Origin: Agromyces sp. G08B096 | GTDB lineage: Bacteria > Actinomycetota > Actinomycetes > Actinomycetales > Microbacteriaceae | Direction: 5' to 3' | NCBI RefSeq assembly: GCF_040267705.1 | Contig: NZ_CP158374.1 | Location: 3,100,001-3,164,000 of the forward strand | DNA length: 64,000 nt | Shown: positions 1-64,000 of the stretch, piece by piece | Numbering within the stretch: the stretch's first letter is position 1 | Layout of the letters: each line of letters opens with the position of its first letter | Notes under the pieces: model-generated | Seen by the model: the letters and a program-made list of their open reading frames with translations, nothing else | What the model was told of the DNA's origin: nothing | The model's database searches: none | Position numbers and translations under genes: made by a program

Positions 1-1051
1 TCACCAGCTCGTCGGTCGAGGCGACGGCCTTGTCGTCGATCAGCGGGCCGATCGTGATGCCGTCCTCGGTGCCGCGTCCGACGCGCATGTCCTGCACCCG
101 CGCCGCGACGCGGCGGGCGAACTCCGCGGCGACCGACTCGTGCACGATGAACCGGTTCGCGGCCGTGCAGGCCTGCCCGATGTTGCGGAACTTCGCGACC
201 ATCGCGCCGTCGACGGCCGCGTCGAGGTCGGCGTCCTCGAAGACGACGAACGGCGCGTTGCCGCCGAGCTCCATCGACGTGCGGAGGATGCCCTGCGCCG
301 CCTGCTGCATGAGGCTGCGCCCCACCTCGGTGGAGCCCGTGAAGCTGAGCTTCCGCAGCCGCGGGTCGGCGATGATCGGGCCCGACAGGGCCGACGACTT
401 CGACGTGGTCACGACGTTCACGACGCCCTTCGGCAGCCCGACCTCCTCGAGCAGCTGCACGAAGGCGATGGTCGTGAGCGGCGTCAGTGCCGCCGGCTTC
501 ACGACGACGGTGCAGCCGGCCGCGAGCGCCGGCGCGATCTTCCGGGTCGCCATCGCGAGCGGGAAGTTCCACGGCGTGATGAAGAACGACGGGCCGACCG
601 GGCGCTGCGAGACCACGATGCGCCCCGTGCCCTCGGGGTTCAGGCCGTAGCGGCCGTGCACGCGGACGGCCTCCTCGCCGAACCAGCGGAGGAACTCGCC
701 GCCGTAGTTCACCTCGCCGCGCGCCTCGGCGAGGGGCTTGCCCATCTCGAGGGTCATGAGGAGCGCGAACTCCTCCTTCCGCGCCATCAGCGTGTCGAAC
801 GCGCGGCGGAGCAGCTCGGCCCGCTCGCGCGGCGCCGTCGCGGCCCACGCGTCCTGCGCGGCGACCGCGGCGTCGAGCGCCCGGATCCCGTCGGCCGGCG
901 AGGCATCCGCGATCTCCTTGATGACCTCGCCGGTGGCGGGGTCGGACACCGTCATGGTCTTGCCGCCTTCGGCGTCGACCCACTCGCCGCCGATGTAGAG
1001 GCCGGTGGCGACCCGGTCGAGGACCTCGGATTCCTGCGTTGCGGTGGTCAT
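1..1051 (-). CDS. gabD: NAD(P)+-dependent succinate-semialdehyde dehydrogenase, C-terminus beyond window
   Basis: Aldehyde dehydrogenase superfamily enzyme that would oxidise succinate semialdehyde to succinate, the last step of GABA breakdown. About 350 residues are visible and the C-terminal quarter lies beyond base 1. Seen: the WNFP motif with the catalytic Asn near residue 162, the general-base Glu in ELGGNAPF at 261 and the nucleophile Cys in GQACTAANR at 295. The ATG start follows a GGAAGG ribosome site. It is the third gene after gabT and gdh, with a hairpin and an imperfect tandem repeat in the 136-base gap before it. The substrate is inferred from the gab context; the family alone would allow other semialdehydes. 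Confidence 0.9.
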   Translation of the reverse strand, partial: MTTATQESEVLDRVATGLYIGGEWVDAEGGKTMTVSDPATGEVIKEIADASPADGIRALDAAVAAQDAWAATAPRERAELLRRAFDTLMARKEEFALLMTLEMGKPLAEARGEVNYGGEFLRWFGEEAVRVHGRYGLNPEGTGRIVVSQRPVGPSFFITPWNFPLAMATRKIAPALAAGCTVVVKPAALTPLTTIAFVQLLEEVGLPKGVVNVVTTSKSSALSGPIIADPRLRKLSFTGSTEVGRSLMQQAAQGILRTSMELGGNAPFVVFEDADLDAAVDGAMVAKFRNIGQACTAANRFIVHESVAAEFARRVAARVQDMRVGRGTEDGITIGPLIDDKAVASTDELV

Positions 1052-1067
1052 GGCTGCCTTCCGTTTC

Positions 1068-1131
1068 CGTTCGGTGCGACGTGCGTTCGGTGCGATGTGC
1101 GGTTCGTGTCGATCTGCGGTTCGTGCGGTGG
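1068..1131. repeat. Imperfect 16-17 bp tandem repeat in the gabD leader
   Basis: Two near-identical 16-mers (CGTTCGGTGCGACGTG and CGTTCGGTGCGATGTG) are followed by two diverged copies beginning CGGTTCGTG. They lie just upstream of the gabD start. Function unknown; slippage-generated spacer or leader structure are both possible. Confidence 0.6.
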
Positions 1132-1133
1132 AT

Positions 1134-1185
1134 GGATGCCCCGGCGGGGCAGGTCTGGGAGCCGAACCCCCTGGCCGGGGCATCC
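1134..1185 (-). terminator. Inverted repeat after gdh, before gabD
   Basis: GGATGCCCCGGC (1134-1145) and GCCGGGGCATCC (1174-1185) are perfectly complementary, giving a 12-bp stem with a 28-nt loop starting 3 nt past the gdh stop. There is no T-tract. It could be a partial terminator or processing site lowering gabD relative to gabT-gdh. The large loop makes full termination uncertain. Confidence 0.45.
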
Positions 1186-1187
1186 GG

Positions 1188-2489
1188 TCAGGGGTACAGG
1201 CCGCGGAGGCGGTGGGCCTCGGCGACGCGTTCGACGGCGAGTGCGGTCGCGGCGGTGCGGAGCGACAGCCCCCTCGCCCCCGCGTAGCCGAGCACGTGCT
1301 GCCACGCGTTCAGCATCCGCTCCTCCAGTCTGCTCTCCACCTCGTCGGCCCGCCACCAGTAGGCCTGGTTGGCCTGCACCCACTCGAAGTACGAGACGAT
1401 GACGCCGCCGGCATTGGCGAGGATGTCGGGGACGACGAGGACGTCGCGCTCGCGCAGGATGCGGTCGGCGGCGGGGGTCGTGGGGCCGTTCGCGCCCTCG
1501 ACGACGACCTTCGCCCGCACCGCGGCCGCGTTGCCCTCGTGCAGCACGCCCTCGACGGCGGCCGGCACGAGCAGATCGACGTCGTGGGTGAGCAGCGCCT
1601 CGCGGTCGAGCGGCTCGGACTCGGCGAAGTCGACCACCGAGCCGGTCTGCTGCACGTGCGCGATGAGCGCCTCGACGTCGAGGCCGCCGTCGTTCGAGAC
1701 GGCGCCGTACTGGTCGCTCACCGCGGTGACGCGGACGCCCGCCTCGGCGAGGAAGCGCGCCGTGTCGGCGCCGACCTTGCCGAAGCCCTGCACGGCCGCG
1801 GTCGAACGCCCCGGCTCGAAACCGGCGTGGCGGAGCGCGGCGAGGGCGATGTGGGTGACGCCGCGGCTCGTCGCCGACGCCCGGCCGAGCGATCCGCCGA
1901 GCGCGATGGGCTTGCCCGTGACAATGCCGGGCACGGTGTACCCCGAGTTCACCGAGTAGGTGTCCATCATCCAGGCCATGGTGCGCTCGTCGGTGCCGAT
2001 GTCGGGCGCCGGGATGTCGCGCTCCGGCCCGATGATGGGCAGGATCTCGCTCGTGTAGCGCCGGGTGACGCGCTCGAGCTCGGCGGTGGAGTGCGCGCGC
2101 GGGTCGATCGCGATGCCGCCCTTGGCGCCGCCGTAGGGCACGTCGAGCAGGGCGCACTTCCAGGTCATCCACATCGCGAGCGCGCGCACCTCGTCGAGGT
2201 CGACGTTCGGGGCGTAGCGGAGACCGCCCTTCGCGGGGCCGCGCGAGAAGTTGTGCTGCACGCGGTAGCCCGTGAACAGCTTCGTCTCGCCGTCGTCGGT
2301 GCGGAGGGGCACCGCGACGGTGAGCTCGCGGCGGGGCGTCGCCAGCAGCTGATGCGTGCCCTCGCTGAACCCGAGCAGGGCGATCGCCTCGGCGAGCTGC
2401 GCGCGGGCGTCGTCGAGCGGGGTCGCGATCGGGGCGGCGTTCGCGGCCCCGGCGGATGCGGCGACGACGGTGTCGGCCAGGGTGGTCAT
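1188..2489 (-). CDS. gdh: Glu/Leu/Phe/Val dehydrogenase family, probable glutamate dehydrogenase
   Basis: 433-residue amino-acid dehydrogenase, most likely catalysing NAD(P)-dependent oxidative deamination of glutamate to 2-oxoglutarate and ammonia. Seen: the substrate-binding GPAKGGLRY segment (residues 84-92), the catalytic Lys in PYGGAKGG (123), the conserved PAPDIGT segment and a C-terminal Rossmann part with VQGFGKVG. The ATG overlaps the gabT stop (ATGA), so the two are translationally coupled. In a gab operon the enzyme would regenerate the 2-oxoglutarate consumed by GabT and release the GABA nitrogen. Glutamate rather than leucine or valine specificity is inferred from length and context. 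Confidence 0.88.
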   Translation of the reverse strand: MTTLADTVVAASAGAANAAPIATPLDDARAQLAEAIALLGFSEGTHQLLATPRRELTVAVPLRTDDGETKLFTGYRVQHNFSRGPAKGGLRYAPNVDLDEVRALAMWMTWKCALLDVPYGGAKGGIAIDPRAHSTAELERVTRRYTSEILPIIGPERDIPAPDIGTDERTMAWMMDTYSVNSGYTVPGIVTGKPIALGGSLGRASATSRGVTHIALAALRHAGFEPGRSTAAVQGFGKVGADTARFLAEAGVRVTAVSDQYGAVSNDGGLDVEALIAHVQQTGSVVDFAESEPLDREALLTHDVDLLVPAAVEGVLHEGNAAAVRAKVVVEGANGPTTPAADRILRERDVLVVPDILANAGGVIVSYFEWVQANQAYWWRADEVESRLEERMLNAWQHVLGYAGARGLSLRTAATALAVERVAEAHRLRGLYP

Positions 2490-3844
2490 GCGCGCTTGAG
2501 CCCCTCCGCGACGATGCCGATGCCCTCGACGAGCAGGTCGTCGCCGATCGTGAGGGGCGGCAGGAACCGGATGACGTTGCCGTAGGTGCCGCAGGTGAGC
2601 AGCACCACGCCGTGGGCGTGCGCGTAGGCGGCCACCTCGGCGGTGAGCTTCGGGTCGGGAGCCCCGGTCTCGGGGTCGACGAACTCGATCGCGACCATGG
2701 CGCCGCGGCCGCGCACGTCGCCGATGCGGGGGTCGGCGGTGCGCAGCGCGTTCAGACGTCCGAGCAGCACCGCGCCGATCTCCTGCGCCCGGGCGATGAG
2801 GCCCTCCTCCTCGTAGGCCTCGATCGCGGCGAGCGCGGCGGCGCAGGCGAGCGGGTTGCCGCCGTAGGTGCCGCCGAGGCCGCCGGCCATCGCGGAGTCC
2901 ATGATCTCCGCCCGGCCGGTGACCGCCGAGAGCGGCAGGCCGCCGGCGATGCCCTTCGCGGTGACGACGAGGTCGGGCACGATGCCCTCGTGCTCGCTTG
3001 CGAACCAGGCGCCGGTGCGGCCGAAGCCGGTCTGCACCTCGTCGGCGATGAAGACCACGCCGTTGCGGTTCGCCCACTCGACCAGTGCGGGGAGGAAGCC
3101 GGGCGCCGGCACGATGAAGCCGCCTTCGCCCTGGATCGGCTCGATGATGACGGCCGCGAGGTTCTCGACGCCCACCTGCTTCTCGATCTGGAGGATGGCA
3201 CGGGCGGCGGCCTCGCGGCCGTCGAGGCCGCCGTCGCGGTAGGGGTAGCTGAGGGGCGCGCGGTACACCTCGGGCGCGAACGGGCCGAAGCCGCTCTTGT
3301 ACGGGATGTTCTTCGCGGTGAGCCCCATGGTGAGGTTCGTGCGCCCGTGGTAGGCGTGGTCGAACGCGACGACGGCCTGCTTCTTGGTGTGGTGGCGGGC
3401 GATCTTCACCGCGTTCTCGACGGCCTCGGCGCCCGAGTTGAACAGCGCGGAGCGCTTCTCGTGGTCGCCCGGGGTGAGCTCGTTGAGCTTCTCGGCGACG
3501 GCGACGTACCCCTCGTAGGGCGCGACGGTGAAGCAGGTGTGCGTGAAGGCGTTCAGCTGCGCGGTGACCGCGTCGACGACGCGGGGGTTGGCGTTGCCGA
3601 CCCCGGTGACGGCGATGCCCGAGCCCAGATCGATGAGCGAGTTGCCGTCGGCGTCGACGACCACGCCGCCGCCCGCGGCGACGACCGAGATGGGCAGGGT
3701 GTGCCCGACGCCCGACGCGACCGCGGCGGCCTTGCGCGCGATCAGCTCCTGCGAGCGCGGACCCGGGATGGCGGTGACGAGGCGGCGCTCCTGCGCGAGC
3801 GAGGGACCTCCGGTGGCGGTGGCCGGCGTGTCGACGATGGTCAT
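2486..3844 (-). CDS. gabT: 4-aminobutyrate aminotransferase
   Basis: 452-residue class III PLP aminotransferase transferring the amino group of GABA to 2-oxoglutarate, giving succinate semialdehyde and glutamate. Seen: the cofactor Asp in FIADEVQTGFGRTG (D268), the PLP Lys in VVTAKGIAGGLPLS (K297), and an N-terminal region typical of actinobacterial GabT. Full length. It is first in the operon, with AGGAG upstream of the ATG and a -10-like TAGCAT (3892-3887 on the minus strand) but no clear -35, which suits activator control by the divergent PucR-type gene. Confidence 0.95.
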   Translation of the reverse strand: MTIVDTPATATGGPSLAQERRLVTAIPGPRSQELIARKAAAVASGVGHTLPISVVAAGGGVVVDADGNSLIDLGSGIAVTGVGNANPRVVDAVTAQLNAFTHTCFTVAPYEGYVAVAEKLNELTPGDHEKRSALFNSGAEAVENAVKIARHHTKKQAVVAFDHAYHGRTNLTMGLTAKNIPYKSGFGPFAPEVYRAPLSYPYRDGGLDGREAAARAILQIEKQVGVENLAAVIIEPIQGEGGFIVPAPGFLPALVEWANRNGVVFIADEVQTGFGRTGAWFASEHEGIVPDLVVTAKGIAGGLPLSAVTGRAEIMDSAMAGGLGGTYGGNPLACAAALAAIEAYEEEGLIARAQEIGAVLLGRLNALRTADPRIGDVRGRGAMVAIEFVDPETGAPDPKLTAEVAAYAHAHGVVLLTCGTYGNVIRFLPPLTIGDDLLVEGIGIVAEGLKRA

Positions 3845-3923
3845 GGCTGCTCCTGCTCCGATGCGAGATGGCTGGGCGACCGGGCCATGCTAGGCACGCC
3901 GACTCGGATGCCGCTCCGCCCGT

Positions 3924-3961
3924 GTGTACACTCGAAGCCGACTTCCTCGACGCGGTGTACA
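3924..3961. promoter_or_regulatory. Two GTGTACA direct repeats between gabT and the PucR-type gene
   Basis: GTGTACA occurs at 3924-3930 and 3955-3961, 31 bp apart (about three helical turns), in the 171-bp divergent region. The first copy lies just upstream of the expected -35 of gabT, which lacks a recognisable -35. These are candidate binding sites for the divergently encoded regulator. Assignment is inference. Confidence 0.4.
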
Positions 3962-4015
3962 GCTCCGGCGCTGCCCGGCGTCGAGGCATCCCGACCGGCT
4001 GAGGAGGCGACGGCG

Positions 4016-5575
4016 ATGCAGCCCACGGTGCGCACCATGCTGGAGCTCGACGAGCTCGCCCTGAGACTCGTCGTCGACGCGGCGCAGCTGCCGCCCGCCG
4101 CGCTCGACGCCCCCGTCGCCTGGGCGCACTCCTCCGACCTCGTCGACCCGACGCCCTTCCTCGACCCGGGCCACGTGCTGCTCACCACGGGCACCCAGTT
4201 CGGCGCCGACGCGGGTGCCGACGACCCCGCGCGCTTCGACGCGTACGTGGCGAGGCTCAGGGCGGCGGGCGTCGCCGCGCTCGGCTTCGGCACGGAGGTG
4301 ATCCGCGACGGCACGCCCGCCCTGCTGGTGGCGGCCAGCGAACGCCACGGCCTGCCCCTCTTCGAGGTGCCCTACCGGGTGCCCTTCATCCGCGTCGCCC
4401 GCGCCGTCGCCGACCTCACCGCCGCCGACGCGAACGCGAGGCAGGCGTGGGCCCTGCAGGCGCAGCGCGCCATCTCGCTGGCCGCCCTCCGCCCCGACGG
4501 GCTCGGTGCCACGCTCGCGGAGCTCTCGCACCGGCTCGGCGCGTGGGTCGGCCTCGTCGACGCCGCCGGCGCGCTGGACCGCGAGGCGCCGCCCGCCGGG
4601 CTCGCCCAGCCCGCGCTCGGCGAGGTGGTGGGCGAGGCGAGATCGATGCTCCGCCGCGGCCAGCGGGCGAGCCGCACCCTCGAGGCCGGCGCCTCGGTCG
4701 GCGCCGCGCACCGCGTGACCCTGCAGACCCTCGGCGCCGGGGGCGCGCTCCGCGGCGTCCTCGCGATCGGCGACTCGCCCCAGCTCGACCAGGCCGGGCG
4801 CGAGGTCGTCACCGCGGTGATCGCGCTCGCGGGCCTCGCTCTCGAGCAGAACCGCGACCTCGACCGGGCGCGCGGGCACCTCCGGTCGGGCCTGCTGCGG
4901 TCCATCCTCGCCGGAGACCTCGACCTCGCCGCCGAGGTCGCCGGCGAGATGTGGGGCGCCCTCCCCCAGACGCCGCTCCGCATCGCCGTCGCCGACGCGC
5001 CAGCCGAGCACGCCGATCGCCTCGTCGAGTTCCTCGAGCTCCGCGTCGACGAGCGCCGGGGCCGCCTCTTCTTCGGACGCGACGGCGACACCGTGGTCCT
5101 GCTGGTCGAGCAGCAGGATGCCTCGCTCCCCGACGAGCTCTCCGACGAGTTCGACGTCGCCGTAGGCGTGTCCGACCCGGTCGAGTCGCTCCCTCGGCAG
5201 GTGCAAGCCGCGCACGAGCAGGCGCTCCGCGCCCTGGAGCGGGCCAGGGAGCAGGGCAGCGTCGTCGTCGCGTTCGACGAGATCAGCCGGCAGGGCGTCC
5301 TCGCCTTCCTCGCCCGCACCGACGCGCGGGCCGTCGCGCGCGCCACGCTCGCGCCGCTCGCCGACCACGACGCTGCGAACGGCACGAGCCTCGTCGAGAC
5401 GACGCGCGTCTGGCTCGAGCACGGCGGCCAGTTCGACGCGACCGCCCAGCAGCTCGGGGTGCACCGGCACACCGTTCGCAGCCGCATCGCGCTCGCCGAG
5501 CGCCTCCTCGGCCGCGACCTCTCCGGCTTCCACGCGCGGGCCGATCTCTGGGCCGCACTGCTCGCCGTCGGCTGA
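4016..5575 (+). CDS. PucR-family transcriptional regulator of the gab operon
   Basis: 519-residue protein with an N-terminal PucR-type sensory region (about residues 1-120, beginning MLELDELALRLV) and a C-terminal PucR helix-turn-helix (about 455-515) containing LGVHRHTVRSRI. A GGDEF-like middle region is usual in this family. The start is set by GAGGAGG at 4001-4007, 8 nt before the ATG. Divergent from gabT-gdh-gabD with 171 bp between, so it most likely activates that operon in response to GABA or a downstream metabolite. The ligand is not visible from sequence. Confidence 0.85.
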   Translation: MQPTVRTMLELDELALRLVVDAAQLPPAALDAPVAWAHSSDLVDPTPFLDPGHVLLTTGTQFGADAGADDPARFDAYVARLRAAGVAALGFGTEVIRDGTPALLVAASERHGLPLFEVPYRVPFIRVARAVADLTAADANARQAWALQAQRAISLAALRPDGLGATLAELSHRLGAWVGLVDAAGALDREAPPAGLAQPALGEVVGEARSMLRRGQRASRTLEAGASVGAAHRVTLQTLGAGGALRGVLAIGDSPQLDQAGREVVTAVIALAGLALEQNRDLDRARGHLRSGLLRSILAGDLDLAAEVAGEMWGALPQTPLRIAVADAPAEHADRLVEFLELRVDERRGRLFFGRDGDTVVLLVEQQDASLPDELSDEFDVAVGVSDPVESLPRQVQAAHEQALRALERAREQGSVVVAFDEISRQGVLAFLARTDARAVARATLAPLADHDAANGTSLVETTRVWLEHGGQFDATAQQLGVHRHTVRSRIALAERLLGRDLSGFHARADLWAALLAVG

Positions 5576-5593
5576 CCCCGGCTCGGCGGCGCA

Positions 5594-5628
5594 CGGCCCG
5601 GCGGCGCCCGGCCCGGCGGCGCCCGGCC
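5594..5628. repeat. 15-bp tandem repeat CGGCCCGGCGGCGCC
   Basis: Two exact copies (5594-5608, 5609-5623) plus a 5-base partial copy follow the PucR-type stop. The unit is self-complementary enough to fold, so it may act as a GC-rich terminator for the upstream gene. Confidence 0.55.
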
Positions 5629-5679
5629 TACCGCGCCGGCGGAGCTCCGCCGTACCCTGGAGACGAGGGGAAAGGGGAG

Positions 5680-5874
5680 ATGATGCACGCGGTCATCGGG
5701 GATCGTCTGGTCATCCACGGCAAGCAGGTCGGGCAGTCCGACCGTCACGGGGAGGTGCTCGAGGTACGGGGTCCCGACGGCGGCCCGCCGTATCTCGTGC
5801 GGTTCGACGACGGGCACGAGACGCTGTTCTTCCCAGGTGCCGACTGCGAGGTCGAGCACACGCCGGGCGCCTGA
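5680..5874 (+). CDS. DUF1918 domain protein
   Basis: 64-residue SH3-like small protein of the DUF1918 family: GDRLVIHG near the start, LEVRGPDGGPPYLVRF in the middle and a terminal acidic EVEH segment. Function unknown; common in actinobacteria. Two in-frame ATG codons abut (5680 and 5683) after AAAGGGGAG, so the true start may be three bases later. A TACCCT -10 lies at 5653-5658, giving a short leader. Stands alone between the regulator and the SGNH gene. Confidence 0.8.
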   Translation: MMHAVIGDRLVIHGKQVGQSDRHGEVLEVRGPDGGPPYLVRFDDGHETLFFPGADCEVEHTPGA

Positions 5875-5895
5875 TCGCGCGCTAGCGTGGAGCGC

Positions 5896-6654
5896 ATGTT
5901 CCACACGTACGCGGCGATCGGCGACAGCTTCACCGAGGGCGTGGGCGACGAACTGCCCGACGGCAGCGTCCGCGGCTGGGCGGACTTCGTGGCCATCGGC
6001 CTCGCCCGCCACGCCCGCGAACCCATCGGCTACGCCAACCTCGCGATCCGCGGGCGCAAGCTCGGGCCGATCGTCGACGAGCAGCTCGAGGCCGCGATCG
6101 CGCTGCGTCCCGAGGTGATCAGCTTCAACGGCGGCGGCAACGACATGCTCCGCCCCCGCATGCCCGAGGAGCGGGTGGCCGGCCGGTTCCGGCAGGCGGT
6201 GCACCGCATCCGCGACGAGGGCATCCACGTCCTCATGCTGAGCGGCGCGAACCCCACGGAGCATCTGCCGCTCGGGCGCGTGTTCGACGCGCGCGGCGTG
6301 CGGCTGACCGAGGCGCTCCGCGACCTGGCCGAGCTCGACGGGGTGACGTTCGTCGACAACTTCAACGACGTCGGGCTGCGCGACATCCGATACTGGTCGC
6401 CCGACAAGCTGCACCTGAACTCGCTCGGGCACGCGCGTGTGGCGAGCAATGTGCTGACGGCGCTCGGCGTGCCGGTGCCGCCCGAGTGGGGGGTCGAGGA
6501 GGTCGCCGCGGCTCCGCCGGGCGCCCGCAGCCGGAACACCGCCGCGTACTACCGCGAGTTCGTGCTGCCGTGGATCGGCCGCCGCCTCACCGGACGATCG
6601 TCGGGCGACGGCCGCACCGCGAAGCGCCCGGCGCTCGACCCCGTCGAGCCCTGA
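5896..6654 (+). CDS. SGNH/GDSL-family hydrolase
   Basis: 252-residue esterase-like protein. Block I GDSFTEG (catalytic Ser), the block III-type NGGGNDM and a C-terminal DKLHLNSLGH holding the Asp/His pair are all present, so it should be an active serine hydrolase on an ester or acetyl group. No signal peptide, hence cytoplasmic. The start is placed at ATG 5896 because a TAGCGT -10 (5883-5888) lies 7 nt upstream, a leaderless arrangement; an in-frame GTG at 5887 falls inside the promoter. Substrate unknown. Confidence 0.88.
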   Translation: MFHTYAAIGDSFTEGVGDELPDGSVRGWADFVAIGLARHAREPIGYANLAIRGRKLGPIVDEQLEAAIALRPEVISFNGGGNDMLRPRMPEERVAGRFRQAVHRIRDEGIHVLMLSGANPTEHLPLGRVFDARGVRLTEALRDLAELDGVTFVDNFNDVGLRDIRYWSPDKLHLNSLGHARVASNVLTALGVPVPPEWGVEEVAAAPPGARSRNTAAYYREFVLPWIGRRLTGRSSGDGRTAKRPALDPVEP

Positions 6655-6712
6655 GCGCCCGAGCCGGCGACCCCGCCCCGCGGGAGGCGAGCGCCCGAGG
6701 CAGGCGAGCGCC

Positions 6713-7204
6713 CTACGCGAGCACGTCCGCGACGAAGGCCCGGGTGCGGCGCGCGAGCCCCTCGATGCGCTCGAGCTCGCGGACGCCCGGCAGCATCTCC
6801 GAGGGCGCCGCCGGACGGCCGAGGCGCACGGTCTCCTGGCAGGCCAGGTCGCTGCAGATGTAGGTGCCGACGCTGTCGCCGCGCTCGCCGGCGACGCCCG
6901 CGCGGCGTGCGGAGAACAGCACGACCTGGTCGCCGGGCTGCTGGGTGTGGCAGAGGCTGCAGATGGCGGCGCGGTGGTGCGACCCGGAGTGCTCGGCGGC
7001 GCGCAGCACGACGCCGGCGGGTTCCCCGTCGAGCTCGGTGACGAGATAGCCGCGCGACGGGATGCGCGGGTCGCGCCAGCCGAACGCGTCGAGCGGGGCC
7101 CACTCGGTCACGAAGAAGCGCACGGGCAGCGAGACCTGGTCGAGCTCGGCCTCGCTCGCGTTGCGCAGCACCGAGCGGATGTCGCTCTCGACCAGCGCCT
7201 GCAT
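6713..7204 (-). CDS. FBP-domain (FusB-like zinc finger) protein
   Basis: 163-residue protein resembling the C-terminal treble-clef domain of elongation-factor-G-binding FusB/FBP proteins. The four-Cys site is visible as CSLCH near residue 83 and CSDLAC near 118. Family members bind EF-G on stalled ribosomes; whether this one does is inferred. ATG 7204 is preceded by an AGAGGGGA ribosome site and a TACACT -10 (7232-7227), so the leader is short. Convergent with the SGNH gene. Full length for the actinobacterial form. Confidence 0.8.
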   Translation of the reverse strand: MQALVESDIRSVLRNASEAELDQVSLPVRFFVTEWAPLDAFGWRDPRIPSRGYLVTELDGEPAGVVLRAAEHSGSHHRAAICSLCHTQQPGDQVVLFSARRAGVAGERGDSVGTYICSDLACQETVRLGRPAAPSEMLPGVRELERIEGLARRTRAFVADVLA

Positions 7205-7286
7205 GCGTCCCCTCTCCGCCCCGTCCAGTGTAGGCACGGTGATCGGATGCCCCGCCCGGAGCCGCACGCCCTCGGGGAACGAGGAG

Positions 7287-8237
7287 CTACCGGTCGGCCG
7301 ACGCCGCCCCCGCGTCCGTCCCGCCGCCGCCGGCCGTCGCCGGCCGGCCGACGCCCGTGGGCACGGGCTCGCCCTCGTTGCCTGCGACCCTCCGCCCGCG
7401 GATGAGGAACCCGAACCCGAGCGCGACGAAGAACATGAGCACCCCGTACACCGCCGCAGGCAGGCTCATCTCGACGCTGCCGATGACGGTCTGGGCGATC
7501 ACGATCGCGAGGGTGGCGTTGTGGATGCCGATCTCGAACGAGCTCGCGATCGACTGGCGGCGATCGACCCGGAAGAGCCGGGGCACGAGGTAGCCGACGG
7601 CGAGGCTGATGACGCAGAACAGCACGGTGATGCCGGCGAGCCGGCCCGCGTTCGCGACCAGCAGGTCGAGGTTGGAGACGATGGCGCCCGCGATGACGAC
7701 GACGAGGATCACCACGGACGCGATGCGCACCGGCCGGTCCATCCGCTCGGCGAAGCCGGGCCGCCACCAGCGCACGAGCATGCCGAGCACGACGGGCAGC
7801 AACACGATCGCGAAGACCTCAACGGTCTTCGCGAGCTGCAGCCCGAGCTCCTCGTCGCCCGGCAGGAACACCTGGATCGCGAGGTTCGTGATGAGCGGCA
7901 GGGTCACGACGGCGAGCACGGAGTTGATCGCGGTGAGGGAGATGTTCAGCGCCACGTCGCCGCGGAAGAGGTGGCTGTAGAGGTTCGCCGTGGTGCCGCC
8001 TGGCGAGGCGGCGAGGAGCAGCATGCCGACGGCGAGCACGGGTGGCAGCTGGAACAGCAGGACGAGGCCGAAGCAGATCGCGGGCAGCAGGAGGAGCTGG
8101 CAGGCGAGGGCGACGACGACGGCCTTGGGATGCCTCGCCACCCGGGCGAAGTCGCCCGGCGTGAGCGTCAGGCCGAGGCCGAACATGATGATGCCGAGGG
8201 CGACGGGCAATCCGATGGTGGTCAACGCTGATCCCAT
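7287..8237 (-). CDS. Bile acid:sodium symporter (BASS) family transporter
   Basis: 316-residue integral membrane protein with nine or ten hydrophobic segments spread over residues 5-300. Family hallmarks are the ASPGGTTANLYSHLFRGD stretch (around 78-95) and IGIHNATLAIVIA late in the protein. Such carriers move organic anions (bile acids, pantoate, keto acids) with sodium; the substrate here is unknown. It lies downstream of the aminotransferase gene on the same strand but has its own leaderless promoter: CACACT at 8249-8244, 6 nt before the ATG. Confidence 0.88.
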   Translation of the reverse strand: MGSALTTIGLPVALGIIMFGLGLTLTPGDFARVARHPKAVVVALACQLLLLPAICFGLVLLFQLPPVLAVGMLLLAASPGGTTANLYSHLFRGDVALNISLTAINSVLAVVTLPLITNLAIQVFLPGDEELGLQLAKTVEVFAIVLLPVVLGMLVRWWRPGFAERMDRPVRIASVVILVVVIAGAIVSNLDLLVANAGRLAGITVLFCVISLAVGYLVPRLFRVDRRQSIASSFEIGIHNATLAIVIAQTVIGSVEMSLPAAVYGVLMFFVALGFGFLIRGRRVAGNEGEPVPTGVGRPATAGGGGTDAGAASADR

Positions 8238-8309
8238 GCGACCAGTGTGGCCGAGGCCGGGCTGGAGCGGGAGAGCCGATTCCGCGCGAGGGCGCGCGGA
8301 TCCAGCGCG

Positions 8310-9620
8310 TCAGCGCGCGAGGAGCGAGGGCCGCGGCCGGTCGTCGACGATCGGCTTCCACCCGTCGGCGCTGCGGTGGTAGACGGCGCCGAAACCGCCA
8401 GCGACGACCGTCTCGAGCGCGTCCGCGAAGCGGTCGACGTCGGCGGACGTCGAGCCGATGCCGAGGCTCGCGCGCAGGCCGTTCGACCTCGTCGCGACGC
8501 GGTCGAAGAACGGGTGCGCACAGAAGCGGCCCGCGCGCACCGAGATGCCGTGCTCGGCGGACAGCGCCGCGGCCACCAGCCCCACCGACCCGCGCTCGAG
8601 TTCGAGCGTGACGATGCCGACGCGGGCGGGGGCATCCGTGAAGCCGCGCACGATGCGGACGCCATCGACGGCGGCGACGCGGCGTTCCAGTCGCGTCGCG
8701 AGCGCGTGCTCGTGCTCGATCCGGGCCGATGGGCCGAGCGCATCGAGCTCTCGGAGCGCGACGGCGAGCGCGGCGATGCCGAGGACGTTCGGCGTGCCCG
8801 CCTCGTGCCGCTCGGGCGAGGCGTGCCAGATCACGCGGTCGAGGCCCACGCGTGCGACGGCGCCGCCGCCCGCGAGGTACGGCGGCGCCTGGTCGAGCCA
8901 GTCGGCCCGGCCGACGAGGGCTCCCGCCCCGTAGGGGGCGTACGCCTTGTGGCCCGAACACGCGAGGTAGTCGACGCCGTCGGCGGCGAGGTCGACGACT
9001 CGGTGCGGCAGCAGCTGCGCCGCGTCGACGACGATCCGGGCGCCGTGCTCGTGCGCGAGGTCTGCGAGCCGGGCGATGGGCAGCAGTTCGCCGGTGACGT
9101 TCGAGGCGCCGGTCACGGCGAGGAGCGCGGCTGGCCGGCGGGCGAGCTCGGCGCCGAGCGCCGCGATGGTCTCCTCGATGCTGGGGGCTCCGACCACGAC
9201 GCGGCGGCTCCGCCACGGCAGCAGGTTGGCGTGGTGCTCGATGTCGAGGACGACGACGTCGCCCGGCACGGCGGAGGCGAGCAGGTTCAGCGCGTCGGTC
9301 GTGTTCCTGGTGAAGACCACGACGTCGCCGTCGCGCGCGCCGACGTGGCGGGCGACGGCACCGCGGGCGTCCTCGACGAGCTCGGTCACGAGTTCGCTGG
9401 GGTAGCCCGTGCCGCGGTGCACGCTGGAGTACCAGGGCAGCAGATCGGCGACGGCCCGCGCCACGACCGCGAGCGGCGGGGCGGATGCCGCGAGGTCGAG
9501 GTTCGTGTGCGGCACGCGTCGTCCGCCGAGCACGGGCACCTCGAGGCCCGCGTCGGCGAGCAGCGCGAGCGGGGGCACGGTGCGCGACTCGGCGCGCGGT
9601 GCGGCGACGGCGATGCTCAC
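8310..9620 (-). CDS. Class V aminotransferase, SufS/cysteine desulfurase-like
   Basis: 436-residue PLP enzyme. Seen: cofactor contacts in VVDAAQLLPH (D179, Q182), the Schiff-base Lys in CSGHKAYAP (K205), and a SufS-like RAGRFCAHP loop whose Cys (C347) is the persulfide-forming residue in cysteine desulfurases. It could therefore release sulfur from cysteine or a related thiol. It also resembles isopenicillin-epimerase-like relatives, so the reaction is not certain. GTG 9620 follows a GGGGGAG site. Its promoter closely matches that of the transporter operon, which ties it to the downstream organosulfur-type cassette. No suf partner genes are nearby. Confidence 0.83.
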   Translation of the reverse strand: MSIAVAAPRAESRTVPPLALLADAGLEVPVLGGRRVPHTNLDLAASAPPLAVVARAVADLLPWYSSVHRGTGYPSELVTELVEDARGAVARHVGARDGDVVVFTRNTTDALNLLASAVPGDVVVLDIEHHANLLPWRSRRVVVGAPSIEETIAALGAELARRPAALLAVTGASNVTGELLPIARLADLAHEHGARIVVDAAQLLPHRVVDLAADGVDYLACSGHKAYAPYGAGALVGRADWLDQAPPYLAGGGAVARVGLDRVIWHASPERHEAGTPNVLGIAALAVALRELDALGPSARIEHEHALATRLERRVAAVDGVRIVRGFTDAPARVGIVTLELERGSVGLVAAALSAEHGISVRAGRFCAHPFFDRVATRSNGLRASLGIGSTSADVDRFADALETVVAGGFGAVYHRSADGWKPIVDDRPRPSLLAR

Positions 9621-9668
9621 GGCTCCCCCGATCCTGCGGGGCGCGCCGGTCGGCGCGCGGTCTGGTCG

Positions 9669-9697
9669 AGGGTACGGATGCCCCGTCACGCCCTCAA
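9669..9697 (-). promoter_or_regulatory. Promoter of the class V aminotransferase gene
   Basis: -35 TTGAGG (9697-9692), 17-bp spacer, -10 TACCCT (9674-9669), then TCGA. The spacer end GGCATCCG and the flanks match the promoter at 17410-17439. Confidence 0.6.
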
Positions 9698-9764
9698 GGG
9701 TCCGCCGACGCGGGCCGTCACGGCGCGCAACACGGCGCAACGTGCGGACGCCCGGGCGAGTGGA

Positions 9765-9790
9765 GGCCGGACCGGGTCCGCGGTCCGGCC
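9765..9790 (-). terminator. Hairpin terminator of the transporter/monooxygenase operon
   Basis: GGCCGGACC (9765-9773) pairs with GGTCCGGCC (9782-9790) around an 8-nt loop, starting 17 bases past the stop of the last operon gene. No T-tract, as usual at this GC content. Confidence 0.6.
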
Positions 9791-9806
9791 CCCGCCGGGT
9801 CGCCGG

Positions 9807-10472
9807 TCAGCGCCCCGGCTCGTCGGCCCGTGGCTCGTCGGCCCGCGGCTCGTCGGGTTCGCCGAGCGAGAGCATGAGGCGGTTCGCCCAGTTGAAGAAC
9901 GCCGCCGAGTGGATGACGTCGGCGACGGCCTGCTCGTCGTATCCCGCAGCCCGCAGCGCGTCGAGGTGGCGCCGCTCGAGCCGGGGCGGCGTGGCGGCGA
10001 GCGCGGCCGACGCGTCGATCACGGCGCGCCACGCGGCATCCTGCTGCGCGTCGACGCCGTCGTCGAGGAGGCGCTGCACGTCGCCGGGCCGCTTCGAGTA
10101 GTGCCCGGCGAAGCGCGCGTGCACCGAGGCGCAGAACACGCAGCCGTTGACCCGGCTCGTCGCGGCGGCGGCGAGCTCGCGGTCGGCCCTGGGCAGCCCG
10201 TCGGCGGCGTTGGTGAAGATGTCCTTGTCGGCGAGCGTGCGGGCGCGCAGGATGTCGGGATCGCGCACGAGGAGGCGGAAGTAGTCGCTCTTCGCGCGGG
10301 CCCGGTCGACGAGCCCCGCCCACTGTCGTTCGGTCAGCTGCTCGGCGTCGGCCGGCTCGAGCCAGGGCAGCCAGCCGAGTTCGGCGGCCGTGAAGGCGGC
10401 GGGCGTGGATGCCTCGGGGCGGAGGATGACCGCGACATCGGGCTCCGCCACGCGGTCGGCGGTGTCGGTCAT
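9807..10472 (-). CDS. Alkylhydroperoxidase domain protein (Avi_7169-like)
   Basis: 221-residue AhpD/CMD-fold protein with the redox motif CVFCASVHARFAGH near residues 114-127 (CxxC plus His), so peroxidase or thiol-relay chemistry is likely. From memory it matches the Avi_7169-type peroxidase subfamily that travels with the CMD protein encoded next to it. ATG 10472 overlaps the stop of the upstream CMD gene (ATGA). The C-terminus carries a DEPRA-type repeat from a 15-bp DNA tandem repeat, which is probably dispensable. It is the last gene of the operon, before a hairpin. Confidence 0.82.
   Translation of the reverse strand: MTDTADRVAEPDVAVILRPEASTPAAFTAAELGWLPWLEPADAEQLTERQWAGLVDRARAKSDYFRLLVRDPDILRARTLADKDIFTNAADGLPRADRELAAAATSRVNGCVFCASVHARFAGHYSKRPGDVQRLLDDGVDAQQDAAWRAVIDASAALAATPPRLERRHLDALRAAGYDEQAVADVIHSAAFFNWANRLMLSLGEPDEPRADEPRADEPGR
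9817..9861. repeat. Three copies of a 15-bp repeat in the peroxidase 3' end
   Basis: GGCTCGTCGGCCCG-type units start at 9817, 9832 and 9847 and encode the repeated DEPRA tail. In-frame unit length means copy-number change would not break the gene. Confidence 0.7.
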
Positions 10473-11047
10473 GCGGCCTCCTCGGTGAGCAGGCGCAGCC
10501 CGGCGGCGACGCGCAATTGGTACGCGAGGAACGCGACGAGCTGCGACAGGGTGACGATGCCGTCGGCGGACCACCCGGCGGCCGCGAGCCGCTCGAGGGC
10601 CGCGGGCGACGCCTCCCGGGGCCGGAAGACGAGCAGGTGGGCGTGCTCGAGGGCGGCGGCCGAGCGGTCGCCCACGGCCGCGCGAAGCGCATCGGATGCC
10701 TCGAAGCCGAGCCCGTCGCGCGACTCGGCGGCGAGGCCCGGCTCGCGGTACGCGCCGTAGGGCCCGGTGGTGCGGGCCGCCTCGGCGGCGAGCCGCGCCG
10801 CGTCGGCGAGGTCGCCCGCGAGTCCGGCGTAGAGCTCGGTCGCGGCCTCGTCGTCGTGCAGCGCGGCGACGAACGTCGCGACCAGGCCGCGCTCCGCACG
10901 GGTCGTGTGGGTCTCGTCGATGTCCGCGCCGAACAGGGCGTCGTGGCTGGCCTGCGACTGGTCGCGGGTCACGGGCCGGTGACGCCGGAGCGCGTCGACG
11001 CGGTCGCCGGGCGCGACGCCCGCGAGCCGATCGATGGTGTCGGTCAT
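10469..11047 (-). CDS. CMD domain protein (Avi_7170-like)
   Basis: 192-residue carboxymuconolactone-decarboxylase-fold protein without the CxxC pair of its neighbour, so probably a structural or binding partner rather than a peroxidase. It begins MTDTIDRLAGV, and its C-terminal LSQLVAFLAYQLRVAAG helix is typical of the fold. ATG 11047 has AGAGAGGA upstream. It sits 43 nt after the monooxygenase gene with a small GC-rich hairpin in the gap, and overlaps the next gene by 4 nt. The pairing of this family with an Avi_7169-type peroxidase is recalled, not searched. Confidence 0.75.
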   Translation of the reverse strand: MTDTIDRLAGVAPGDRVDALRRHRPVTRDQSQASHDALFGADIDETHTTRAERGLVATFVAALHDDEAATELYAGLAGDLADAARLAAEAARTTGPYGAYREPGLAAESRDGLGFEASDALRAAVGDRSAAALEHAHLLVFRPREASPAALERLAAAGWSADGIVTLSQLVAFLAYQLRVAAGLRLLTEEAA

Positions 11048-11090
11048 GTGGTCCTCTCTCGTTGCCGGGCGGGCCGGGCGGCCCGGACGT

Positions 11091-12160
11091 TCATTCGGTC
11101 GCGAGCGCGGTCGCGGTGGCGGCGGCGGCCGCAGTGACGCTCCTCGCGCCCGCCCCGACGGCTCGCCGGGCGCCGGCGCCCCAGCCGAGCGCCGGGGCGA
11201 CCTCGGTCGCGATGAGCTCGATCGAGCGCAGCACGAGCTCGTGCGGCGGGTCGACCGAGTGCACCTGGAAGGCGACGTCGGTGGCCTCGGCCGCGACGGA
11301 GTCGCGCGCGAGCGACTCGACCACCTCGTCGACGGTGCCGACGTGGGTGTCGTACGACGCGATGAGCTCGTCGAGGCTCTCGCCGACCGGCGGTTGCCCG
11401 GTGCGCGCGAAGCCTGCGGCTGCGCGGCGCAACCCGAGCTCGGCGCAGCGACGGGCCTCGTCGCGCGAGTCGGCGACGAACAGCGTCCGGGAGGCGAGGA
11501 TGCGCGGAGGCACGCCGTCCGGCAGCGACTCCCGGTACGCGTCGACGATCGGCAGCTGGAGCTCGGAGAGGGTCCGGCGCGGGGCATCCGCCGGTCTCGG
11601 CTGGGTGCGGGAGAGCAGCAGACCGTGCCCCGCCCGGCCGGCGCGCGTGCCGCCGAACGCGGAGAAGGTCGCCTGCCAGAGGTGGCCGAGCAGTCCGCGC
11701 CCGTCGGGGTGCAGCCGGTTGCGGTCGTCGCCGAGCGCGCCGCCGGCGAGGGCCGCGACGAGCGCGTCGACCTTCTCGCCGAACACCCGGGCGCGGTCCT
11801 CGTGCTGCTGCCCGAAGGCGAGGAACGACGCGGGCGTCGAGCCGGAGCCGACGCCGAGCTCGATCCGCCCGCCCGAGAGCAGGTCGGCGACCACCGCATC
11901 CTCGGCGACCCGGACGGGGTCTTCGAGAGGCAGGGTCACGACCGCGGTCCCGAGCCGGATCCGGCTCGTCGCGGCCGCCGCGTGCGCGAGGAACACGAAC
12001 GGCGACGGCAGGCCGCCCTCGGCCGCGTGGAAGTGGTGCTGCGCGACCCACGCCGAGTCGAAGCCGTGGCGTTCGGCCGCGACGATCTGCTCGGTCGCGA
12101 TGCGGTACCGCTCCGCGGGCGTGGTGTCGTCGAGAAGCCTGGTGAAGAATCCGATGCGGG

Positions 12161-12164
<4 letters not shown>
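11091..12164 (-). CDS. Luciferase-like FMN-dependent monooxygenase (KPN_01858-like)
   Basis: 357-residue TIM-barrel flavin monooxygenase of the bacterial luciferase superfamily, acting with FMNH2 and O2. Seen: the N-terminal IGFFTRL strand, WVAQHHFHAAEGGLPSP (43-59), the flavin/phosphate segment TSRIRLGTAVVTLPLEDP and LSGGRIELGVGSG. It resembles the KPN_01858 subfamily known to co-occur with peptide-type ABC transporters and CMD proteins. No dedicated FMN reductase is in this operon. The start overlaps the ABC ATPase stop (ATGA). Substrate unknown; sulfur or nitrogen compounds are typical of related enzymes. Confidence 0.82.
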
Positions 12165-13809
<1,645 letters not shown>

Positions 13810-13813
<4 letters not shown>

Positions 13814-14760
13814 GAGGTCCTCCCGGCGGCGTGGCTGAGACGGTTGGCGGCGAGGACGACGGCCACCACCACGAGCCCGGGCAGCACGGTCAGCCACCAC
13901 GACGTCGCGACGTAGTTGCGCCCCTCGGAGATGAGCAGGCCCCATTCGGGCGTCGGCGGCGGGGCGCCGTAGCCGAGGAAGCCGAGCGTGGAGATGGCGA
14001 GGATCGCCGAGCCGAACTGCAGCGCGGCGAGGCCGACGACGGCGGTGAGCGAATTGGGCAGGACGTGCCGGAACAGCACGGCGGGCAGCCGCGCCCCCGA
14101 TCCGATCGCGGCCTCGACGTAGTCGGCCTGGCGCACGCGCACGACCTCCGATCTCGCGAGCCTCGTGAACGCGGCGATCGAGCCGATGCCGACCGCGATG
14201 GCGGCGTTCACGGTGCCGAAGCCCAGCAGGATGATGATGCTGAGCGAGAGCAGCAGGCCCGGCACCGACAGCAGCACGTCGACGATCCGGCCGACCACGG
14301 CGTCGACGGCCCCGCCGAGCGACCCCGCGGCGACACCGAGCAGTGTGCCGCCGACGAGCCCGACGGTCACCGCGACGAACGCACCCGAGAGCGAGTGGAC
14401 GGCGCCGTGCACGACCCTCGCGTACAGGTCGCGGCCGATGGCGTCGGTGCCGAACAGGTGCGCGAGGCTCGGCGCCTGCAGCTTCTCGGCCGGCACACCG
14501 GAGATCGGATCGGCGGCCGTGAAGAGCCACGGCACGAGGGCCCACGCCACCGCGATCGCGACCACGAGCCAGGCGAGCACGAGACCCGGGCGGATGCCGC
14601 GCACCCGGCCGACCCCCCGCACCCGGCGGCCGGACCGCGACGGCCGGCTCGCGGCTTCCGCGGGCGCATCGACCGCCGCGACCCCGCCCGTGACGACCCC
14701 GCCCGTGACGTCGACCGCCGGGGCCGGGGCATCCGTTCGCTGCTGGACCGGCGCGCTCAT
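13810..14760 (-). CDS. Peptide-type ABC transporter permease, DppC/OppC-like
   Basis: 316-residue permease with a long Ala/Pro/Val-rich N-terminal tail (about 50 residues), then six predicted membrane segments. The GTDAIGRDLYARVVHGA segment and the cytoplasmic EAAIGSGARLPAVLFRHVLPN loop that docks the ATPase are typical of DppC. ATG 14760 overlaps the stop of the DppB gene. Works as a heterodimer with that protein for import of a small peptide-like or organic substrate. Confidence 0.92.
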
Positions 14761-15695
14761 GCGGCCACCGCCTTCCGCTTCAGCCTCGGATCGAGGACGG
14801 GATACACGAGGTCGACCGCGAGGTTCACCACGACGAACACGAGCGTCGACAGGATGACGATCGCCTGCAGCACCGCGACATCCTGATTGGCCACCGCCTG
14901 CTCGGTGAGCCGGCCGATGCCGGCCCGTCCGAACACCGTCTCGGTGACCACGGCGCCGCCGATGAGCTCGCCGATCAGCACGCCGGCGATGGTGATCGCC
15001 GGCAGCATCGCGTTCCGGGCGACGTTGCGCCACAGCACCCAGGCCCCGCTCGCGCCCTTCGCCCGCACGACCGCGACGAACGGCGACAGCTGCACCTCGT
15101 CGATCGAGCGGGCGAGCACCTGCGCGAGGGGCGCTGAGATCGGCACCGCGAGCGTCAGCACCGGCAGGATGAGCCCCTGCACGGGGTCGGCGCCGATCAC
15201 CGGCACGAGCCGCAGCTGGAACGAGAACACCTGGATGAGCACGATGCCGAGCCAGAACACCGGCACCGACACGAACACGCCGGGCAGGGCCCGGAGCCCC
15301 CGCCGCAGCCATCCGAACGGCGCGAGCGTCGACAGGAACGCGATGCCCACGGCGAGCACGACCGCCACGAGGAAGCCGAGGCCCGCGAGGGCGAGCGTGT
15401 CGGGCAGCGCCGAGCCGATCAGCTCGTGCACGGGCGTGCCGTACTGCACCGAGGTGCCGAAGTCGCCCTGCAGGAACCCGGCCAGGGTGTGCCCGAACTG
15501 CTGCCACAGCGGCACGTCCGCGCCGTACGCCGCCCGGATGTCGGCGATCTGCTCCGGCGAGAGCCCGAGTTCGGGGCTCTCGAACTTGATCAGGATCGCA
15601 TCGCCGGGCAGGGCCTGCAGCAGCACGAACGTCGCCGTGAACGCGACCGCGAGCACGATGAGGGCCTGCCCGGTGCGACGGAGGAGGTACGGCAC
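14757..15695 (-). CDS. Peptide-type ABC transporter permease, DppB/OppB-like
   Basis: 312-residue inner-membrane permease with six predicted transmembrane segments and the DppB-type VVRAKGASGAWVLWRNVARN docking loop followed by GxxIGELIGGAVVTETVF. The start is taken as GTG 15695, 11 nt after the binding-protein stop, because AGGAG overlaps that stop codon at the right distance and the next in-frame residues lead straight into the first helix. Confidence 0.9.
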   Translation of the reverse strand: MPYLLRRTGQALIVLAVAFTATFVLLQALPGDAILIKFESPELGLSPEQIADIRAAYGADVPLWQQFGHTLAGFLQGDFGTSVQYGTPVHELIGSALPDTLALAGLGFLVAVVLAVGIAFLSTLAPFGWLRRGLRALPGVFVSVPVFWLGIVLIQVFSFQLRLVPVIGADPVQGLILPVLTLAVPISAPLAQVLARSIDEVQLSPFVAVVRAKGASGAWVLWRNVARNAMLPAITIAGVLIGELIGGAVVTETVFGRAGIGRLTEQAVANQDVAVLQAIVILSTLVFVVVNLAVDLVYPVLDPRLKRKAVAA

Positions 15696-15706
15696 GGTTC
15701 CGGCTC

Positions 15707-17344
15707 CTACCGCTCGTCGAGCCAGGTGTCGTAGAACTGCGGGCGGGCGACGGCCTCGGTCGTGAAGCCGTGCACGTACGGCGCCGCGCCGTAGACCTGC
15801 GGCTCCTCGAACAGCGGGATGACGTAGGCCTGCTCGGTGAGGTAGTCCTGCACGGCGGCCGAGGCGGCGTCGCGCGCGGCCGGGTCGGCCTCGGATGCCA
15901 CGGCCGAGAGCAGCGCGTCGAGCTCGGCGTCGTTCGAGAGCAGCGTGTTGCGGTTCTTCGTGAAGTACTGGCTCTTGATCACGTCGTGGTCGGCGCGGCC
16001 CACCATCGAGTGGTACAGCGGCGTCTTCAGCGGGTCGAGGATGTCCTCGGCGTAGCTGCCGGAGTCGGCGGCCTTCACGTTCAGCTCGACGCCGATCTCC
16101 TTCAGCTGCTGGCTGACGAGCTCGAGGGTCTGCTTCGACAGCGGCTGCGGCTTCGCCTCGTACACGGTGAGCGAGAGGCGCTCGCCGTCGCGCTCGCGGA
16201 TGCCGTCGGCGCCGACGACCCAGCCGGCCTCGTCGAGCAGCTCCTCCGAGAGCTCGGGGTCGTACGCGAGCCCCTCGGACTCGTCGGTGTAGCCCTGCGC
16301 GGTCGAGGCGAGCTGGGACGTCGCGACCGGGTAGTTCTCCGTGAAGATCGTGTCGACGACCTCCTGCGCGTCGACGCCGTGCACGAGCGCCTGACGCACG
16401 CGCAGATCGCTCAGCAGCGGGTTGGTGAACCGCAGGCCGATGGAGTTGTTCACCCCGCGGGTCGGCGCGGCGACGATCTCGAACCCGGCACCCGAGACCT
16501 GCGCCTCGTCGAAGGCCTGCACGTACCGGATGACGTCGGCCTGGCCGGCGAGCAGTGACCCGATGCGCACACTGTCCTCCGGGGTCACGATGACCTCGAT
16601 CGCGTCGAGGTACGCCCGGCCCTGGTGCTCGAACGACTCGGGCGCCCAGTCGTAGTCCTCGCGCGCCTCGAGCAGCAGGGTGGTGCCGATCTCCTCGTCG
16701 GCCGCGACGAACGGCCCGCTGCCGACGATCTCGGCCGCGTTGCCCGCACCCCAGTCCTCGAGCTTCCGGTCGAGCGTGGCCGGCGAGACGAGCCCCGAGT
16801 TGATCGTCGAAGTGGCCTGCAGGAAGCCCGGCGCCGGCGCCGAGAACCGGAACGTCACGGTGTCGGCGTCGACGACCTCGCTCGAGGCGTAGTTGTTGAT
16901 CGCCTCGGAGATCGTGAGACCCAGGTCGGTGTTGCCGAGCCCGTAGGTGTCGAAGTTCTTCGCGACGGCCGCCGCGTCGAGCGCGCTGCCGTCGGAGAAG
17001 GTGACGTCGTCGCGGAGGTCGAACGTGTACTCGGTGGCATCCGCGTTCACGGTCCAGTCGGTCGCGACCCACGGCTGGATCTCGAGGGTCTCGGGGTCCT
17101 GCCAGGTGAGGCGGGCGGTGAGGTTGTTCACCAGCCCGCCGTTCGGATAGAAGCCCGCCTGCGGCGGGTAGAGCGTGGTGTACGCCTGGTGCTCGAGATA
17201 CGTCAGGGTGCCGCCCTCGACGGGGTCGCCGGAGGCGGAGCCGGCTGAGCTCGCCTGGCCGCTCGCGCACGAGGCGAGCATGGCGGCGGCGGCGAGCGCG
17301 GCGGCGCCCGCGATGACGGTGCGGCGGAGGCGGGTCGTTGGCAT
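15707..17344 (-). CDS. ABC transporter substrate-binding lipoprotein (KPN_01854-like)
   Basis: 545-residue family-5 extracellular solute-binding protein. A lipoprotein signal is clear: RLRR, hydrophobic Ala-rich core and lipobox LASC with the modified Cys at 26. The mature part shows the family pattern of LxxxVTFSDGSALDA and GSGPFVA. It delivers the substrate to the DppBC-like permease. It is the first gene of a seven-gene operon with its own promoter at 17410-17439. Peptides, opines or small sulfur compounds are possible ligands; sequence alone does not decide. Confidence 0.9.
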   Translation of the reverse strand: MPTTRLRRTVIAGAAALAAAAMLASCASGQASSAGSASGDPVEGGTLTYLEHQAYTTLYPPQAGFYPNGGLVNNLTARLTWQDPETLEIQPWVATDWTVNADATEYTFDLRDDVTFSDGSALDAAAVAKNFDTYGLGNTDLGLTISEAINNYASSEVVDADTVTFRFSAPAPGFLQATSTINSGLVSPATLDRKLEDWGAGNAAEIVGSGPFVAADEEIGTTLLLEAREDYDWAPESFEHQGRAYLDAIEVIVTPEDSVRIGSLLAGQADVIRYVQAFDEAQVSGAGFEIVAAPTRGVNNSIGLRFTNPLLSDLRVRQALVHGVDAQEVVDTIFTENYPVATSQLASTAQGYTDESEGLAYDPELSEELLDEAGWVVGADGIRERDGERLSLTVYEAKPQPLSKQTLELVSQQLKEIGVELNVKAADSGSYAEDILDPLKTPLYHSMVGRADHDVIKSQYFTKNRNTLLSNDAELDALLSAVASEADPAARDAASAAVQDYLTEQAYVIPLFEEPQVYGAAPYVHGFTTEAVARPQFYDTWLDER

Positions 17345-17409
17345 GGGCGGATCGTTCCTTCGGTCGGGATGCTGCGGTCCGGTGGCGCCCGGTCGGGGCG
17401 TGAGCCTCG

Positions 17410-17439
17410 ACGGTACGGATGCCTCGCGCCGGGCCTCAA
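17410..17439 (-). promoter_or_regulatory. Promoter of the ABC transporter/monooxygenase operon
   Basis: -35 TTGAGG (17439-17434), 18-bp spacer ending GGCATCCG, -10 TACCGT (17415-17410) followed by TCGA. It strongly resembles the promoter at 9669-9697. The leader to the binding-protein ATG is about 60 nt. Confidence 0.6.
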
Positions 17440-17562
17440 CCGGGCGCCGTCTCGCGGATTCATCCGCCGACACAGCTCGTCGTGTGGCGTCATCCCGCGT
17501 CGTCTTCGCGAGGTGCGCGCTGCTGCGACGGGCGGTGAGACGCGGGCGCGGAGACACATCCG

Positions 17563-17572
17563 GTCATGTGAC
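17563..17572. promoter_or_regulatory. Palindrome-like GTCATGTGAC upstream of the operon
   Basis: One mismatch from the perfect palindrome GTCATATGAC found at 19090-19099. It lies in the 265-bp gap between the second monooxygenase stop and the binding-protein gene, about 125 bp upstream of the -35. Candidate operator; no regulator gene is adjacent. Confidence 0.35.
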
Positions 17573-17609
17573 GCCGTGCGGCGGGACGGCGCGGGTCGGT
17601 GGTCGAGCG

Positions 17610-19010
17610 TCAGCGGCCGAGCGTCAGCGCGGCGTCGGCGGCTAGGTGCACGTTGGCCGGCCGCTCGAGCCCGAGGTGTTCGCGGAGCGTCGAGCCCTCG
17701 TACTCCGTCGGGAACACGCCGAGGCGCTGCAGCTCGGGCACCACGCCGAGCGCGAAGGCCTCGAACTGCGCGGGCTGCACGGCCGAGAGCACGTTGAAGC
17801 CGTCGACCGCTTCCGCGTCGGCCCACGCAGCGAACTCGGCGGCGATCTGCTGCGCCGTGCCCACGATCATCGAGGCGTGCACCGTCGCGGTGACCAGCAG
17901 ATGCCTGAGCGTGGGCGGCGCCTCGCCGCCGACCCGGCGGCCGGTGCGCTCTCCGGCGATCTCGGCCAGCTCCTGACCGAGCTGGGAGAAGCCCGCCGCG
18001 AGCTGCGGCGTCACGACCGTGTCGGGACCGAGCCCGTCGAGGGCCACGCCGACGAGCGTCGACAGGTGGGCGATCGAGCGCTGCTCGGGGAAGACGTCGG
18101 GCGGACCGCCGGCGAAGTCCTCGGCGACCGGCACGAGCACCGTCAGCTCGTCGGCGATGGCCTGCGCGTGCTCCCTCGTCTCGCCGACGATCGGCAGCAC
18201 CGGGGCAATGACCTTGAGCGTGCGGTCGTCACGGCCCGACTCGAAGGCGAGCGAGCGCAGCTCCTCGCGGAGCGCCGCGGCCTGATGGATGTCGGACACC
18301 GCGACGAGCGCGAGGTCCGCGCTCCGCGCCGCGAACAAGCGCGACCGCGGCGACGTGCCGGCGTGCACGAGGGGCAGGTGCCCTTGCACGGGCCGGGCCA
18401 CGTTGAGCGGCCCGGTGACGCTGAGCTGGGCGCCGTGGAAGTCGGTCGCGTGCAGCTTCGACGGGTCGAGGTACACGCCGGCCTCGGCGTCGGCGACGAT
18501 GGCGTCGTCCTCGAAGGAGTCCCAGAGCCGCCGGAGCACCGTCTCGAACTCGTCGGCGCGGTCGTAGCGGGTCTCGTTCGTGGCGTGGGCGTCGCGCCCG
18601 TGGTTGCCCGCGGCGCGCGGTTCGGCCCCCGTCACGAGGTTCAGGCCGGCCCGGCCGCCGGAGAGCAGGTCGATGGAGGCGGTGGCCCGGGCGAGTGTGT
18701 ACGGGTCGGAGTAGCTCGTGTTCGCGGTCGCGATGAGCCCGATGCGGCTCGTCAGCGCCGCCAGGTAGGTGACCGCGGAGAGCGGGTCGATCCGGGCGAC
18801 GAGGTACGGGTCGCGGTACTCGAGGTCGTGGCCGGTGGCGAGCCAGTCGCCGAAGAACAGGTAGTCGAGCCTCGCCCGCTCGGCGACCTCGGCCGTGCGG
18901 CGCAGTACGGCGGCGTCGCCGCGGGGGTCGCGATGCGCGCCCGGGTAGCGCCACCCCGACGGGTACGCGCCCACCGTGCGGACCATCGCGCCGATGATGA
19001 GTCGAGACAT
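17610..19010 (-). CDS. NtaA/SnaA/DszA-family FMN-dependent monooxygenase
   Basis: 466-residue large-type flavin monooxygenase using FMNH2 from a separate reductase. Seen: GAYPSGWRYPGA (15-26), the FFGDWLA strand, TANTSYSDPYTLARATAS and SGGRAGLNLVTGAEPRAAGNHG, all family hallmarks. Relatives oxidise nitrilotriacetate, dibenzothiophene sulfone, dimethyl sulfide or S-alkyl-cysteine derivatives, so a C-S or C-N cleaving role is likely. ATG 19010 has GGAGGTGG upstream and a TAGCGT -10 further up. Next gene on the same strand is the transporter operon, 265 bp away with its own promoter. Confidence 0.85.
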   Translation of the reverse strand: MSRLIIGAMVRTVGAYPSGWRYPGAHRDPRGDAAVLRRTAEVAERARLDYLFFGDWLATGHDLEYRDPYLVARIDPLSAVTYLAALTSRIGLIATANTSYSDPYTLARATASIDLLSGGRAGLNLVTGAEPRAAGNHGRDAHATNETRYDRADEFETVLRRLWDSFEDDAIVADAEAGVYLDPSKLHATDFHGAQLSVTGPLNVARPVQGHLPLVHAGTSPRSRLFAARSADLALVAVSDIHQAAALREELRSLAFESGRDDRTLKVIAPVLPIVGETREHAQAIADELTVLVPVAEDFAGGPPDVFPEQRSIAHLSTLVGVALDGLGPDTVVTPQLAAGFSQLGQELAEIAGERTGRRVGGEAPPTLRHLLVTATVHASMIVGTAQQIAAEFAAWADAEAVDGFNVLSAVQPAQFEAFALGVVPELQRLGVFPTEYEGSTLREHLGLERPANVHLAADAALTLGR

Positions 19011-19089
19011 CAGGCACCACCTCCACCGGCGACGCTAGGAGGGCGGGCGGCGGCACGGCGAGCGGGTCCGTCACAGTCGGGAACGCGGG

Positions 19090-19099
19090 GTCATATGAC
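19090..19099. promoter_or_regulatory. Perfect palindrome GTCATATGAC upstream of the NtaA-like gene
   Basis: Ten-base perfect palindrome about 80 bp upstream of the monooxygenase start, flanked by further GTCAC/GTGAC elements (19110-19123). Shares 9 of 10 bases with 17563-17572. The 284-bp region 19016-19299 shows no gene otherwise. Confidence 0.4.
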
Positions 19100-19262
19100 T
19101 TGATCGGCGGTCACACGGCGTCACGCATCGTTCGCGCCGGCAGGTCCGCGGATCGGCGTCACGATCCGGCGTCTCGAGCATCTCTCAAGTGAGGCGGTGT
19201 GGATGCATCCCCCGAAATGCCCGCGTCGCCTGTCGCCCCGATGGTCCCCACGGCCGGGCGAC

Positions 19263-19291
19263 GGCCCCCGGGCGTGAGCCGCCCGGGGGCC
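19263..19291 (-). terminator. Hairpin terminator after the Pro/Glu-rich membrane protein gene
   Basis: GGCCCCCGGGCG (19263-19274), 5-nt loop, CGCCCGGGGGCC (19280-19291): a perfect 12-bp stem starting 8 nt past the stop at 19300. Confidence 0.75.
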
Positions 19292-19299
19292 CTCCGCGT

Positions 19300-19815
19300 T
19301 CAGCGGCCGGGCTTGTCGGGCCGCTTGGTGTGGCCGGGCGGCACGTCGGGCTCGGGCTCGGGCTGCGGGTCGGGCTCCGCCGTGGGCTCCGGCTCGGGCT
19401 CGGCGACCGGTACTTCCGGCTCGGGCACCGGTTCGGTGTCGACGGGCGGCGCCTCGGTGCCGGGCGCGGGCGACGGCAGGATCGGCGCATACGACGCCGG
19501 CGGCGAGGTGATCGCCGCCGGCGTCCTCGGCCGGTCGCGCGGCTCCGCGACCGGCGCTCCGGACGGCAGCGACTGCAGCAGAGCGATCGTCGCGCCGAAG
19601 GCGATGAGCATCGCGAGCGCGGTGCCCGTGATGAACGCGCCGAGCCGGTGGGTGCGCACGATCCGGGTGAGCACGACGACCGGGCGCGACTCGAGTACGC
19701 CGCGCAGCCCGCGGAGCACGACGGCCGAAGCTGCGGCGCGGAGCGCTTCGGCCCGCCCCCGAGGCGCGACATCGGAGGCGCGGACGCGCGGACGGCGCAT
19801 CGGCTCCTCGGTCAT
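19300..19815 (-). CDS. Hypothetical single-pass membrane protein with Pro/Glu-rich tail
   Basis: 171 residues. A basic N-terminal cytoplasmic part (about 1-57) is followed by one membrane segment (about 60-80, LGAFITGTALAMLIAFGATI) and an outer tail of Pro/Glu/Pro/Asp repeats (PEPE, PTAEPDPQPEPEP) ending in basic residues. No catalytic motif seen and I do not recognise the family. The tail resembles cell-wall-spanning spacers. GGAGAGCC precedes ATG 19815. Divergent from the GIY-YIG-like gene. The DNA encoding the tail is repetitive and may vary in length. Confidence 0.65.
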   Translation of the reverse strand: MTEEPMRRPRVRASDVAPRGRAEALRAAASAVVLRGLRGVLESRPVVVLTRIVRTHRLGAFITGTALAMLIAFGATIALLQSLPSGAPVAEPRDRPRTPAAITSPPASYAPILPSPAPGTEAPPVDTEPVPEPEVPVAEPEPEPTAEPDPQPEPEPDVPPGHTKRPDKPGR

Positions 19816-19907
19816 GGGGCTCTCCGGGTCGGCGGGTCATGGGCGGCGGCCCGATCGGCCACGCATCGAGGATATGCAACGTCGGCGGTGCGCCGTAGCC
19901 TGCGGGC

Positions 19908-20471
19908 GTGATCATCCGCTGCGGCATCCGTTCGGCCGACGGCACGGCGTGCGCCGAACCGGCTGAATCCGGTGCGCCGCTGCCGCTCTGCACGACACAT
20001 CTGCTCGCCGCCCATGACTGGGTCGAGCGGAGCGTCGGCACCGCCGACCTCCTGCCCGCCCCGTGCACCGCGTGCGGGCACCCCGTGGGCCGGCGGTATC
20101 CCGCAGGGCTCGTCTGCGAGCGCTGCGACTGGCGCGTGGGCGACGTGCCAGACCTCGAGCTCGGCTCGCCGGCGATCGACGTCGTCTACTACGTGCGCTG
20201 GCGCGACCGGGTGAAGATCGGCACGAGCGCGAGTCCGAGGCGCCGCCTCGCGGCGCTGCCCGTCGAGGAGGTGCTGGCGTTCGAGCGCGGCGACCGGCTC
20301 GTCGAACGCCGCCGCCACGAGCAGTTCGCCGCCCACCGCCACCCGGGCACCGAGTGGTTCGCGATCCACGACGAGCTGCTCGCGCACATCGCCGAGCTCC
20401 GCGCCGGCGTCGACGATCCCTGGGCGCTCGTCGACCGGTGGACGGCGCACGCCCTCGCCGCCAGGGCCTAG
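19908..20471 (+). CDS. GIY-YIG-like (T5orf172/MUG113-type) protein with zinc-ribbon N-terminus
   Basis: 187 residues. The C-terminal part (about 90-150) has the nuclease-superfamily pattern VVYYVRW, VKIGTSASPRRRLAAL and a later HEQFAAHR helix, as in T5orf172/MUG113 domains. The N-terminal half holds CTAC (53-56) and CERC (70-73), a four-Cys zinc ribbon, plus C5, C15, C28 and H31, which could bind another metal. It may act on DNA or RNA, but no catalytic role is proven for this branch. The GTG start is leaderless: TAGCCT at 19896-19901, 6 nt upstream. Followed 33 nt later by a LigD-type polymerase gene with its own promoter. Confidence 0.72.
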   Translation: MIIRCGIRSADGTACAEPAESGAPLPLCTTHLLAAHDWVERSVGTADLLPAPCTACGHPVGRRYPAGLVCERCDWRVGDVPDLELGSPAIDVVYYVRWRDRVKIGTSASPRRRLAALPVEEVLAFERGDRLVERRRHEQFAAHRHPGTEWFAIHDELLAHIAELRAGVDDPWALVDRWTAHALAARA

Positions 20472-20504
20472 CCGCCCGCCCGGCCCGGGCATAGGGTGGG
20501 CCGG

Positions 20505-21704
20505 GTGAGCGCGACGGAGTCCGCCGAGGTGCTGGAGATCGATGGCCGCGAGGTGCGCGTGAGCCACCCCGACAAGGTCGTCTTCCCCGAACCCGGCCTC
20601 ACGAAACTCGATCTGATCAGGTACTACCTCGCGGTGGCCGACGGGGCGCTCCGCGGTGCGGCCGGACGGCCGATGGTGCTGAAACGGTTCGTGAAGGGGA
20701 TCGACCGCGAGGCGTTCTTCCAGAAGCGGGCGCCGGAGAAGCGGCCCGACTGGATCGACACCGCCACGCTGCACTATGCGCGCGGCACGTCCGCCGAAGA
20801 GGTCGTCGTGCGCGACGCCGCCGCCCTCGCCTGGGTGGTGAACCTCGGCTGCATCGACCTTAACCCGCACCCGGTGCGCGCCGAAGACCTCGACCATCCC
20901 GATGAGCTGCGCGTCGACCTCGACCCGATGCCGGGCGTCGAGTGGAGCCAGCTCGTCGACGTCGCGTTCGTCGCGCGCGACGTGCTCGCCGAGCACGGGC
21001 TCGTCGCGTGGCCGAAGACGTCGGGGTCACGGGGCATCCATCTGCTCGTGCGCATCGAACCGCGCTGGGACTATCGCGACGTGCGCCTCGCCGCCGAGAC
21101 GCTCGCCCGCGAGGTCGCGCGCCGCGAACCGGGGCTCGCGACCGCGCGCTGGTGGAAGGAGGAGCGCGGCGAACGCGTCTTCGTCGACTTCAACCAGAAC
21201 GCGAAGGACCGCACGGTCGCCTCGGCCTACTCGGTGCGGCCGCGGCCCGACGCCCGCGTGTCGACGCCGCTCGACTGGGACGAGCTGCGGCTGCGCCGGC
21301 CCGAGGAGTTCACCGTCTCGACCGTGCTCGAGCGCTTCGCGGAGCGCGGCGACCCGATGGCGGGCATCGACGACGCCGTCGGCGTGCTCGACGGCCTGCT
21401 CGGGCTCGCGGCCGAGCTCGGCCCCGTCGAACGCGACGCCGACGCCGAGCCGCTGCCCGTCATCGAGATCGCCCGAGCTGAGACGAAGGAGGAGGCGCTC
21501 GACGGCCTCGAGCGCTGGAAGGCCCGCCACGCGAAGGTCGTCGGCCACCTGCACCCCGCCGACGTGCTCGTCGACGGCATGCGCGGCTCGAGCTCGCTCT
21601 GGTACCGCATCCGGGTGAACCTCCAGCACGTGCCCGAGGATGAGCGGCCAGAGCAGGAGCCCCTCGAGGTCGACTACGACCCGTGGAAGGACCGCCGGCC
21701 CTGA
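20505..21704 (+). CDS. LigD-type polymerase (primase-polymerase) domain protein, stand-alone
   Basis: 399-residue archaeo-eukaryotic primase-family polymerase, equal to the polymerase module of LigD. Seen: metal-binding DLDP (138-141), the nucleotide-binding KTSGSRGIHLLV (161-172) and DFNQNAKDRTVASAYSVR (218-235) with the third acidic residue. Family members fill gaps in end joining. There is no ligase or nuclease domain and no Ku gene in the window. The start is GTG 20505 because TAGGGT (20492-20497) lies 7 nt upstream; the in-frame GTG at 20496 sits inside that -10. Confidence 0.88.
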   Translation: MSATESAEVLEIDGREVRVSHPDKVVFPEPGLTKLDLIRYYLAVADGALRGAAGRPMVLKRFVKGIDREAFFQKRAPEKRPDWIDTATLHYARGTSAEEVVVRDAAALAWVVNLGCIDLNPHPVRAEDLDHPDELRVDLDPMPGVEWSQLVDVAFVARDVLAEHGLVAWPKTSGSRGIHLLVRIEPRWDYRDVRLAAETLAREVARREPGLATARWWKEERGERVFVDFNQNAKDRTVASAYSVRPRPDARVSTPLDWDELRLRRPEEFTVSTVLERFAERGDPMAGIDDAVGVLDGLLGLAAELGPVERDADAEPLPVIEIARAETKEEALDGLERWKARHAKVVGHLHPADVLVDGMRGSSSLWYRIRVNLQHVPEDERPEQEPLEVDYDPWKDRRP

Positions 21705-21773
21705 CCGACTCGGCCCGGGACCGCCGGCGCAAGCCCCTTGAGGCACCGCGCCGACGGTGATCGGCTGGCGGGC

Positions 21774-22919
21774 ATGCGAGCCATGGTGTACCGCGGGCCC
21801 TACAAGATCCGGGTCGAGGACAAGCCCCTCCCGACCATCGAGCACCCGAACGACGCGATCGTCCGGGTGAGGCTCGCCTCGATCTGCGGGTCGGACCTGC
21901 ACCTCTACCACGGCATGATGCCCGACACCCGCGTCGGCACCACCTTCGGCCACGAGTTCATCGGCGAGGTGGTCGACGTGGGACCGTCGGTCGAGCGGCT
22001 TCGTCCCGGCGATCGGGTGATGGTGCCGTTCAACGTGTACTGCGGCTCGTGCTATTTCTGCCTGCGCGGGCTCTTCTCCAACTGCCACAATGTCAACCCC
22101 AACGCGACGGCCGTCGGCGGGATCTACGGGTACTCGCACACCTGCGGCGGCTACGACGGCGGGCAGGCCGAGTACGTGCGGGTCCCCTTCGCAGACGTGG
22201 GCCCATCGGTCATCCCGGAATGGCTCGCCGACGAGGACGCACTCATGCTCACCGACGCCCTCGCCACCGGCTATTTCGGCGCCCAGCTCGGCGACATCGC
22301 CGAGGGCGACACGGTCGTGGTCTTCGGCGCCGGCCCGATCGGGCTCTACGCCGCCGCTTCGTCCTGGCTGATGGGTGCGGGACGTGTGATCGTGGTCGAT
22401 CATCTCGACTACCGACTGGCGAAGGCCCGCTCGTTCGCGCACGCGGAAACGCTGAGCTTCACCGAGGTGGACGACGTCGTGGTCGCACTGAAGCGCGCCA
22501 CCGACGGTCTCGGCGCGGATGTCGTGATCGACGCGGTCGGGGCGGAGGCCGACGGCAACCTCACCCAGCACATCACGGCCGCGAAACTGAAGCTGCAGGG
22601 CGGCTCCCCGGTGGCGTTGAACTGGGCGATCGACGCGGTGCGGAAAGGCGGCACGGTGTCGGTGATGGGCGCCTATGGGCCCATCTTCAGCGCCGTGAAG
22701 TTCGGCGACGCGCTCAACAAGGGGCTGACGTTGCGGATGAACCAGTGCCCGGTGAAGCGGCAGTGGCCGAGGTTGCTCGAGCATGTGCGCGCGGGCTACC
22801 TGCAGCCGAGCGCGATCATCACGCACCGCATCCCGTTGGAGCACATCGCCGAGGGGTACCACATGTTCTCCGCGAAGCTCGACGACTGCATCAAGACCGT
22901 CGTCGTCCCCGGCGCCTGA
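21774..22919 (+). CDS. Zinc-dependent alcohol dehydrogenase, formaldehyde dehydrogenase-like
   Basis: 381-residue medium-chain dehydrogenase. Seen: catalytic zinc ligands in ICGSDLHLYHG and GHEFIGEV, the structural zinc lobe CGSCYFCLRGLFSNC (Cys-x2-Cys-x2-Cys-x7-Cys), and the NAD-binding VVFGAGPIGLYAA. It resembles glutathione-independent formaldehyde dehydrogenases of the AdhC/FDH group, which oxidise or dismutate aldehydes in the cytoplasm. ATG 21774 has TTGAGG 30 bp upstream and a weak TCGGCT 7 nt before it, suggesting leaderless expression. The next gene starts 11 nt after its stop, so an operon is likely. Confidence 0.88.
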   Translation: MRAMVYRGPYKIRVEDKPLPTIEHPNDAIVRVRLASICGSDLHLYHGMMPDTRVGTTFGHEFIGEVVDVGPSVERLRPGDRVMVPFNVYCGSCYFCLRGLFSNCHNVNPNATAVGGIYGYSHTCGGYDGGQAEYVRVPFADVGPSVIPEWLADEDALMLTDALATGYFGAQLGDIAEGDTVVVFGAGPIGLYAAASSWLMGAGRVIVVDHLDYRLAKARSFAHAETLSFTEVDDVVVALKRATDGLGADVVIDAVGAEADGNLTQHITAAKLKLQGGSPVALNWAIDAVRKGGTVSVMGAYGPIFSAVKFGDALNKGLTLRMNQCPVKRQWPRLLEHVRAGYLQPSAIITHRIPLEHIAEGYHMFSAKLDDCIKTVVVPGA

Positions 22920-22930
22920 AGGGAGCCCTC

Positions 22931-23506
22931 ATGCCGTACACGCCCGCCCCGCATCTGCCCCGCCACGACCCGGAGGCCCTCCGTCGCCGGATCCCGGGAT
23001 GGGGCGTCGACCTCGATCCCGCCGACCGTCCGGCCGTGCCGCGCGAGCTCGCCCTCACGGTCGAGGACACGGGGGCGCACTGGGACCTCCCCGAGCCGCA
23101 GCCAGAGCATGCGCCTCGGGAGCGGTCGATCGAGCACCTCATGCTGCCGCCGGTGTTCGGCACGGCGGCGCCGTTGCACGGGCTCTCCGGGCGGATCCGG
23201 GCGTTCGCGTACCGCCGGTACAGCGAGGGGCGGGCGGCGCACTGGCTGCTGCTCATCCTCGGAGACCGCGTCGAGGCGGCCGGCAGCCACCTCCGCTCGT
23301 TCGTGTCGAAGCGCCCCGACAACCTGCTGACGGAGACGGGCGTCCTCAGCGAGCGCCGTCGCCACGGTGTCGCGTCGCGATTCGGGCGAGGCCGCGCCGA
23401 CCTCTCGCACCAGTGGATCGACCCGATCCTCGTCGCGGGGCCGTGGCTCCTCGCCGTCGCCGGCGCGGCGGTCGTCGGGCGGGCACTCGTGCGACGGCGG
23501 CGCTGA
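22931..23506 (+). CDS. Hypothetical protein co-transcribed with the formaldehyde dehydrogenase-like gene
   Basis: 191 residues: an acidic/Pro-rich soluble N-terminal part, a conserved-looking middle (IEHLMLPPVFGTAAPLHG, then LSGRIRAFAYRRYSEGRAAHWLLLILGDRVEA) and one C-terminal membrane segment (about 165-185) with a basic tail. No known catalytic motif seen. AAGGGAG gives a good ribosome site for ATG 22931. The 11-nt spacing from the dehydrogenase stop implies a linked, perhaps membrane-recruiting, role. I do not recognise a named family. Confidence 0.7.
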   Translation: MPYTPAPHLPRHDPEALRRRIPGWGVDLDPADRPAVPRELALTVEDTGAHWDLPEPQPEHAPRERSIEHLMLPPVFGTAAPLHGLSGRIRAFAYRRYSEGRAAHWLLLILGDRVEAAGSHLRSFVSKRPDNLLTETGVLSERRRHGVASRFGRGRADLSHQWIDPILVAGPWLLAVAGAAVVGRALVRRRR

Positions 23507-23559
23507 GGGCGGCGCGTCAACCCCCTGACACGCGCGCCGGACGCGACCAGGCTCGGGGC

Positions 23560-24183
23560 ATGGAGACGAACACCCTCACCGCCATCGCCCTGGTCTGCAC
23601 GCTGAGGCCCTCCCCTGCGCCCTCGAGCAGTGAGAAACTCGCCCGCGAGGTGCTCCGCGAGCTCGAACGGCACGGCGTCTCAGGCGATCTGGTCCGCATC
23701 GTCGACCACGACGTGAAGCCGGGCGTCACCACCGACGAGGGCGAGGGCGACGCCTGGCCGGCGATCCGCGACCGAGTGCTCGCCGCCGACGTGCTCGTGC
23801 TGGCGACGCCGACCTGGATGGGGCACCCCTCGAGCGTCGCGCAGCGGGTGCTGGAGCGGCTGGACGCCGAGCTCTCGGAGACGGATGCCTCGGGCCGGCC
23901 GACCATGTTCGGCACGGTCGGCATCGTCGCCGTCGTCGGCAACGAAGACGGCGCGCACGCGATCGTCGCCGATGTCGAGCAGGCGCTGAACGACGTGGGC
24001 GTGACGATCCCGGCGCAGGGCTCGACGTACTGGAACGGCGAGGCGATGGCGAAGACCGACTACCTCGATCTGCCCGCGACGCCCGAGTCGACGGCGTCGG
24101 CGACGGCCACGGCGGCCCGGAACGCGGCCCATCTGGCCGGGTTGCTGAAGAGCGACCCGTATCCCGCGCCCGCGGGCGCCTAG
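23560..24183 (+). CDS. Flavodoxin-like NAD(P)H-dependent FMN reductase family protein
   Basis: 207-residue flavodoxin-fold protein. Seen: the N-terminal strand with the phosphate-binding LRPSPAPSSSEKLA loop, LVLATPTWMGHPSSVAQRVLERLD in the middle and GIVAVVGNEDGAHAI later. It probably binds FMN and reduces it or a quinone. A sharp leaderless promoter supports the start: CTGACA (23525-23530), 17 bp, CAGGCT (23548-23553), 6 nt, ATG. It could supply reduced flavin to the flavin monooxygenases encoded around 11-19 kb, but that is inference from proximity only. Confidence 0.8.
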   Translation: METNTLTAIALVCTLRPSPAPSSSEKLAREVLRELERHGVSGDLVRIVDHDVKPGVTTDEGEGDAWPAIRDRVLAADVLVLATPTWMGHPSSVAQRVLERLDAELSETDASGRPTMFGTVGIVAVVGNEDGAHAIVADVEQALNDVGVTIPAQGSTYWNGEAMAKTDYLDLPATPESTASATATAARNAAHLAGLLKSDPYPAPAGA

Positions 24184-24313
24184 GGTCGCGCAGTCGCGTG
24201 GCATCCGCAAGGGGTTGAGGCGGTCCGCGCGTCTCGGCATCGTGGACGGTTCATGTGCCGCCGGCGCATGCCCGCGCCGCAGGGCGCGGTGACCACACCG
24301 GAAGGGAGCCACC

Positions 24314-24604
24314 ATGCTCACGCTCACCGACACCGCCAGCACCGTCGTGAAGGAGATCGTCTCCCGCAGCGGCGGACCTGACACGGGCGGGCTGCGGATC
24401 GACGCGGACTCCCCGCAGTCGAAGGACTTCCAGGTCGCGATCGTCCCCGGCCCCGAGGCGCAGGACCAGGTCGTCGAGCAGGACGGCGCGCACGTCTACC
24501 TCGGCCAGGCGGCCGACGAGGCGCTCACCGACAAGATGCTCGACGCCCGCGTCGACGAGGAGGGGCGCGTCGCGTTCGACGTGCTGCCCCAGTCGATCTC
24601 GTAG
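24314..24604 (+). CDS. HesB/IscA-like Fe-S biogenesis-fold protein lacking cysteines
   Basis: 96-residue A-type scaffold-fold protein (MLTLTDTASTVVKEIV start, GGLRIDADS strand, VYLGQAADEALTD). The three Cys residues that bind iron in IscA/ErpA are absent; the whole protein has no Cys. It therefore cannot hold a cluster the usual way. It may be a structural relative with another job, as in other actinobacterial HesB-like proteins. GAAGGGAG precedes the ATG. Monocistronic, ended by a strong hairpin shared with the convergent helicase gene. Confidence 0.78.
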   Translation: MLTLTDTASTVVKEIVSRSGGPDTGGLRIDADSPQSKDFQVAIVPGPEAQDQVVEQDGAHVYLGQAADEALTDKMLDARVDEEGRVAFDVLPQSIS

Positions 24605-24620
24605 CGGCGTGACCGCCGCC

Positions 24621-24643
24621 CGTTCCGCGACCGCCGCGGAACG
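24621..24643 (+). other. Short hairpin after the HesB-like gene
   Basis: CGTTCCGCG (24621-24629) and CGCGGAACG (24635-24643) form a 9-bp stem with a 5-nt loop just before the larger terminator; it may add to termination or protect the 3' end. Confidence 0.5.
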
Positions 24644-24647
24644 AGCC

Positions 24648-24686
24648 GACCCGGGCAGGGGCCGTGCATCGGCCCCTGCCCGGGTC
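24648..24686. terminator. Strong bidirectional terminator
   Basis: Perfect 16-bp stem (24648-24663 with 24671-24686), 7-nt loop GTGCATC. It sits between two convergent genes and can serve both. No T-tract on either side. Confidence 0.85.
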
Positions 24687-24751
24687 GTCTGCGTTCGCGG
24701 CGTCTTCGTCAGGGCGCCCCGGTTGCGAGTCGCCGTCCGCGCCGCCGCTGC

Positions 24752-26584
24752 TCAGCTGCTGCGGTGCCTCGGCTTCCGCGCCGGCCGCTCGTCGCCGTCG
24801 GTGCGCTCGCGCGGCGCCCACTCACGGGGCGCCCTCGCCGGGCCGCCGCGATCGGGCCGCAGCTCGATCAGCCGGCCCGAGATTCGGGTCCGCTCGAGAC
24901 GCTCGAGCGTGTCGGGCGAGAGGTCGGCGGGCAGCTCGACGAGCGAGAAGTCGGGCCTGATCTGGATCGCTCCGAAGTCGGCGCGGCTGAGCCCGCCCTC
25001 GTTGGCGAGCGCGCCGACGATCTGCCGCGGTTCGACGCGCTGGCGCCGGCCGACCGCGATGCGGTAGGTCGCCATGGCGCCCCCACCTCGGCGCCGACCG
25101 CCATCGCGGTCGTCGTCGCGGCCCCTCCCGCGGTCGCGGTCACGGGTATCGCGCCGGTCGTCGCGGTCGCGATCCCGGTCGCGACGCGCTCCGCGGTCGC
25201 GCTCGGCGTACGCGGGCCGTTCGGGCTCGGGCTCGAGCAGCAGCGGGTCGTCGCCCTGCGCGACCACGGCGAGCGCCGCCGCCACGTCGACCTCGGGCAC
25301 GTCGTGGTGGCGGACGTAGTGGGCGATGATGTCGCGGAAACGCTCGATCCGCTCGCCCTCGCCGAGCGCCGCCGTGATGCGGTCGTCGAACCGCGCGAGG
25401 CGGGTGGTGTTGACCTCGTCGACGCTCGGCAGCTGCATCTGCGTGATGGGCTGCCGGGTCGCCTTCTCGATGCGCGCGAGCAGCGAGCGCTCGCGCGGCG
25501 TGACGAAGCTGATCGCGTCGCCCGTGCGGCCCGCGCGGCCGGTGCGGCCGATGCGGTGCACGTACGGCTCGCTGTCGGTCGGGATGTCGAAGTTCACCAC
25601 GTGGCTGATCCGCTCCACGTCGAGGCCGCGCGCCGCGACATCCGTGGCCACCAGGATGTCGAGCTTGCCCGACTTCAGCTGATTCACGGTGCGCTCGCGC
25701 TGCGCCTGCGGCACGTCGCCGTTGATCGCGGCGGCCGAGTAGCCGCGCGCGCGGAGCTTCTCGGCGAGCTCCTCGGTGACGTTCTTCGTGCGGACAAAGA
25801 TGATCATGCCCTCGAAGTTCTCGACCTCGAGGATGCGCGTGAGGGCGTCGACCTTCTGCGCGTAGGAGACGACGAGGTAGCGCTGGGTGATGTTCGCCGA
25901 GGTCTGGGTCTTCGCCTTGACCGTGATCTCCTCCGGGTCGCGGAGGTACTGCTGCGAGATGCGGCGGATCGCGGCGGGCATGGTGGCGGAGAAGAGCGCC
26001 ACCTGCTTGTCGTCGGGGGTGTCGGCGAGGATCGTCTCGACGTCCTCGGCGAAGCCCATCTTCAGCATCTCGTCGGCCTCGTCGAGCACGAGGTACTTCA
26101 GCTCGCCGAGGTCGAGGGTGCCCTTGTCGAGGTGGTCCATGATGCGACCGGGGGTGCCGACGACGATGTGCACGCCGCGGCGGAGTGCCGACAGCTGCAC
26201 GCCGTAGCCCTGACCGCCGTAGACGGGCAGGATGTGCACGCCCTTCAGGTGTGCGGCGTACCGTTCGAACGCCTCGCACACCTGCAGCGCGAGCTCGCGG
26301 GTGGGGGCGAGCACGAGGGCCTGCGGGGTCTTCTGCGACACGTCGAGGCGCGCGAGGATGGGCAGCGCGAACGCGGCCGTCTTGCCGGTGCCCGTCTGGG
26401 CGAGGCCGACGACGTCGCGCCCCGACAGCAGCGGGGGGATCGTGGCGGCCTGGATGGCGGAGGGGGTCTCGTATCCGACGTCGTTCAGCGCTTTGAGCAC
26501 CGCACCGTCGAGACCGAGGTCGGAGAACGTCGTGGCGGGCTCCTCGGGAGCCCTCTCCGCGACCCGGACATCGTCTGAAGTCAC
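24752..26584 (-). CDS. deaD: DEAD-box ATP-dependent RNA helicase with DbpA-type RNA-binding domain
   Basis: 610-residue cytoplasmic RNA helicase of the CsdA/DeaD group. Seen: Q-motif ETPSAIQAATIP (39-50), Walker A AQTGTGKTA (62-70), the DEAD box in VLDEADEML, SAT in LFSATMP, motif V VATDVAARGLD and motif VI HRIGRTGRAGR. An Arg/Asp-rich tract (about 470-510) leads to a C-terminal DbpA-type domain and a basic tail. It unwinds structured RNA in ribosome assembly or mRNA decay. The start is GTG 26584: TACCCT lies at 26595-26590, 5 nt upstream, so the mRNA is leaderless. Divergent from dinB with only 45 bp between. Confidence 0.93.
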   Translation of the reverse strand: MTSDDVRVAERAPEEPATTFSDLGLDGAVLKALNDVGYETPSAIQAATIPPLLSGRDVVGLAQTGTGKTAAFALPILARLDVSQKTPQALVLAPTRELALQVCEAFERYAAHLKGVHILPVYGGQGYGVQLSALRRGVHIVVGTPGRIMDHLDKGTLDLGELKYLVLDEADEMLKMGFAEDVETILADTPDDKQVALFSATMPAAIRRISQQYLRDPEEITVKAKTQTSANITQRYLVVSYAQKVDALTRILEVENFEGMIIFVRTKNVTEELAEKLRARGYSAAAINGDVPQAQRERTVNQLKSGKLDILVATDVAARGLDVERISHVVNFDIPTDSEPYVHRIGRTGRAGRTGDAISFVTPRERSLLARIEKATRQPITQMQLPSVDEVNTTRLARFDDRITAALGEGERIERFRDIIAHYVRHHDVPEVDVAAALAVVAQGDDPLLLEPEPERPAYAERDRGARRDRDRDRDDRRDTRDRDRGRGRDDDRDGGRRRGGGAMATYRIAVGRRQRVEPRQIVGALANEGGLSRADFGAIQIRPDFSLVELPADLSPDTLERLERTRISGRLIELRPDRGGPARAPREWAPRERTDGDERPARKPRHRSS

Positions 26585-26589
26585 GCTTC

Positions 26590-26622
26590 AGGGTACTCTC
26601 CCCCGCATGCCCGCGGCAGACT
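26590..26622. promoter_or_regulatory. Back-to-back leaderless promoters of the helicase and dinB genes
   Basis: -10 elements TACCCT (26595-26590, minus) and CAGACT (26617-26622, plus) face away from each other with 21 bp between. Each expected -35 position falls on or near the other promoter's -10, so simultaneous occupancy seems unlikely. Confidence 0.6.
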
Positions 26623-26629
26623 GGGGGGC

Positions 26630-27709
26630 GTGAGCCGGCCACCGGACGCCTGGGTGCTGCACGTCGACCTCGACCAGTTCGTCGCGGCCGTCGAGGTGCT
26701 GCGGCGCCCGGAGCTCGCCGGCCGGCCCGTCGTCGTCGGCGGCCGCGGCGACCCGACGGAGCGCGCCGTCGTCTCGACGGCGTCGTACGAGGCGCGCGAG
26801 TTCGGCGTGGGGTCGGGGATGCCGCTGCGCATCGCCGCCCGCAAGGCGCCCGACGCCGTGTTCCTGCCGGTGGATGCCCCGGCGTACACGGCGGCCTCGG
26901 AGGAGGTCATGGCCGCGCTCCGCGCACAGCCCGGCGCGGTGGTGCAGGTGCTCGGCTGGGACGAGGCGTTCGTCGGCGTGCGCACCGAGGACCCCGAGGC
27001 GTACGCCCGACGGCTGCAGGAGGCGGTGTTCGAGGCGACCCGGCTGCACTGCAGCGTCGGCATCGGCGACACGCTGGTGCGCGCGAAGGTGGCGACGGGC
27101 TTCGGCAAGCCGCGCGGGGTGGCCCGGCTCACTGCGGCGAACTGGCTCGAGGTCATGGGCCCTCGGCCGACGAGGGAGCTCTGGGGCGTCGGCGCGAAGG
27201 TCTCGAAGCGTCTGGCGGCGCTCGGCATCACGACGGTCGCGGAGCTCGCCGCCGCCGATCCGGCGGTGCTCGCGGCCGAGTTCGGCCCGCGCATGGGCCC
27301 CTGGTACGGCGAGCTCGGCCGCGGCGAGGGGGCGAGCGAGGTGGATGACACGCCCTGGGTCGCGCGCGGCCACAGCCGGGAGACGACCTACCAGCAGGAC
27401 CTCGAGGACCCCGGCCAGGTCGAGGCCGCGCTCCGCGAGCTGGCCGAGCGCGTGCTCGACGACGTCGCCGCGGAGGGCCGGCCGGTGGTAGGGCTGACGC
27501 TGAAGGTGCGCTACGCCCCGTTCGAGACGAAGGTGTTCACGAAGCGGATCCACGAGACCGGCGATCGCTCGGTCGTGCTCGACCGGCTGCTCGACCTCTC
27601 GGCACGCATCGAGCCAGGGCGTGGCATCCGCCTGCTCGGCGTGCGTGCCGAGATGACGATGCCCGAGGACGCCCGTGAGGGGCACACGCCCACGCGCGGC
27701 GGGTGGTGA
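26630..27709 (+). CDS. dinB: DNA polymerase IV (Y-family translesion polymerase)
   Basis: 359-residue Y-family polymerase for lesion bypass. Seen: the first metal site HVDLDQF (D13), palm residues in LGWDEAFVGV (D111, E112; a W replaces the usual S/I before DE), the helix-hairpin-helix LWGVGAKVSKRLAALGI and a little-finger domain with RETTYQQDL. No obvious C-terminal clamp-binding QL-type peptide is visible. GTG 26630 follows CAGACT by 7 nt, hence leaderless. No LexA-type box (GAAC-N4-GTTC) seen upstream. The short length fits actinobacterial DinB2-like forms. Confidence 0.88.
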   Translation: MSRPPDAWVLHVDLDQFVAAVEVLRRPELAGRPVVVGGRGDPTERAVVSTASYEAREFGVGSGMPLRIAARKAPDAVFLPVDAPAYTAASEEVMAALRAQPGAVVQVLGWDEAFVGVRTEDPEAYARRLQEAVFEATRLHCSVGIGDTLVRAKVATGFGKPRGVARLTAANWLEVMGPRPTRELWGVGAKVSKRLAALGITTVAELAAADPAVLAAEFGPRMGPWYGELGRGEGASEVDDTPWVARGHSRETTYQQDLEDPGQVEAALRELAERVLDDVAAEGRPVVGLTLKVRYAPFETKVFTKRIHETGDRSVVLDRLLDLSARIEPGRGIRLLGVRAEMTMPEDAREGHTPTRGGW

Positions 27710-27744
27710 CGGGGCCGATGGGCGACTCGCCCATCGGCCCCGTC
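27708..27744. terminator. Strong bidirectional terminator
   Basis: Perfect 16-bp stem (27708-27723 with 27729-27744) and a GACTC loop. It begins inside the dinB stop codon and lies 17 nt past the end of the convergent gene at 27761. Confidence 0.85.
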
Positions 27745-27760
27745 GGGCGCGGTCTCCGAC

Positions 27761-30328
27761 CTACTCGGCGGCGGCGCGTGCGCGGCGCCGCACCACGACG
27801 AGCGCGGCACCGCCCGCGGCGAGCAGCAGCAGCGCGAGGCCGCCGACCCACGCTCCCTCGAAGCCGGTCGAGGCGAGGTCGCGCTCGCTTCCGCCGGCGG
27901 TCGTCGAGCCGGCTCTGCCATCCGGAGCGCCGCCGCCGCCCGCGCCCGGTCCGGCACCGGGACCGGTGCCGGGGTCGACCGGCGCGGCCGCGATCGTGAA
28001 CGACCCCGTGATCGGGTCGGACACCCGGGTGCCGAAGCCCTGCCGCAGCTCGAACTCGTAGACGCCCGGCTCGGAGAGCGCGGCACGGATGCCGCCCGCC
28101 CCGACGGCCATCGCCGCGACCCCCGCGCCGCCACCGACGCCGGACACCGCCGGCGTGCCGAGCTCGATGCGCCAGGCGCCCGAGTCGTCGACGACCGCCT
28201 CGCCCTCGAGCCCGCCGGTCAGCGTCACGGTCGCGCCCGGCGTGCCGGCGCCCTCGATCGCCTCGACCGTCGAGCCGGCGGGCAGCTGGCCGCTCGGCAC
28301 CTCGGCCGCGAAACCCTCGAGCGAGGGCCGCGCCGTCAGCCATTGATCGGGCGTCGTCGGGTGGTCGATCACGCGCGTCTCGCCGATGCAGCCGTTCCAG
28401 CCGTTGCGTGCCGCGTCGTCGACCCAGTCGGCCCCGAAGATCCACGGCATGCCGCCGTTGACGCTCTGGCCGAGCACGTCGGTGGCGTTGCGGAGTACGG
28501 GCGCGCCGTCGACGTACATCGTGGTGCGGGACGTCGCCGAGTCGTTCACGAGTGCGACGTGCACCCAGCGGTCGAGGATGATCTCACCCGACCAGGAGGT
28601 CCGGTCGCCCTTCGTGGTCGTGACCGGCACCTCGGTCCATTGGAACTCCTTCAGGTTGGAGATGCCGAGCGCGGCCGGCGACGCGGTGTAGTCCCACTGC
28701 GACCAGGGCATGCCGGGCAGCTGCGAGCGGTTGCCGCTGCGGACGATGGCCTTCGACCAGGCGTTCGCCTCCGAGGTCCACGACGGGTCGACCTTCAGGA
28801 ACGTCTCGATCGTGTAGCCCTGCTCGAACCGCAGGTCGTTGACGGGGGCATCCGCGGCGGTGGCGAGATAGCTGAACCGGTCGGTGCGCTGGTCGGCGTT
28901 CGCGAAGCAGATCGCGGCGCCGTCCGACGAGAACGGGTTCGCGTCGGTGACGACCGCCACGTCGCCCGGCTGGGCGGTGCCCGACCCGGAGTCGGCGATC
29001 GCGACCCGGGCGAGGTCCGCGTCGCCCGCGACATCCTCGAACGTCTGTCCCTCTGCCACTGGGCCTTCGCCCTGTGCGCCGAACCGCCAGTGGGCGACCG
29101 TGCCGTCGACCTCGACGAAGTCGTCGCGCGAGCCCGGCTGCGCCAGACCGATCGGGTCGGGGCCCTCGAAGCCGTCGAGCAGCAGGTCGCGCGCGACCTG
29201 GGTGAGCGAGGGCTGGTCGGCCGGACCGGTCTCGAAGTCGGGCGCGAAGCCGGCGAAGCGCTCGGCGAAGTCGATATCCAGCGTGTACTGCTGGTTCGCC
29301 GCCTCCAGGAACGGCTGGTCGTACGAGGTGAGCGACTCCTGCGGCTTCTGCACCACCCAGGGCGACGCCGTCTGCACGGAGATGCGACCGGCGCCCAGGT
29401 CGAACTCGACGAGCCCGAGGTAGCCGTTGCCGCCCTCGTAGGCCATCTGGTGGTCCATGAGGATATGCGTCACCTCGTGGCCGGCGTCGTTCGCGCGGGT
29501 GTAACGGGTGGACCCGTGGAAGTGGCCGTTGAAGGTGAGGAAGATCTGGTCGTTGCCCCGGATGAGCCGCTCCCAGAGCCGCTCGCCGTACGCGTCGAGG
29601 CGCGCGGTCACCGCGTCGGCGTCGATGTTGATCAGCGAGTGCGTCGTGAGGATGGTCGGCAGGGTCGGGTGGGCGTCGAGCACGCCCTGCGCCCAGGCGA
29701 GGGACGCGTCGGAAGAGCGCCAGCCGAGCGCGAGCACGAGGAACTCCTGACCCTGGGCCTCGAACACGTGATACCGGTTGAAGCCGGTCGGGTCGCTGCC
29801 GCCGTAGCCGGGGACCGCCTCGGCGCGCGACGTGCCGAACCACTGCAGGTAGGGCTCGGCGGCGAGGTCGTAGTCGGTGTCGTACCAGTCATCGCGCGAG
29901 TTCCGCACGTCGTGGTTGCCGGCGAGGATCGAGTACGGCATGCCCGCCTCGTCGAGCGTGTCCATGGCGCGATCGGCCGCCTGCCACTCGACGCCCCGGT
30001 TCACCTGGTCGACGACGTCGCCGAGGTGGGCGACGAACGGGATGTTCAGCTCGTCGCGGTGTTCGGCGAGCCACTCCGTCTGCACGGCGAACGGATCGCT
30101 GCCGTACCGCGGCACGAACTGGTCGGCCGAATAGCGGGAGTAGAACTGGGTGTCGGGCAGCACGGCGAGCGTGAACCGAGAGCCGAGTTCGCCCGGCTCG
30201 GCTTCGGCCGCCGTGGCGAGCGTGGGGGCGGTGAGCAGGGCACCGGCCGCGGCGAGCGCGGCACCGGCGGCGAGCGAGCGGATGCCGCGCCGCGGTGCGG
30301 CCCGGTGGCGTGGGGGAACGAGCGTCAC
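27761..30328 (-). CDS. Cell-wall-anchored metallophosphoesterase with LamG-like domain
   Basis: 855-residue exported protein. Order: Sec signal peptide (about 1-40, Ala-rich core, TATAA end), calcineurin-like phosphoesterase (about 50-350) with PDTQ, GDVVDQ, GNHD and NGHFHG metal motifs, a concanavalin/LamG-like domain (about 420-640), a beta-sandwich with GTPGATVTLTGG (about 660-760), a Gly/Pro linker, then LASTG, hydrophobic segment and basic tail. LASTG fits a class E sortase substrate (LAXTG). It probably cleaves a phosphoester outside the cell, released phosphate or nucleotide being plausible; substrate unknown. Confidence 0.85.
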   Translation of the reverse strand: MTLVPPRHRAAPRRGIRSLAAGAALAAAGALLTAPTLATAAEAEPGELGSRFTLAVLPDTQFYSRYSADQFVPRYGSDPFAVQTEWLAEHRDELNIPFVAHLGDVVDQVNRGVEWQAADRAMDTLDEAGMPYSILAGNHDVRNSRDDWYDTDYDLAAEPYLQWFGTSRAEAVPGYGGSDPTGFNRYHVFEAQGQEFLVLALGWRSSDASLAWAQGVLDAHPTLPTILTTHSLINIDADAVTARLDAYGERLWERLIRGNDQIFLTFNGHFHGSTRYTRANDAGHEVTHILMDHQMAYEGGNGYLGLVEFDLGAGRISVQTASPWVVQKPQESLTSYDQPFLEAANQQYTLDIDFAERFAGFAPDFETGPADQPSLTQVARDLLLDGFEGPDPIGLAQPGSRDDFVEVDGTVAHWRFGAQGEGPVAEGQTFEDVAGDADLARVAIADSGSGTAQPGDVAVVTDANPFSSDGAAICFANADQRTDRFSYLATAADAPVNDLRFEQGYTIETFLKVDPSWTSEANAWSKAIVRSGNRSQLPGMPWSQWDYTASPAALGISNLKEFQWTEVPVTTTKGDRTSWSGEIILDRWVHVALVNDSATSRTTMYVDGAPVLRNATDVLGQSVNGGMPWIFGADWVDDAARNGWNGCIGETRVIDHPTTPDQWLTARPSLEGFAAEVPSGQLPAGSTVEAIEGAGTPGATVTLTGGLEGEAVVDDSGAWRIELGTPAVSGVGGGAGVAAMAVGAGGIRAALSEPGVYEFELRQGFGTRVSDPITGSFTIAAAPVDPGTGPGAGPGAGGGGAPDGRAGSTTAGGSERDLASTGFEGAWVGGLALLLLAAGGAALVVVRRRARAAAE

Positions 30329-30577
30329 GCGAGTCCAATCCTTCGAACGGGATGCCGCCCAGGGTTCGGGCAGCCTCGATCACGCTGGCCAGGTCGGGTG
30401 AACGGGAACCGTCGGCAGCTGGTCGTCGGCCTGAACCGGACGGGAAGGGGAGCCCGGCTCCGGCGCGGCGGCGTCCGCCCGCGATGCGGCGCGACTCCCG
30501 CCCGACGCGGTGCGGCTTTCCCGGTCGCGGTCGCGCGCTCACCGCTACCATGACGTCGACGAAGAGACGGGAGCGGC

Positions 30578-31282
30578 ATGACCGACGGCACCGGACAGCA
30601 GATCGCGGCGGGCTGGTACCCCGACCCCGCGGGCTCGGGAGGGCAACGCTGGTGGGACGGCACCGGCTGGACGTCGCACGTCGCGCCGCCGGTCGTGGCC
30701 CCGGCCTCGGCCGCGGCCGCGCCCGCCGCCCCGGTGGCTCCGCCGGCTCCTGCAGCTCCCGCTGCTCAGCCGTACCGGCCGGAGCTGGTCGGCGGAGACA
30801 TCCAGGTGCCGGCGTCGACGCCGACCGGTACCGTGTGGATTTGGCTGCTCATCTTCGTGCCGCTCGTGTCCCTCCTCCCGCTGTTCCTCTGGGACCCCCT
30901 CAGCTCGATGTCGGGTGCGCTCACTCAGCCGTACGCAGCCCCGTTCGCGACGTTCCTCGACCCGGGGTACCTCCTGATCACTGGGCTGAGCTGGGTCGTC
31001 TACGGGGTTAGCGTGTGGTTCGCCTTCCTCGACTCCGCGGCGCTCGCCCGCCTGGGGTACGCCCGCCGATTCCACTGGGCGTGGACGTTCCTCTCCTCGC
31101 TCGTATACGTCATCGGGCGGAGCGTCGTCGTGCGGCGACAGGCCGGCGGCCGCGGGCTCGGGCCGCTCTGGACGGTCGTCGCCGTCAACGTGGCCGCGTT
31201 CTGCGTCTCGATCGTGTGGATCATCTGGGTGACGGTGCGCATCTTCGAGTTCAGCATGGCGTCGGCGCTCACGACCTACTGA
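30578..31282 (+). CDS. DUF2510 domain membrane protein
   Basis: 234 residues. N-terminal DUF2510 (about 8-36) with AGWYPDPAG and RWWDGTGWT, an Ala/Pro linker (40-75), then four predicted membrane segments. DUF2510 sits on the cytoplasmic side of many actinobacterial membrane proteins; its role is not known. TACCAT (30546-30551) gives a leader of about 20 nt with GGGAG before the ATG. It ends 4 nt from the convergent hydrolase gene, leaving no room for a separate terminator. The 249-bp gap upstream (30329-30577) shows no other feature. Confidence 0.8.
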   Translation: MTDGTGQQIAAGWYPDPAGSGGQRWWDGTGWTSHVAPPVVAPASAAAAPAAPVAPPAPAAPAAQPYRPELVGGDIQVPASTPTGTVWIWLLIFVPLVSLLPLFLWDPLSSMSGALTQPYAAPFATFLDPGYLLITGLSWVVYGVSVWFAFLDSAALARLGYARRFHWAWTFLSSLVYVIGRSVVVRRQAGGRGLGPLWTVVAVNVAAFCVSIVWIIWVTVRIFEFSMASALTTY

Positions 31283-31286
31283 CGCC

Positions 31287-31994
31287 TCAGGCCGCGGGCC
31301 GCCCGGCGCCGGCTCGATCCGCGTCGAGGAAGGTCTGAATGGCGGCCGAGGTGCGATCCGGGCACTCGAGCATGGGCAGGTGTCCCGACGGGAGCTCGCC
31401 GCTCCAGTGCTCGCCGAGCCGCTGCGCGAACCGGCGCTGCAGCGCGGCGGGGAACTCCGGGTCTCGCGTCGTGCCGAGGTAGCCGCGGGCGGCGGTGAAC
31501 GGGCCGTCACCGGTGCGGTCGAGGTAGAGCCTCGACGACTCGGGGGCGAACTCGGCGACGAGCCGGTCGGCGGTCGCCTCCGGGATTCCCGCGGCGACGC
31601 CCCGGCGGATGGCGGACTCCGGCGGCCGGGTGCCCGCGAGGCGGAGCATCGCCGCGAGCAGCCAGCGGTTGGGCGCGGGCATCGCCGACACGAACGAGTC
31701 GCCCGGCGCCGGGACGGCCGCGGCGAGCCCGAGGACCGCGGCGACCCGGTCGGGCGCGCGCCGCGCGAGCTCCAGGCCCACGACGCCGCCGATGGAGTGG
31801 GCGACGACGGCGAACCGCTCGGCGGGGGCGGCATCCAGTGCGGCTGCGACGTGGTCGGACAGGGAGGCATCCGGGTCTGTAGGCCGGGGCGCGACCGCGC
31901 TCGTGGACGGGAGCGACGCGCGGACGTCGTCCCAGATCCACGGCTGGAGGCCGGCACCGCTGAGGAAGAGGACGGGAAGGCTGGTTTCGGTCAT
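31287..31994 (-). CDS. Alpha/beta hydrolase
   Basis: 235-residue alpha/beta-hydrolase fold protein with PVLFLSGAGLQPWIWDDV at the oxyanion region, the nucleophile elbow in VAHSIGGVVGLEL (Ser near residue 67) and a late LPSGHLPMLECPD holding the catalytic His. No signal peptide. It looks like an esterase or lactonase-type enzyme; substrate unknown. Divergent from the WYL regulator gene 49 bp away, which makes it the most likely target of that regulator. Confidence 0.82.
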   Translation of the reverse strand: MTETSLPVLFLSGAGLQPWIWDDVRASLPSTSAVAPRPTDPDASLSDHVAAALDAAPAERFAVVAHSIGGVVGLELARRAPDRVAAVLGLAAAVPAPGDSFVSAMPAPNRWLLAAMLRLAGTRPPESAIRRGVAAGIPEATADRLVAEFAPESSRLYLDRTGDGPFTAARGYLGTTRDPEFPAALQRRFAQRLGEHWSGELPSGHLPMLECPDRTSAAIQTFLDADRAGAGRPAA

Positions 31995-32016
31995 ACGGCC
32001 ATGCTTTCGGCCGCGG

Positions 32017-32035
32017 ATGTCACCCCTATGTCACC
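32017..32035. promoter_or_regulatory. ATGTCACC direct repeat, candidate WYL-regulator operator
   Basis: ATGTCACC at 32017-32024 and again at 32028-32035, an 11-bp period (one helical turn), within the 49-bp divergent region. Candidate binding site for the regulator encoded next to it. Confidence 0.4.
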
Positions 32036-32043
32036 ATTTCTGG

Positions 32044-32739
32044 ATGAATCGCACCGACCGGCTCTACGCGCTCCGCGAGGAGCTCCGCCGCGCCGGGGAG
32101 GCCGGGCGCACCGCGGAACGACTGGCCGAGACGTTCGAGGTGAGCGTCCGCACCGTGAAGCGCGACATCTCCTCGCTGCAGCAGGGCGGCTTCCCCGTGT
32201 GGGCGAGGCCCGGGCCGGGCGGCGGGTACGTCGTCGACCGGCACGCGACCCTCCCGCCGGCGAACTTCACCGAGTCCGAGATCGCCGGGCTCGCCGCGGC
32301 CGTGTCGGCCCACCGCGGACAGCCGTTCGAACAGCACGCCCGACTGGTCCTCACGAAGGCCCTCGGACTGCTGGGCGCAGCGGCGAGAACTCGCGCCGAA
32401 GCGCTCACCAGCCGGGTCTGGATCGACGCCGACTCCGAAGCCTCCGAAGCCGCCGCACGAGGCGGCATCGAGCGCGCCCTGAGCGAGATGCGCATCGTCT
32501 CGCTCCGCGTGCGCGACCGCGATGGGGGCCTCACCGAGCACCGCGTCGACCCCATCCTCCTGGCCCGCACCCGCGGCCACTGGTATTTCGTCGGCCACTC
32601 CGACACGGTCGGCGCGATCCGCTGGTTCCGGCTCGACCGCATCGACCGGGCCAGCCCGACGAGCGAGCCGGCGTCGGGCATCCCCGTCAGCGAGGTGGGT
32701 GCTCCGCCCGCGACCGCCGCTCCCCTCAGTGCGTTCTGA
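32044..32739 (+). CDS. HTH-WYL-domain (YafY-like) transcriptional regulator
   Basis: 231 residues: N-terminal winged helix (about 1-60) with VSVRTVKRDISSLQQGG, then a WYL-type domain including RVDPILLARTRGHWYFVGH and WFRLDRIDRA near the end. WYL proteins sense small ligands or nucleic acid and often control a neighbouring gene. ATG 32044 begins MNRTDRLYALREELR, the classic start of this family. Divergent from the hydrolase gene, with a direct repeat between them. No WCX extension is evident. Confidence 0.86.
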   Translation: MNRTDRLYALREELRRAGEAGRTAERLAETFEVSVRTVKRDISSLQQGGFPVWARPGPGGGYVVDRHATLPPANFTESEIAGLAAAVSAHRGQPFEQHARLVLTKALGLLGAAARTRAEALTSRVWIDADSEASEAAARGGIERALSEMRIVSLRVRDRDGGLTEHRVDPILLARTRGHWYFVGHSDTVGAIRWFRLDRIDRASPTSEPASGIPVSEVGAPPATAAPLSAF

Positions 32740-32775
32740 GCAGGCCGACGCGCTCAGGCGCGGGGGGCGTCGCCG

Positions 32776-33639
32776 TCAGTCTTCCGGCGCGCGGTAGCGC
32801 TCCTCCGGCTGGAAGGCGATCTCCGCCGACTCGTCGAACTCGAGAGCGACCGAGCCCTCGCCGTCGGTCAGGACGACCATGCGCGTCCCGACGACGGGGA
32901 CGCGATCGGCGTCCGCGCGCATGCGAGCCCGCGCGAGCCGCTGGGCGCCGTCGGCGTCGTAGGTCGCCTCGATCGTGAACTGCGGCTGGCTGCCGACCCA
33001 GTGGTTGCCGAAGGTCACATCCGTGAGCACGGCCGCGTGGCGCCGTCCGTTCGCGCGAAGTCGCTCGAGGGTCCGCTGGCGCGACCGCGCGTGGTGGATC
33101 GCCCCGGGCAGTCGGCACAGGATCACGAGCGCCCACACGGCGTAGACGGCGCCGATGAGGGCGCTCAGCTCGCGAGGGATGTCGGGCGCAGTGGCGATCC
33201 GCTCGAGGTCGAACGGCGGCTCGGGGTCGGTGCGGAGGCTCGCGGCGAGCCATCCCGCCGTGCCGGCGGCCAGACCCGCGCTCACCGTCAGCCAGGCGAG
33301 GAGGCCGGCCACCCGCGTCTGACCGAACGAGGCCTTCGCACGTTCGTACACCCAGATCGACTGGAGGATCGCGAACCAGCCGAGCGCCAGCGCGGCCACC
33401 GCCGCCCACGGGCTCCCCAACACTCGGCCGACCTCCGAGCCCGGAGCGAGACCGAACAGGGCGGCGGACATCACGAACGACACGATCGCCCACGTCGCCC
33501 AGCCGAGCACGATCCGCAGGATCACGGCCGCGCCGAGGCGTCCGACCGGCCGGCCGGGCTCGAGCGTCGTCATCCGCCCGCCGCGATCCGTGGTCGACAG
33601 GGTGGGCAGGCGGTCGACCGCCGTGATCTCATTCGACAC
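32776..33639 (-). CDS. Hypothetical four-TM membrane protein with soluble C-terminal domain
   Basis: 287 residues. Four predicted membrane segments (about 37-60, 78-98, 108-132, 158-178) are followed by a soluble C-terminal region of about 105 residues with alternating strands (TIEATYDADGAQRLARA, VGTRMVVLTDGEG) that looks like a small beta-barrel. No catalytic motif seen; I do not recognise a family. GTG 33639 is chosen because GGAGGAGGG lies 8 nt upstream. Sits between the WYL regulator and a reductase-like gene without clear linkage. Confidence 0.65.
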   Translation of the reverse strand: MSNEITAVDRLPTLSTTDRGGRMTTLEPGRPVGRLGAAVILRIVLGWATWAIVSFVMSAALFGLAPGSEVGRVLGSPWAAVAALALGWFAILQSIWVYERAKASFGQTRVAGLLAWLTVSAGLAAGTAGWLAASLRTDPEPPFDLERIATAPDIPRELSALIGAVYAVWALVILCRLPGAIHHARSRQRTLERLRANGRRHAAVLTDVTFGNHWVGSQPQFTIEATYDADGAQRLARARMRADADRVPVVGTRMVVLTDGEGSVALEFDESAEIAFQPEERYRAPED

Positions 33640-33760
33640 GCGTGCCCTCCTCCGCTGCGCTGTCCCTATCAGAGCACGTCGCAGGCGCCGCGATCAACGA
33701 GTCCGGTCGGGTCGGTCGAGGGCTAGGTCAGGACGCTGGGGATCCGCGTGCTCGACGCTG

Positions 33761-34849
33761 CTACCGCACCGCCTGAACCGCGGACGCCTGCTGCAGCGAC
33801 CAGCTGAGGTCGGGCCTCAGCTCGTCGAGGAAGCTCGCCGCGTCGAACATGGCGCCGGCCGAGGCGACCCCCGTGGTGCGAGTCCGGCCTTCGAGGATGC
33901 GCTCGACCGCTGTGACGGCGAGCGGGCCGGTGATGGCGTAGATGTCGCGACCCCAGGCGGCGGCACGGCGCTGCTCCGTTCCGCGGCGGACCACGACGTC
34001 GACGACGAAGGTCTGCTCCGATCGGCCCCGCTCGTCGGAGCTGTCTGGGCCCGGAGTCTCGGGCGAGATGAGCTGCGTCACCGCGTCGACGGTCATGAAG
34101 CAGGTCACCTCGGGCACGCGCAGGTGCTTCGGGATGGTGACGATGTCGGCCATCGAGAAGTGGCTCCGCACCTGGCGTGCGCCGGCCTCGGGGAAGTCCC
34201 ACTCGGTCGTCTCCGACAGGTCGTCGCCGTACTGGAGGCCGCCCTCGCGGTAGGTGACGTGGCGCCCGTCGCGTCGCTCCCGGGAGACCGCGCCGGCGGC
34301 GCGCGTGCCGACGGTCGGCCGCCAGCCGCTCAGACCGTACGCGACGAGCACCTCGTCGGCGTCCTCCCAGTCGTCTGCGGCGACTGTCGCGAGCAGGTCG
34401 CCCAACCCTCCGAAGAAGGCCATCGCCGGGACGACGACCGCATGCTCCGCGCCCGCCTGAGCCCCGAATCGGCTGAAGGTGTCCTCGTTCGCCTCGATCT
34501 CGGCGGCGACGTCGACGTAGGCGGCGCCTCGCCTCAGCGCCGCCTCGAGCAGCGGTCCCGCGGTCAGCGCGAACGGCCCGGCGCAGTTGACGACGACCGC
34601 GACATCCCTCATCGCGTCGTCGAGCGCGGCGGCATCGGTCACGTCGGCGGCCCGCGCCTCGAGACCATGCGCCTCGGCGAGTCGCTCGAGCGCCGCAGCG
34701 TCGCGCCCGGCGAGCACCGGCCGACGTCCGCGTCGGAGGAGTTCGTCGACCACGAATCGCCCGGTGTGCCCGTATGCCCCGTAGACCAGGATGCCCCGGC
34801 CGTCTGCGGAGCCCGCCGACGCGGCGTGCCCCTCCGTGTGCTGCTGCAC
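33761..34849 (-). CDS. Saccharopine dehydrogenase-like NAD(P)-binding oxidoreductase
   Basis: 362-residue Rossmann protein of the saccharopine dehydrogenase NADP-binding / trans-acting enoyl reductase type. Seen: ILVYGAYGHTGRFVVDELLRRG (dinucleotide-binding GxxGxxG), VVVNCAGPF, and YVDVAAEIEANEDTF after the fold. True substrates of these stand-alone homologues are mostly unknown. AAGGAGA lies before GTG 34849. It is upstream of a hypothetical membrane protein on the same strand, separated by about 120 bp. Confidence 0.82.
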   Translation of the reverse strand: MQQHTEGHAASAGSADGRGILVYGAYGHTGRFVVDELLRRGRRPVLAGRDAAALERLAEAHGLEARAADVTDAAALDDAMRDVAVVVNCAGPFALTAGPLLEAALRRGAAYVDVAAEIEANEDTFSRFGAQAGAEHAVVVPAMAFFGGLGDLLATVAADDWEDADEVLVAYGLSGWRPTVGTRAAGAVSRERRDGRHVTYREGGLQYGDDLSETTEWDFPEAGARQVRSHFSMADIVTIPKHLRVPEVTCFMTVDAVTQLISPETPGPDSSDERGRSEQTFVVDVVVRRGTEQRRAAAWGRDIYAITGPLAVTAVERILEGRTRTTGVASAGAMFDAASFLDELRPDLSWSLQQASAVQAVR

Positions 34850-34930
34850 TCCGTCTCCTTCGTCAGACCCTGCGGCGGCGCCCGCCGCGAGTGAACCTAT
34901 CAGGCGGCACGGACACCGCGACCGAGGTGC

Positions 34931-35539
34931 TCACGCGGTGAGCGCGGGCGTCCGGATGGGGCGCAGCGCGCGCGACCACGTCGCGACCTCGTCCACCACC
35001 CGCGCCAGGTCGTCCGCGTGGCGGGCATCCGGGGCGAATACGCCGGTGGCGGTCGGGTCGCCGAGGTCGACGCCGCGGTAGTCGAAGTCGGTGTACGTGT
35101 TCAAGACCACCTGCGACCGGACCACCGCGAGGTGCAGCTCGGCGGCGACCTGCCGCAGCTGCTCGACGGCGCGGACCCCGCCGTTGACGCCGTAGCTCAC
35201 GAAGCCAACGGCCTTGTGGTGCCACTCGGCGAAGAGGAAGTCGATGGCGTTCTTGAACGGCCCGGGCACGCCGTGGTTGTACTCGGGGGTCACGAAGAGG
35301 TACCCGTCGAACGAGTCGATCGCCTCCGACCACCGTCGGGTGTGCTCGTGGGCGTAGATCCCCCACGCACCCGGAGCGGGTTCGTCGAGGACCGGGAGGG
35401 CGAAATCGGCGATATCGACGAGTTCGAGCTCGACGCCCTCGGGCGCCGTCCGGCGCGCGGTGGCGAGGGCCCAGTCGGCGACGGCCGCACCGCGGCGGTG
35501 GGTGCGGGTACTGCCGAGCACGATGGCGAGACGGATCAT
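34931..35539 (-). CDS. NADPH-dependent FMN reductase (azoreductase-like)
   Basis: 202-residue flavodoxin-fold reductase. Seen: phosphate loop GSTRTHRRGAAVADW (9-23), the quinone/FMN contact FVTPEYNHGVPGPFKNAIDFL (conserved PEYN) and VSYGVNGG. It reduces FMN, quinones or azo compounds with NAD(P)H in the cytoplasm. The start codon and an AGGAAGG site lie just beyond a perfect inverted repeat shared with the divergent TetR gene, so expression is very likely TetR-controlled and induced by an electrophile or quinone. Confidence 0.9.
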   Translation of the reverse strand: MIRLAIVLGSTRTHRRGAAVADWALATARRTAPEGVELELVDIADFALPVLDEPAPGAWGIYAHEHTRRWSEAIDSFDGYLFVTPEYNHGVPGPFKNAIDFLFAEWHHKAVGFVSYGVNGGVRAVEQLRQVAAELHLAVVRSQVVLNTYTDFDYRGVDLGDPTATGVFAPDARHADDLARVVDEVATWSRALRPIRTPALTA

Positions 35540-35552
35540 GAGGCGACCTTCC

Positions 35553-35577
35553 TGTAAAGTACAACGGGTACTTTACA
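35553..35577. promoter_or_regulatory. TetR operator: perfect 10-bp inverted repeat
   Basis: TGTAAAGTAC (35553-35562), spacer AACGG, GTACTTTACA (35568-35577). It is AT-rich against a 70% GC background and lies between the reductase and TetR genes, overlapping the -35 region of the TetR promoter (-10 TAGGCT, 35581-35586). Confidence 0.85.
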
Positions 35578-35615
35578 CACTAGGCTGGTCCGCGACGCAA
35601 CCCACGAGGAGCACC

Positions 35616-36305
35616 GTGACCGCACATCCCGCGACGCACGAACCCCCCGCCGGTGCCCGCCCGGAGAAACGGCGGGCGATCCTCGCCGGCGCGCGCGACG
35701 TGTTCGCGCGCGACGGCTTCTCGCGCGCGAGCATCGACGCGATCGCCTCGGCCGCCGGGGTGTCGACCCGCACCATCTATAAGCACTTCGGCGACAAGAC
35801 CGCACTGTTCGAGGCCGTCGTGATCGAGTCGTCGCGAACGGTCGCCGAGGCCGAGATCGCGGCGCTCGACGCCCACCTCGGGGCGGTGTCGAGCGCCGAC
35901 GACGTCGAGGGGGCGCTCCGGACGTTCGCACTCGCGTGGCTCGGCGCGACGGGACGCCCGGCAGACGACCACGAGCTCGTCACGCACCGCGCACTGATCG
36001 CGCAGCTGCGCACGGACGCCGCGCAGCTGCCGGCCGAACTCCGCCGGGCCTGGTGGGCGGACGGCCCCGGACGCGTCCGGGGCGCCCTCGCCGCCGTGTT
36101 CGAGCGGTGGTCGTCGCGAGGATGGATCGAGGTCGAGGATGCCCCGCTGGCCGCGGCCCAGTTCTCGGCGTTGGTCGCGGCCGTCCCCGACCCGCTCGAG
36201 ACCGACGTGTCGGATGCGACGCGCGCGAAGCGGATCGCCGCAGGCGTCGCGACGTTCGTTCACGGGGTGTCGAACCGCAGCTCGAGCGGGCGCCGGCCCG
36301 GCTGA
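35616..36305 (+). CDS. TetR-family transcriptional repressor
   Basis: 229 residues: N-terminal TetR DNA-binding domain (about 16-75) with RRAILAGARDVFARDGF and ASAAGVSTRTIYKHFGDKTALF, then an all-helical ligand domain. GTG 35616 is preceded by GAGGAGC at 35606-35612. It should repress itself and the divergent FMN reductase through the inverted repeat at 35553-35577. The ligand pocket gives no clue to the inducer; reductase targets suggest a quinone or other electrophile. Confidence 0.9.
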   Translation: MTAHPATHEPPAGARPEKRRAILAGARDVFARDGFSRASIDAIASAAGVSTRTIYKHFGDKTALFEAVVIESSRTVAEAEIAALDAHLGAVSSADDVEGALRTFALAWLGATGRPADDHELVTHRALIAQLRTDAAQLPAELRRAWWADGPGRVRGALAAVFERWSSRGWIEVEDAPLAAAQFSALVAAVPDPLETDVSDATRAKRIAAGVATFVHGVSNRSSSGRRPG

Positions 36306-36371
36306 TCGCCGACCCGCCCGAACGGCGGAGCCGGCAGGTCGTCGCGCGAGCCGCGCGAGAGTCTGATGCGG

Positions 36372-36445
36372 TAGCGAGGGCGGGACTCGAACCCGCGACA
36401 CCACGATTATGAGCCGTGTGCTCTAACCACCTGAGCTACCCCGCC
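36372..36445 (-). tRNA. tRNA-Met (CAT)
   Basis: 74-nt cloverleaf on the minus strand. Anticodon stem-loop CACGG CTCATAA TCGTG gives CAT; D-arm AGCTCAGGTGGTTAGAGC and T-loop TTCGAGT are normal. The acceptor pairs GGCGGGG with CCTCGCT through two G-U pairs. 3' CCA is not encoded. Elongator type is likely, as position 1 is paired (G-U). Confidence 0.93.
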
Positions 36446-36483
36446 GCGAGGCTTTCGGCCGAACGAGTCGAACCGAGAACCAG

Positions 36484-36555
<72 letters not shown>

Positions 36556-36664
36556 GTGCTGCCGCTCGCGGCAACCGTACGAGGATATCACCTCGCGGGC
36601 GGTGCTCCGAATCGGCTCCGACATCGGTCGACGGCCGCCTCGAGGCGCCCTCCGAACGGGGCGT

Positions 36665-38545
36665 TCACCACTCCGGGCCGGGCACTCCGGGCAGCCGCCA
36701 GGCCGCGAAGGCAGGCCCGTCGGAGGCGAGGATCATGGTGTCGCCGGACGACTCGACCCGCACCGATCCGAACGCCACGAGCCGCTCCGCGAGCGCCTCG
36801 GGCGAGGCGTGCTGCAGCTGCGGCAGCGCCGCCTCGTCGAGCTCGAGCCGGGCGGCGTCGCGTGCGGCGAGCACCAGCACCGAGGCATCCGCCGACTCGC
36901 GCACGAAGGCGACCGCGTCGTCGCCGACGGCAAGCCAGCGGAGGCCGCCCGTCGCCAGCACGTGGTTCGACCGGCGCAGGCCGATCAGCGCGCGGTACGC
37001 CTCGAGCATCGGTGCGACGGCGGGGCCGCCTTCGCTCCCCCACGGCATCGGCGTGCGACTCGCCTCGCCATCGACGCCCGTGAGCCCGAACTCGTCGCCC
37101 GCCCATACCACCGGCAGGCCCGGCAGGGCGACCGCGAGGCCGAACGCGACCGGCGGCGTTCCGGGCCGGGCGTGCGTGGCGAACCGCGGCGTGTCATGCG
37201 TGTCGAGCGCGTTCATCGTCGCGAGGCGCGTGCGCCACGGGAACCCGGCCGCGAAGCGGCGGTGCGTCTCGACGAACTCGGGTCCCGTGAGGGTCGGTAC
37301 GCGGCCGAGCGCGAAGCCGATGCCGCCGCCCGCAGGACTCCCCGGCTGCTGCAGCCAGCCCCAGAGCGGCCGGGTGAAGGGCGTGTAGGTCATCGCGCCG
37401 TGCCACGCATCGCCCTGGAAATCGGACGCCGCATCGTTGGTGGACTCCCCGAGCAGGACGGTGTCGGGGTTCACCTCGAGCATGGTGCGCCGGATGGTCC
37501 GGCGCACCTCGGCGTTCAGGTCGACCGAGCCGAGCCGCCCGGTCATGTTCGCCACGTCGATACGCCAGCCGTCGAGCCCGAACGGCGCCTTCAGGTACCG
37601 GGCCACCACCGAGTCGGGGCCCTCGATGAAGCGGCGCCGCAGCTCGGCCGACGACCAGTCGAATTTCGGCAGGCTCGGCACACCGAGCCAGGACTCGTAC
37701 GAGCCGTCGTCGCGCAGGTAGTAGAACTCGCGCTCGGGCGCCGACAGGTCGGCCTTCGCCGCCTGGGACCACTCGTGCGCGTCGCCCGAATGGTTCGAGG
37801 TGAGGTCGCCGATGACGCGGATGCCTCGCGCGTGCGCAGCCTCGACGAGCCGGACGAGCGCCTCGTCGCCGCCGAGCAGATCGTCGACGCGGTCGAACGT
37901 CGTGGCGTCGTAGCGGTGGTTCGAACGTCCGGGGAACACGGGCGTGAGGTAGAGCAGGTTCACGCCGAGCGCCTCGAGGTGGTCGAGCCGCTCCCGCACG
38001 CCGTCGAGGTCGCCGCCGTACACCTGCTGCGAGCGGCCCGGCGGTTCGGGGTCGACCGGGTCGGACCACTCGGCGGGGATCGCCCAGGCGGGCAGCTCGC
38101 GCGAGTCCGCGGCATCCGATCGCGCGAACCGGTCGGGGAACACCTGGTACAGCACCGATTCCGCCGCCCACTCGGGCGCCGGAGGGTGGGCGACCAGCCG
38201 GAAGTCGTCCTGATCGCGCGTCTCGATCGCCGAGAGGCCGAGCTGGTTCAGCCACCGCTGCCGGCCGTCCTCCCCCACGAGCAGCCACCGGTAGCCGTGC
38301 TCGGGGTTCTCGACCTCGACCTCGGCCTCCCACCAGTCCCAGCCGCCGATCGAGCGGCCGGCCGGAGACTCCACGCGGCGCGCCTCGCTGAACCGCGGCT
38401 CGTGGTTCGGGTTCGATCGCGTGCCCGCCCACGCGAGCGGGCCGAACGCGTGCGGCACCCGCAGCCGCACGCGCACGACCTCGCCGAGCTCGGGCGTCGC
38501 CGTGGAGACGTGCAGCGGAGATCCGTCGTGGTGCGGGGTCAGCAT
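36665..38545 (-). CDS. GH13 maltodextrin glucosidase / neopullulanase-like enzyme
   Basis: 626-residue alpha-amylase-family hydrolase. A CBM34-like N-terminal beta domain (about 1-110) precedes the TIM barrel, as in MalZ, neopullulanase and cyclomaltodextrinase. Catalytic residues are visible: nucleophile D330 in GWRIDVANM, acid/base E367 in LLGEST, and D451 in ALDTHDTPR. No signal peptide, so it acts on imported maltodextrins in the cytoplasm. It lies 26 bp downstream of malG on the same strand, most likely in the mal operon. Exact specificity (maltotriose, cyclodextrin or pullulan fragments) cannot be told apart here. Confidence 0.9.
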   Translation of the reverse strand: MLTPHHDGSPLHVSTATPELGEVVRVRLRVPHAFGPLAWAGTRSNPNHEPRFSEARRVESPAGRSIGGWDWWEAEVEVENPEHGYRWLLVGEDGRQRWLNQLGLSAIETRDQDDFRLVAHPPAPEWAAESVLYQVFPDRFARSDAADSRELPAWAIPAEWSDPVDPEPPGRSQQVYGGDLDGVRERLDHLEALGVNLLYLTPVFPGRSNHRYDATTFDRVDDLLGGDEALVRLVEAAHARGIRVIGDLTSNHSGDAHEWSQAAKADLSAPEREFYYLRDDGSYESWLGVPSLPKFDWSSAELRRRFIEGPDSVVARYLKAPFGLDGWRIDVANMTGRLGSVDLNAEVRRTIRRTMLEVNPDTVLLGESTNDAASDFQGDAWHGAMTYTPFTRPLWGWLQQPGSPAGGGIGFALGRVPTLTGPEFVETHRRFAAGFPWRTRLATMNALDTHDTPRFATHARPGTPPVAFGLAVALPGLPVVWAGDEFGLTGVDGEASRTPMPWGSEGGPAVAPMLEAYRALIGLRRSNHVLATGGLRWLAVGDDAVAFVRESADASVLVLAARDAARLELDEAALPQLQHASPEALAERLVAFGSVRVESSGDTMILASDGPAFAAWRLPGVPGPEW

Positions 38546-38571
38546 GCCCGGAGCGTATCCGACCGGTGCGA

Positions 38572-39560
38572 CTACTTGACCGCGCCCGCGGTCAGCCCGC
38601 CGACGATGTACTTCTGCAGGAAGAGGAACAGCGCGACCACCGGCGCCGCCGACATCACCGCGCCCGCGGAGAACGCCGACCAGTCGGCGTAGCGCGGGTT
38701 CGACACGAGCTTCGTGAGGCCCACCGCGAGCGTCTGGTTCTCGGTGTCGATGAGCAGCACGGATGCCACGACGAACTCGTTCACGCTCGAGATGAACGAC
38801 AACAGCGCGACGACCGCGAGGATCGGCGCCACGAGCCGCAGGATGATGGTGAAGAAGATGCGGGCGTGCCCCGCGCCGTCGATCTTCGCGGCCTCGTCGA
38901 TCGAGGCGGGCACGGTGTTGAAGAAGCCGTACATGAGGTAGGTGTTCACGCCCAGCGCGCCGCCGAGGTACACCATGATGAGGCCGATGTGCGTGTTCAG
39001 GCCGATCGCCGGGAACAGGTCGCCGATCGTCGACATCAGCAGGAAGATCGCGACGACCGCGAGCAGCTGGGGGAACATCTGCACGATCACGATCGTGATC
39101 AGACCGAACCGGCGCCCGGTGAACCGCATGCGCGAGAACGAGTACGCGGCCAGCGCGCCGAGGAACACCGTGCCGAGCGCGGTGACGCCCGCGATGATCA
39201 GCGTGTTCGCGAACCACCGCGCGAACGGGATCTGCGGGTCGGAGAGGATCCGCACGTAGCTGTCGAGCCCGATCTGGGAGAACAGCGCGTTCGAGCCGGT
39301 GAGTGTGCCGTGCGGGTTCAGCGACGACGACACCACGAACACGATCGGGAAGAGCGAGAACACCACCATGACGACGCCGACGATGTGCCGCCAGCCCGTC
39401 TGACGGAACCACCGGCCGAAGTTGAACGGCCGCTTCGTCGGGATCCGCCGAGGGGCGTCGCCGACCGCGACGGACGCCCGCGTCGAGTCATCCGCGAACT
39501 CGTCGACCTCGCCCGCGAGGAGTCCGCTCTGGCTGCCGGGGACGGGATGCTGCGCGGCCA

Positions 39561-39561
<1 letters not shown>
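38572..39561 (-). CDS. malG: Maltose/maltodextrin ABC transporter permease
   Basis: 329-residue inner-membrane protein with about 60 soluble N-terminal residues and six predicted membrane segments. The docking loop EAAKIDGAGHARIFFTII (about 220-237) and the ending KYIVGGLTAGAVK are typical of MalG. The ATG shares one base with the malF stop (TGATG), indicating coupled translation. Forms the channel with MalF. The partner ATPase (MsmK/MalK type) is not in this window and is probably a shared ATPase encoded elsewhere. Confidence 0.93.
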
Positions 39562-41186
<1,625 letters not shown>

Positions 41187-41220
41187 GGTGCTCACTCTTC
41201 CCACGTGGATACAGGGCTGC

Positions 41221-41258
41221 GCTCCGGGACGGGCGCCGGTCGGCGCCCGTCCCGGAGC
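41221..41258 (-). terminator. Intercistronic hairpin between malE and malF
   Basis: A perfect 17-bp stem (41221-41237 with 41242-41258) closed by GGTC, starting 10 nt after the malE stop. It likely acts as a partial terminator and 3' stabiliser, keeping MalE in excess. Confidence 0.8.
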
Positions 41259-41267
41259 GGCTCGGGA

Positions 41268-42500
41268 TTACTCGGAGATCGCGGCCTGCACGTCGGACGC
41301 GAGCTTCTGCCACGTCGCGACCGGGTCGGCGCCGTTGATGATCGCGGCCTCGGCGATGCCCCAGTACTGCCACACCGCGCCCATGGCGGGGATGGCCGGC
41401 ATCGGCACGGCCTCGGCGCCGACGGCGGCGAAGCCCTCGATGATCGGGTCGCTCGACGCGGTCTCGGCCGCGGCGGTGAGCGCCGGGAGGATGTTGCCCG
41501 CCTCGAACAGCTCGAGCTGCACGTCCTCGGTGCCGAGGTAGTTCACGAGGAAGTCGTTCGCGGCGACCTTGTTCTTCGACTCCGAGGAGATGAAGAAGCC
41601 CTTCACGCCGGCGAACGGCTGCGCGGGCTCGGCGGTCGGGCTCGGCACCGTGTCGATGGCGACGTTGATGCCCGCGTCGACGGCGGCGCCGACGTTCCAC
41701 GGGCCGGTCAGCCAGAACGCCGACTTGCCGGTGAGGAAGCTCTCCTTCGCGATGTCACCGTCGATGTCGGTGTTGAACACGCCGGTGCCGTTCTTGCCCT
41801 GCGAGCCGAGCCACGTGGCGAACTGATCGCCGCCGGCGTTGCCGAGCTGCAGGTCGGTCGGGTCGTAGCCCTCGTCGTTGGTGCCGAAGACGGGGGCGCC
41901 GAACGCGGTCTGGAAGGGGTAGAGGTGGTAGGGGTTGCCCTCGGCGCCCTGCTCGACGACGAAGGGCTGGGTGAGGCCGGCGGCCTGGCCCTTCGCGATC
42001 ATGTCGTCGAAGTTCGCGGCCGGCTCGGGCACGAGGTCGGCGTTGCGGAGCACGGCGATGTTCTCGACGGCGTAGGGCAGCATGTAGACGGTGCCCTCGT
42101 AGGTCGAGGCCTCGATGGCGACGGGGAGGTAGTCGGCGGCGGAGTCGCCCAGCTCGATGGGGGCGACGACGCCGTTGGTCGAGAGCTCGCCCAGCCAGTC
42201 GTGGGCGCCCATGGTGATGTCGGGGCCCTTGCCGGTCGGCACCTGCTGGATGAAGTCGTCCTTGATGTCGGCGACGTCCTTGCCGACGATGTCGACCTTC
42301 ACGCCGCTCTTCTCGCTGTACGCCTCGGCTGCGCCCTTCAGCGCGTCGACGCGCTCGGCGTCGACCCAGACGGTCAGCGTGCTCGCGGCCGACGAGTCGC
42401 CCTCGGAGCCGCTGTCGCCACCGGCGCAGCCGGCGAGCCCCAGCGTCGTCACGACGGCGACGGCGCCCGCAGCGAGGAGGCCCTTCCTGTTCACCCTCAT
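41268..42500 (-). CDS. malE: Maltose/maltodextrin-binding lipoprotein
   Basis: 410-residue family-1 solute-binding protein. Lipoprotein signal: basic start RVNRKG, hydrophobic core and lipobox LAGC with the lipidated Cys at 25, then a Ser/Gly/Asp-rich linker. The mature part shows LTVWVDAERVDALKG and WLTGPWNVGA, as in MalE. It delivers maltodextrins to MalFG. GAGAAGGG precedes the ATG. The promoter lies some 140 nt upstream with a LacI-type operator across the expected transcription start, so it should be repressed without maltodextrin. Confidence 0.93.
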   Translation of the reverse strand: MRVNRKGLLAAGAVAVVTTLGLAGCAGGDSGSEGDSSAASTLTVWVDAERVDALKGAAEAYSEKSGVKVDIVGKDVADIKDDFIQQVPTGKGPDITMGAHDWLGELSTNGVVAPIELGDSAADYLPVAIEASTYEGTVYMLPYAVENIAVLRNADLVPEPAANFDDMIAKGQAAGLTQPFVVEQGAEGNPYHLYPFQTAFGAPVFGTNDEGYDPTDLQLGNAGGDQFATWLGSQGKNGTGVFNTDIDGDIAKESFLTGKSAFWLTGPWNVGAAVDAGINVAIDTVPSPTAEPAQPFAGVKGFFISSESKNKVAANDFLVNYLGTEDVQLELFEAGNILPALTAAAETASSDPIIEGFAAVGAEAVPMPAIPAMGAVWQYWGIAEAAIINGADPVATWQKLASDVQAAISE

Positions 42501-42634
42501 TGGTGTGCCCTTCTCAGTTCGCGTGAATCGGCGCCTTCGCCTGGTGGAGGAGGGCTGTCCCTCGTCGTCCCGCGTGAAGCGGAACCGCGCACCGAGCCCG
42601 AAAGGCCGTTCTTCCGTGTTGGATGCTCGCCGTA

Positions 42635-42648
42635 TGCAAGCGATTACA
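42635..42648. promoter_or_regulatory. LacI-type operator 1 (malE side)
   Basis: TGCAAGCGATTACA fits TGNAANCGNTTNCA exactly, the general LacI/CcpA-family half-palindrome with central CG. It sits directly downstream of the malE -10, on the predicted start site. Confidence 0.75.
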
Positions 42649-42676
42649 GGTATACCTCGTCACAAGATGTTCACAA
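42649..42676 (-). promoter_or_regulatory. malE promoter
   Basis: -35 TTGTGA (42676-42671), 16-bp spacer, -10 TATACC (42654-42649). A second TTGTGA at 42665-42660 is too close to act as a -35. Confidence 0.65.
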
Positions 42677-42731
42677 AACCGAGCGCCCGCCTTTGATACA
42701 GGTTCGTGACCATTGTGTGTCCGGAAGCGAC

Positions 42732-42745
42732 TGCAAGCGTTTCCA
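42732..42745. promoter_or_regulatory. LacI-type operator 2 (alpha-glucosidase side)
   Basis: TGCAAGCGTTTCCA also fits TGNAANCGNTTNCA and shares 12 of 14 bases with operator 1. It overlaps the probable -35 (42741-42746) of the leaderless glucosidase promoter. The two sites are 97 bp apart, near nine helical turns. Confidence 0.75.
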
Positions 42746-42775
42746 ACAAATGTCGAAATGTCGTAGGGTTTCGGC

Positions 42776-44470
42776 ATGACTTCGGAATGGTGGCGCACCG
42801 CCGCGATCTACCAGATCTACCCCCGCTCCTTCGCCGACGCCAACGGCGACGGCATGGGCGACCTCGCCGGCATCACCTCGCGACTCGGCTCGCTCGAGGC
42901 GCTCGGCATCGACGCGATCTGGCTGTCGCCGTTCTACACCTCCCCCCAGAAGGACGCCGGGTACGACGTCGCCGACTACTGCGACGTCGACCCCCGGTTC
43001 GGCACCCTCGCCGACTTCGACGCCATGCTCGAAGAGGCCCACGCGCGAGGCATCCGCGTCATCATCGACCTGGTGCCGAACCACTCCTCCGACCAGCACC
43101 CCTGGTTCCAGGAGGCCCTCGCGTCGCCGCCGGGCAGCGCCGCCCGCGGCCGCTACCTCTTCCGCGAGGGCCGCGGCGAGCACGGCGAGCTGCCCCCCAA
43201 CAACTGGGAGTCCGTGTTCGGCGGCCCCGCCTGGACCCGCGTCATCGAGGCCGACGGCACGCCCGGCCAGTGGTACCTCCACCTCTTCGACAGCTCGCAG
43301 CCCGACTTCGACTGGACGAACGAGGAGGTCCGCGAGGAGTTCCGTCGTATCCTGCGCTTCTGGCTCGACCGCGGCGCCGACGGCTTCCGCGTCGACGTGG
43401 CGCACGGCCTGGTCAAGGCCGACGGCCTGCCCGACTGGACCCCGCCGCAGGGCTCGGGCTCGATGGGCGGCGCCGGCGGCGTCACCGTCGGCGAGGACGG
43501 CGCGGGCGTCGCCCTCGAACCCGCGATCAGCGAGGAGAACGGCGACGGCGCACCGTACTGGGCACAGGAGGGCGTCCACGAGATCTACCGCGACTGGCGC
43601 CGCGTCCTCGACGAGTACCCCGGCGACCGCGTGCTCGCCGCCGAGGCGTGGGTCGACCCGCTGCCGAAGGTGGCGAAGTGGGTGCGCTCCGACGAGATGC
43701 ACCAGTCGTTCAACTTCGCCTACCTCGAGACCCCGTGGAACGCCGCATCCCTCCGCACCGTCATCGACGACTCGCTCGACGCGTTCGGCTCCGTCGGCGC
43801 GCCCTCGACGTGGGTGCTCTCCAACCACGACGTCGTCCGCCACGCCACGCGCCTCGCCGTGACCGCCGACAACCCGCAGGGCCACGGGCTCGGACCGCGT
43901 TCGAAGGGCATCCCCGAGTACGCGGACGGCCTCCGCCGCGCGCGGGCCGCGACGGCGCTCATGCTCGCTCTGCCCGGCTCGGCGTACATCTACCAGGGCG
44001 AGGAGCTCGGCCTCCCCGAGGTCATCGACCTGCCCGACGACGCCCGCCAGGACCCCACCTGGTTCCGCACGAACGGCGAGCGCTACGGCCGCGACGGATG
44101 CCGCGTGCCGATCCCGTGGGAGGCCACGGCACCCTCGTACGGATTCGGGCCGACGGATGCCTCGTGGTTGCCGCAGCCCGCGCAGTGGGCCGAGCTCGCC
44201 CGCGACCGCCAGCAGGGCGTGCCCGGATCGACGCTGAGCCTCTACCAGGACGCCCTTCGCCTCCGCCGCGAGCACGACCTCGGCTCGGGAACGCTGGAGT
44301 GGCTCGACGGCTTCGACGCCGACACCGTGGCCTTCCGCAACGGCGACGTCACCGTGGTCGCGAACACGGGCTCTGCGCCCGTGGCGCTGCCGGGCGGCAC
44401 CGTCCTGCTCGCCTCCGGCGAGCTCGACGGCTCGCTCCCCGCCGACACCACGGTCTGGCTCCGCGCGTAA
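42776..44470 (+). CDS. GH13 alpha-glucosidase / oligo-1,6-glucosidase-like
   Basis: 564-residue cytoplasmic alpha-glucosidase. Seen: IYQIYPRSFADANGDGMGDL, the DLVPNHSS region, nucleophile D207 in GFRVDVAHG, acid/base E290 in VLAAEAW and D352 in WVLSNHDV. The DANGDGMGD stretch (21-29) is the usual calcium site. It would split maltodextrins brought in by MalEFG to glucose. ATG 42776 is leaderless: TAGGGT (42764-42769), 6 nt, ATG. Divergent from malE and under a matching operator, so both sides should be induced together. Whether alpha-1,4 or alpha-1,6 bonds are preferred is not settled by sequence. Confidence 0.92.
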   Translation: MTSEWWRTAAIYQIYPRSFADANGDGMGDLAGITSRLGSLEALGIDAIWLSPFYTSPQKDAGYDVADYCDVDPRFGTLADFDAMLEEAHARGIRVIIDLVPNHSSDQHPWFQEALASPPGSAARGRYLFREGRGEHGELPPNNWESVFGGPAWTRVIEADGTPGQWYLHLFDSSQPDFDWTNEEVREEFRRILRFWLDRGADGFRVDVAHGLVKADGLPDWTPPQGSGSMGGAGGVTVGEDGAGVALEPAISEENGDGAPYWAQEGVHEIYRDWRRVLDEYPGDRVLAAEAWVDPLPKVAKWVRSDEMHQSFNFAYLETPWNAASLRTVIDDSLDAFGSVGAPSTWVLSNHDVVRHATRLAVTADNPQGHGLGPRSKGIPEYADGLRRARAATALMLALPGSAYIYQGEELGLPEVIDLPDDARQDPTWFRTNGERYGRDGCRVPIPWEATAPSYGFGPTDASWLPQPAQWAELARDRQQGVPGSTLSLYQDALRLRREHDLGSGTLEWLDGFDADTVAFRNGDVTVVANTGSAPVALPGGTVLLASGELDGSLPADTTVWLRA

Positions 44471-44478
44471 CGCGCTGC

Positions 44479-44514
44479 GCGGCGGGACGTGCCCGACGGG
44501 GCGCGTCCCGCCGC
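44479..44514. terminator. Terminator after the alpha-glucosidase gene
   Basis: An 11-bp outer stem (44479-44489 with 44504-44514), one T-G pair and an inner GCCC/GGGC stem make a continuous 16-pair hairpin with a GACG loop. The rest of the 221-bp gap to 44692 shows nothing else clear. Confidence 0.8.
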
Positions 44515-44691
44515 GTCGTCTCTTCCGCCGTGCACGCGGCTCCGCGCGCCCCGACTCGGGCTCAGGGGCATCCGCATTCGGACGCAATCGGGCGCCTCCG
44601 CGCGGTGGTCCCGCGACGAAACGAGTCCGAACCGCGCGCGGTGCACGCGATCAGCGGATGACCCCGCGGTCGGCCGGGCGGCCCCGCGCGC

Positions 44692-46233
44692 CTAGTTGGT
44701 GTTGGCGTAGAGCCACTCGAGCGGGTCGACCCATTCGCCGTTCACGCCGCCGATGCGGATCTCGAAGTGCAGGTGGGGACCCGTCGACATGCCGGTGTCG
44801 CCGGTCGTGCCGATGACGTCGCCGACGTGCACCGTGTCACCGACCTCGAACCGGCGCGAGTCGAACTCCATGTGGGCGTAGACGCTCGTGACGACCTCGC
44901 CGTCGATGACGTGGTCGATCATCATGACGACGCCGAGGGATCCGCCGGAGTCGGTCGAGACCGACACGACGCCGTCGGCGATGGCCTGGATCTCGGCGCC
45001 GAGACCCGGGTTGAAGTCCTGACCGTGGTGGTCGGCCGAGCAGCCGGCGCAGTTGCGGTAGCCGAACCGGTCGCCGATGTGCACGCCGACGGCGAAGGGC
45101 CACTGGATGGTGCCGAGGGGGTTGTTCGTGAACGTCGCCTCGGGCCGGATGCCGGCGGCCGCCGCGTACTCGGCGATCGTCTGGTGCTGGTAGCCCTCGC
45201 GGTCGACCGTGGGCGACGCGATCGCGTCGCCGTCGACCGTCACGCGCTGGCCCGGGCCCTTGGCGTCGGCCGCGGCGGCGAGCGCCATGGCCTGCACCTC
45301 TTCGGGGCTGAGCAGCGACAGCGCGGGCACGGACGTGGCGAGGGCGAGCGTCGCGGCGAAGCCCATGGCGACGACGGCACGCATGCCGCGCCGGCCGCGG
45401 CGCGCGCGGGGCGGTGCCGTCGGGGTGACGGATGCCTCGGCCGGGCGCCGGGAGGCGAGCTGGCGCGCCCGTTGGTCGGCCGCCTCGCGGCGTTCGGCAC
45501 GCCCGGGGCGAACGTCGGTCTCGACGCGGCGCTGGTCGCGTCGGGAGGCCTGCTGGGGCGCGACGACGCCATTCGGCAGACCATCGGTCGCGACGGAGTC
45601 GTCGAAGGCGAGTCGGGGGCGACGAGCGGATGCCCCGAGCGCGGCGGCGAACTCGGCGGATGCCTCGGCGACCGAGCGGTCGGCCGGCGGCACGGCGGCC
45701 TGCGTCGCGCCGGGCTCGACGCGCCGCCCGGCTCGTCGGCCACGGGCGGCGGAGTCGGGCTCGGCGTCGGCGGTGAGGTCGCCGAAGAGGGCGTCGAACG
45801 CTTCGACCGGACGTTCGTCGGTACGCGTCGAGCGGGCATCGCGGCGGGTCGGAGCCGCTGGCGCACTCCCTGCCGGGGGCGTGGCCGGCCGCTGGACGAT
45901 CGGCTGCTGCGCCGAAGCCGGCTGCACCGAGACCGGCTGCACCGGCGAGACGGGCTGCACCGGCGAGACGGGCTGCGCCGGTGCGGCGTGCTGCTGCACG
46001 ACCGGCTGCGAGGCGGCGGGCCACGAACCGTGAGCCTGCGTCGCAGCCGGGTTCGGCTCCTGCGTCGCACGGGCCGCGGCCTCGCGTTCCCTCAGTTCCC
46101 GCCGGGTCAAGGGTCGTTCGGGCCGCAGCGGGGACTGCGTGCCTGGCGTGGGACCGTCGGGCACGAGAGGGGACTCGAGCACGTGGGGGGAACCTTCGGC
46201 GTCGGGGAACGGACCGGATGGGGAGGTGTGCAT
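44692..46233 (-). CDS. M23-family peptidoglycan endopeptidase, membrane-anchored
   Basis: 513 residues. A long, disordered, Pro/Gln/Arg-rich cytoplasmic part (1-about 280) with QPVSPV repeats is followed by a membrane anchor (around 293-320, RAVVAMGFAATLALATSVPAL) and a C-terminal M23 domain with the zinc ligands in HHGQDFNPG and HLHFEIRIGG and an intervening YAHM. It cuts or remodels peptidoglycan cross-bridges outside the cell. ATG 46233 is favoured over in-frame upstream codons that lie within the probable promoter. MtrA-like half-sites lie at 46251-46267. Confidence 0.85.
   Translation of the reverse strand: MHTSPSGPFPDAEGSPHVLESPLVPDGPTPGTQSPLRPERPLTRRELREREAAARATQEPNPAATQAHGSWPAASQPVVQQHAAPAQPVSPVQPVSPVQPVSVQPASAQQPIVQRPATPPAGSAPAAPTRRDARSTRTDERPVEAFDALFGDLTADAEPDSAARGRRAGRRVEPGATQAAVPPADRSVAEASAEFAAALGASARRPRLAFDDSVATDGLPNGVVAPQQASRRDQRRVETDVRPGRAERREAADQRARQLASRRPAEASVTPTAPPRARRGRRGMRAVVAMGFAATLALATSVPALSLLSPEEVQAMALAAAADAKGPGQRVTVDGDAIASPTVDREGYQHQTIAEYAAAAGIRPEATFTNNPLGTIQWPFAVGVHIGDRFGYRNCAGCSADHHGQDFNPGLGAEIQAIADGVVSVSTDSGGSLGVVMMIDHVIDGEVVTSVYAHMEFDSRRFEVGDTVHVGDVIGTTGDTGMSTGPHLHFEIRIGGVNGEWVDPLEWLYANTN
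45935..45970. repeat. 18-bp tandem repeat inside the M23 gene
   Basis: GGCTGCACCGGCGAGACG occurs twice (45935-45952, 45953-45970) with a partial third copy. It encodes the QPVSPV repeats in the disordered region; unit length keeps frame. Confidence 0.75.
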
Positions 46234-46250
46234 CCCGACGCCTTGGCCGA

Positions 46251-46267
46251 GATAACGGATCGGTAAA
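46251..46267 (-). promoter_or_regulatory. Candidate MtrA-type site upstream of the M23 gene
   Basis: Plus strand GATAAC (46251-46256) and GGTAAA (46262-46267) are half-sites in direct repeat, 11 bp apart, resembling GTAAC-N6-GTAAC bound by actinobacterial MtrA. They abut a TACGCT -10 (46272-46267, minus). Confidence 0.35.
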
Positions 46268-46397
46268 GCGTACCCCGAGTCAACCGTTCGCGCCACGCGA
46301 GACGAGCGATTCCCTCGCTCACCGGGCCGAAGCACGACGAATCCCGCAGATCACGCCCGATTCGCCGCAACGATCACGCCGACGCGTGCCGCCAGGG

Positions 46398-47228
46398 TCA
46401 GGCGGGCGCCCCCGCAGCACGGAGCGCTGCGCGCAGCTCCTCGTGCAGTCCTGGCGCCGCCGCGAGCAAGAACTCGACACTCTCGGGGCCGCCGTCGACG
46501 CCCGTCACGATCGCCCCGGCCTCGCGGGCGATGAGCGCGCCCGCTGCGTGATCCCACGGGTTCAGCCCGACCTCGTAGAACGCGTCGAGCCGGCCGGCTG
46601 CGAGGCCGCACAGATCGAGCGCGGCCGAGCCGATGCGGCGGATGTCCCGCGCGAGCGGCAGCAGTCCCGTGAGCACCTGCGCCTGCTCGCGACGCCGCTC
46701 GGCCGAGTACGCGAATCCGGTGCCGACGAGCGCGTGCGACAGCGGGACCTCCTCGTTCACCGCCAGCTCCCGGCCCGCGAGCCGGGCGCCGCCGCCGCGG
46801 CTCGCCTCGAACAGCTCGCCCGTGACCGGGTTGACGACGACGCCGGCGAGCGCGGTCCACTCCCCGGGGTTCGGCGGCCCGGCGACGACCGCGATGCTCA
46901 CCGCCCAGGCGGGGATGCCGTAGAGGAAGTTGACGGTGCCGTCGATGGGGTCGACGATCCACTCGACGCCGCTGGTGCCGACGCGCGCGGCGTCCTCCTC
47001 GCCGAGGATGCCGTCGTCGGGCCGGGCCTCGAGGATGAGCTCGCGGATCAGCGCCTCGGTGTCGCGATCGACGGCGGTGACGATGTCGACCGGCGTCGAC
47101 TTCGTCGCGGCGACCTCGACGCCCGCGCGTCGCGCCTCGAGGGCGGCGCTGCCGGCGCGCACGGCGATGTCGCGTGCGATCTCGAGCAGGTCGGCCGGAG
47201 CGGGAATGGATGCCTCTGACGCGGTCAT
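46398..47228 (-). CDS. Inositol monophosphatase family phosphatase
   Basis: 276-residue metal-dependent phosphatase. Seen: GILGEEDA (metal-binding Glu pair), WIVDPIDGTVNFLYGIP (DPIDGT motif) and LNPWDHAAGALIAREAGA with the late catalytic Asp. It removes phosphate from inositol-1-phosphate, histidinol-phosphate or similar; the family does not settle which. A leaderless start is likely: TACCGT (47240-47235), 6 nt, ATG 47228, although the intervening GGAG could serve as a ribosome site. Stands alone. Confidence 0.88.
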   Translation of the reverse strand: MTASEASIPAPADLLEIARDIAVRAGSAALEARRAGVEVAATKSTPVDIVTAVDRDTEALIRELILEARPDDGILGEEDAARVGTSGVEWIVDPIDGTVNFLYGIPAWAVSIAVVAGPPNPGEWTALAGVVVNPVTGELFEASRGGGARLAGRELAVNEEVPLSHALVGTGFAYSAERRREQAQVLTGLLPLARDIRRIGSAALDLCGLAAGRLDAFYEVGLNPWDHAAGALIAREAGAIVTGVDGGPESVEFLLAAAPGLHEELRAALRAAGAPA

Positions 47229-47406
47229 GTCTCCACGGTACGCGGTGCGCATCGGGCGAGCCGCGACGGCCGGCTTGAGGCAATGGGGTGCAGCCGCGGC
47301 TCGCTGAGCCGATGCGCACATTCGACTCCGTGCGATTCTGACCGACGGCGTCCCCGGGCGACAGCGCCCATCCGGGGGACATCCGGGATGCCTCGTCCAG
47401 GCCCGC

Positions 47407-47856
47407 TCAGGGCAACGGCGTCGCCGCGAGGTGCGCGTTGCGGTGCTCGATCAGCCGTCGCAGGCACGGCCGCAGCACGAGTTCGGCCAGGCGGCCCAGC
47501 ACGCCGAGCGGGGGACCGAAGTCGACGCGGTCGAGCATCAGGGTGCCGTCGCCGTCGGGCTCGAAGCGGTGCTCGTGCCGGAAGCTCGCGAACGGCCCGC
47601 GGAGCTGTTCGTCGACGAACGACTCCGGCCGGGACATCCGGGTGATGCGGCTGGTCATCGTGAACGTCACGCCGAGATGCCGCGCCCGCCAGGTCACCTC
47701 CTGGCCGGCCTCGATCAACCCGGAGGTCACGCCGCGGACGGCACGCTCGCGGGAGGCCGCCATCGAGCCGATATGCAGGTCGATGCTGCGGGCGCGGTCG
47801 AACGCCTCCGGCACCGGGACGGCCAGGCGCGTGCGGCACTCGAAGGATGCGACCAC
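47407..47856 (-). CDS. SRPBCC-family (polyketide cyclase/START-like) protein
   Basis: About 149 residues with the helix-grip pattern: ECRTRLAVPVPEAFDRARSI at the start, TWRARHLGVTFTMTSRI strands, FVDEQLRGPFASFRHEHRF, and a long C-terminal helix (LAELVLRPCLRRLIEHRN). Such proteins bind hydrophobic ligands; its ligand is unknown. The start is set at GTG 47856 because TAACCT (47868-47863) is 6 nt upstream, as in its neighbours; an in-frame GTG at 47862 would add two residues. Divergent from the first DUF7882-like paralogue 55 bp away. Confidence 0.8.
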   Translation of the reverse strand: MVASFECRTRLAVPVPEAFDRARSIDLHIGSMAASRERAVRGVTSGLIEAGQEVTWRARHLGVTFTMTSRITRMSRPESFVDEQLRGPFASFRHEHRFEPDGDGTLMLDRVDFGPPLGVLGRLAELVLRPCLRRLIEHRNAHLAATPLP

Positions 47857-47911
47857 CCGCACAGGTTATCCCCGACCGACGCGGGACGCCGTGAGATGGC
47901 AAGCTGGGTAC

Positions 47912-48253
47912 GTGGGCATCCTGACGTGGAACTTCATCCGCACGATCGAGATCGAAGATCGTCCGCTCGCCCACCTCCGGAGCGTCGTGTTCGCGAAGCT
48001 GCGCCGGGGCGAGTCGTTCTCCTACTCCTGGGAGACGCCGCTCGAGCAGGGCAGCGGGCGGCACTCCATCTGGTTCAGCCCCGACGTGCCCGTCACATTC
48101 GAGTTCTTCGACGGGCGGGACATCCCGCTCAATCCGCACTGGATCCGCGAGCTCACGCGCGCCGCGAACTCGCCCGGCGGCCTCGTGCTGCTGCCCGAGC
48201 CCGAGGCCCAACCGTCGGCCGCTCGTCCGGAGGGCCGCGGCGAGACGGACTGA
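47912..48253 (+). CDS. Small uncharacterised family protein, paralogue 1 (DUF7882-like)
   Basis: 113 residues. Clearly homologous to the products at 48285-48620 and 49888-50181: shared MGxLxW/Y start, DRPLAHLRSVVFAKLRRGESF (38% or more identical across the three by eye), a central W-F-x-P-x-x-P strand, FExF, NPHWIRELTRAANSPGGL and a closing PEPE. No catalytic pattern, signal peptide or membrane segment. I recall similar Microbacteriaceae proteins carrying ligase-like names without any ligase motif. Start GTG 47912 is leaderless (CAAGCT at 47900-47905, 6 nt). Confidence 0.75.
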   Translation: MGILTWNFIRTIEIEDRPLAHLRSVVFAKLRRGESFSYSWETPLEQGSGRHSIWFSPDVPVTFEFFDGRDIPLNPHWIRELTRAANSPGGLVLLPEPEAQPSAARPEGRGETD

Positions 48254-48284
48254 TCCGCGCCCGTCACCCGGACGCCGGGCGTGC

Positions 48285-48620
48285 TCAGCCGTCGGACGGT
48301 GCCGCAGCGGGGCCGGTCGGCCCGGGCGGCTCGGGCACGACCGTCAGCCCGCCCGCGGAGTTCGCGGACCGGTTGAGGGCGTGCACCCAGGCGGGGTTCA
48401 GGCGAGGCGCCCGACCACCGAAGTACTCGAACGCGACGGGGATGGAGGGCGCCAGCCAGACCGAGGTGCGCCCGAACCCGCTCGCTGAGGACGACTCGGT
48501 CCAGGAGAAGGCGAACGGCTCGCCGCGGCGCAGCTTCGCCCAGATCACGGCCTGCAGGTGGGCCAGCACGCGGTCGTCGAAGGAGACCACCAGCTTGGAG
48601 TCGTACGTCAGAGTGCCCAT
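48285..48620 (-). CDS. Small uncharacterised family protein, paralogue 2 (DUF7882-like)
   Basis: 111 residues, the same architecture as paralogue 1: MGTLTYDS, DDRVLAHLQAVIWAKLRRGEPF, VWLAPSIPVAFEYFGG, LNPAWVHALNRSANSAGGLTVVPEP. The last 15 residues are Pro/Ala-rich and look disordered. ATG 48620 is leaderless, with TATCCT (48633-48628) 7 nt upstream. Convergent with paralogue 1 (31 bp between stops) and divergent from the EAL gene. Function unknown. Confidence 0.75.
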   Translation of the reverse strand: MGTLTYDSKLVVSFDDRVLAHLQAVIWAKLRRGEPFAFSWTESSSASGFGRTSVWLAPSIPVAFEYFGGRAPRLNPAWVHALNRSANSAGGLTVVPEPPGPTGPAAAPSDG

Positions 48621-48758
48621 CACGGGAAGGATATCCGTTCGGAGCGGGCCGCGCTCTCGGGGAGCGACGGACGTGATGGAGCGGCCGCGAAGTATACGGG
48701 ATGCACCTGAGTCGCCGGTCGCGTTGCACGCAGGGCTTGACACGGTGATGCTGGACGA

Positions 48759-49538
48759 ATGGAACGCGGCGCGTCGAACGCGACAGCCGGCCTCGAGGTC
48801 GGCGAGCTTCGTCGCGCCGTGACCCGAGGGGAGCTCGTCGCCTACTACCAGCCCGAGTACGACCTCACCACCGGCAGGCCCGTCGTGCTCGAGGCCCTGT
48901 GCCGATGGGTGCACCCCGACCGGGGCCTCATCCTGCCCGACTCGTTCATCCCGATCGCCGAGCGTTCAGGCCTCATCGCCGACCTCGGACGGGCCATCCT
49001 CGAGCAGTCGGGGCGGCGCGCGGCCGAGTGGCACCAGCGCGGCCTCCGCGTCGGCATCGCCGTCAATATCTCGCCGTCGCAGCTCACGCCGGCCTTCGCC
49101 GAGGCGGTGCTCGAGATCGTGCACGGGCTCGGTCTGCCGCGCTGGACCGTGACCGCGGAGATCACCGAGACGCCGGCGCTCCTGGAGTCCTGCGACGAGT
49201 ACCGCGCGCTTGCCGCGCTGATCGACGGCGGCGTCGGCATCTCGATCGACGATTTCGGGGCGGGAACGACCTCAGTGGAGGGGCTCCGCCGGATGCCGTT
49301 CACCGAGGTGAAGATCGACCGCTCGCTGATGCGGGATCGACGCGCCGAAGCCGACGACCTGGTCGCGGAGTGCGTCGAGATCGCCCGCGCACAGTCGGCG
49401 ATCGTCGTCGCGGAGGGCGTCGAGACGGCCGACGACCTCGAGCGCGCGAGGCGCTGGGGCTGCGACCGCGCGCAGGGCTACTACTTCTCGCCGGCCGTCG
49501 CGGCCGAGGAGCTCGAGCCGCTGCTCCAGCCGGCGTGA
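48759..49538 (+). CDS. EAL-domain c-di-GMP phosphodiesterase
   Basis: 259 residues, an EAL domain alone with no sensory part. Catalytic motifs are complete: EALCRW (E45), NISPSQL, EITET, IDDFGAGTTS (the metal-binding DD pair), the KIDRS strand, VVAEGVET and GYYFSPA. It should hydrolyse c-di-GMP to pGpG. ATG 48759 looks leaderless: TTGCAC (48724-48729), 17 bp, GATGCT (48747-48752), 6 nt, ATG. A phytochrome-GGDEF gene lies 1 kb downstream on the other strand, so the two may oppose each other in one signal route. Confidence 0.92.
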   Translation: MERGASNATAGLEVGELRRAVTRGELVAYYQPEYDLTTGRPVVLEALCRWVHPDRGLILPDSFIPIAERSGLIADLGRAILEQSGRRAAEWHQRGLRVGIAVNISPSQLTPAFAEAVLEIVHGLGLPRWTVTAEITETPALLESCDEYRALAALIDGGVGISIDDFGAGTTSVEGLRRMPFTEVKIDRSLMRDRRAEADDLVAECVEIARAQSAIVVAEGVETADDLERARRWGCDRAQGYYFSPAVAAEELEPLLQPA

Positions 49539-49554
49539 GGTCGCGCGTCGCCGA

Positions 49555-49582
49555 CTGAGGCGGCGCGTCGCCGCCGCCTCAG
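49555..49582. terminator. Bidirectional hairpin between EAL and the convergent small gene
   Basis: CTGAGGCGGCG (49555-49565), 6-nt loop, CGCCGCCTCAG (49572-49582): a perfect 11-bp stem, 6 nt from the stop at 49588 and 17 nt after the EAL stop. Confidence 0.7.
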
Positions 49583-49587
49583 CGCGG

Positions 49588-49854
49588 TCAGAGCCCGAAG
49601 TCCTCGTCGTCGCCGTCGCCGGCCCTGTCGTCGCGGCGGTCGGCGAGGTCGCCTCCCACCTCGATCTGCGACCACGTGACGGGCATGCCCGGCGAGAACA
49701 GGATGTCGATGCCGGGGCCGCCGCGCAGCGGCGGGATGTTCACGTAGCCGCCGCCCGCGCGGATGGCCTCGAGGATCTGCTGCTTCAGCTCGGTCACGGG
49801 GTCGGGCAGGAAGTAGTCACGGCCGTCAACGGTCAGTCGGTGCACGAGAGTCAC
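49588..49854 (-). CDS. Small hypothetical protein
   Basis: 88 residues: a folded-looking N-terminal part (VHRLTVDGRDYFLPDP, then LKQQILEAIRAGGGYVNIPP) with a strand FSPGMPVTWSQIEV, and an acidic tail rich in Asp. No known motif; family unrecognised. The start is well supported: GTG 49854 with TAGCCT (49866-49861) 6 nt upstream, leaderless. Divergent from paralogue 3 of the small family, whose -10 lies only 8 bp away, so the two are probably expressed together. Confidence 0.65.
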   Translation of the reverse strand: MTLVHRLTVDGRDYFLPDPVTELKQQILEAIRAGGGYVNIPPLRGGPGIDILFSPGMPVTWSQIEVGGDLADRRDDRAGDGDDEDFGL

Positions 49855-49887
49855 AGGTTCAGGCTATCGCGACGTAGGATCGCTTCG

Positions 49888-50181
49888 ATGGGACACCTCC
49901 ACTACGGCTCGCCGCCCGCATCGTTCGAACTGCCTGATCGCACCCTCGCCCACATCGAGTTCGTCGTGCTGGCCAAGCTCCGGCGCAAGGAGAGCTTCGC
50001 GCTGTCGATCGAAGGCGAGGCCGGCGGCCGTCAGCAGATCTGGATCAACCCGGCCGCGACGCTGCGGTTCGAGTTCGACGAGAACGTCACCGACATCAAC
50101 CGGCACTGGCTCGAGGAACTCATCGAGTCGGCGAACGGCGCCGCGGGCATGCGGCTCGTGCCGGAGCCGACCGGTCGCTGA
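49888..50181 (+). CDS. Small uncharacterised family protein, paralogue 3 (DUF7882-like)
   Basis: 97 residues, the shortest of the three relatives: MGHLHYGS, DRTLAHIEFVVLAKLRRKESF, QQIWINPAATLRFEFDE, INRHWLEELIESANGAAGMRLVPEP. The core is kept while the C-terminal extension of the others is missing. ATG 49888 is leaderless (TAGGAT 49875-49880, 7 nt). Next on the other strand is the phytochrome gene, 99 bp away. Function unknown. Confidence 0.75.
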   Translation: MGHLHYGSPPASFELPDRTLAHIEFVVLAKLRRKESFALSIEGEAGGRQQIWINPAATLRFEFDENVTDINRHWLEELIESANGAAGMRLVPEPTGR

Positions 50182-50280
50182 CCGACGCGGCCGCAGCACT
50201 GCCGAGGCGCGGCGCCGACTCGGGCGACCCGCGCTGATCGCCCCGCCCCGCCCCGCCCCGGCCTACCCGGCCCGGCCGTC

Positions 50281-52209
50281 TCAGCGCGACGTGCGGTTCC
50301 GGCCGGCGTTCTTCGCCCGGTACATCGCGGCGTCCGCGGCCTCGAGGAGTCCGGCGCGCGGCGAGCCGGGGTCGGCCACGACGATGCCGCACGACGCCGT
50401 GACCGACAGCAGCACCCGCCCGGTGACGATGGGTGCCGCGATGGCGCGGATCATCCGATCGGCGACCGCCTCGACGTCTTCACCGATCACGCCGTCGAGC
50501 AGCACCACGAACTCGTCGCCGCCGAGACGCACCACGACGTCTTGCTCGCGCGAGTGCGCGACGAGCCGGTCGGCGACCTCGAGGATGACGGCGTCGCCGA
50601 TGTCGTGGCCGTGCTGGTCGTTGATGCGCTTGAAGTCGTCGAGGTCGACGAAGAGCACGGCCTTGCCGGCCTCGCCGACGGGGCCGAGCGTCGCGAGCCG
50701 CTCGACGAGGTAGCGCCGGTTGTAGAGCCCGGTGAGTGGGTCGCGCATGGCGAGCTCCGCGAGCTGGGCCTCTGCGCGGCGCTGCAGCGCGATCTCGAGC
50801 TCGCGTCCGAGTTCGGCGGCCTCCTCGACGACCGTGCCCCAGGGTTCGCTGCGCCCGCGCACGGTGCGCCGCCACGCGGAGAACGAGGTCCGCGGGGAGA
50901 GTTCCCCGGGGCGGTTCGTCCCGCCCGGGTCGCCCAGCCAGGACACGTCTCGGGCGACTTCCGCGCGGAAGAACACCAGGGCCTCGCCGGCATCGGTCAA
51001 CGGCACCACGAGGAGGCCGGCGACGCCGGGCAGGAGCCTCGCGAGCTCGGGCCGGTCGGTGACGAGACTCTCCGACACGAAGGAGCCGCCGCCGAGCCGT
51101 TCGAGCACGCGGAGGACGGATCCGAGCGGCGGCACCTCGCCTGCCGCACGAGAGGTGCCCCCGATGCGCACGAGCACGCCGTCGGCCGGCACCAGATCGA
51201 GCACCGTCGAGGACCCGCCGAGGAGCGCGGCGTGGATGTCGTCGGACCCGTAGAGCGGGGCGAGCAGCTCGCTCCGCCGCTCGCGCACCTCGACCATGTG
51301 GCGGAGGCGGGCGATCTCGCGCATGGACGCCATCTGCATGGCGATCTGGCCGGCGAGCACCTCGAGGGCGCGCCGGAGCAGCACGGGCAGCCGCCGCTCG
51401 GTCCGGTGCGCACAGGTGATCATGCCGATGAGCCGGCCCTGATCGACGAGGGACAGGGAGAAGGTCGAAGCCTGGCCCATGTTCCGCATGAACTGCAGGT
51501 GGTACGGCGAGACGCTGCGGAGCTCCGCGTTCGACAGGTCGACGTCGTGCGCGTCGCCGGCGAGGGCGAGCAGCGGGATGCCAGGAGCCGTGGTGCTCGC
51601 GATCATGCGCCCGATCTTCGAGATGTAGAGCGCGCGCGCCTGGGGCGGGATGTCGGACGACGGGAAGTGCAGACCGAGGTAGGGCTCCATCGCGGGGTCG
51701 CGTTCGTCGGCGACGATCTCGCCGTGCCCGTCATCGTGGAAGTGGTAGACCATCACACGATCGAAGCCCGTGATGTCGCGGATCTCCCGCGCGGCCAGCT
51801 CGCGCACCTCTTCGATGGAGGTCGTCTGCGCCACGCGGGTGATCGCGCCGACCACGGCGGTGCGCGCATACTCGTTGCCCGGTGGCACCGGCTCGATCTC
51901 GACGAGGGTCAGCCCGTCGACGCGATGGACGATGGCGTCGGACTCGACGCCCTCCCACGTGATGCGCACCGGATCGACGGCCCGGCCCGTGCGAACCGCG
52001 TACTCGAGCTCGGCGTTGCCGACCTCGAGCACGAGCTGACCGAGCCAGCGGGCGGCGTTCTCGCTGACGACGGCGATCACGCCCGTCTGGTCGACGCCGA
52101 GGAGCGTGCCGTGGCCCTGGATCGAGCCGGGGGTCCGGATCGGCTCCTTCGCGCACTCCACGAGACGGCGGAGTTCATCGGGGTCGAGGGCGAGCTCGGC
52201 GGGGTCCAC
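50281..52209 (-). CDS. Bacteriophytochrome with C-terminal GGDEF (diguanylate cyclase)
   Basis: 642 residues: PAS-GAF-PHY photosensor (about 1-455) then GGDEF (about 480-642). The biliverdin-linking Cys is present (C19, before EPIRTPGSIQ), with the GAF signature PSSDIPPQAR (D186), Y155, R231, S234 and the pyrrole-water His (H237) of SPYHLQFMRN. The PHY tongue PRTSF is at 439-443. The cyclase site GGDEF (563-567) is intact and an inhibitory RxxD (554-557) lies five residues before it. Light should therefore switch c-di-GMP synthesis with product feedback. No heme oxygenase gene is in the window. GTG 52209 follows GGAGGA. Confidence 0.93.
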   Translation of the reverse strand: MDPAELALDPDELRRLVECAKEPIRTPGSIQGHGTLLGVDQTGVIAVVSENAARWLGQLVLEVGNAELEYAVRTGRAVDPVRITWEGVESDAIVHRVDGLTLVEIEPVPPGNEYARTAVVGAITRVAQTTSIEEVRELAAREIRDITGFDRVMVYHFHDDGHGEIVADERDPAMEPYLGLHFPSSDIPPQARALYISKIGRMIASTTAPGIPLLALAGDAHDVDLSNAELRSVSPYHLQFMRNMGQASTFSLSLVDQGRLIGMITCAHRTERRLPVLLRRALEVLAGQIAMQMASMREIARLRHMVEVRERRSELLAPLYGSDDIHAALLGGSSTVLDLVPADGVLVRIGGTSRAAGEVPPLGSVLRVLERLGGGSFVSESLVTDRPELARLLPGVAGLLVVPLTDAGEALVFFRAEVARDVSWLGDPGGTNRPGELSPRTSFSAWRRTVRGRSEPWGTVVEEAAELGRELEIALQRRAEAQLAELAMRDPLTGLYNRRYLVERLATLGPVGEAGKAVLFVDLDDFKRINDQHGHDIGDAVILEVADRLVAHSREQDVVVRLGGDEFVVLLDGVIGEDVEAVADRMIRAIAAPIVTGRVLLSVTASCGIVVADPGSPRAGLLEAADAAMYRAKNAGRNRTSR

Positions 52210-52331
52210 GGATCCTCCGTCTTCCGGTCGGGTCGATGGAGAACCGGTGGGGAAATCGTATGTCACCGCGCACGACCGGGCACGGCGGGCCGCCTGGAAC
52301 GGCAGAAGCCCCGGCGAACCGGGGCTTTCCG

Positions 52332-52413
52332 TGGCGAGTGAGGGATTCGAACCCCCGAAGTCGTAGACAGCTGATTTACAGTCAGATCCCTTTGGCCGCT
52401 TGGGTAACTCGCC
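52332..52413 (-). tRNA. tRNA-Tyr (GTA)
   Basis: 82-nt class II tRNA with a variable arm. Acceptor GGCGAGT/ACTCGCC, anticodon loop CTGTAAA giving GTA, T-loop TTCGAAT. No encoded CCA. A TACCAT -10 lies at 52462-52457 with TTCGCC 17 bp upstream. Confidence 0.95.
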
Positions 52414-52537
52414 ATGTGCACCCGACCACGTTCTGCACACAACCGGGGGCCACACAATGGTACCCGCCGACCCGCGCAGGGCGAAATCAGGCCGGGAGTC
52501 GTCGAGCCCGCGTGCGGACGTACCCGGAATCGGTCCG

Positions 52538-53227
52538 CTACGTGCCGTCCTGGGTCGAGATGGGCTGCGTCCAGGTGTCGCGTTCGCCGGCCTCGCCGGC
52601 CATCGGGTCGCCGACGATGCGGTCGAACGGATGCGCCGTGGCGGAGGCATCCGTCATCAACATCGGCATCGTGACGCCGGCCGGATCGACCGGGCGGCCG
52701 AACCGGCCGGCGGTCGGGCCGCTGACCGCTCCGCCACGGAGGCCGGCGCGCTGGATGACCCGCTGGATGGTGAGTCCCCGCTCGTCGGGGTCGCCGACGA
52801 AACGGATCTCGCGCAGGCCCTGGTCCTGCGCCGCCGACTCGAAGATGAAGTGCCCGTAGCCGAGCACCCGGCCGATGAGCGGTTTCTTCACCGAGATGTC
52901 GAGGATGCGGGAGATGGGCATCGTCGCGATGTGCTGCGACAGGATGCCGTGCACCCGGAACACGCGCATGTTCGTGATGACGAACCGGTCCATGCGGACG
53001 TCGAGGATGCGCCACGCCGCGTGGATGGCGATCGCCGGCGCGGCGAGCAGCGGCAGGAAGTAGAGCTGCGAGGGCAGCACGAGGATGAGCAGCAGCACCG
53101 GGATCGCGAGCAGCAGCTCGAGGACGGGCTTGACGCTCGCCGTCCAGTGCTTCTCCACCTCGTCGACGATCACCTCGCCCTGGTCGGCGATCAGGTGCCG
53201 GTCGACCTTCGGGTCGAAGAGGCTCAT
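52538..53227 (-). CDS. Bacterial PH-domain (DUF304-like) membrane protein
   Basis: 229 residues. A basic N-terminal part precedes two membrane segments (about 32-70), then a bPH2-type domain (about 75-160) with DRFVITNMRVFRVHGILSQ and IPISRILDISVKKPL. The last 60 residues are disordered and Pro-rich. Typical actinobacterial YdbS/YdbT-like protein at the membrane, function unknown. It follows a 54-residue membrane protein gene by 16 nt, so the two are probably co-transcribed. Confidence 0.8.
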   Translation of the reverse strand: MSLFDPKVDRHLIADQGEVIVDEVEKHWTASVKPVLELLLAIPVLLLILVLPSQLYFLPLLAAPAIAIHAAWRILDVRMDRFVITNMRVFRVHGILSQHIATMPISRILDISVKKPLIGRVLGYGHFIFESAAQDQGLREIRFVGDPDERGLTIQRVIQRAGLRGGAVSGPTAGRFGRPVDPAGVTMPMLMTDASATAHPFDRIVGDPMAGEAGERDTWTQPISTQDGT

Positions 53228-53243
53228 CGGTGCCGCACCCGGC

Positions 53244-53408
53244 TCAGCCGGCGAGAGAGCTGAAGAACACGCCGATCGACGAGATCGCTCCCCACACCGC
53301 TCCCACGGCGGCCTGGACCGCGCTCGCGGCGTCTTCGGGCCTCGTGACGAGGTAGAACAGGGCGAAGACCACCACCAGCGCCACGACGATGCGCTTGACC
53401 CACTTCAC
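53244..53408 (-). CDS. Small single-pass membrane protein
   Basis: 54 residues beginning VKWVKRIVVALVVVFALFYL, one membrane helix (about 5-21), then a short amphipathic second half that may lie on the membrane (AVGAVWGAISSIGVFFSS). GTG 53408 is chosen because AAGGGAA precedes it and the residues before it in the same frame are not protein-like. Located 16 nt upstream of the PH-domain gene. Possibly a small partner of that protein; no family recognised. Confidence 0.7.
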   Translation of the reverse strand: MKWVKRIVVALVVVFALFYLVTRPEDAASAVQAAVGAVWGAISSIGVFFSSLAG

Positions 53409-53608
53409 GCGAGCATTCCCTTCGGTCGGCGTCGGCAGGCAAGCCGCGCCCCCCGTGGGCAAGCCCCGAACGGCCATTTCTACCGCACGCCCGACGGCCG
53501 CGGCAACGCGCCACGCGGTGCGGCGGGCGATAGGATGCCTCAGTCCGGGCAGGCCCGGGAGGATCCGGTTCCACCGGGCTGACTCGGCACGGCCGGGAGT
53601 GAGGGCGC

Positions 53609-54625
53609 ATGGCCGGCATCGAAGAGGTCGCGAAGCTCGCGGGGGTCTCCACCGCGACGGTGTCGCGCGCGCTGTCGGGCCGCGGCCACGTGTCGCCGAC
53701 GTCGAAGGCCAAGGTCGAGGAGGCGGCGGCCAGGCTGGGCTACGTCGTCTCGTCGAACGCGTCGAGCCTCGCCTCGGGGCGGACCCGCAACATCGGGGTC
53801 GTCATCCCCTTCCTGAACCGGTGGTTCTTCTCGTCGGTGCTCGAGGGCGCTCAGCAAGCGCTGCTCCGGCATGGGTACGACCTCACGCTCTACAACCTCT
53901 CGGGCGACGGGCGCGAGCGCGAGAGCGTCTTCGAGCACTTCCTGCTGCGTCAGCGCGTCGACGCCGTCATCGCGGTGTCGCTCGAGCTCACCGAGCCCGA
54001 GGTGCGTCGACTGCACCACCTCGGCAAGCCGCTCGTCGGCGTGGGCGGACCGATCCCGGGCGTGCGCACGCTCACCATCGACGACGTCGCCGTCGCGCGG
54101 CTCGCGACCGAGCATCTCCTCGGGCTCGGGCACCGCCGCATCGCGCACATCGGCGGCGACCTCGAGTTCGACCTCGACTTCCATCTGCCGACCAACCGGC
54201 GCCTCGGGTACGAGGCCGCGCTCCGCGACGCCGGCGTCGACGTCGAGCCGCGGTTCTTCGCACCGGCGGACTTCACCATCCGCGGCGGCTACCACGCGGC
54301 GAAGCAGCTGCTCGGGGTGCCGCATGAGCGGCCGACCGCGATCTTCGCGGCCTCCGACGAGATGGCGATCGGCACCATCCTCGCCGCCCGCGACCTCGGC
54401 ATGTCGGTGCCGCGCGACGTCTCCGTGATCGGCATCGACGACCACGATCTGGCCGACTTCTTCGGGCTGACGACCGTGGCGCAGTTCCCGCGCGTGCAGG
54501 GCGAGCAGGCCGTCGAGGTGCTGATGGACGAGCTCGAGCCGGGCGGCGACGCTCCCGAGCCCGAGGCGACGCCGCTGCCGTACGACCTGCGCGTGCGCTC
54601 GTCGACGGCTCGCCCAGCCGAATAG
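53609..54625 (+). CDS. LacI-family transcriptional regulator
   Basis: 338 residues: canonical DNA-binding helix-turn-helix [18 protein letters not shown] (8-25), hinge [11 protein letters not shown], then a sugar-binding-protein-like domain (about 62-330). It is the only LacI-type gene in the window, so it is a candidate for the TGNAANCGNTTNCA sites at 42635 and 42732, but those lie 9 kb away and the mal regulator may be elsewhere. Target and ligand unknown. GGGAGTGAGGG precedes the ATG. Confidence 0.9.
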
Positions 54626-54707
54626 CGCCGAAGAGCGCCGGGGCGGGGCATCCGGTGTCGAGTGCCCGCCCCTGACCTGCGGAATCGCGCTCGCTAGACT
54701 GGCGGGC

Positions 54708-55196
54708 ATGGCAGATTCGACGTTCGACATCGTGAGCAAGGTCGACAAGATGGAGGCCGACAACGCCGTCAACCAGGCCCGCAAGGAGATCGAGCAGCGC
54801 TACGACTTCAAGGGCGTCGGCGCGTCGGTCGAGTGGAGCGGCGAGAAGATCCTGCTGAAGGCGAGCTCGGAGGAGCGCGTCAAGGCCGTGCTCGACGTCG
54901 TGCAGTCGAAGTTCATCAAGCGCGGCATCTCGCTGAAGTCGCTCGACGCGGGCGAGCCGTACCCGTCGGGCAAGGAGTTCCGCATCGAGGTCGGGCTGAA
55001 GAACGGCATCGACCAGGAGCACGCGAAGAAGATCGGCAAGATCATCCGCGACGAGGCGCCGAAGACCGTGAAGAGCCAGATCCAGGGCGACGAGCTGCGC
55101 GTCTCCTCGAAGAGCCGCGACGACCTGCAGGAGACGATCCGGCTGCTGAAGGCGGCCGACCTCGACGTCGACCTCCAGTTCGTGAACTTCCGCTGA
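54708..55196 (+). CDS. yajQ: YajQ-family nucleotide-binding protein
   Basis: 162 residues, full-length Yaj[34 protein letters not shown], and two ferredoxin-like repeats ending VDLQFVNFR. In Xanthomonas and Pseudomonas the family binds c-di-GMP, and in E. coli binds nucleic acid; the role in actinobacteria is unproven. ATG 54708 is leaderless with a textbook promoter: CTGACC (54672-54677), 17 bp, TAGACT (54695-54700), 7 nt. Presence near EAL and GGDEF genes makes a signalling role attractive. Confidence 0.92.
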
Positions 55197-55204
55197 GCCG
55201 CCGG

Positions 55205-55891
55205 GTGAGTTCGGTGGGTACGGGCGAGCGGATGCCGCAACCCGGGGTCGACGTGCCCGACCGGCGCGGACGCACGGGGCTCGATCAGGTGGGCCGCGAC
55301 CTTGATCGCAACCCCGACGTGATCGTGCGCGACGTGCGCGTGCTGACGTCGAACTGGTACGTCACCCGCGCCACGACGTTCGATTACCGTCACGCCGACG
55401 GCCGCTGGACGACCGAGGAGCGGGAGACGTACGACCGCGGCGACGGTGCGACCATCCTGCTCTACGACGTCGACGCCCGCACCGTCGTCCTCACCCGGCA
55501 GTTCCGCTTCCCCGCCTACGTGAACGAGCACCCCGACGGCCTCCTCATCGAGACCGCCGCAGGTCTCCTCGACGCCGACGATCCCGAGACGGCGATCCGG
55601 CGCGAGGCCGAGGAGGAGACGGGGCTCCGAGTGGGCGAGGTCGAGCACGTCTTCGACGTGTACATGAGCCCGGGGTCGGTCACCGAGCGCCTCCACTTCT
55701 TCGCCGCGCCGTACCTGCGCGGCGACGTCGCGGCGGGCGCCAGGGCCGGACTGGCTGACGAGGGCGAGGACATCGAGGTGCTCGAGCTCGACCTCGACGA
55801 CGCACTCGACCGCATCGGCCGCGACATCGTCGACGCGAAGACGATCATGCTGCTCCAGTGGGCGGTGCTGCGGGGGCCGTTCCGCGGCTGA
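55205..55891 (+). CDS. Nudix hydrolase, NudK-like
   Basis: 228 residues. Nudix box AAGLLDADDPETAIRREAEEETGLRVG (within residues 120-145) with the REAEEET core, in the extended form seen in GDP-mannose pyrophosphatase NudK; EYxxxP-type and YMSPGSVTERLHFF sections also fit. It would cleave nucleotide-sugar pyrophosphates such as ADP-ribose or GDP-mannose. GTG 55205, 8 nt after the yajQ stop, is taken as the start; ATG 55232 is an alternative with neither having a strong ribosome site. Likely co-transcribed with yajQ. Confidence 0.82.
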   Translation: MSSVGTGERMPQPGVDVPDRRGRTGLDQVGRDLDRNPDVIVRDVRVLTSNWYVTRATTFDYRHADGRWTTEERETYDRGDGATILLYDVDARTVVLTRQFRFPAYVNEHPDGLLIETAAGLLDADDPETAIRREAEEETGLRVGEVEHVFDVYMSPGSVTERLHFFAAPYLRGDVAAGARAGLADEGEDIEVLELDLDDALDRIGRDIVDAKTIMLLQWAVLRGPFRG

Positions 55892-55907
55892 TCGCGGGGC
55901 GTTCGGT

Positions 55908-55923
55908 GGCGGCCGTGGCCGCC
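55908..55923. terminator. Small GC hairpin after the Nudix gene
   Basis: GGCGGCC (55908-55914), GT, GGCCGCC (55917-55923). A 7-bp stem with a too-tight loop, in the 40-bp gap between convergent genes; a weak candidate. Confidence 0.35.
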
Positions 55924-55931
55924 CCGGCCCG

Positions 55932-56699
55932 TCAGCCGTCGCCGAGCGTGAACTCGAGCAGGCCGAGCGTCGTCGCCGCATCGCGCAGCACGAGGAACCC
56001 GACGATTCCGACGATCCACGCCGTCGTCTCGCCCGACGTGCGCTGCAGCCAGTCCGCGAACCGGCGGAGCGCGGGCTCCACGAGCGGCCGAGCCGCGACG
56101 CGGACGAGGAGCAGCAGGAGCGCGGGCGCGATCATCACCAGGCAGTACGCGGCGAGCACCCAGATCCACTCGGAGGCCGGGAGCCCTGCACCGGTGATGA
56201 GCCCGACCGCTCCGAGGTAGGGCAGCATCGTCGCCGCCTCGATGAGTCCGGCACCGAGCGCGACCACGACGACGGCACCCGCGGGGCCGTCGTCGAGCAG
56301 GCGCGCGCGCCAGCGGGTCAGCCGCCCGGTGCGAGCCGTGGAAGCCACGGGCGGTGCGGCCTCGCCGGCGGCATCCGACCCCCGCTCCCCCGCCTGCCGG
56401 TCGCGACCGATGAAGAAGCTCCACACGAGGAGCACGGCGCCGACCACGAGCTGCACCCAGCGGGCGGCCGGCGTCTCCAGGGCGGCCGCGGCGCCCTCGA
56501 TGATCGCACCGGCGCCGGCCGTGAGCCCGATGCCGAGGAGGAAGTAGAACCCGGCGATCGTGCCGAGGTAGGCGAGCATCCGCCCGGCGCGCACTCGTCC
56601 CGGCGCGATGAGGAAGAACAGCGGGATGAGCAGGGTGCCGATGCTCAGGCTGTCGACGAGCGCGAGCGCGGCGAGCGTCAGGGCGAGTTCGGGGGTCAT
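55932..56699 (-). CDS. GAP (Sap) family membrane protein
   Basis: 255-residue integral membrane protein with six hydrophobic segments. It begins TPELALTLAALALVDSLSIGTLLIPLFFLI and shows a central charged loop (about 98-135), as in the GAP/Sap (sulfolipid-1-addressing) family related to LysE exporters. Mycobacterial members move glycolipids; here the cargo is unknown. Divergent from the histidine kinase gene. Its ATG sits at a short leader with no clear -10 seen. Confidence 0.78.
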   Translation of the reverse strand: MTPELALTLAALALVDSLSIGTLLIPLFFLIAPGRVRAGRMLAYLGTIAGFYFLLGIGLTAGAGAIIEGAAAALETPAARWVQLVVGAVLLVWSFFIGRDRQAGERGSDAAGEAAPPVASTARTGRLTRWRARLLDDGPAGAVVVVALGAGLIEAATMLPYLGAVGLITGAGLPASEWIWVLAAYCLVMIAPALLLLLVRVAARPLVEPALRRFADWLQRTSGETTAWIVGIVGFLVLRDAATTLGLLEFTLGDG

Positions 56700-56806
56700 G
56701 CTCCGATCGTGCGCGCCCGCGGGCAGGCACGCATCGGGCGAACGACGTGCCGACGCTGCATCCTTCGGATGACCCGCCCCGCGGCGGGCTGTGCTGGGAT
56801 GAGGGT

Positions 56807-57985
56807 ATGCACCCCGCCCGCCGGCTCGTCGAGCGTGCGACGACGGCGTACCGCCGGCATCCCGAGCTGTACTCCGCCGTCGCGACGGTCGGCGCGGGCG
56901 CGATCCTCGTCGCCCTCGACCTGCCGCCGCTGTGGATGTCGGCCGCCTGGGCCGATCCCGCGGCGACGCCCGACGCCTGGCGGTACGCGCTGCTCGCGGT
57001 CGCCTTCGGCGTCATGCTCCTGCGGCGGCGGCATCCGATCATCGCGCTCTCCGCCGGCACGGTGCTCTTCGCCGTCGACCTCGCGATGGGCGGCACCATC
57101 GGGATGCTGCTGGTCTTCTTCGACCTCATCTACTCGGCCGCATACTGGGGCTCGCCGCGCGCCCGGACCGTGCTCCTCTGGCTCATCGTCGCCGCCGTCG
57201 CGGCGAGCGCCGTGATCCCGGTCGCCGTCGGCCTGCCCGCTCAACTCGTCGTCCTGCTCGTCCTGCAGTCGTTCGCGATCCTCACCACGCCGTACTGGTG
57301 GGGTGCGGCGGTGCGGCGCAGCCGCGAGCTCGCCGCAAGCGAGGCCGCCCGCGCCGACGATGCGATGCGGCTCTCCGCGCACGAACGGGAGCGCGCGATC
57401 CGCGCCGAGCGCGCGCGCATGGCGCAGGACCTGCACGACGTCATCGCGGGCAACCTCTCGGCCATCGCGATCCACTCCGAGGCGTCGCTGTCGCGCTCGC
57501 CCGACACGGCGCGCGATCGGGCCGCCCTCGCCGCGGTCCGCGAGGCCAGCGTCGCCGGGCTCGACCAGATGCGCTCGATGATCGTGCTGCTGCGCACCGG
57601 CGACGAGTCGCGCGCGGCGCCGCCCCGACTGGCCGAGCTCGACGACCTCATCGCCGCGTCCGGTTTGCCCGTGACCGTCACCGGCACCCCGCCCGATCTG
57701 CCCACCGCCGCCGACCAGGCGGCCGCCCGCATCCTCGTCGAGAGCCTCCGCAACGCGGGCAAGCACCACACCGGCGGACGGGTCGAGCTGCACTTCGACG
57801 CCGGGCCCGGCGTGCACACGATCGTCGTCAGGTCGACGGGCGGCACCCCGGCCCGCGCACCCGGGACCGGTCACGGGGTGCCCATGATGCGCGAGCGCGC
57901 CGAGGGCGTCGGCGGGTCGCTCAGCGCCGGGCCACAGGGCGACGACTGGGTCGTGACGGCCCGCCTGCCGAGGGAGGACGGATGA
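56807..57985 (+). CDS. Two-component sensor histidine kinase, NarL/DesK type
   Basis: 392 residues: four or five membrane segments (about 20-155), a coiled linker, then HisKA_3 (around 200-260) with RARMAQDLHDVIAGNLSAIA (the phospho-accepting His in DLHD) and a HATPase with ESLRNAGKHH and GTGHGVPMMRERAEGVGG. The G1 box is of the reduced actinobacterial form (VRSTGG). TGGGAT (56795-56800) 6 nt before ATG suggests leaderless expression. Overlaps the regulator gene (ATGA). Signal unknown. Confidence 0.9.
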   Translation: MHPARRLVERATTAYRRHPELYSAVATVGAGAILVALDLPPLWMSAAWADPAATPDAWRYALLAVAFGVMLLRRRHPIIALSAGTVLFAVDLAMGGTIGMLLVFFDLIYSAAYWGSPRARTVLLWLIVAAVAASAVIPVAVGLPAQLVVLLVLQSFAILTTPYWWGAAVRRSRELAASEAARADDAMRLSAHERERAIRAERARMAQDLHDVIAGNLSAIAIHSEASLSRSPDTARDRAALAAVREASVAGLDQMRSMIVLLRTGDESRAAPPRLAELDDLIAASGLPVTVTGTPPDLPTAADQAAARILVESLRNAGKHHTGGRVELHFDAGPGVHTIVVRSTGGTPARAPGTGHGVPMMRERAEGVGGSLSAGPQGDDWVVTARLPREDG

Positions 57986-58617
57986 GCATCAGGGTGCTCG
58001 TGGCCGACGACCACGCCGCGATCCGTGCGGGACTCCGGGCCATGCTCGACGGCGACGGCCTCGAGATCGTCGGCGAGGCGGGGGACGGCGCGGCGGCGGT
58101 CAGGAACGCTCGCGCGCTGCGGCCCGACGTGGTGCTCATGGACGTCCGCATGCCGGGCGTCGACGGCATCGAGGCGACACGCGCGATCGTGGCCGACGGC
58201 CTCTCGCAGGTGCTCGTGCTCACCACCTTCGACCTCGACGACTACGTGTTCGGCGCCGTCCGCGCCGGAGCCGCCGGGTTCCTCCTGAAATCGTCCACGG
58301 CCGACCAGCTCCGCACGGCCGTGCTGGCGGTCGCGCGCGGCGAGGGCGTGCTCGCTCCCGAGGTCACCCGCCGGGTGCTCGCCGAGTTCGCCGGCCCCCG
58401 CGAGGCGCCGCCGCCGCCCGGACTCGACGACCTCACGCCGCGGGAACGCGAGGTGCTGCAGGCGCTCGGGCGCGGCCTGTCGAACGCCGAGCTCGCCGCC
58501 GAGCTGGCGATCAGCGAGCCGACCGCGAAGACGCACGTCTCACGGATCCTCGCCAAGCTCGGCGCGTCGAGCCGCATGCAGCTCGCGGTCATCGCCCGGG
58601 AGGCCGGGCTCGCCTGA
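57982..58617 (+). CDS. NarL/LuxR-type response regulator
   Basis: 211 residues: receiver (about 1-120) with ADDHAAIRAGL, phosphorylated Asp in VVLMDVRMPG (D53), T in VLTTFD and K in LLKSS; C-terminal LuxR HTH (about 145-205) with LTPREREVLQALGRGLSNAELAAEL and TAKTHVSRIL. It overlaps the kinase stop by 4 nt and has AGGGAGGA before it. It would bind DNA when phosphorylated by the kinase. Targets unknown; the divergent GAP-family gene is possible. Confidence 0.95.
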   Translation: MSIRVLVADDHAAIRAGLRAMLDGDGLEIVGEAGDGAAAVRNARALRPDVVLMDVRMPGVDGIEATRAIVADGLSQVLVLTTFDLDDYVFGAVRAGAAGFLLKSSTADQLRTAVLAVARGEGVLAPEVTRRVLAEFAGPREAPPPPGLDDLTPREREVLQALGRGLSNAELAAELAISEPTAKTHVSRILAKLGASSRMQLAVIAREAGLA

Positions 58618-58640
58618 CGCCGGTCCCCGTCGACGGCTGC

Positions 58641-59654
58641 TCAGTGCGGCGCGTAGCCGCCGAGCCACCGCGTGATCGCGCGATACGCGGCGGCACGGAC
58701 CGGGGGTCGGGAGAGCAGCACGTCGTGCAGCGCCCCGTCGATGCGGGAGACGGATGCCTCCGCCCCGAGCCGCAGCGACCGTTCGGCGATCTCGTCGACC
58801 ACGAGCACGATGTCGCTCGAGCGCATCTCCTCGCTCCACTGCGGCTGAATGGTCGAGCGGGCCGACAGCAGCGTGAGCACCGGGGCACCCACGTCGATGC
58901 CCGCCGCGACCGTCGCGTGCCCGGCGAGGATCGCGGTGAGCCAGGCCGGATGCGTCGTGAACCCCCGGTCGGGCCGCCAGTCGTGGTCGTACTCCCACTC
59001 CCCGCCCAGCTCCTTCGCGACCGAGCGCGTGTAGAAGCCCAGATCGACGTTCGGCAGCGGCCCCTGCGGGTTGAGCCGGGCCCCCCAGCCGATCACGGGT
59101 GCGAGCGCCTCACGGCCGACGCGGCTGAGCTGGAACTCCAGCCATGGGCTGTTGAGCACCAGTGCATCGGCCCGGCCCGGATGACGGGCCGCCCAGAGCG
59201 ACAGGGTCAGCCCGCCGGTCGAGTGGCCCATCAGGATGAGCGGGCGCCGGGAGGAGGCATCCCGATCGTCGCCGTCGCCCTGCCCCATGGCGATCAGCGC
59301 GGCCTCGATGTCGGCGTCGTAATCGGCGAGGTCCGTGATGTAGCCGCGGGTCTGGCCGGGTCGGATGCTGCGACCGTACTTGCGCAGGTCGAGGGCGAAG
59401 AAGCGCGCGCCGAGCCGGCCCCAGTACTCCGCGAGCTCGGGGTTGAAGAAGTAGTCGCTCCAGCCGTGGACGTAGAGCACGTCGGTCCCGGCCGCGGCGC
59501 CTGGGGCGAAGCGCAGGCGGAACGGCGGGCGGAACCGGACGAGGGTCGCGACGACCTCGCCCTCGTCGTCGGTGCCGAGCGGCAGCGTCAACTGCTCGAA
59601 GCGGTCGCCGAGCACATCGGGCTGCCAGTTCCGCGGCACGGCCGGCTCGGTCAC
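58641..59654 (-). CDS. Alpha/beta hydrolase, monoglyceride lipase-like
   Basis: 337-residue alpha/beta hydrolase: VLYVHGWSDYFFNPELAEYW (oxyanion HG), LDLRKYGRS, nucleophile in LMGHSTGGLTLSLWAARH (Ser) and a late IDGALHDVLLSRP with the catalytic His after an Asp near DIVLVVDE. It looks like a serine lipase or lysophospholipase. GTG 59654 is preceded by GGGGAGG. No signal peptide. Substrate not visible. Confidence 0.85.
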   Translation of the reverse strand: MTEPAVPRNWQPDVLGDRFEQLTLPLGTDDEGEVVATLVRFRPPFRLRFAPGAAAGTDVLYVHGWSDYFFNPELAEYWGRLGARFFALDLRKYGRSIRPGQTRGYITDLADYDADIEAALIAMGQGDGDDRDASSRRPLILMGHSTGGLTLSLWAARHPGRADALVLNSPWLEFQLSRVGREALAPVIGWGARLNPQGPLPNVDLGFYTRSVAKELGGEWEYDHDWRPDRGFTTHPAWLTAILAGHATVAAGIDVGAPVLTLLSARSTIQPQWSEEMRSSDIVLVVDEIAERSLRLGAEASVSRIDGALHDVLLSRPPVRAAAYRAITRWLGGYAPH

Positions 59655-59724
59655 GGCGCCTCCCCTCGTCGTGCGAGCCAGCCTAGTGAGGGGCGCGGCC
59701 GCCGAGTCGCAGCCGCGGCAACCG

Positions 59725-60129
59725 TCACGGCTCGGCGGGCTCGGGCAGTGACGGCGACTCGGGCGGCTCGAACGCTGGCGGAACCGGCGTGAATCGCTCC
59801 GGACGAGCCTTCTGCGGGCGCCGGCGCGTCTGCGCGAGCGGGCGCAGCCGTCCCTCGAAGAACGCCACGGCCGCGAAGGCCACCACGTGATTGAGCGTGA
59901 TCCGCCGCCCCTCGATCGGCAGCGGGTAGGAGGCGGCGTGGTACGTCGCGGCGATCCGCCTGATCGCACGGAGCTCGTCGACCGTCATCGTCAGCGCACG
60001 ATCGGCGAGCCGGTCCTCGCCGTAGTCCCACAGGCTGGCCGCCGTCTGGCTCTCGGAGAACACGATGCTGAAGTTGCTCCGGCCCTGCATCGCGCGCACG
60101 ACGTCGCTGTCCCATCGGTCCGACTCCAT
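59725..60129 (-). CDS. Hypothetical protein
   Basis: 134 residues. N-terminal half (1-95) looks folded and alpha/beta (FSIVFSESQTAASLWDYGEDRLADRAL, then LNHVVAFAAVAFFEGRL); the tail is Pro-rich and disordered (PVPPAFEPPESPSLPEP). No motif known to me. AGGGAGGA precedes ATG 60129. It sits between the hydrolase and prepilin-peptidase genes on the same strand, with gaps of about 70 bp on each side. Confidence 0.65.
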   Translation of the reverse strand: MESDRWDSDVVRAMQGRSNFSIVFSESQTAASLWDYGEDRLADRALTMTVDELRAIRRIAATYHAASYPLPIEGRRITLNHVVAFAAVAFFEGRLRPLAQTRRRPQKARPERFTPVPPAFEPPESPSLPEPAEP

Positions 60130-60203
60130 CGCGGTCCTCCCTGCACGTCACCCGCGCCCGACCACCATGCTGGCACGGGGCACCGGCGAACCATCGTGTC
60201 GCG

Positions 60204-60851
60204 CTACCCCACGAGCAGCACCGCGACCAGCGCCCCGGCGAGCATCGACGGGCCGAACGGAATCGAACCGCGCAGCGTGACGCGCCCCAGCGCGAGGGCG
60301 ATGATCGCGATCGCTCCGCCGATGACGAACGCGCCGGCCAGACCGATGAGCCACGCGTTCAGCCCGAACCAGCCGAGGAGCATGCCGATCACGCCCGCGA
60401 GCTTGACGTCGCCCATGCCCATCGAAGCGGGCGAGACGAGCGCGAGCAGCAGGTAGGCGGCGAACATGGCGGCTCCGCCGAGGAGCGCCCAGACGAGCGG
60501 CAGCCAGGCTCCCGTCACGGCCGAGGCGCCAGCGAGCAGTGCGGCGACAACGGCGAGCGTCGGCACGATGACCCGGTTCGGCAGGCGCTGCTCGGCGAGG
60601 TCGACGATCGCGAGCACCGTCGACGCGGCCGTGAACGCCAGCACCGCCGGCAGCACCGGCTCGAGGCCGACCCGCCAGACGACCACACCCCAGACGACCG
60701 CGGTCGTCGCCGCCGAGACGAGCCGGATGGTCGCCAGCGGCATCCGATCGCCGTGCATGCTGCGCGCAGCCCACGATGCGAGCGGCCACCAGCCCAGTGC
60801 ACCCCCGAGCACGGCGGCGATCAGCACGCTGATCGACGTCGCGAGGGGCAT
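60204..60851 (-). CDS. A24-family prepilin peptidase
   Basis: 215-residue membrane protease with seven or eight hydrophobic segments. The two catalytic Asp motifs are visible: IVDLAEQRLPN (around residue 84) and GMGDVKLAG (around 147). It lacks the N-terminal methylase domain of full PilD, as is usual in actinobacteria. It processes type IV pilin or Tad-like prepilins at the membrane; no pilin gene is in the window. Leaderless: TAGGGT (60863-60858), 6 nt, ATG. Confidence 0.9.
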   Translation of the reverse strand: MPLATSISVLIAAVLGGALGWWPLASWAARSMHGDRMPLATIRLVSAATTAVVWGVVVWRVGLEPVLPAVLAFTAASTVLAIVDLAEQRLPNRVIVPTLAVVAALLAGASAVTGAWLPLVWALLGGAAMFAAYLLLALVSPASMGMGDVKLAGVIGMLLGWFGLNAWLIGLAGAFVIGGAIAIIALALGRVTLRGSIPFGPSMLAGALVAVLLVG

Positions 60852-60943
60852 GCAGGCACCCTAGCGCCCGCGCCGGCGGTGCCTTCCGCGTCGTGCACAC
60901 GCGGGTGGCCGGGAGCTCGGGGCGGTCGCCCGGCGACCGCCCG

Positions 60944-62323
60944 CTAGAGCTCGCCGCGCGAGATGTCGACCATGTCCTCGCGCGGTACGACCTTGATGCG
61001 GGCGCGCCCCTCGGCCTCGCCGAGCGCCATCTCGTGCTCGTCGAGCCGGTGCCAGCCGTCGAGGTCGGTCCAGCGGATGCCTCGGGCCTCGAGCATCTCG
61101 ACGACCGACTCCTCCGACGGTGACTCGGGGTTCCACCAGTTGCCGAGGTCGTTGATGACGTGCTTGATCGTCTCCATCGCGTCGGACTTCGTGTGCCCGA
61201 TGAGGCCGACGGGGCCGCGCTTGATCCAGCCGGTGGCGTACACGCCGTACATCTGACGCGCCTCCCCGGTCTCCTTGTCGCGGATCAGCACCTGGCCCTC
61301 GTGGTTCGGGATGACGCCGAACTTCTTGTCGAACGGGATCCCGGGCAGCGGGGAGCCGAAGTACCCGACGGCCCGGTACACGGCCTGCACGGGCAGCTCA
61401 CGGATCTCGCCGGTGCCGACCACGCCGCCCTCGCCGTCGGGTGCGGTGCGCTCCCACCGGATCGCGCCCACGCGGCCGGTGCCGTCGTCGACGAGCTCGA
61501 GCGGCTTGGCGAAGAAGTGCAGGTGCAGACGGCGCGACGCCTGGCCGACCTCGCGCTGACGCCACTGCTGCAGCACCTTGTCGATGACGAACACCTGCTT
61601 GTTGCCGGCCACGGCGGCGCGAGCCGCGTCGTCGTAGTCGAAGTCCTCGTCGTAGACGATCATGTCGACGTCGCGGAGCTCGCCGAGCTCGCGCAGCTCG
61701 AGCGGCGTGAACTTCACCGAGGTCGGGCCTCGGCGGCCGAACACGTGCACGTCGGTGACGGGCGAGGCGGCCAGGCCCTCGGCGACGTTCGCAGGGATCT
61801 CGGTGGGCATGAGGTCTTCGACGTGCTTGGCGAGGATGCGCGAGACGTCGAGGGCCACGTTGCCGTTGCCGATGACGGCGACCTCTTTCGCGTCGAGCGG
61901 CCAGGTGCGCGGGAAGTCGGGGTGGCCGTCGAACCAGCTGACGAACTCAGCGGCGCCGTAGGAGCCCTCGAGCTCGATCCCCGGGATGTTGAGCGAGGCG
62001 TCGCGCACGGCGCCCGTGGCGAAGATCACGGCGTTGTAGTGGCGCTTGAGGTCGTCGAGGGTGAGGTCCTCGCCGAAGCGCACGTTGCCGAAGATGCGGA
62101 TGTCACCCCGGTCGAGCACCTCGCGGAGCGCGGTGATGATGCCCTTGATGCGCGGGTGGTCGGGCGCCACGCCGTACCGCACGAGGCCGTAGGGAGCCGG
62201 GAGGTGGTCGAACAGGTCGATCGAGACGTCGAAGTTCCGTTCCGCCTTGAGCAGGATGTCGGCGGCGTAGATGCCGGCGGGTCCGGCGCCGATGATGGCC
62301 AGGCGCAGCTTGTTCCTCGTCAC
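60944..62323 (-). CDS. fprA: Ferredoxin/adrenodoxin-NADP+ reductase, FprA type
   Basis: 459-residue flavoprotein. Seen: FAD-binding IIGAGPAGIYAADILL (9-24), GLVRYGVAPDHPRIK (conserved substrate region), NADP-binding VAVIGNGNVALDVSRIL, and a late GWIKRGPVGLIGHTKSDA. It moves electrons between NADPH and ferredoxin. GTG 62323 lies 14 nt past the polyprenyl synthase stop with AGGAGAGA overlapping that stop, so both are in one operon. Confidence 0.93.
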   Translation of the reverse strand: MTRNKLRLAIIGAGPAGIYAADILLKAERNFDVSIDLFDHLPAPYGLVRYGVAPDHPRIKGIITALREVLDRGDIRIFGNVRFGEDLTLDDLKRHYNAVIFATGAVRDASLNIPGIELEGSYGAAEFVSWFDGHPDFPRTWPLDAKEVAVIGNGNVALDVSRILAKHVEDLMPTEIPANVAEGLAASPVTDVHVFGRRGPTSVKFTPLELRELGELRDVDMIVYDEDFDYDDAARAAVAGNKQVFVIDKVLQQWRQREVGQASRRLHLHFFAKPLELVDDGTGRVGAIRWERTAPDGEGGVVGTGEIRELPVQAVYRAVGYFGSPLPGIPFDKKFGVIPNHEGQVLIRDKETGEARQMYGVYATGWIKRGPVGLIGHTKSDAMETIKHVINDLGNWWNPESPSEESVVEMLEARGIRWTDLDGWHRLDEHEMALGEAEGRARIKVVPREDMVDISRGEL

Positions 62324-62337
62324 GGGTTCGGTCTCTC

Positions 62338-63459
62338 CTAGTTGGATCGTTCGACGATGGTGTCGGCGAAGCGCGTGAGCGCCTTCTTCACGGGGCCCTC
62401 GGGCAGCGGCGCGAGCGCATCGACCGCGTCGCGGGCCCAGCGGTGCGCCTCGTCGAGGGTGGCGCGGGTCGCCTCATGATCGCGGAGCTCCGCGACGATC
62501 GCGTCGACCGTCTGCGCCGAGGGCACGATGCGGGATGCCTGGGTGTTGGTGTCGAACGCGTCGGCGGCGGCCGCTGGGTCGGGCGGCATGACGTCGCGCT
62601 CGATGCGCGCGAGCAGGGCGGCGGAGGAGGCATCCGTCTTCGCCAGTTCGCGCAGCCGCAGCAGCGGCAGCGTGACGACGCCGGCGCGCAGGTCGGTGCC
62701 CGGCACCTTGCCGGTGGCCGCGGGGCTCGGCGAGAGGTCGATGACGTCGTCGATGAGCTGGAACGCGACGCCGATCTTCTCGCCGAACGCCACGATGGGC
62801 GCCTGGTACGCGGGGTCGGCGTTGGAGAAGATGATGCCCGACTGGGCGGCGGCGGCGATGAGCGAGCCGGTCTTGTCGGCGAGCACCTGGATGTAGTGCG
62901 CGATGGGGTCTTCGTGGCCCTGCGGCCCCACGGTCTCGTGCAGCTGCCCGAGCACGAGCCGCTCGAACGTGTCGGCCTGCATGCGGATGGCCCGCTCGCC
63001 GAGCCGCGCCATGAGCTGGCTCGCGCGGGCGAACAGCAGGTCGCCGGTGAGGATGGCCACCGAGTTGCCCCACACGGTCTGCGCGCTCGGGACGCCGCGG
63101 CGGCGCTCGGACTCGTCCATGACGTCGTCGTGGTACAGGCTCGCGAGGTGGGTGATCTCGATCGCCTCGGCGGCGGTGACGACGTCGTCGGTCACACCGT
63201 CGCCGAGCTGCGCGGTGAGGAGGGTCAGCATGGGCCGCACGCGCTTGCCGCCGGCGTCGAGCAGGTACCTCGCGGACGTGCCGGCGATCGGATCGGCGTA
63301 GCTGACCTCGCGCACGAGACCCGCCTCGACGCGGTCGAGCCCGTCGTCGATCGCCCTGGCCATGGCCCGATCGGCCGCGGAGGCGAAGACGCGCTCGCTC
63401 AGCCCGAGGTTGGCGGCGAGCGAGGAGCCGCGACGCGCGACCGGGAGGCTCGGTTTCAC
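62338..63459 (-). CDS. Polyprenyl diphosphate synthase (menaquinone side chain)
   Basis: 373-residue all-helical trans-prenyltransferase. First Asp-rich motif LYHDDVMDESERRRG, GGKRVRP for IPP binding, GDLLFARA, second Asp-rich QLIDDVIDL and KTGSLIAAA are all present. Presence beside menG points to the long-chain synthase for menaquinone (heptaprenyl to nonaprenyl); chain length is not decided here. GTG 63459 is leaderless: TAGGCT (63472-63467), 7 nt upstream. Confidence 0.92.
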   Translation of the reverse strand: MKPSLPVARRGSSLAANLGLSERVFASAADRAMARAIDDGLDRVEAGLVREVSYADPIAGTSARYLLDAGGKRVRPMLTLLTAQLGDGVTDDVVTAAEAIEITHLASLYHDDVMDESERRRGVPSAQTVWGNSVAILTGDLLFARASQLMARLGERAIRMQADTFERLVLGQLHETVGPQGHEDPIAHYIQVLADKTGSLIAAAAQSGIIFSNADPAYQAPIVAFGEKIGVAFQLIDDVIDLSPSPAATGKVPGTDLRAGVVTLPLLRLRELAKTDASSAALLARIERDVMPPDPAAAADAFDTNTQASRIVPSAQTVDAIVAELRDHEATRATLDEAHRWARDAVDALAPLPEGPVKKALTRFADTIVERSN

Positions 63460-63513
63460 GATCCCCAGCCTACCGGGGCGGTCGCTGAGCGGTTGCCGCG
63501 TGCCGTCCGCTGG

Positions 63514-64000
63514 TCAGCTGGGCTTTCTGGCGCGATGCAGCGCGACCACGCCGAGGGTGAGGTTGCGCCACTGCACGTCGCGCCAGCCCGCCTCGCGGAG
63601 CCAGCCCGCGAGGGTGCGCTGGTCGGGCCAGGCGTTGATCGACTCGTTGAGGTAGTCGTAGGCGGTGTCGTTGGAGCTCGAGAGCCGCACGAGCGGCGGC
63701 ATGACGTACCGCTGGTAGAACCCGTAGCCAGCACGCACGAGCCCGACCGGCGGGTGCGAGAACTCGCAGATGACGAGGCGGCCGCCGGGCCTCGTCACCC
63801 GAAGGAACTCCGCGAGGGCGAGCTTCGGCTCGTTGACGTTGCGCAGGCCGAAGGAGATGGTGACGGCGTCGAACTCGTCGTCGCCGAACGGCAGCGCGGT
63901 GGCGTCGGCCTCGACGAAGACGAGGTTCGGCACGTGCGCCTGGCGGCGCCGCCCGACCTCGATCATTCCGGGCGAGAAATCGGCGGCGACGACCGAGGCG
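63514..64000 (-). CDS. menG: Demethylmenaquinone methyltransferase, N-terminus beyond window
   Basis: C-terminal about 160 residues of a UbiE/MenG SAM-dependent methyltransferase. Seen: [13 protein letters not shown] at the edge, [19 protein letters not shown], the family signature ISFGLRNV, then [15 protein letters not shown] and [14 protein letters not shown]. It makes menaquinone from demethylmenaquinone. The start and SAM-binding loop lie past base 64000. It is on the same strand as the polyprenyl synthase, 54 bp upstream of it, but that gene has its own leaderless promoter. Confidence 0.94.

What the first reader, a model, noticed from the sequence alone, without database searches (positions are those of the whole stretch)
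8310..19010. Candidate organosulfur scavenging cassette: ABC importer, two flavin monooxygenases, two CMD/peroxidase proteins and a SufS-like enzyme
Seven tightly overlapping genes (15 to 9.8 kb on the minus strand) join a peptide-type importer, a KPN_01858-like luciferase-family monooxygenase, a CMD protein and a CxxC alkylhydroperoxidase. An NtaA/DszA-type monooxygenase lies just upstream and a SufS-like PLP enzyme with C347 just downstream. Seen: gene order, ATGA overlaps, lipobox and catalytic motifs. Known: these CMD, peroxidase, monooxygenase and binding-protein families co-occur, with no settled substrate. Inferred: uptake and oxidative C-S cleavage, sulfur passing to the desulfurase.
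Basis: partly seen in the sequence, partly recalled or inferred. Interest (0 to 1): 0.75.

Follow-up and report, generated by a model that had tools for sequence, protein, structure and literature searches.

The report
Sulfur-scavenging gene cassette in Agromyces
A soil bacterium carries a block of nine genes, four of them from families of unknown function, that appear to share a DNA control signal with its sulfate-using genes, so they probably harvest sulfur from some organic compound that is still unknown.

Summary
On the minus strand of an Agromyces genome lie an NtaA/DmoA-family monooxygenase, a seven-gene cassette (binding protein, two permeases, fused ATPase, luciferase-like monooxygenase, cysteine-free CMD protein, CxxC peroxidase) and a SufS-like enzyme. 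Four cassette proteins pass the cut-offs of TIGR04027-04030, families without known function.

The sulfur reading gains independent support. A motif learned from 42 cassette and monooxygenase promoters recurs, untrained, before the sulfite reductase operon in 7 of 7 cassette genomes that have one, and before SufS-like, thiosulfate-transporter-like and rhodanese genes. Retrained without Agromyces, it marks 16 of 19 Agromyces SufS-like promoters against 12 of 216 other genes.

Two corrections. The SufS-like gene is not part of the widespread cassette: it adjoined 1 of 40 family cassettes, from the same genus. In Agromyces it usually follows the NtaA-like gene, and in some species the cassette sits between the two. 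Also, 34 of 41 cassette genomes show neither CysH nor sulfite reductase, so the product is more likely thiol or sulfide than sulfite.

Substrate and C-S cleavage remain unproven. A Klebsiella family member was reported to attack poly(acrylic acid), very slowly.

The parts
17610..19010 (-). NtaA/DmoA-family FMN-dependent monooxygenase, 466 aa; closest solved structures YtnJ/MoxC, then DszA
   Evidence: TIGR03860 374.6 bits, cut-off 279.7; phmmer 1yw1 2.9e-66, 5tlc 2.6e-61
15707..17344 (-). ABC importer substrate-binding lipoprotein, KPN_01854 family, 545 aa, family-5 (nickel/opine/peptide) type
   Evidence: TIGR04028 785.7 bits, cut-off 468.5; closest solved chain NikA 4oer 4.1e-31
14757..15695 (-). 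ABC permease 1
   Evidence: PF00528
13810..14760 (-). ABC permease 2
   Evidence: PF00528
12161..13813 (-). fused double ATPase of the importer
   Evidence: PF00005, two stretches
11091..12164 (-). luciferase-like FMN monooxygenase, KPN_01858 family
   Evidence: TIGR04027 515.3 bits, cut-off 412.9; solved relative 8k74 1.2e-112
10469..11047 (-). CMD-domain protein (Avi_7170 family) without the CxxC site
   Evidence: TIGR04029 166.1 bits, cut-off 100.75; CxxC in 1 of 74 homologous stretches
9807..10472 (-). AhpD-like peroxidase (Avi_7169 family) with CxxCxxxH
   Evidence: TIGR04030 260.5 bits, cut-off 233.15; CxxCxxxH in 73 of 74 homologous stretches
8310..9620 (-). SufS-like PLP enzyme with catalytic Cys, Lys and His
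   Evidence: TIGR01979 256.6 bits, below cut-off 475.1; catalytic residues 26 of 26; top PDB matches are cysteine desulfurases, best 8kg1 1.9e-59
19070..19095 (.). predicted sulfur-regulon site before the NtaA-like gene; second weaker site at 19100-19125
   Evidence: motif scores 18.3 and 9.7; rank 1 of 220 promoters with a motif trained without Agromyces
17469..17494 (.). weaker site before the SBP gene; another at 17553-17578
   Evidence: motif scores 9.6 and 9.3; rank 9 of 220
9717..9742 (.). site before the SufS-like gene, in the 186-base gap after the peroxidase gene
   Evidence: 13.6, not used in training; rank 5 of 220

Best explanation
The genes form a sulfur-scavenging unit switched on, with the sulfate-assimilation operon, by a shared sulfur-limitation regulator. 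The ABC importer brings in a small organosulfur compound. One or both FMN monooxygenases, fed with FMNH2 by an MsuE-type reductase encoded elsewhere (G000:2885509), oxidise it next to sulfur and release a sulfenate, thiol or sulfide. The CxxC AhpD-like protein, with its cysteine-free CMD partner, reduces the sulfenate or the peroxide by-product. The sulfur enters cysteine or methionine; the SufS-like enzyme, probably with SufE, takes sulfur from cysteine or a related product when sulfur is scarce. Shown here: the families, gene order, shared motif and sulfur-gene neighbours in relatives. Inferred: that the motif is a regulator site, the substrate class, C-S cleavage, and the role of each enzyme.
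For: Motif learned from 42 promoters of cassettes, Liv-type importers and NtaA-like genes; 47 hits above 11 in 810,565 bases, 38 before those genes. Untrained hits: sulfite reductase operon in 7 of 7 genomes (12.7-19.3; 11.7-18.6 with the motif retrained without Agromyces); SufS-like 16 of 19 loci against 12 of 216 other genes; TsuA-like genes in two genomes, one rhodanese gene with two sites, metF. Own-genome pattern: 19 hits against 2 for the reversed pattern; two lie before Sir-CysH-CysD-CysN. MsuE-type reductase beside the NtaA-like gene in other Agromyces. MetE/MetF beside 6 of 40 cassettes, in two genera. Closest solved NtaA relative is YtnJ. 34 of 41 cassette genomes lack CysH and the same 34 lack a full Sir match. 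Motif also before NtaA-like and SBP genes in two Paenarthrobacter.
Against: No substrate or expression data exist here for this genome. The SBP sites in the window are weak (9.6, 9.3). Motif hits also fall where sulfur has no obvious role: a tkt/ctaB intergenic site (rank 2-3 of 220 promoters), an MFS gene, and 14 of 19 pattern hits inside called genes. Three of 19 SufS-like promoters score below 9 and one of 20 loci could not be scored. Before the SBP no hit above 9 was seen in Glaciibacter, Nonomuraea jabiensis or Arthrobacter 35W. The Klebsiella family member is reported to attack sulfur-free poly(acrylic acid). The LLM is absent from 8 of 40 loci and the importer is replaced in 10, so neither is indispensable. 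In the wide survey only 10 of 64 loci over 15 kb have an NtaA-like gene nearby (4 of them Agromyces) and 5 an MsuE (no control loci). CysH absence is common in the family (32 of 299 have it), with no link to the cassette (p 0.17).
Confidence: 0.75

Rival explanations
1. The cassette degrades a sulfur-free carboxylate (poly(acrylic acid) or a similar compound); its promoter motif and neighbours are incidental.
For: The closest solved relative of the LLM, 8k74 (PCX02514 of Klebsiella sp. PCX), was reported to shorten poly(acrylic acid) with NADPH.
Against: kcat 0.00214 per s; added FAD, FMN or FMNH2 could not drive it although it belongs to the flavin family; only poly(acrylic acid) is reported in the sections read. 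The motif is shared with sulfate assimilation genes.
Confidence: 0.07
2. It is a sulfonate system like Ssu/Msu/Tau: the monooxygenases release sulfite, which Sir reduces.
For: MsuE reductases occur nearby in relatives; G000 has Sir and CysH under the same motif; TauA-, TauB- and TauC-like genes adjoin the cassette in Sinirhodobacter and a tauA operon lies near it in Allorhizobium.
Against: The NtaA-like protein scores 53.5 bits against the SsuD cut-off of 518.2; 34 of 41 cassette genomes have neither CysH over cut-off nor a full Sir match, so sulfite would be a dead end there unless another sulfite reductase was missed.
Confidence: 0.15
3. The CMD and peroxidase proteins defend against peroxides during sulfur starvation, and the monooxygenases are side activities.
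For: CxxCxxxH in 73 of 74 peroxidase homologues; the CMD-peroxidase pair is kept where LLM or importer is lost; PMC12581299 says in its abstract (search listing only) that sulfur starvation induces antioxidant defences.
Against: An SBP of this family (50% identity or more) accompanies them in 51 of 64 wide-survey loci (these loci were picked by their LLM), which a pure defence system would not need. Neighbouring catalase or OxyR genes were not searched for.
Confidence: 0.08
4. The importer takes up a nickel or metallophore complex and the oxygenases modify it.
For: The closest solved binding proteins are NikA/CntA types.
Against: These belong to a broad family that also binds peptides and other ligands; 10 of 40 loci use a Liv-type importer instead; the intergenic own-genome motif hits include sulfate genes and none that I recognised as a metal gene.
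Confidence: 0.04

Closest known systems
NCBIfam set TIGR04027/04028/04029/04030 (KPN_01858, KPN_01854, Avi_7170, Avi_7169 families)
   Same: All four models pass their cut-offs; the gene order equals that in Allorhizobium and Roseateles, and that in Klebsiella except that CMD and peroxidase appear as one gene there.
   Different: In Agromyces it lies between an NtaA-like and a SufS-like gene with a sulfur-regulon-like motif; NCBI lists the four as hypothetical equivalogs, without function.
B. subtilis YtnJ/CmoJ S-alkylcysteine salvage
   Same: YtnJ is the closest solved relative of the NtaA-like protein; CmoJ cleaves a sulfoxide C-S bond to a sulfenic acid (PMC10863075, passages).
   Different: No acetyltransferase or deacetylase among the ten genes 19010-7287; the SufS-like partner is not part of that pathway as described in the passages. 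That YtnJ and CmoJ are the same protein is recalled.
Ssu/Msu sulfonate utilisation
   Same: FMN-dependent luciferase-fold monooxygenases with an MsuE-type reductase, apparently under sulfur control.
   Different: SsuD cut-off not met; most cassette genomes show no sulfite reductase.
SufS/CsdA cysteine desulfurases
   Same: Catalytic Cys, PLP Lys and His kept in 26 of 26.
   Different: Below the SufS cut-off; not in the SUF operon of this genome; carries the sulfur motif.

Membership tests
TIGR04027-04030 cassette | All four curated cut-offs passed | tested here: met
   515.3/412.9, 785.7/468.5, 166.1/100.75, 260.5/233.15 bits
TIGR04027-04030 cassette | Order SBP-permeases-ATPase-LLM-CMD-peroxidase | tested here: met
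   Same order in Allorhizobium and Roseateles, with CMD and peroxidase as one gene in Erwinia, Pantoea and Klebsiella; all of SBP, P1, P2, ATPase at 50% or more plus CMD and peroxidase in 49 of 64 survey loci
TIGR04027-04030 cassette | SufS-like gene as a member | tested here: not met
   Adjacent in 1 of 40 family cassettes; SufS-like match in 5 of 64 wide-survey loci, four of them Agromyces, the fifth 31% identical
NtaA/DmoA monooxygenase TIGR03860 | Curated cut-off | tested here: met
   374.6 against 279.7
SsuD/MsuD sulfonate monooxygenase | Curated cut-off TIGR03565 | tested here: not met
   NtaA-like protein 53.5 against 518.2
SufS TIGR01979 | Curated cut-off | tested here: not met
   256.6 against 475.1
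SufS TIGR01979 | Catalytic Cys, PLP Lys, His | tested here: met
   26 of 26 loci
SufS TIGR01979 | Acceptor SufE or SufU in the genome | tested here: met
   SufE over cut-off at G000:1564784, without the motif; no NifU_N match
CmoJ-type S-alkylcysteine salvage | Acetyltransferase and deacetylase genes in the cluster | tested here: not met
   None among the families found for the ten genes 19010-7287; not sought genome-wide
CmoJ-type S-alkylcysteine salvage | C-S cleavage of a cysteine sulfoxide | not testable with these tools
   Needs an enzyme assay
Sulfur-limitation regulon | Motif shared with sulfate assimilation promoters | tested here: met
   7 of 7 Sir promoters, not used in training
Sulfur-limitation regulon | Expression rises under sulfur limitation | not testable with these tools
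   No expression data for this genome

The most novel reading that the evidence does not exclude
It has a constant CMD-peroxidase core and exchangeable oxygenase and importer modules. In two families of Actinobacteria it answers to a sulfur-limitation regulator, not yet identified, that reads GTnAC blocks spaced 10 bp apart.
Probability: 0.45. Interest if true: 0.75.

Novelty: new variant of a known kind. Interest (0 to 1): 0.62.

Why it matters
Four protein families that NCBI keeps as hypothetical equivalogs, seen here in Alpha-, Beta- and Gammaproteobacteria and Actinobacteria, get a physiological placement that can be tested directly. If true, many soil and plant bacteria, including species without recognisable sulfate or sulfite reduction, would own a further way to draw sulfur from organic matter. 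The motif also gives a handle on sulfur regulation in Microbacteriaceae and Micrococcaceae.

Tried and rejected
Riboswitch control: no Rfam match in window 5000-24000, and only RNase P in 7 of the 40 family loci searched.

Anti-correlation of the cassette with sulfate assimilation: rejected. CysH over cut-off in 7 of 41 cassette genomes and 32 of 299 family genomes; Fisher p 0.17.

SufS-like gene as the housekeeping desulfurase: unlikely. The gene matches at 62% identity or more over nearly its full length in 50 of 60 genus genomes, own genome included, and one more has a fragment, so nine lack a recognisable copy. No SufS-type match lies near the SufB gene (the other SUF genes read by eye), and other desulfurase-like genes lie in what look like a nad operon and a place beside mnmA (names by eye).

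A first simple GC3 gene caller chose antisense frames and was replaced by a codon model trained on the window; it still merges or misplaces some genes (for example L185, L195).

Neighbour counts in named genomes have no control loci, and TauB/TauC-like rows there include generic transporter parts; I give them little weight. Phylogenetic relatedness was not corrected in the motif tests. The stretches L126-L141 scored had been chosen by pattern hits, so ranks there are biased in favour of Sir; the window's own promoters were not pre-chosen. A structure prediction of the binding protein was considered and not run.

Literature: (six family or gene names) found one paper; brought no functional study of the set that I recognised from listings and passages; PMC11354265 (found, also listed) studies one enzyme of it. 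Only open-access papers are covered.
Full report
WHAT IS THERE. The window is positions 3100001-3164000 of a single 3.59 Mb contig. Named relatives with 82-89% identical LLM are Agromyces species, and the A. ramosus contig of L202 has the same length as that of G333, a genome listed as same genus as the window's; so the host is an Agromyces, family Microbacteriaceae. Four cassette proteins pass the curated cut-offs of TIGR04028, 04027, 04029 and 04030; the upstream monooxygenase passes TIGR03860; the SufS-like protein does not reach the SufS cut-off.

THE CASSETTE AS A KNOWN SET. TIGR04029 is over its cut-off in 41 of 299 genomes of the same family, own genome included. I fetched 20 kb or less around the 40 others and called genes with a codon model trained on the window. 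The constant part is CMD plus peroxidase. The LLM is missing in 8 of 40 loci, where CMD and peroxidase are fused in 7 and a divergent protein of one cluster (its representative is PF13454, FAD/NAD(P)-binding) lies next to the SBP in all 8. In 10 of 40 the peptide-type importer is replaced by a branched-chain-amino-acid-type importer. Some loci are cut by contig ends (L057, L070, L073, L085, L087). Of these 64, 61 match CMD and peroxidase, 51 have an SBP of 50% identity or more, and 49 have the whole set.

THE SUFS-LIKE AND NTAA-LIKE GENES. The SufS-like gene adjoins the cassette in 1 of 40 family loci, the one from the same genus (L076). In the genus it matches at 62% identity or more, nearly full length, in 50 of 60 genomes. 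I read 20 of these loci: the NtaA-like gene lies directly before it in 12, and in three more (G301, G328, G333) the whole cassette stands between NtaA-like and SufS-like genes in the window's order. With the window and L076 (two further short gene calls before the SufS-like gene) that makes five genomes; A. bauzanensis and A. albus contigs show the same order. Four of the 20 have no NtaA-like gene before it, and one (L185) was not resolved by the gene caller. In G299 (82% identical SufS-like protein) neither the NtaA-like gene nor the cassette is present and the flanking genes of the window stand on both sides, an empty-site counterpart. In A. lapidis (L204) the LLM stands between NtaA-like and SufS-like genes but no SBP, CMD or peroxidase matched. 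So the NtaA-like/SufS-like pair is a frequent genus feature and the cassette an insertion into it or a loss from it. An MsuE-type FMN reductase (TIGR03566 over cut-off) lies before the NtaA-like gene in L076 and L196 and after the peroxidase in L093; the orthologue in this genome is at 2885509, also over cut-off, with a site of score 10.6 before it.

THE PROMOTER MOTIF. Expectation maximisation on upstream regions of 42 SBP, Liv-type binding protein and NtaA-like genes, from 35 family loci and the window, gave tGTGACGccgcGTtaCncnctGTgAC, that is GTnAC blocks 10 bp apart. Scanning 810,565 bases (40 loci plus the window) gave 47 hits above 11. By my count of that list, 38 lie before training-type genes (or the divergent FAD gene), 2 before SufS-like genes, and 7 elsewhere: a rhodanese gene (two sites), TsuA-like sulfur transporter genes (two genomes of one genus), metF with a divergent AHSA1 gene, an MFS gene and one importer gene (families). 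The SufS-like, rhodanese, TsuA-like and metF promoters were not in the training set. In the own genome a simplified pattern with up to 2 mismatches gave 19 hits against 2 for its reversed control. Five of the 19 are intergenic by my gene calls: before the NtaA-like gene, before the SufS-like gene, two 30 bp apart before an operon of a sulfite-reductase-like protein, CysH, CysD, CysN and an SsuA-type binding protein, and one between tkt and ctaB (these two named by eye). The other 14 lie inside called genes, two of them short doubtful ones. The sulfite reductase gene is found in full in 7 of 41 cassette genomes and all 7 have the motif before it (12.7-19.3; of random 300-bp stretches, true sites included, 1.5% reach 11). 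A motif retrained on 38 promoters without Agromyces scores 11.7-18.6 before the same 7, and at least 9 in 16 of 19 Agromyces SufS-like promoters and 9 of 12 NtaA-like promoters, against 12 of 216 other genes in the same loci (Fisher p about 1e-14 for the SufS-like genes, relatedness not corrected). Of those 12, several are genes of MsuE size or genes divergent from NtaA-like ones. With the first motif the site also stands before the NtaA-like and SBP genes of two Paenarthrobacter (Micrococcaceae) and the NtaA-like gene of one Arthrobacter, but no hit above 9 lies before the SBP in that Arthrobacter, in Glaciibacter or in Nonomuraea jabiensis.

OTHER SULFUR CONTEXT. MetE and MetF lie beside 6 of 40 family cassettes, before the SBP in three genomes of genus g50 and after the peroxidase in three of g18. 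MetY-like and PatB-like genes lie in 4 of 40. A CysB-family regulator adjoins the peroxidase gene in Variovorax, and a tauA operon lies near the cassette in Allorhizobium; in other annotated plasmid loci (Paracoccus, Roseateles, Terrarubrum, Erwinia) I recognised no sulfur gene by its annotation. In Klebsiella AqSCr grown with chromate, tau and ssu genes and the alkyl hydroperoxidase BHE81_06815 were all raised, and formate dehydrogenase N carries tags 06840-06850 (PMC8195247, passages); in K. pneumoniae the cassette peroxidase is followed by araJ, a VOC gene, ppk2, two small genes and fdnIHG. From this spacing I infer that BHE81_06815 is the cassette's fused CMD-peroxidase; I could not check the record. 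KPN_01858 is listed in one passage with TauC among proteins changed under iron limitation in Klebsiella (PMC7194016).

MECHANISM. Most cassette genomes (34 of 41; 29 of the 36 at least 90% complete and at most 5% contaminated) have no CysH over cut-off, and the same 34 no full sulfite reductase match. If the cassette feeds sulfur to those cells, its product should be thiol, sulfenate or sulfide rather than sulfite, unless a different sulfite reductase was missed. This agrees with MetY-, MetE- and PatB-type neighbours and with YtnJ as the closest solved relative of the NtaA-like protein; CmoJ releases a sulfenic acid that must be reduced (PMC10863075, passages), a job a CxxC AhpD-like protein could do. 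The peroxidase keeps CxxCxxxH in 73 of 74 homologous stretches and CMD has CxxC in 1 of 74. SufE is present and NifU_N absent in this genome, so a SufS-like/SufE pair is possible; the SufE gene itself has no site. All enzyme steps are inference.

AGAINST. The best solved relative of the LLM is a Klebsiella protein reported to cleave poly(acrylic acid) (PMC11354265; abstract, introduction, sections 2.1 and 2.2). The reported turnover is 0.00214 per s; NADPH alone served and added flavins did not. This does not exclude a sulfur substrate but is direct enzymology for a family member. The closest solved binding proteins are nickel and opine-metal types, which does not point to sulfur. The SBP sites in the window are weak. 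The neighbour survey in named genomes had no control loci.

VERDICT.

Noticed in passing
L062, L065, L067, L068, L069, L071, L080, L088: The 8 of 40 cassettes without the LLM all have a divergent ~740-aa protein (representative PF13454, FAD/NAD(P)-binding) beside the SBP, and CMD and peroxidase are fused in seven of them: a possible replacement oxygenase.
   Followed up: partly
L066, L079, L084-L087, L089-L092: The LLM-CMD-peroxidase core is coupled to a branched-chain-amino-acid-type importer instead of the peptide-type one; its promoters gave hits of the same motif (they were part of the training set).
   Followed up: partly
L134 (G000:1670269): A motif copy (2 mismatches to the pattern) lies midway between divergent genes that look like transketolase and a CtaB-type protein (names by eye); no sulfur role is obvious.
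   Followed up: no
L173 (G299): An Agromyces locus lacking both the NtaA-like gene and the cassette, with conserved flanks on both sides.
   Followed up: partly
L204 (Agromyces lapidis): The LLM alone, without SBP, CMD or peroxidase matches, stands between the NtaA-like and SufS-like genes.
   Followed up: no
20496-21704: A LigD-polymerase-like gene next to the region (recognised by eye, not searched).
   Followed up: no
7287-8237: A BASS-family transporter gene directly after the SufS-like gene and kept near it in several Agromyces; its promoter does not carry the motif (rank 208 of 220).
   Followed up: partly
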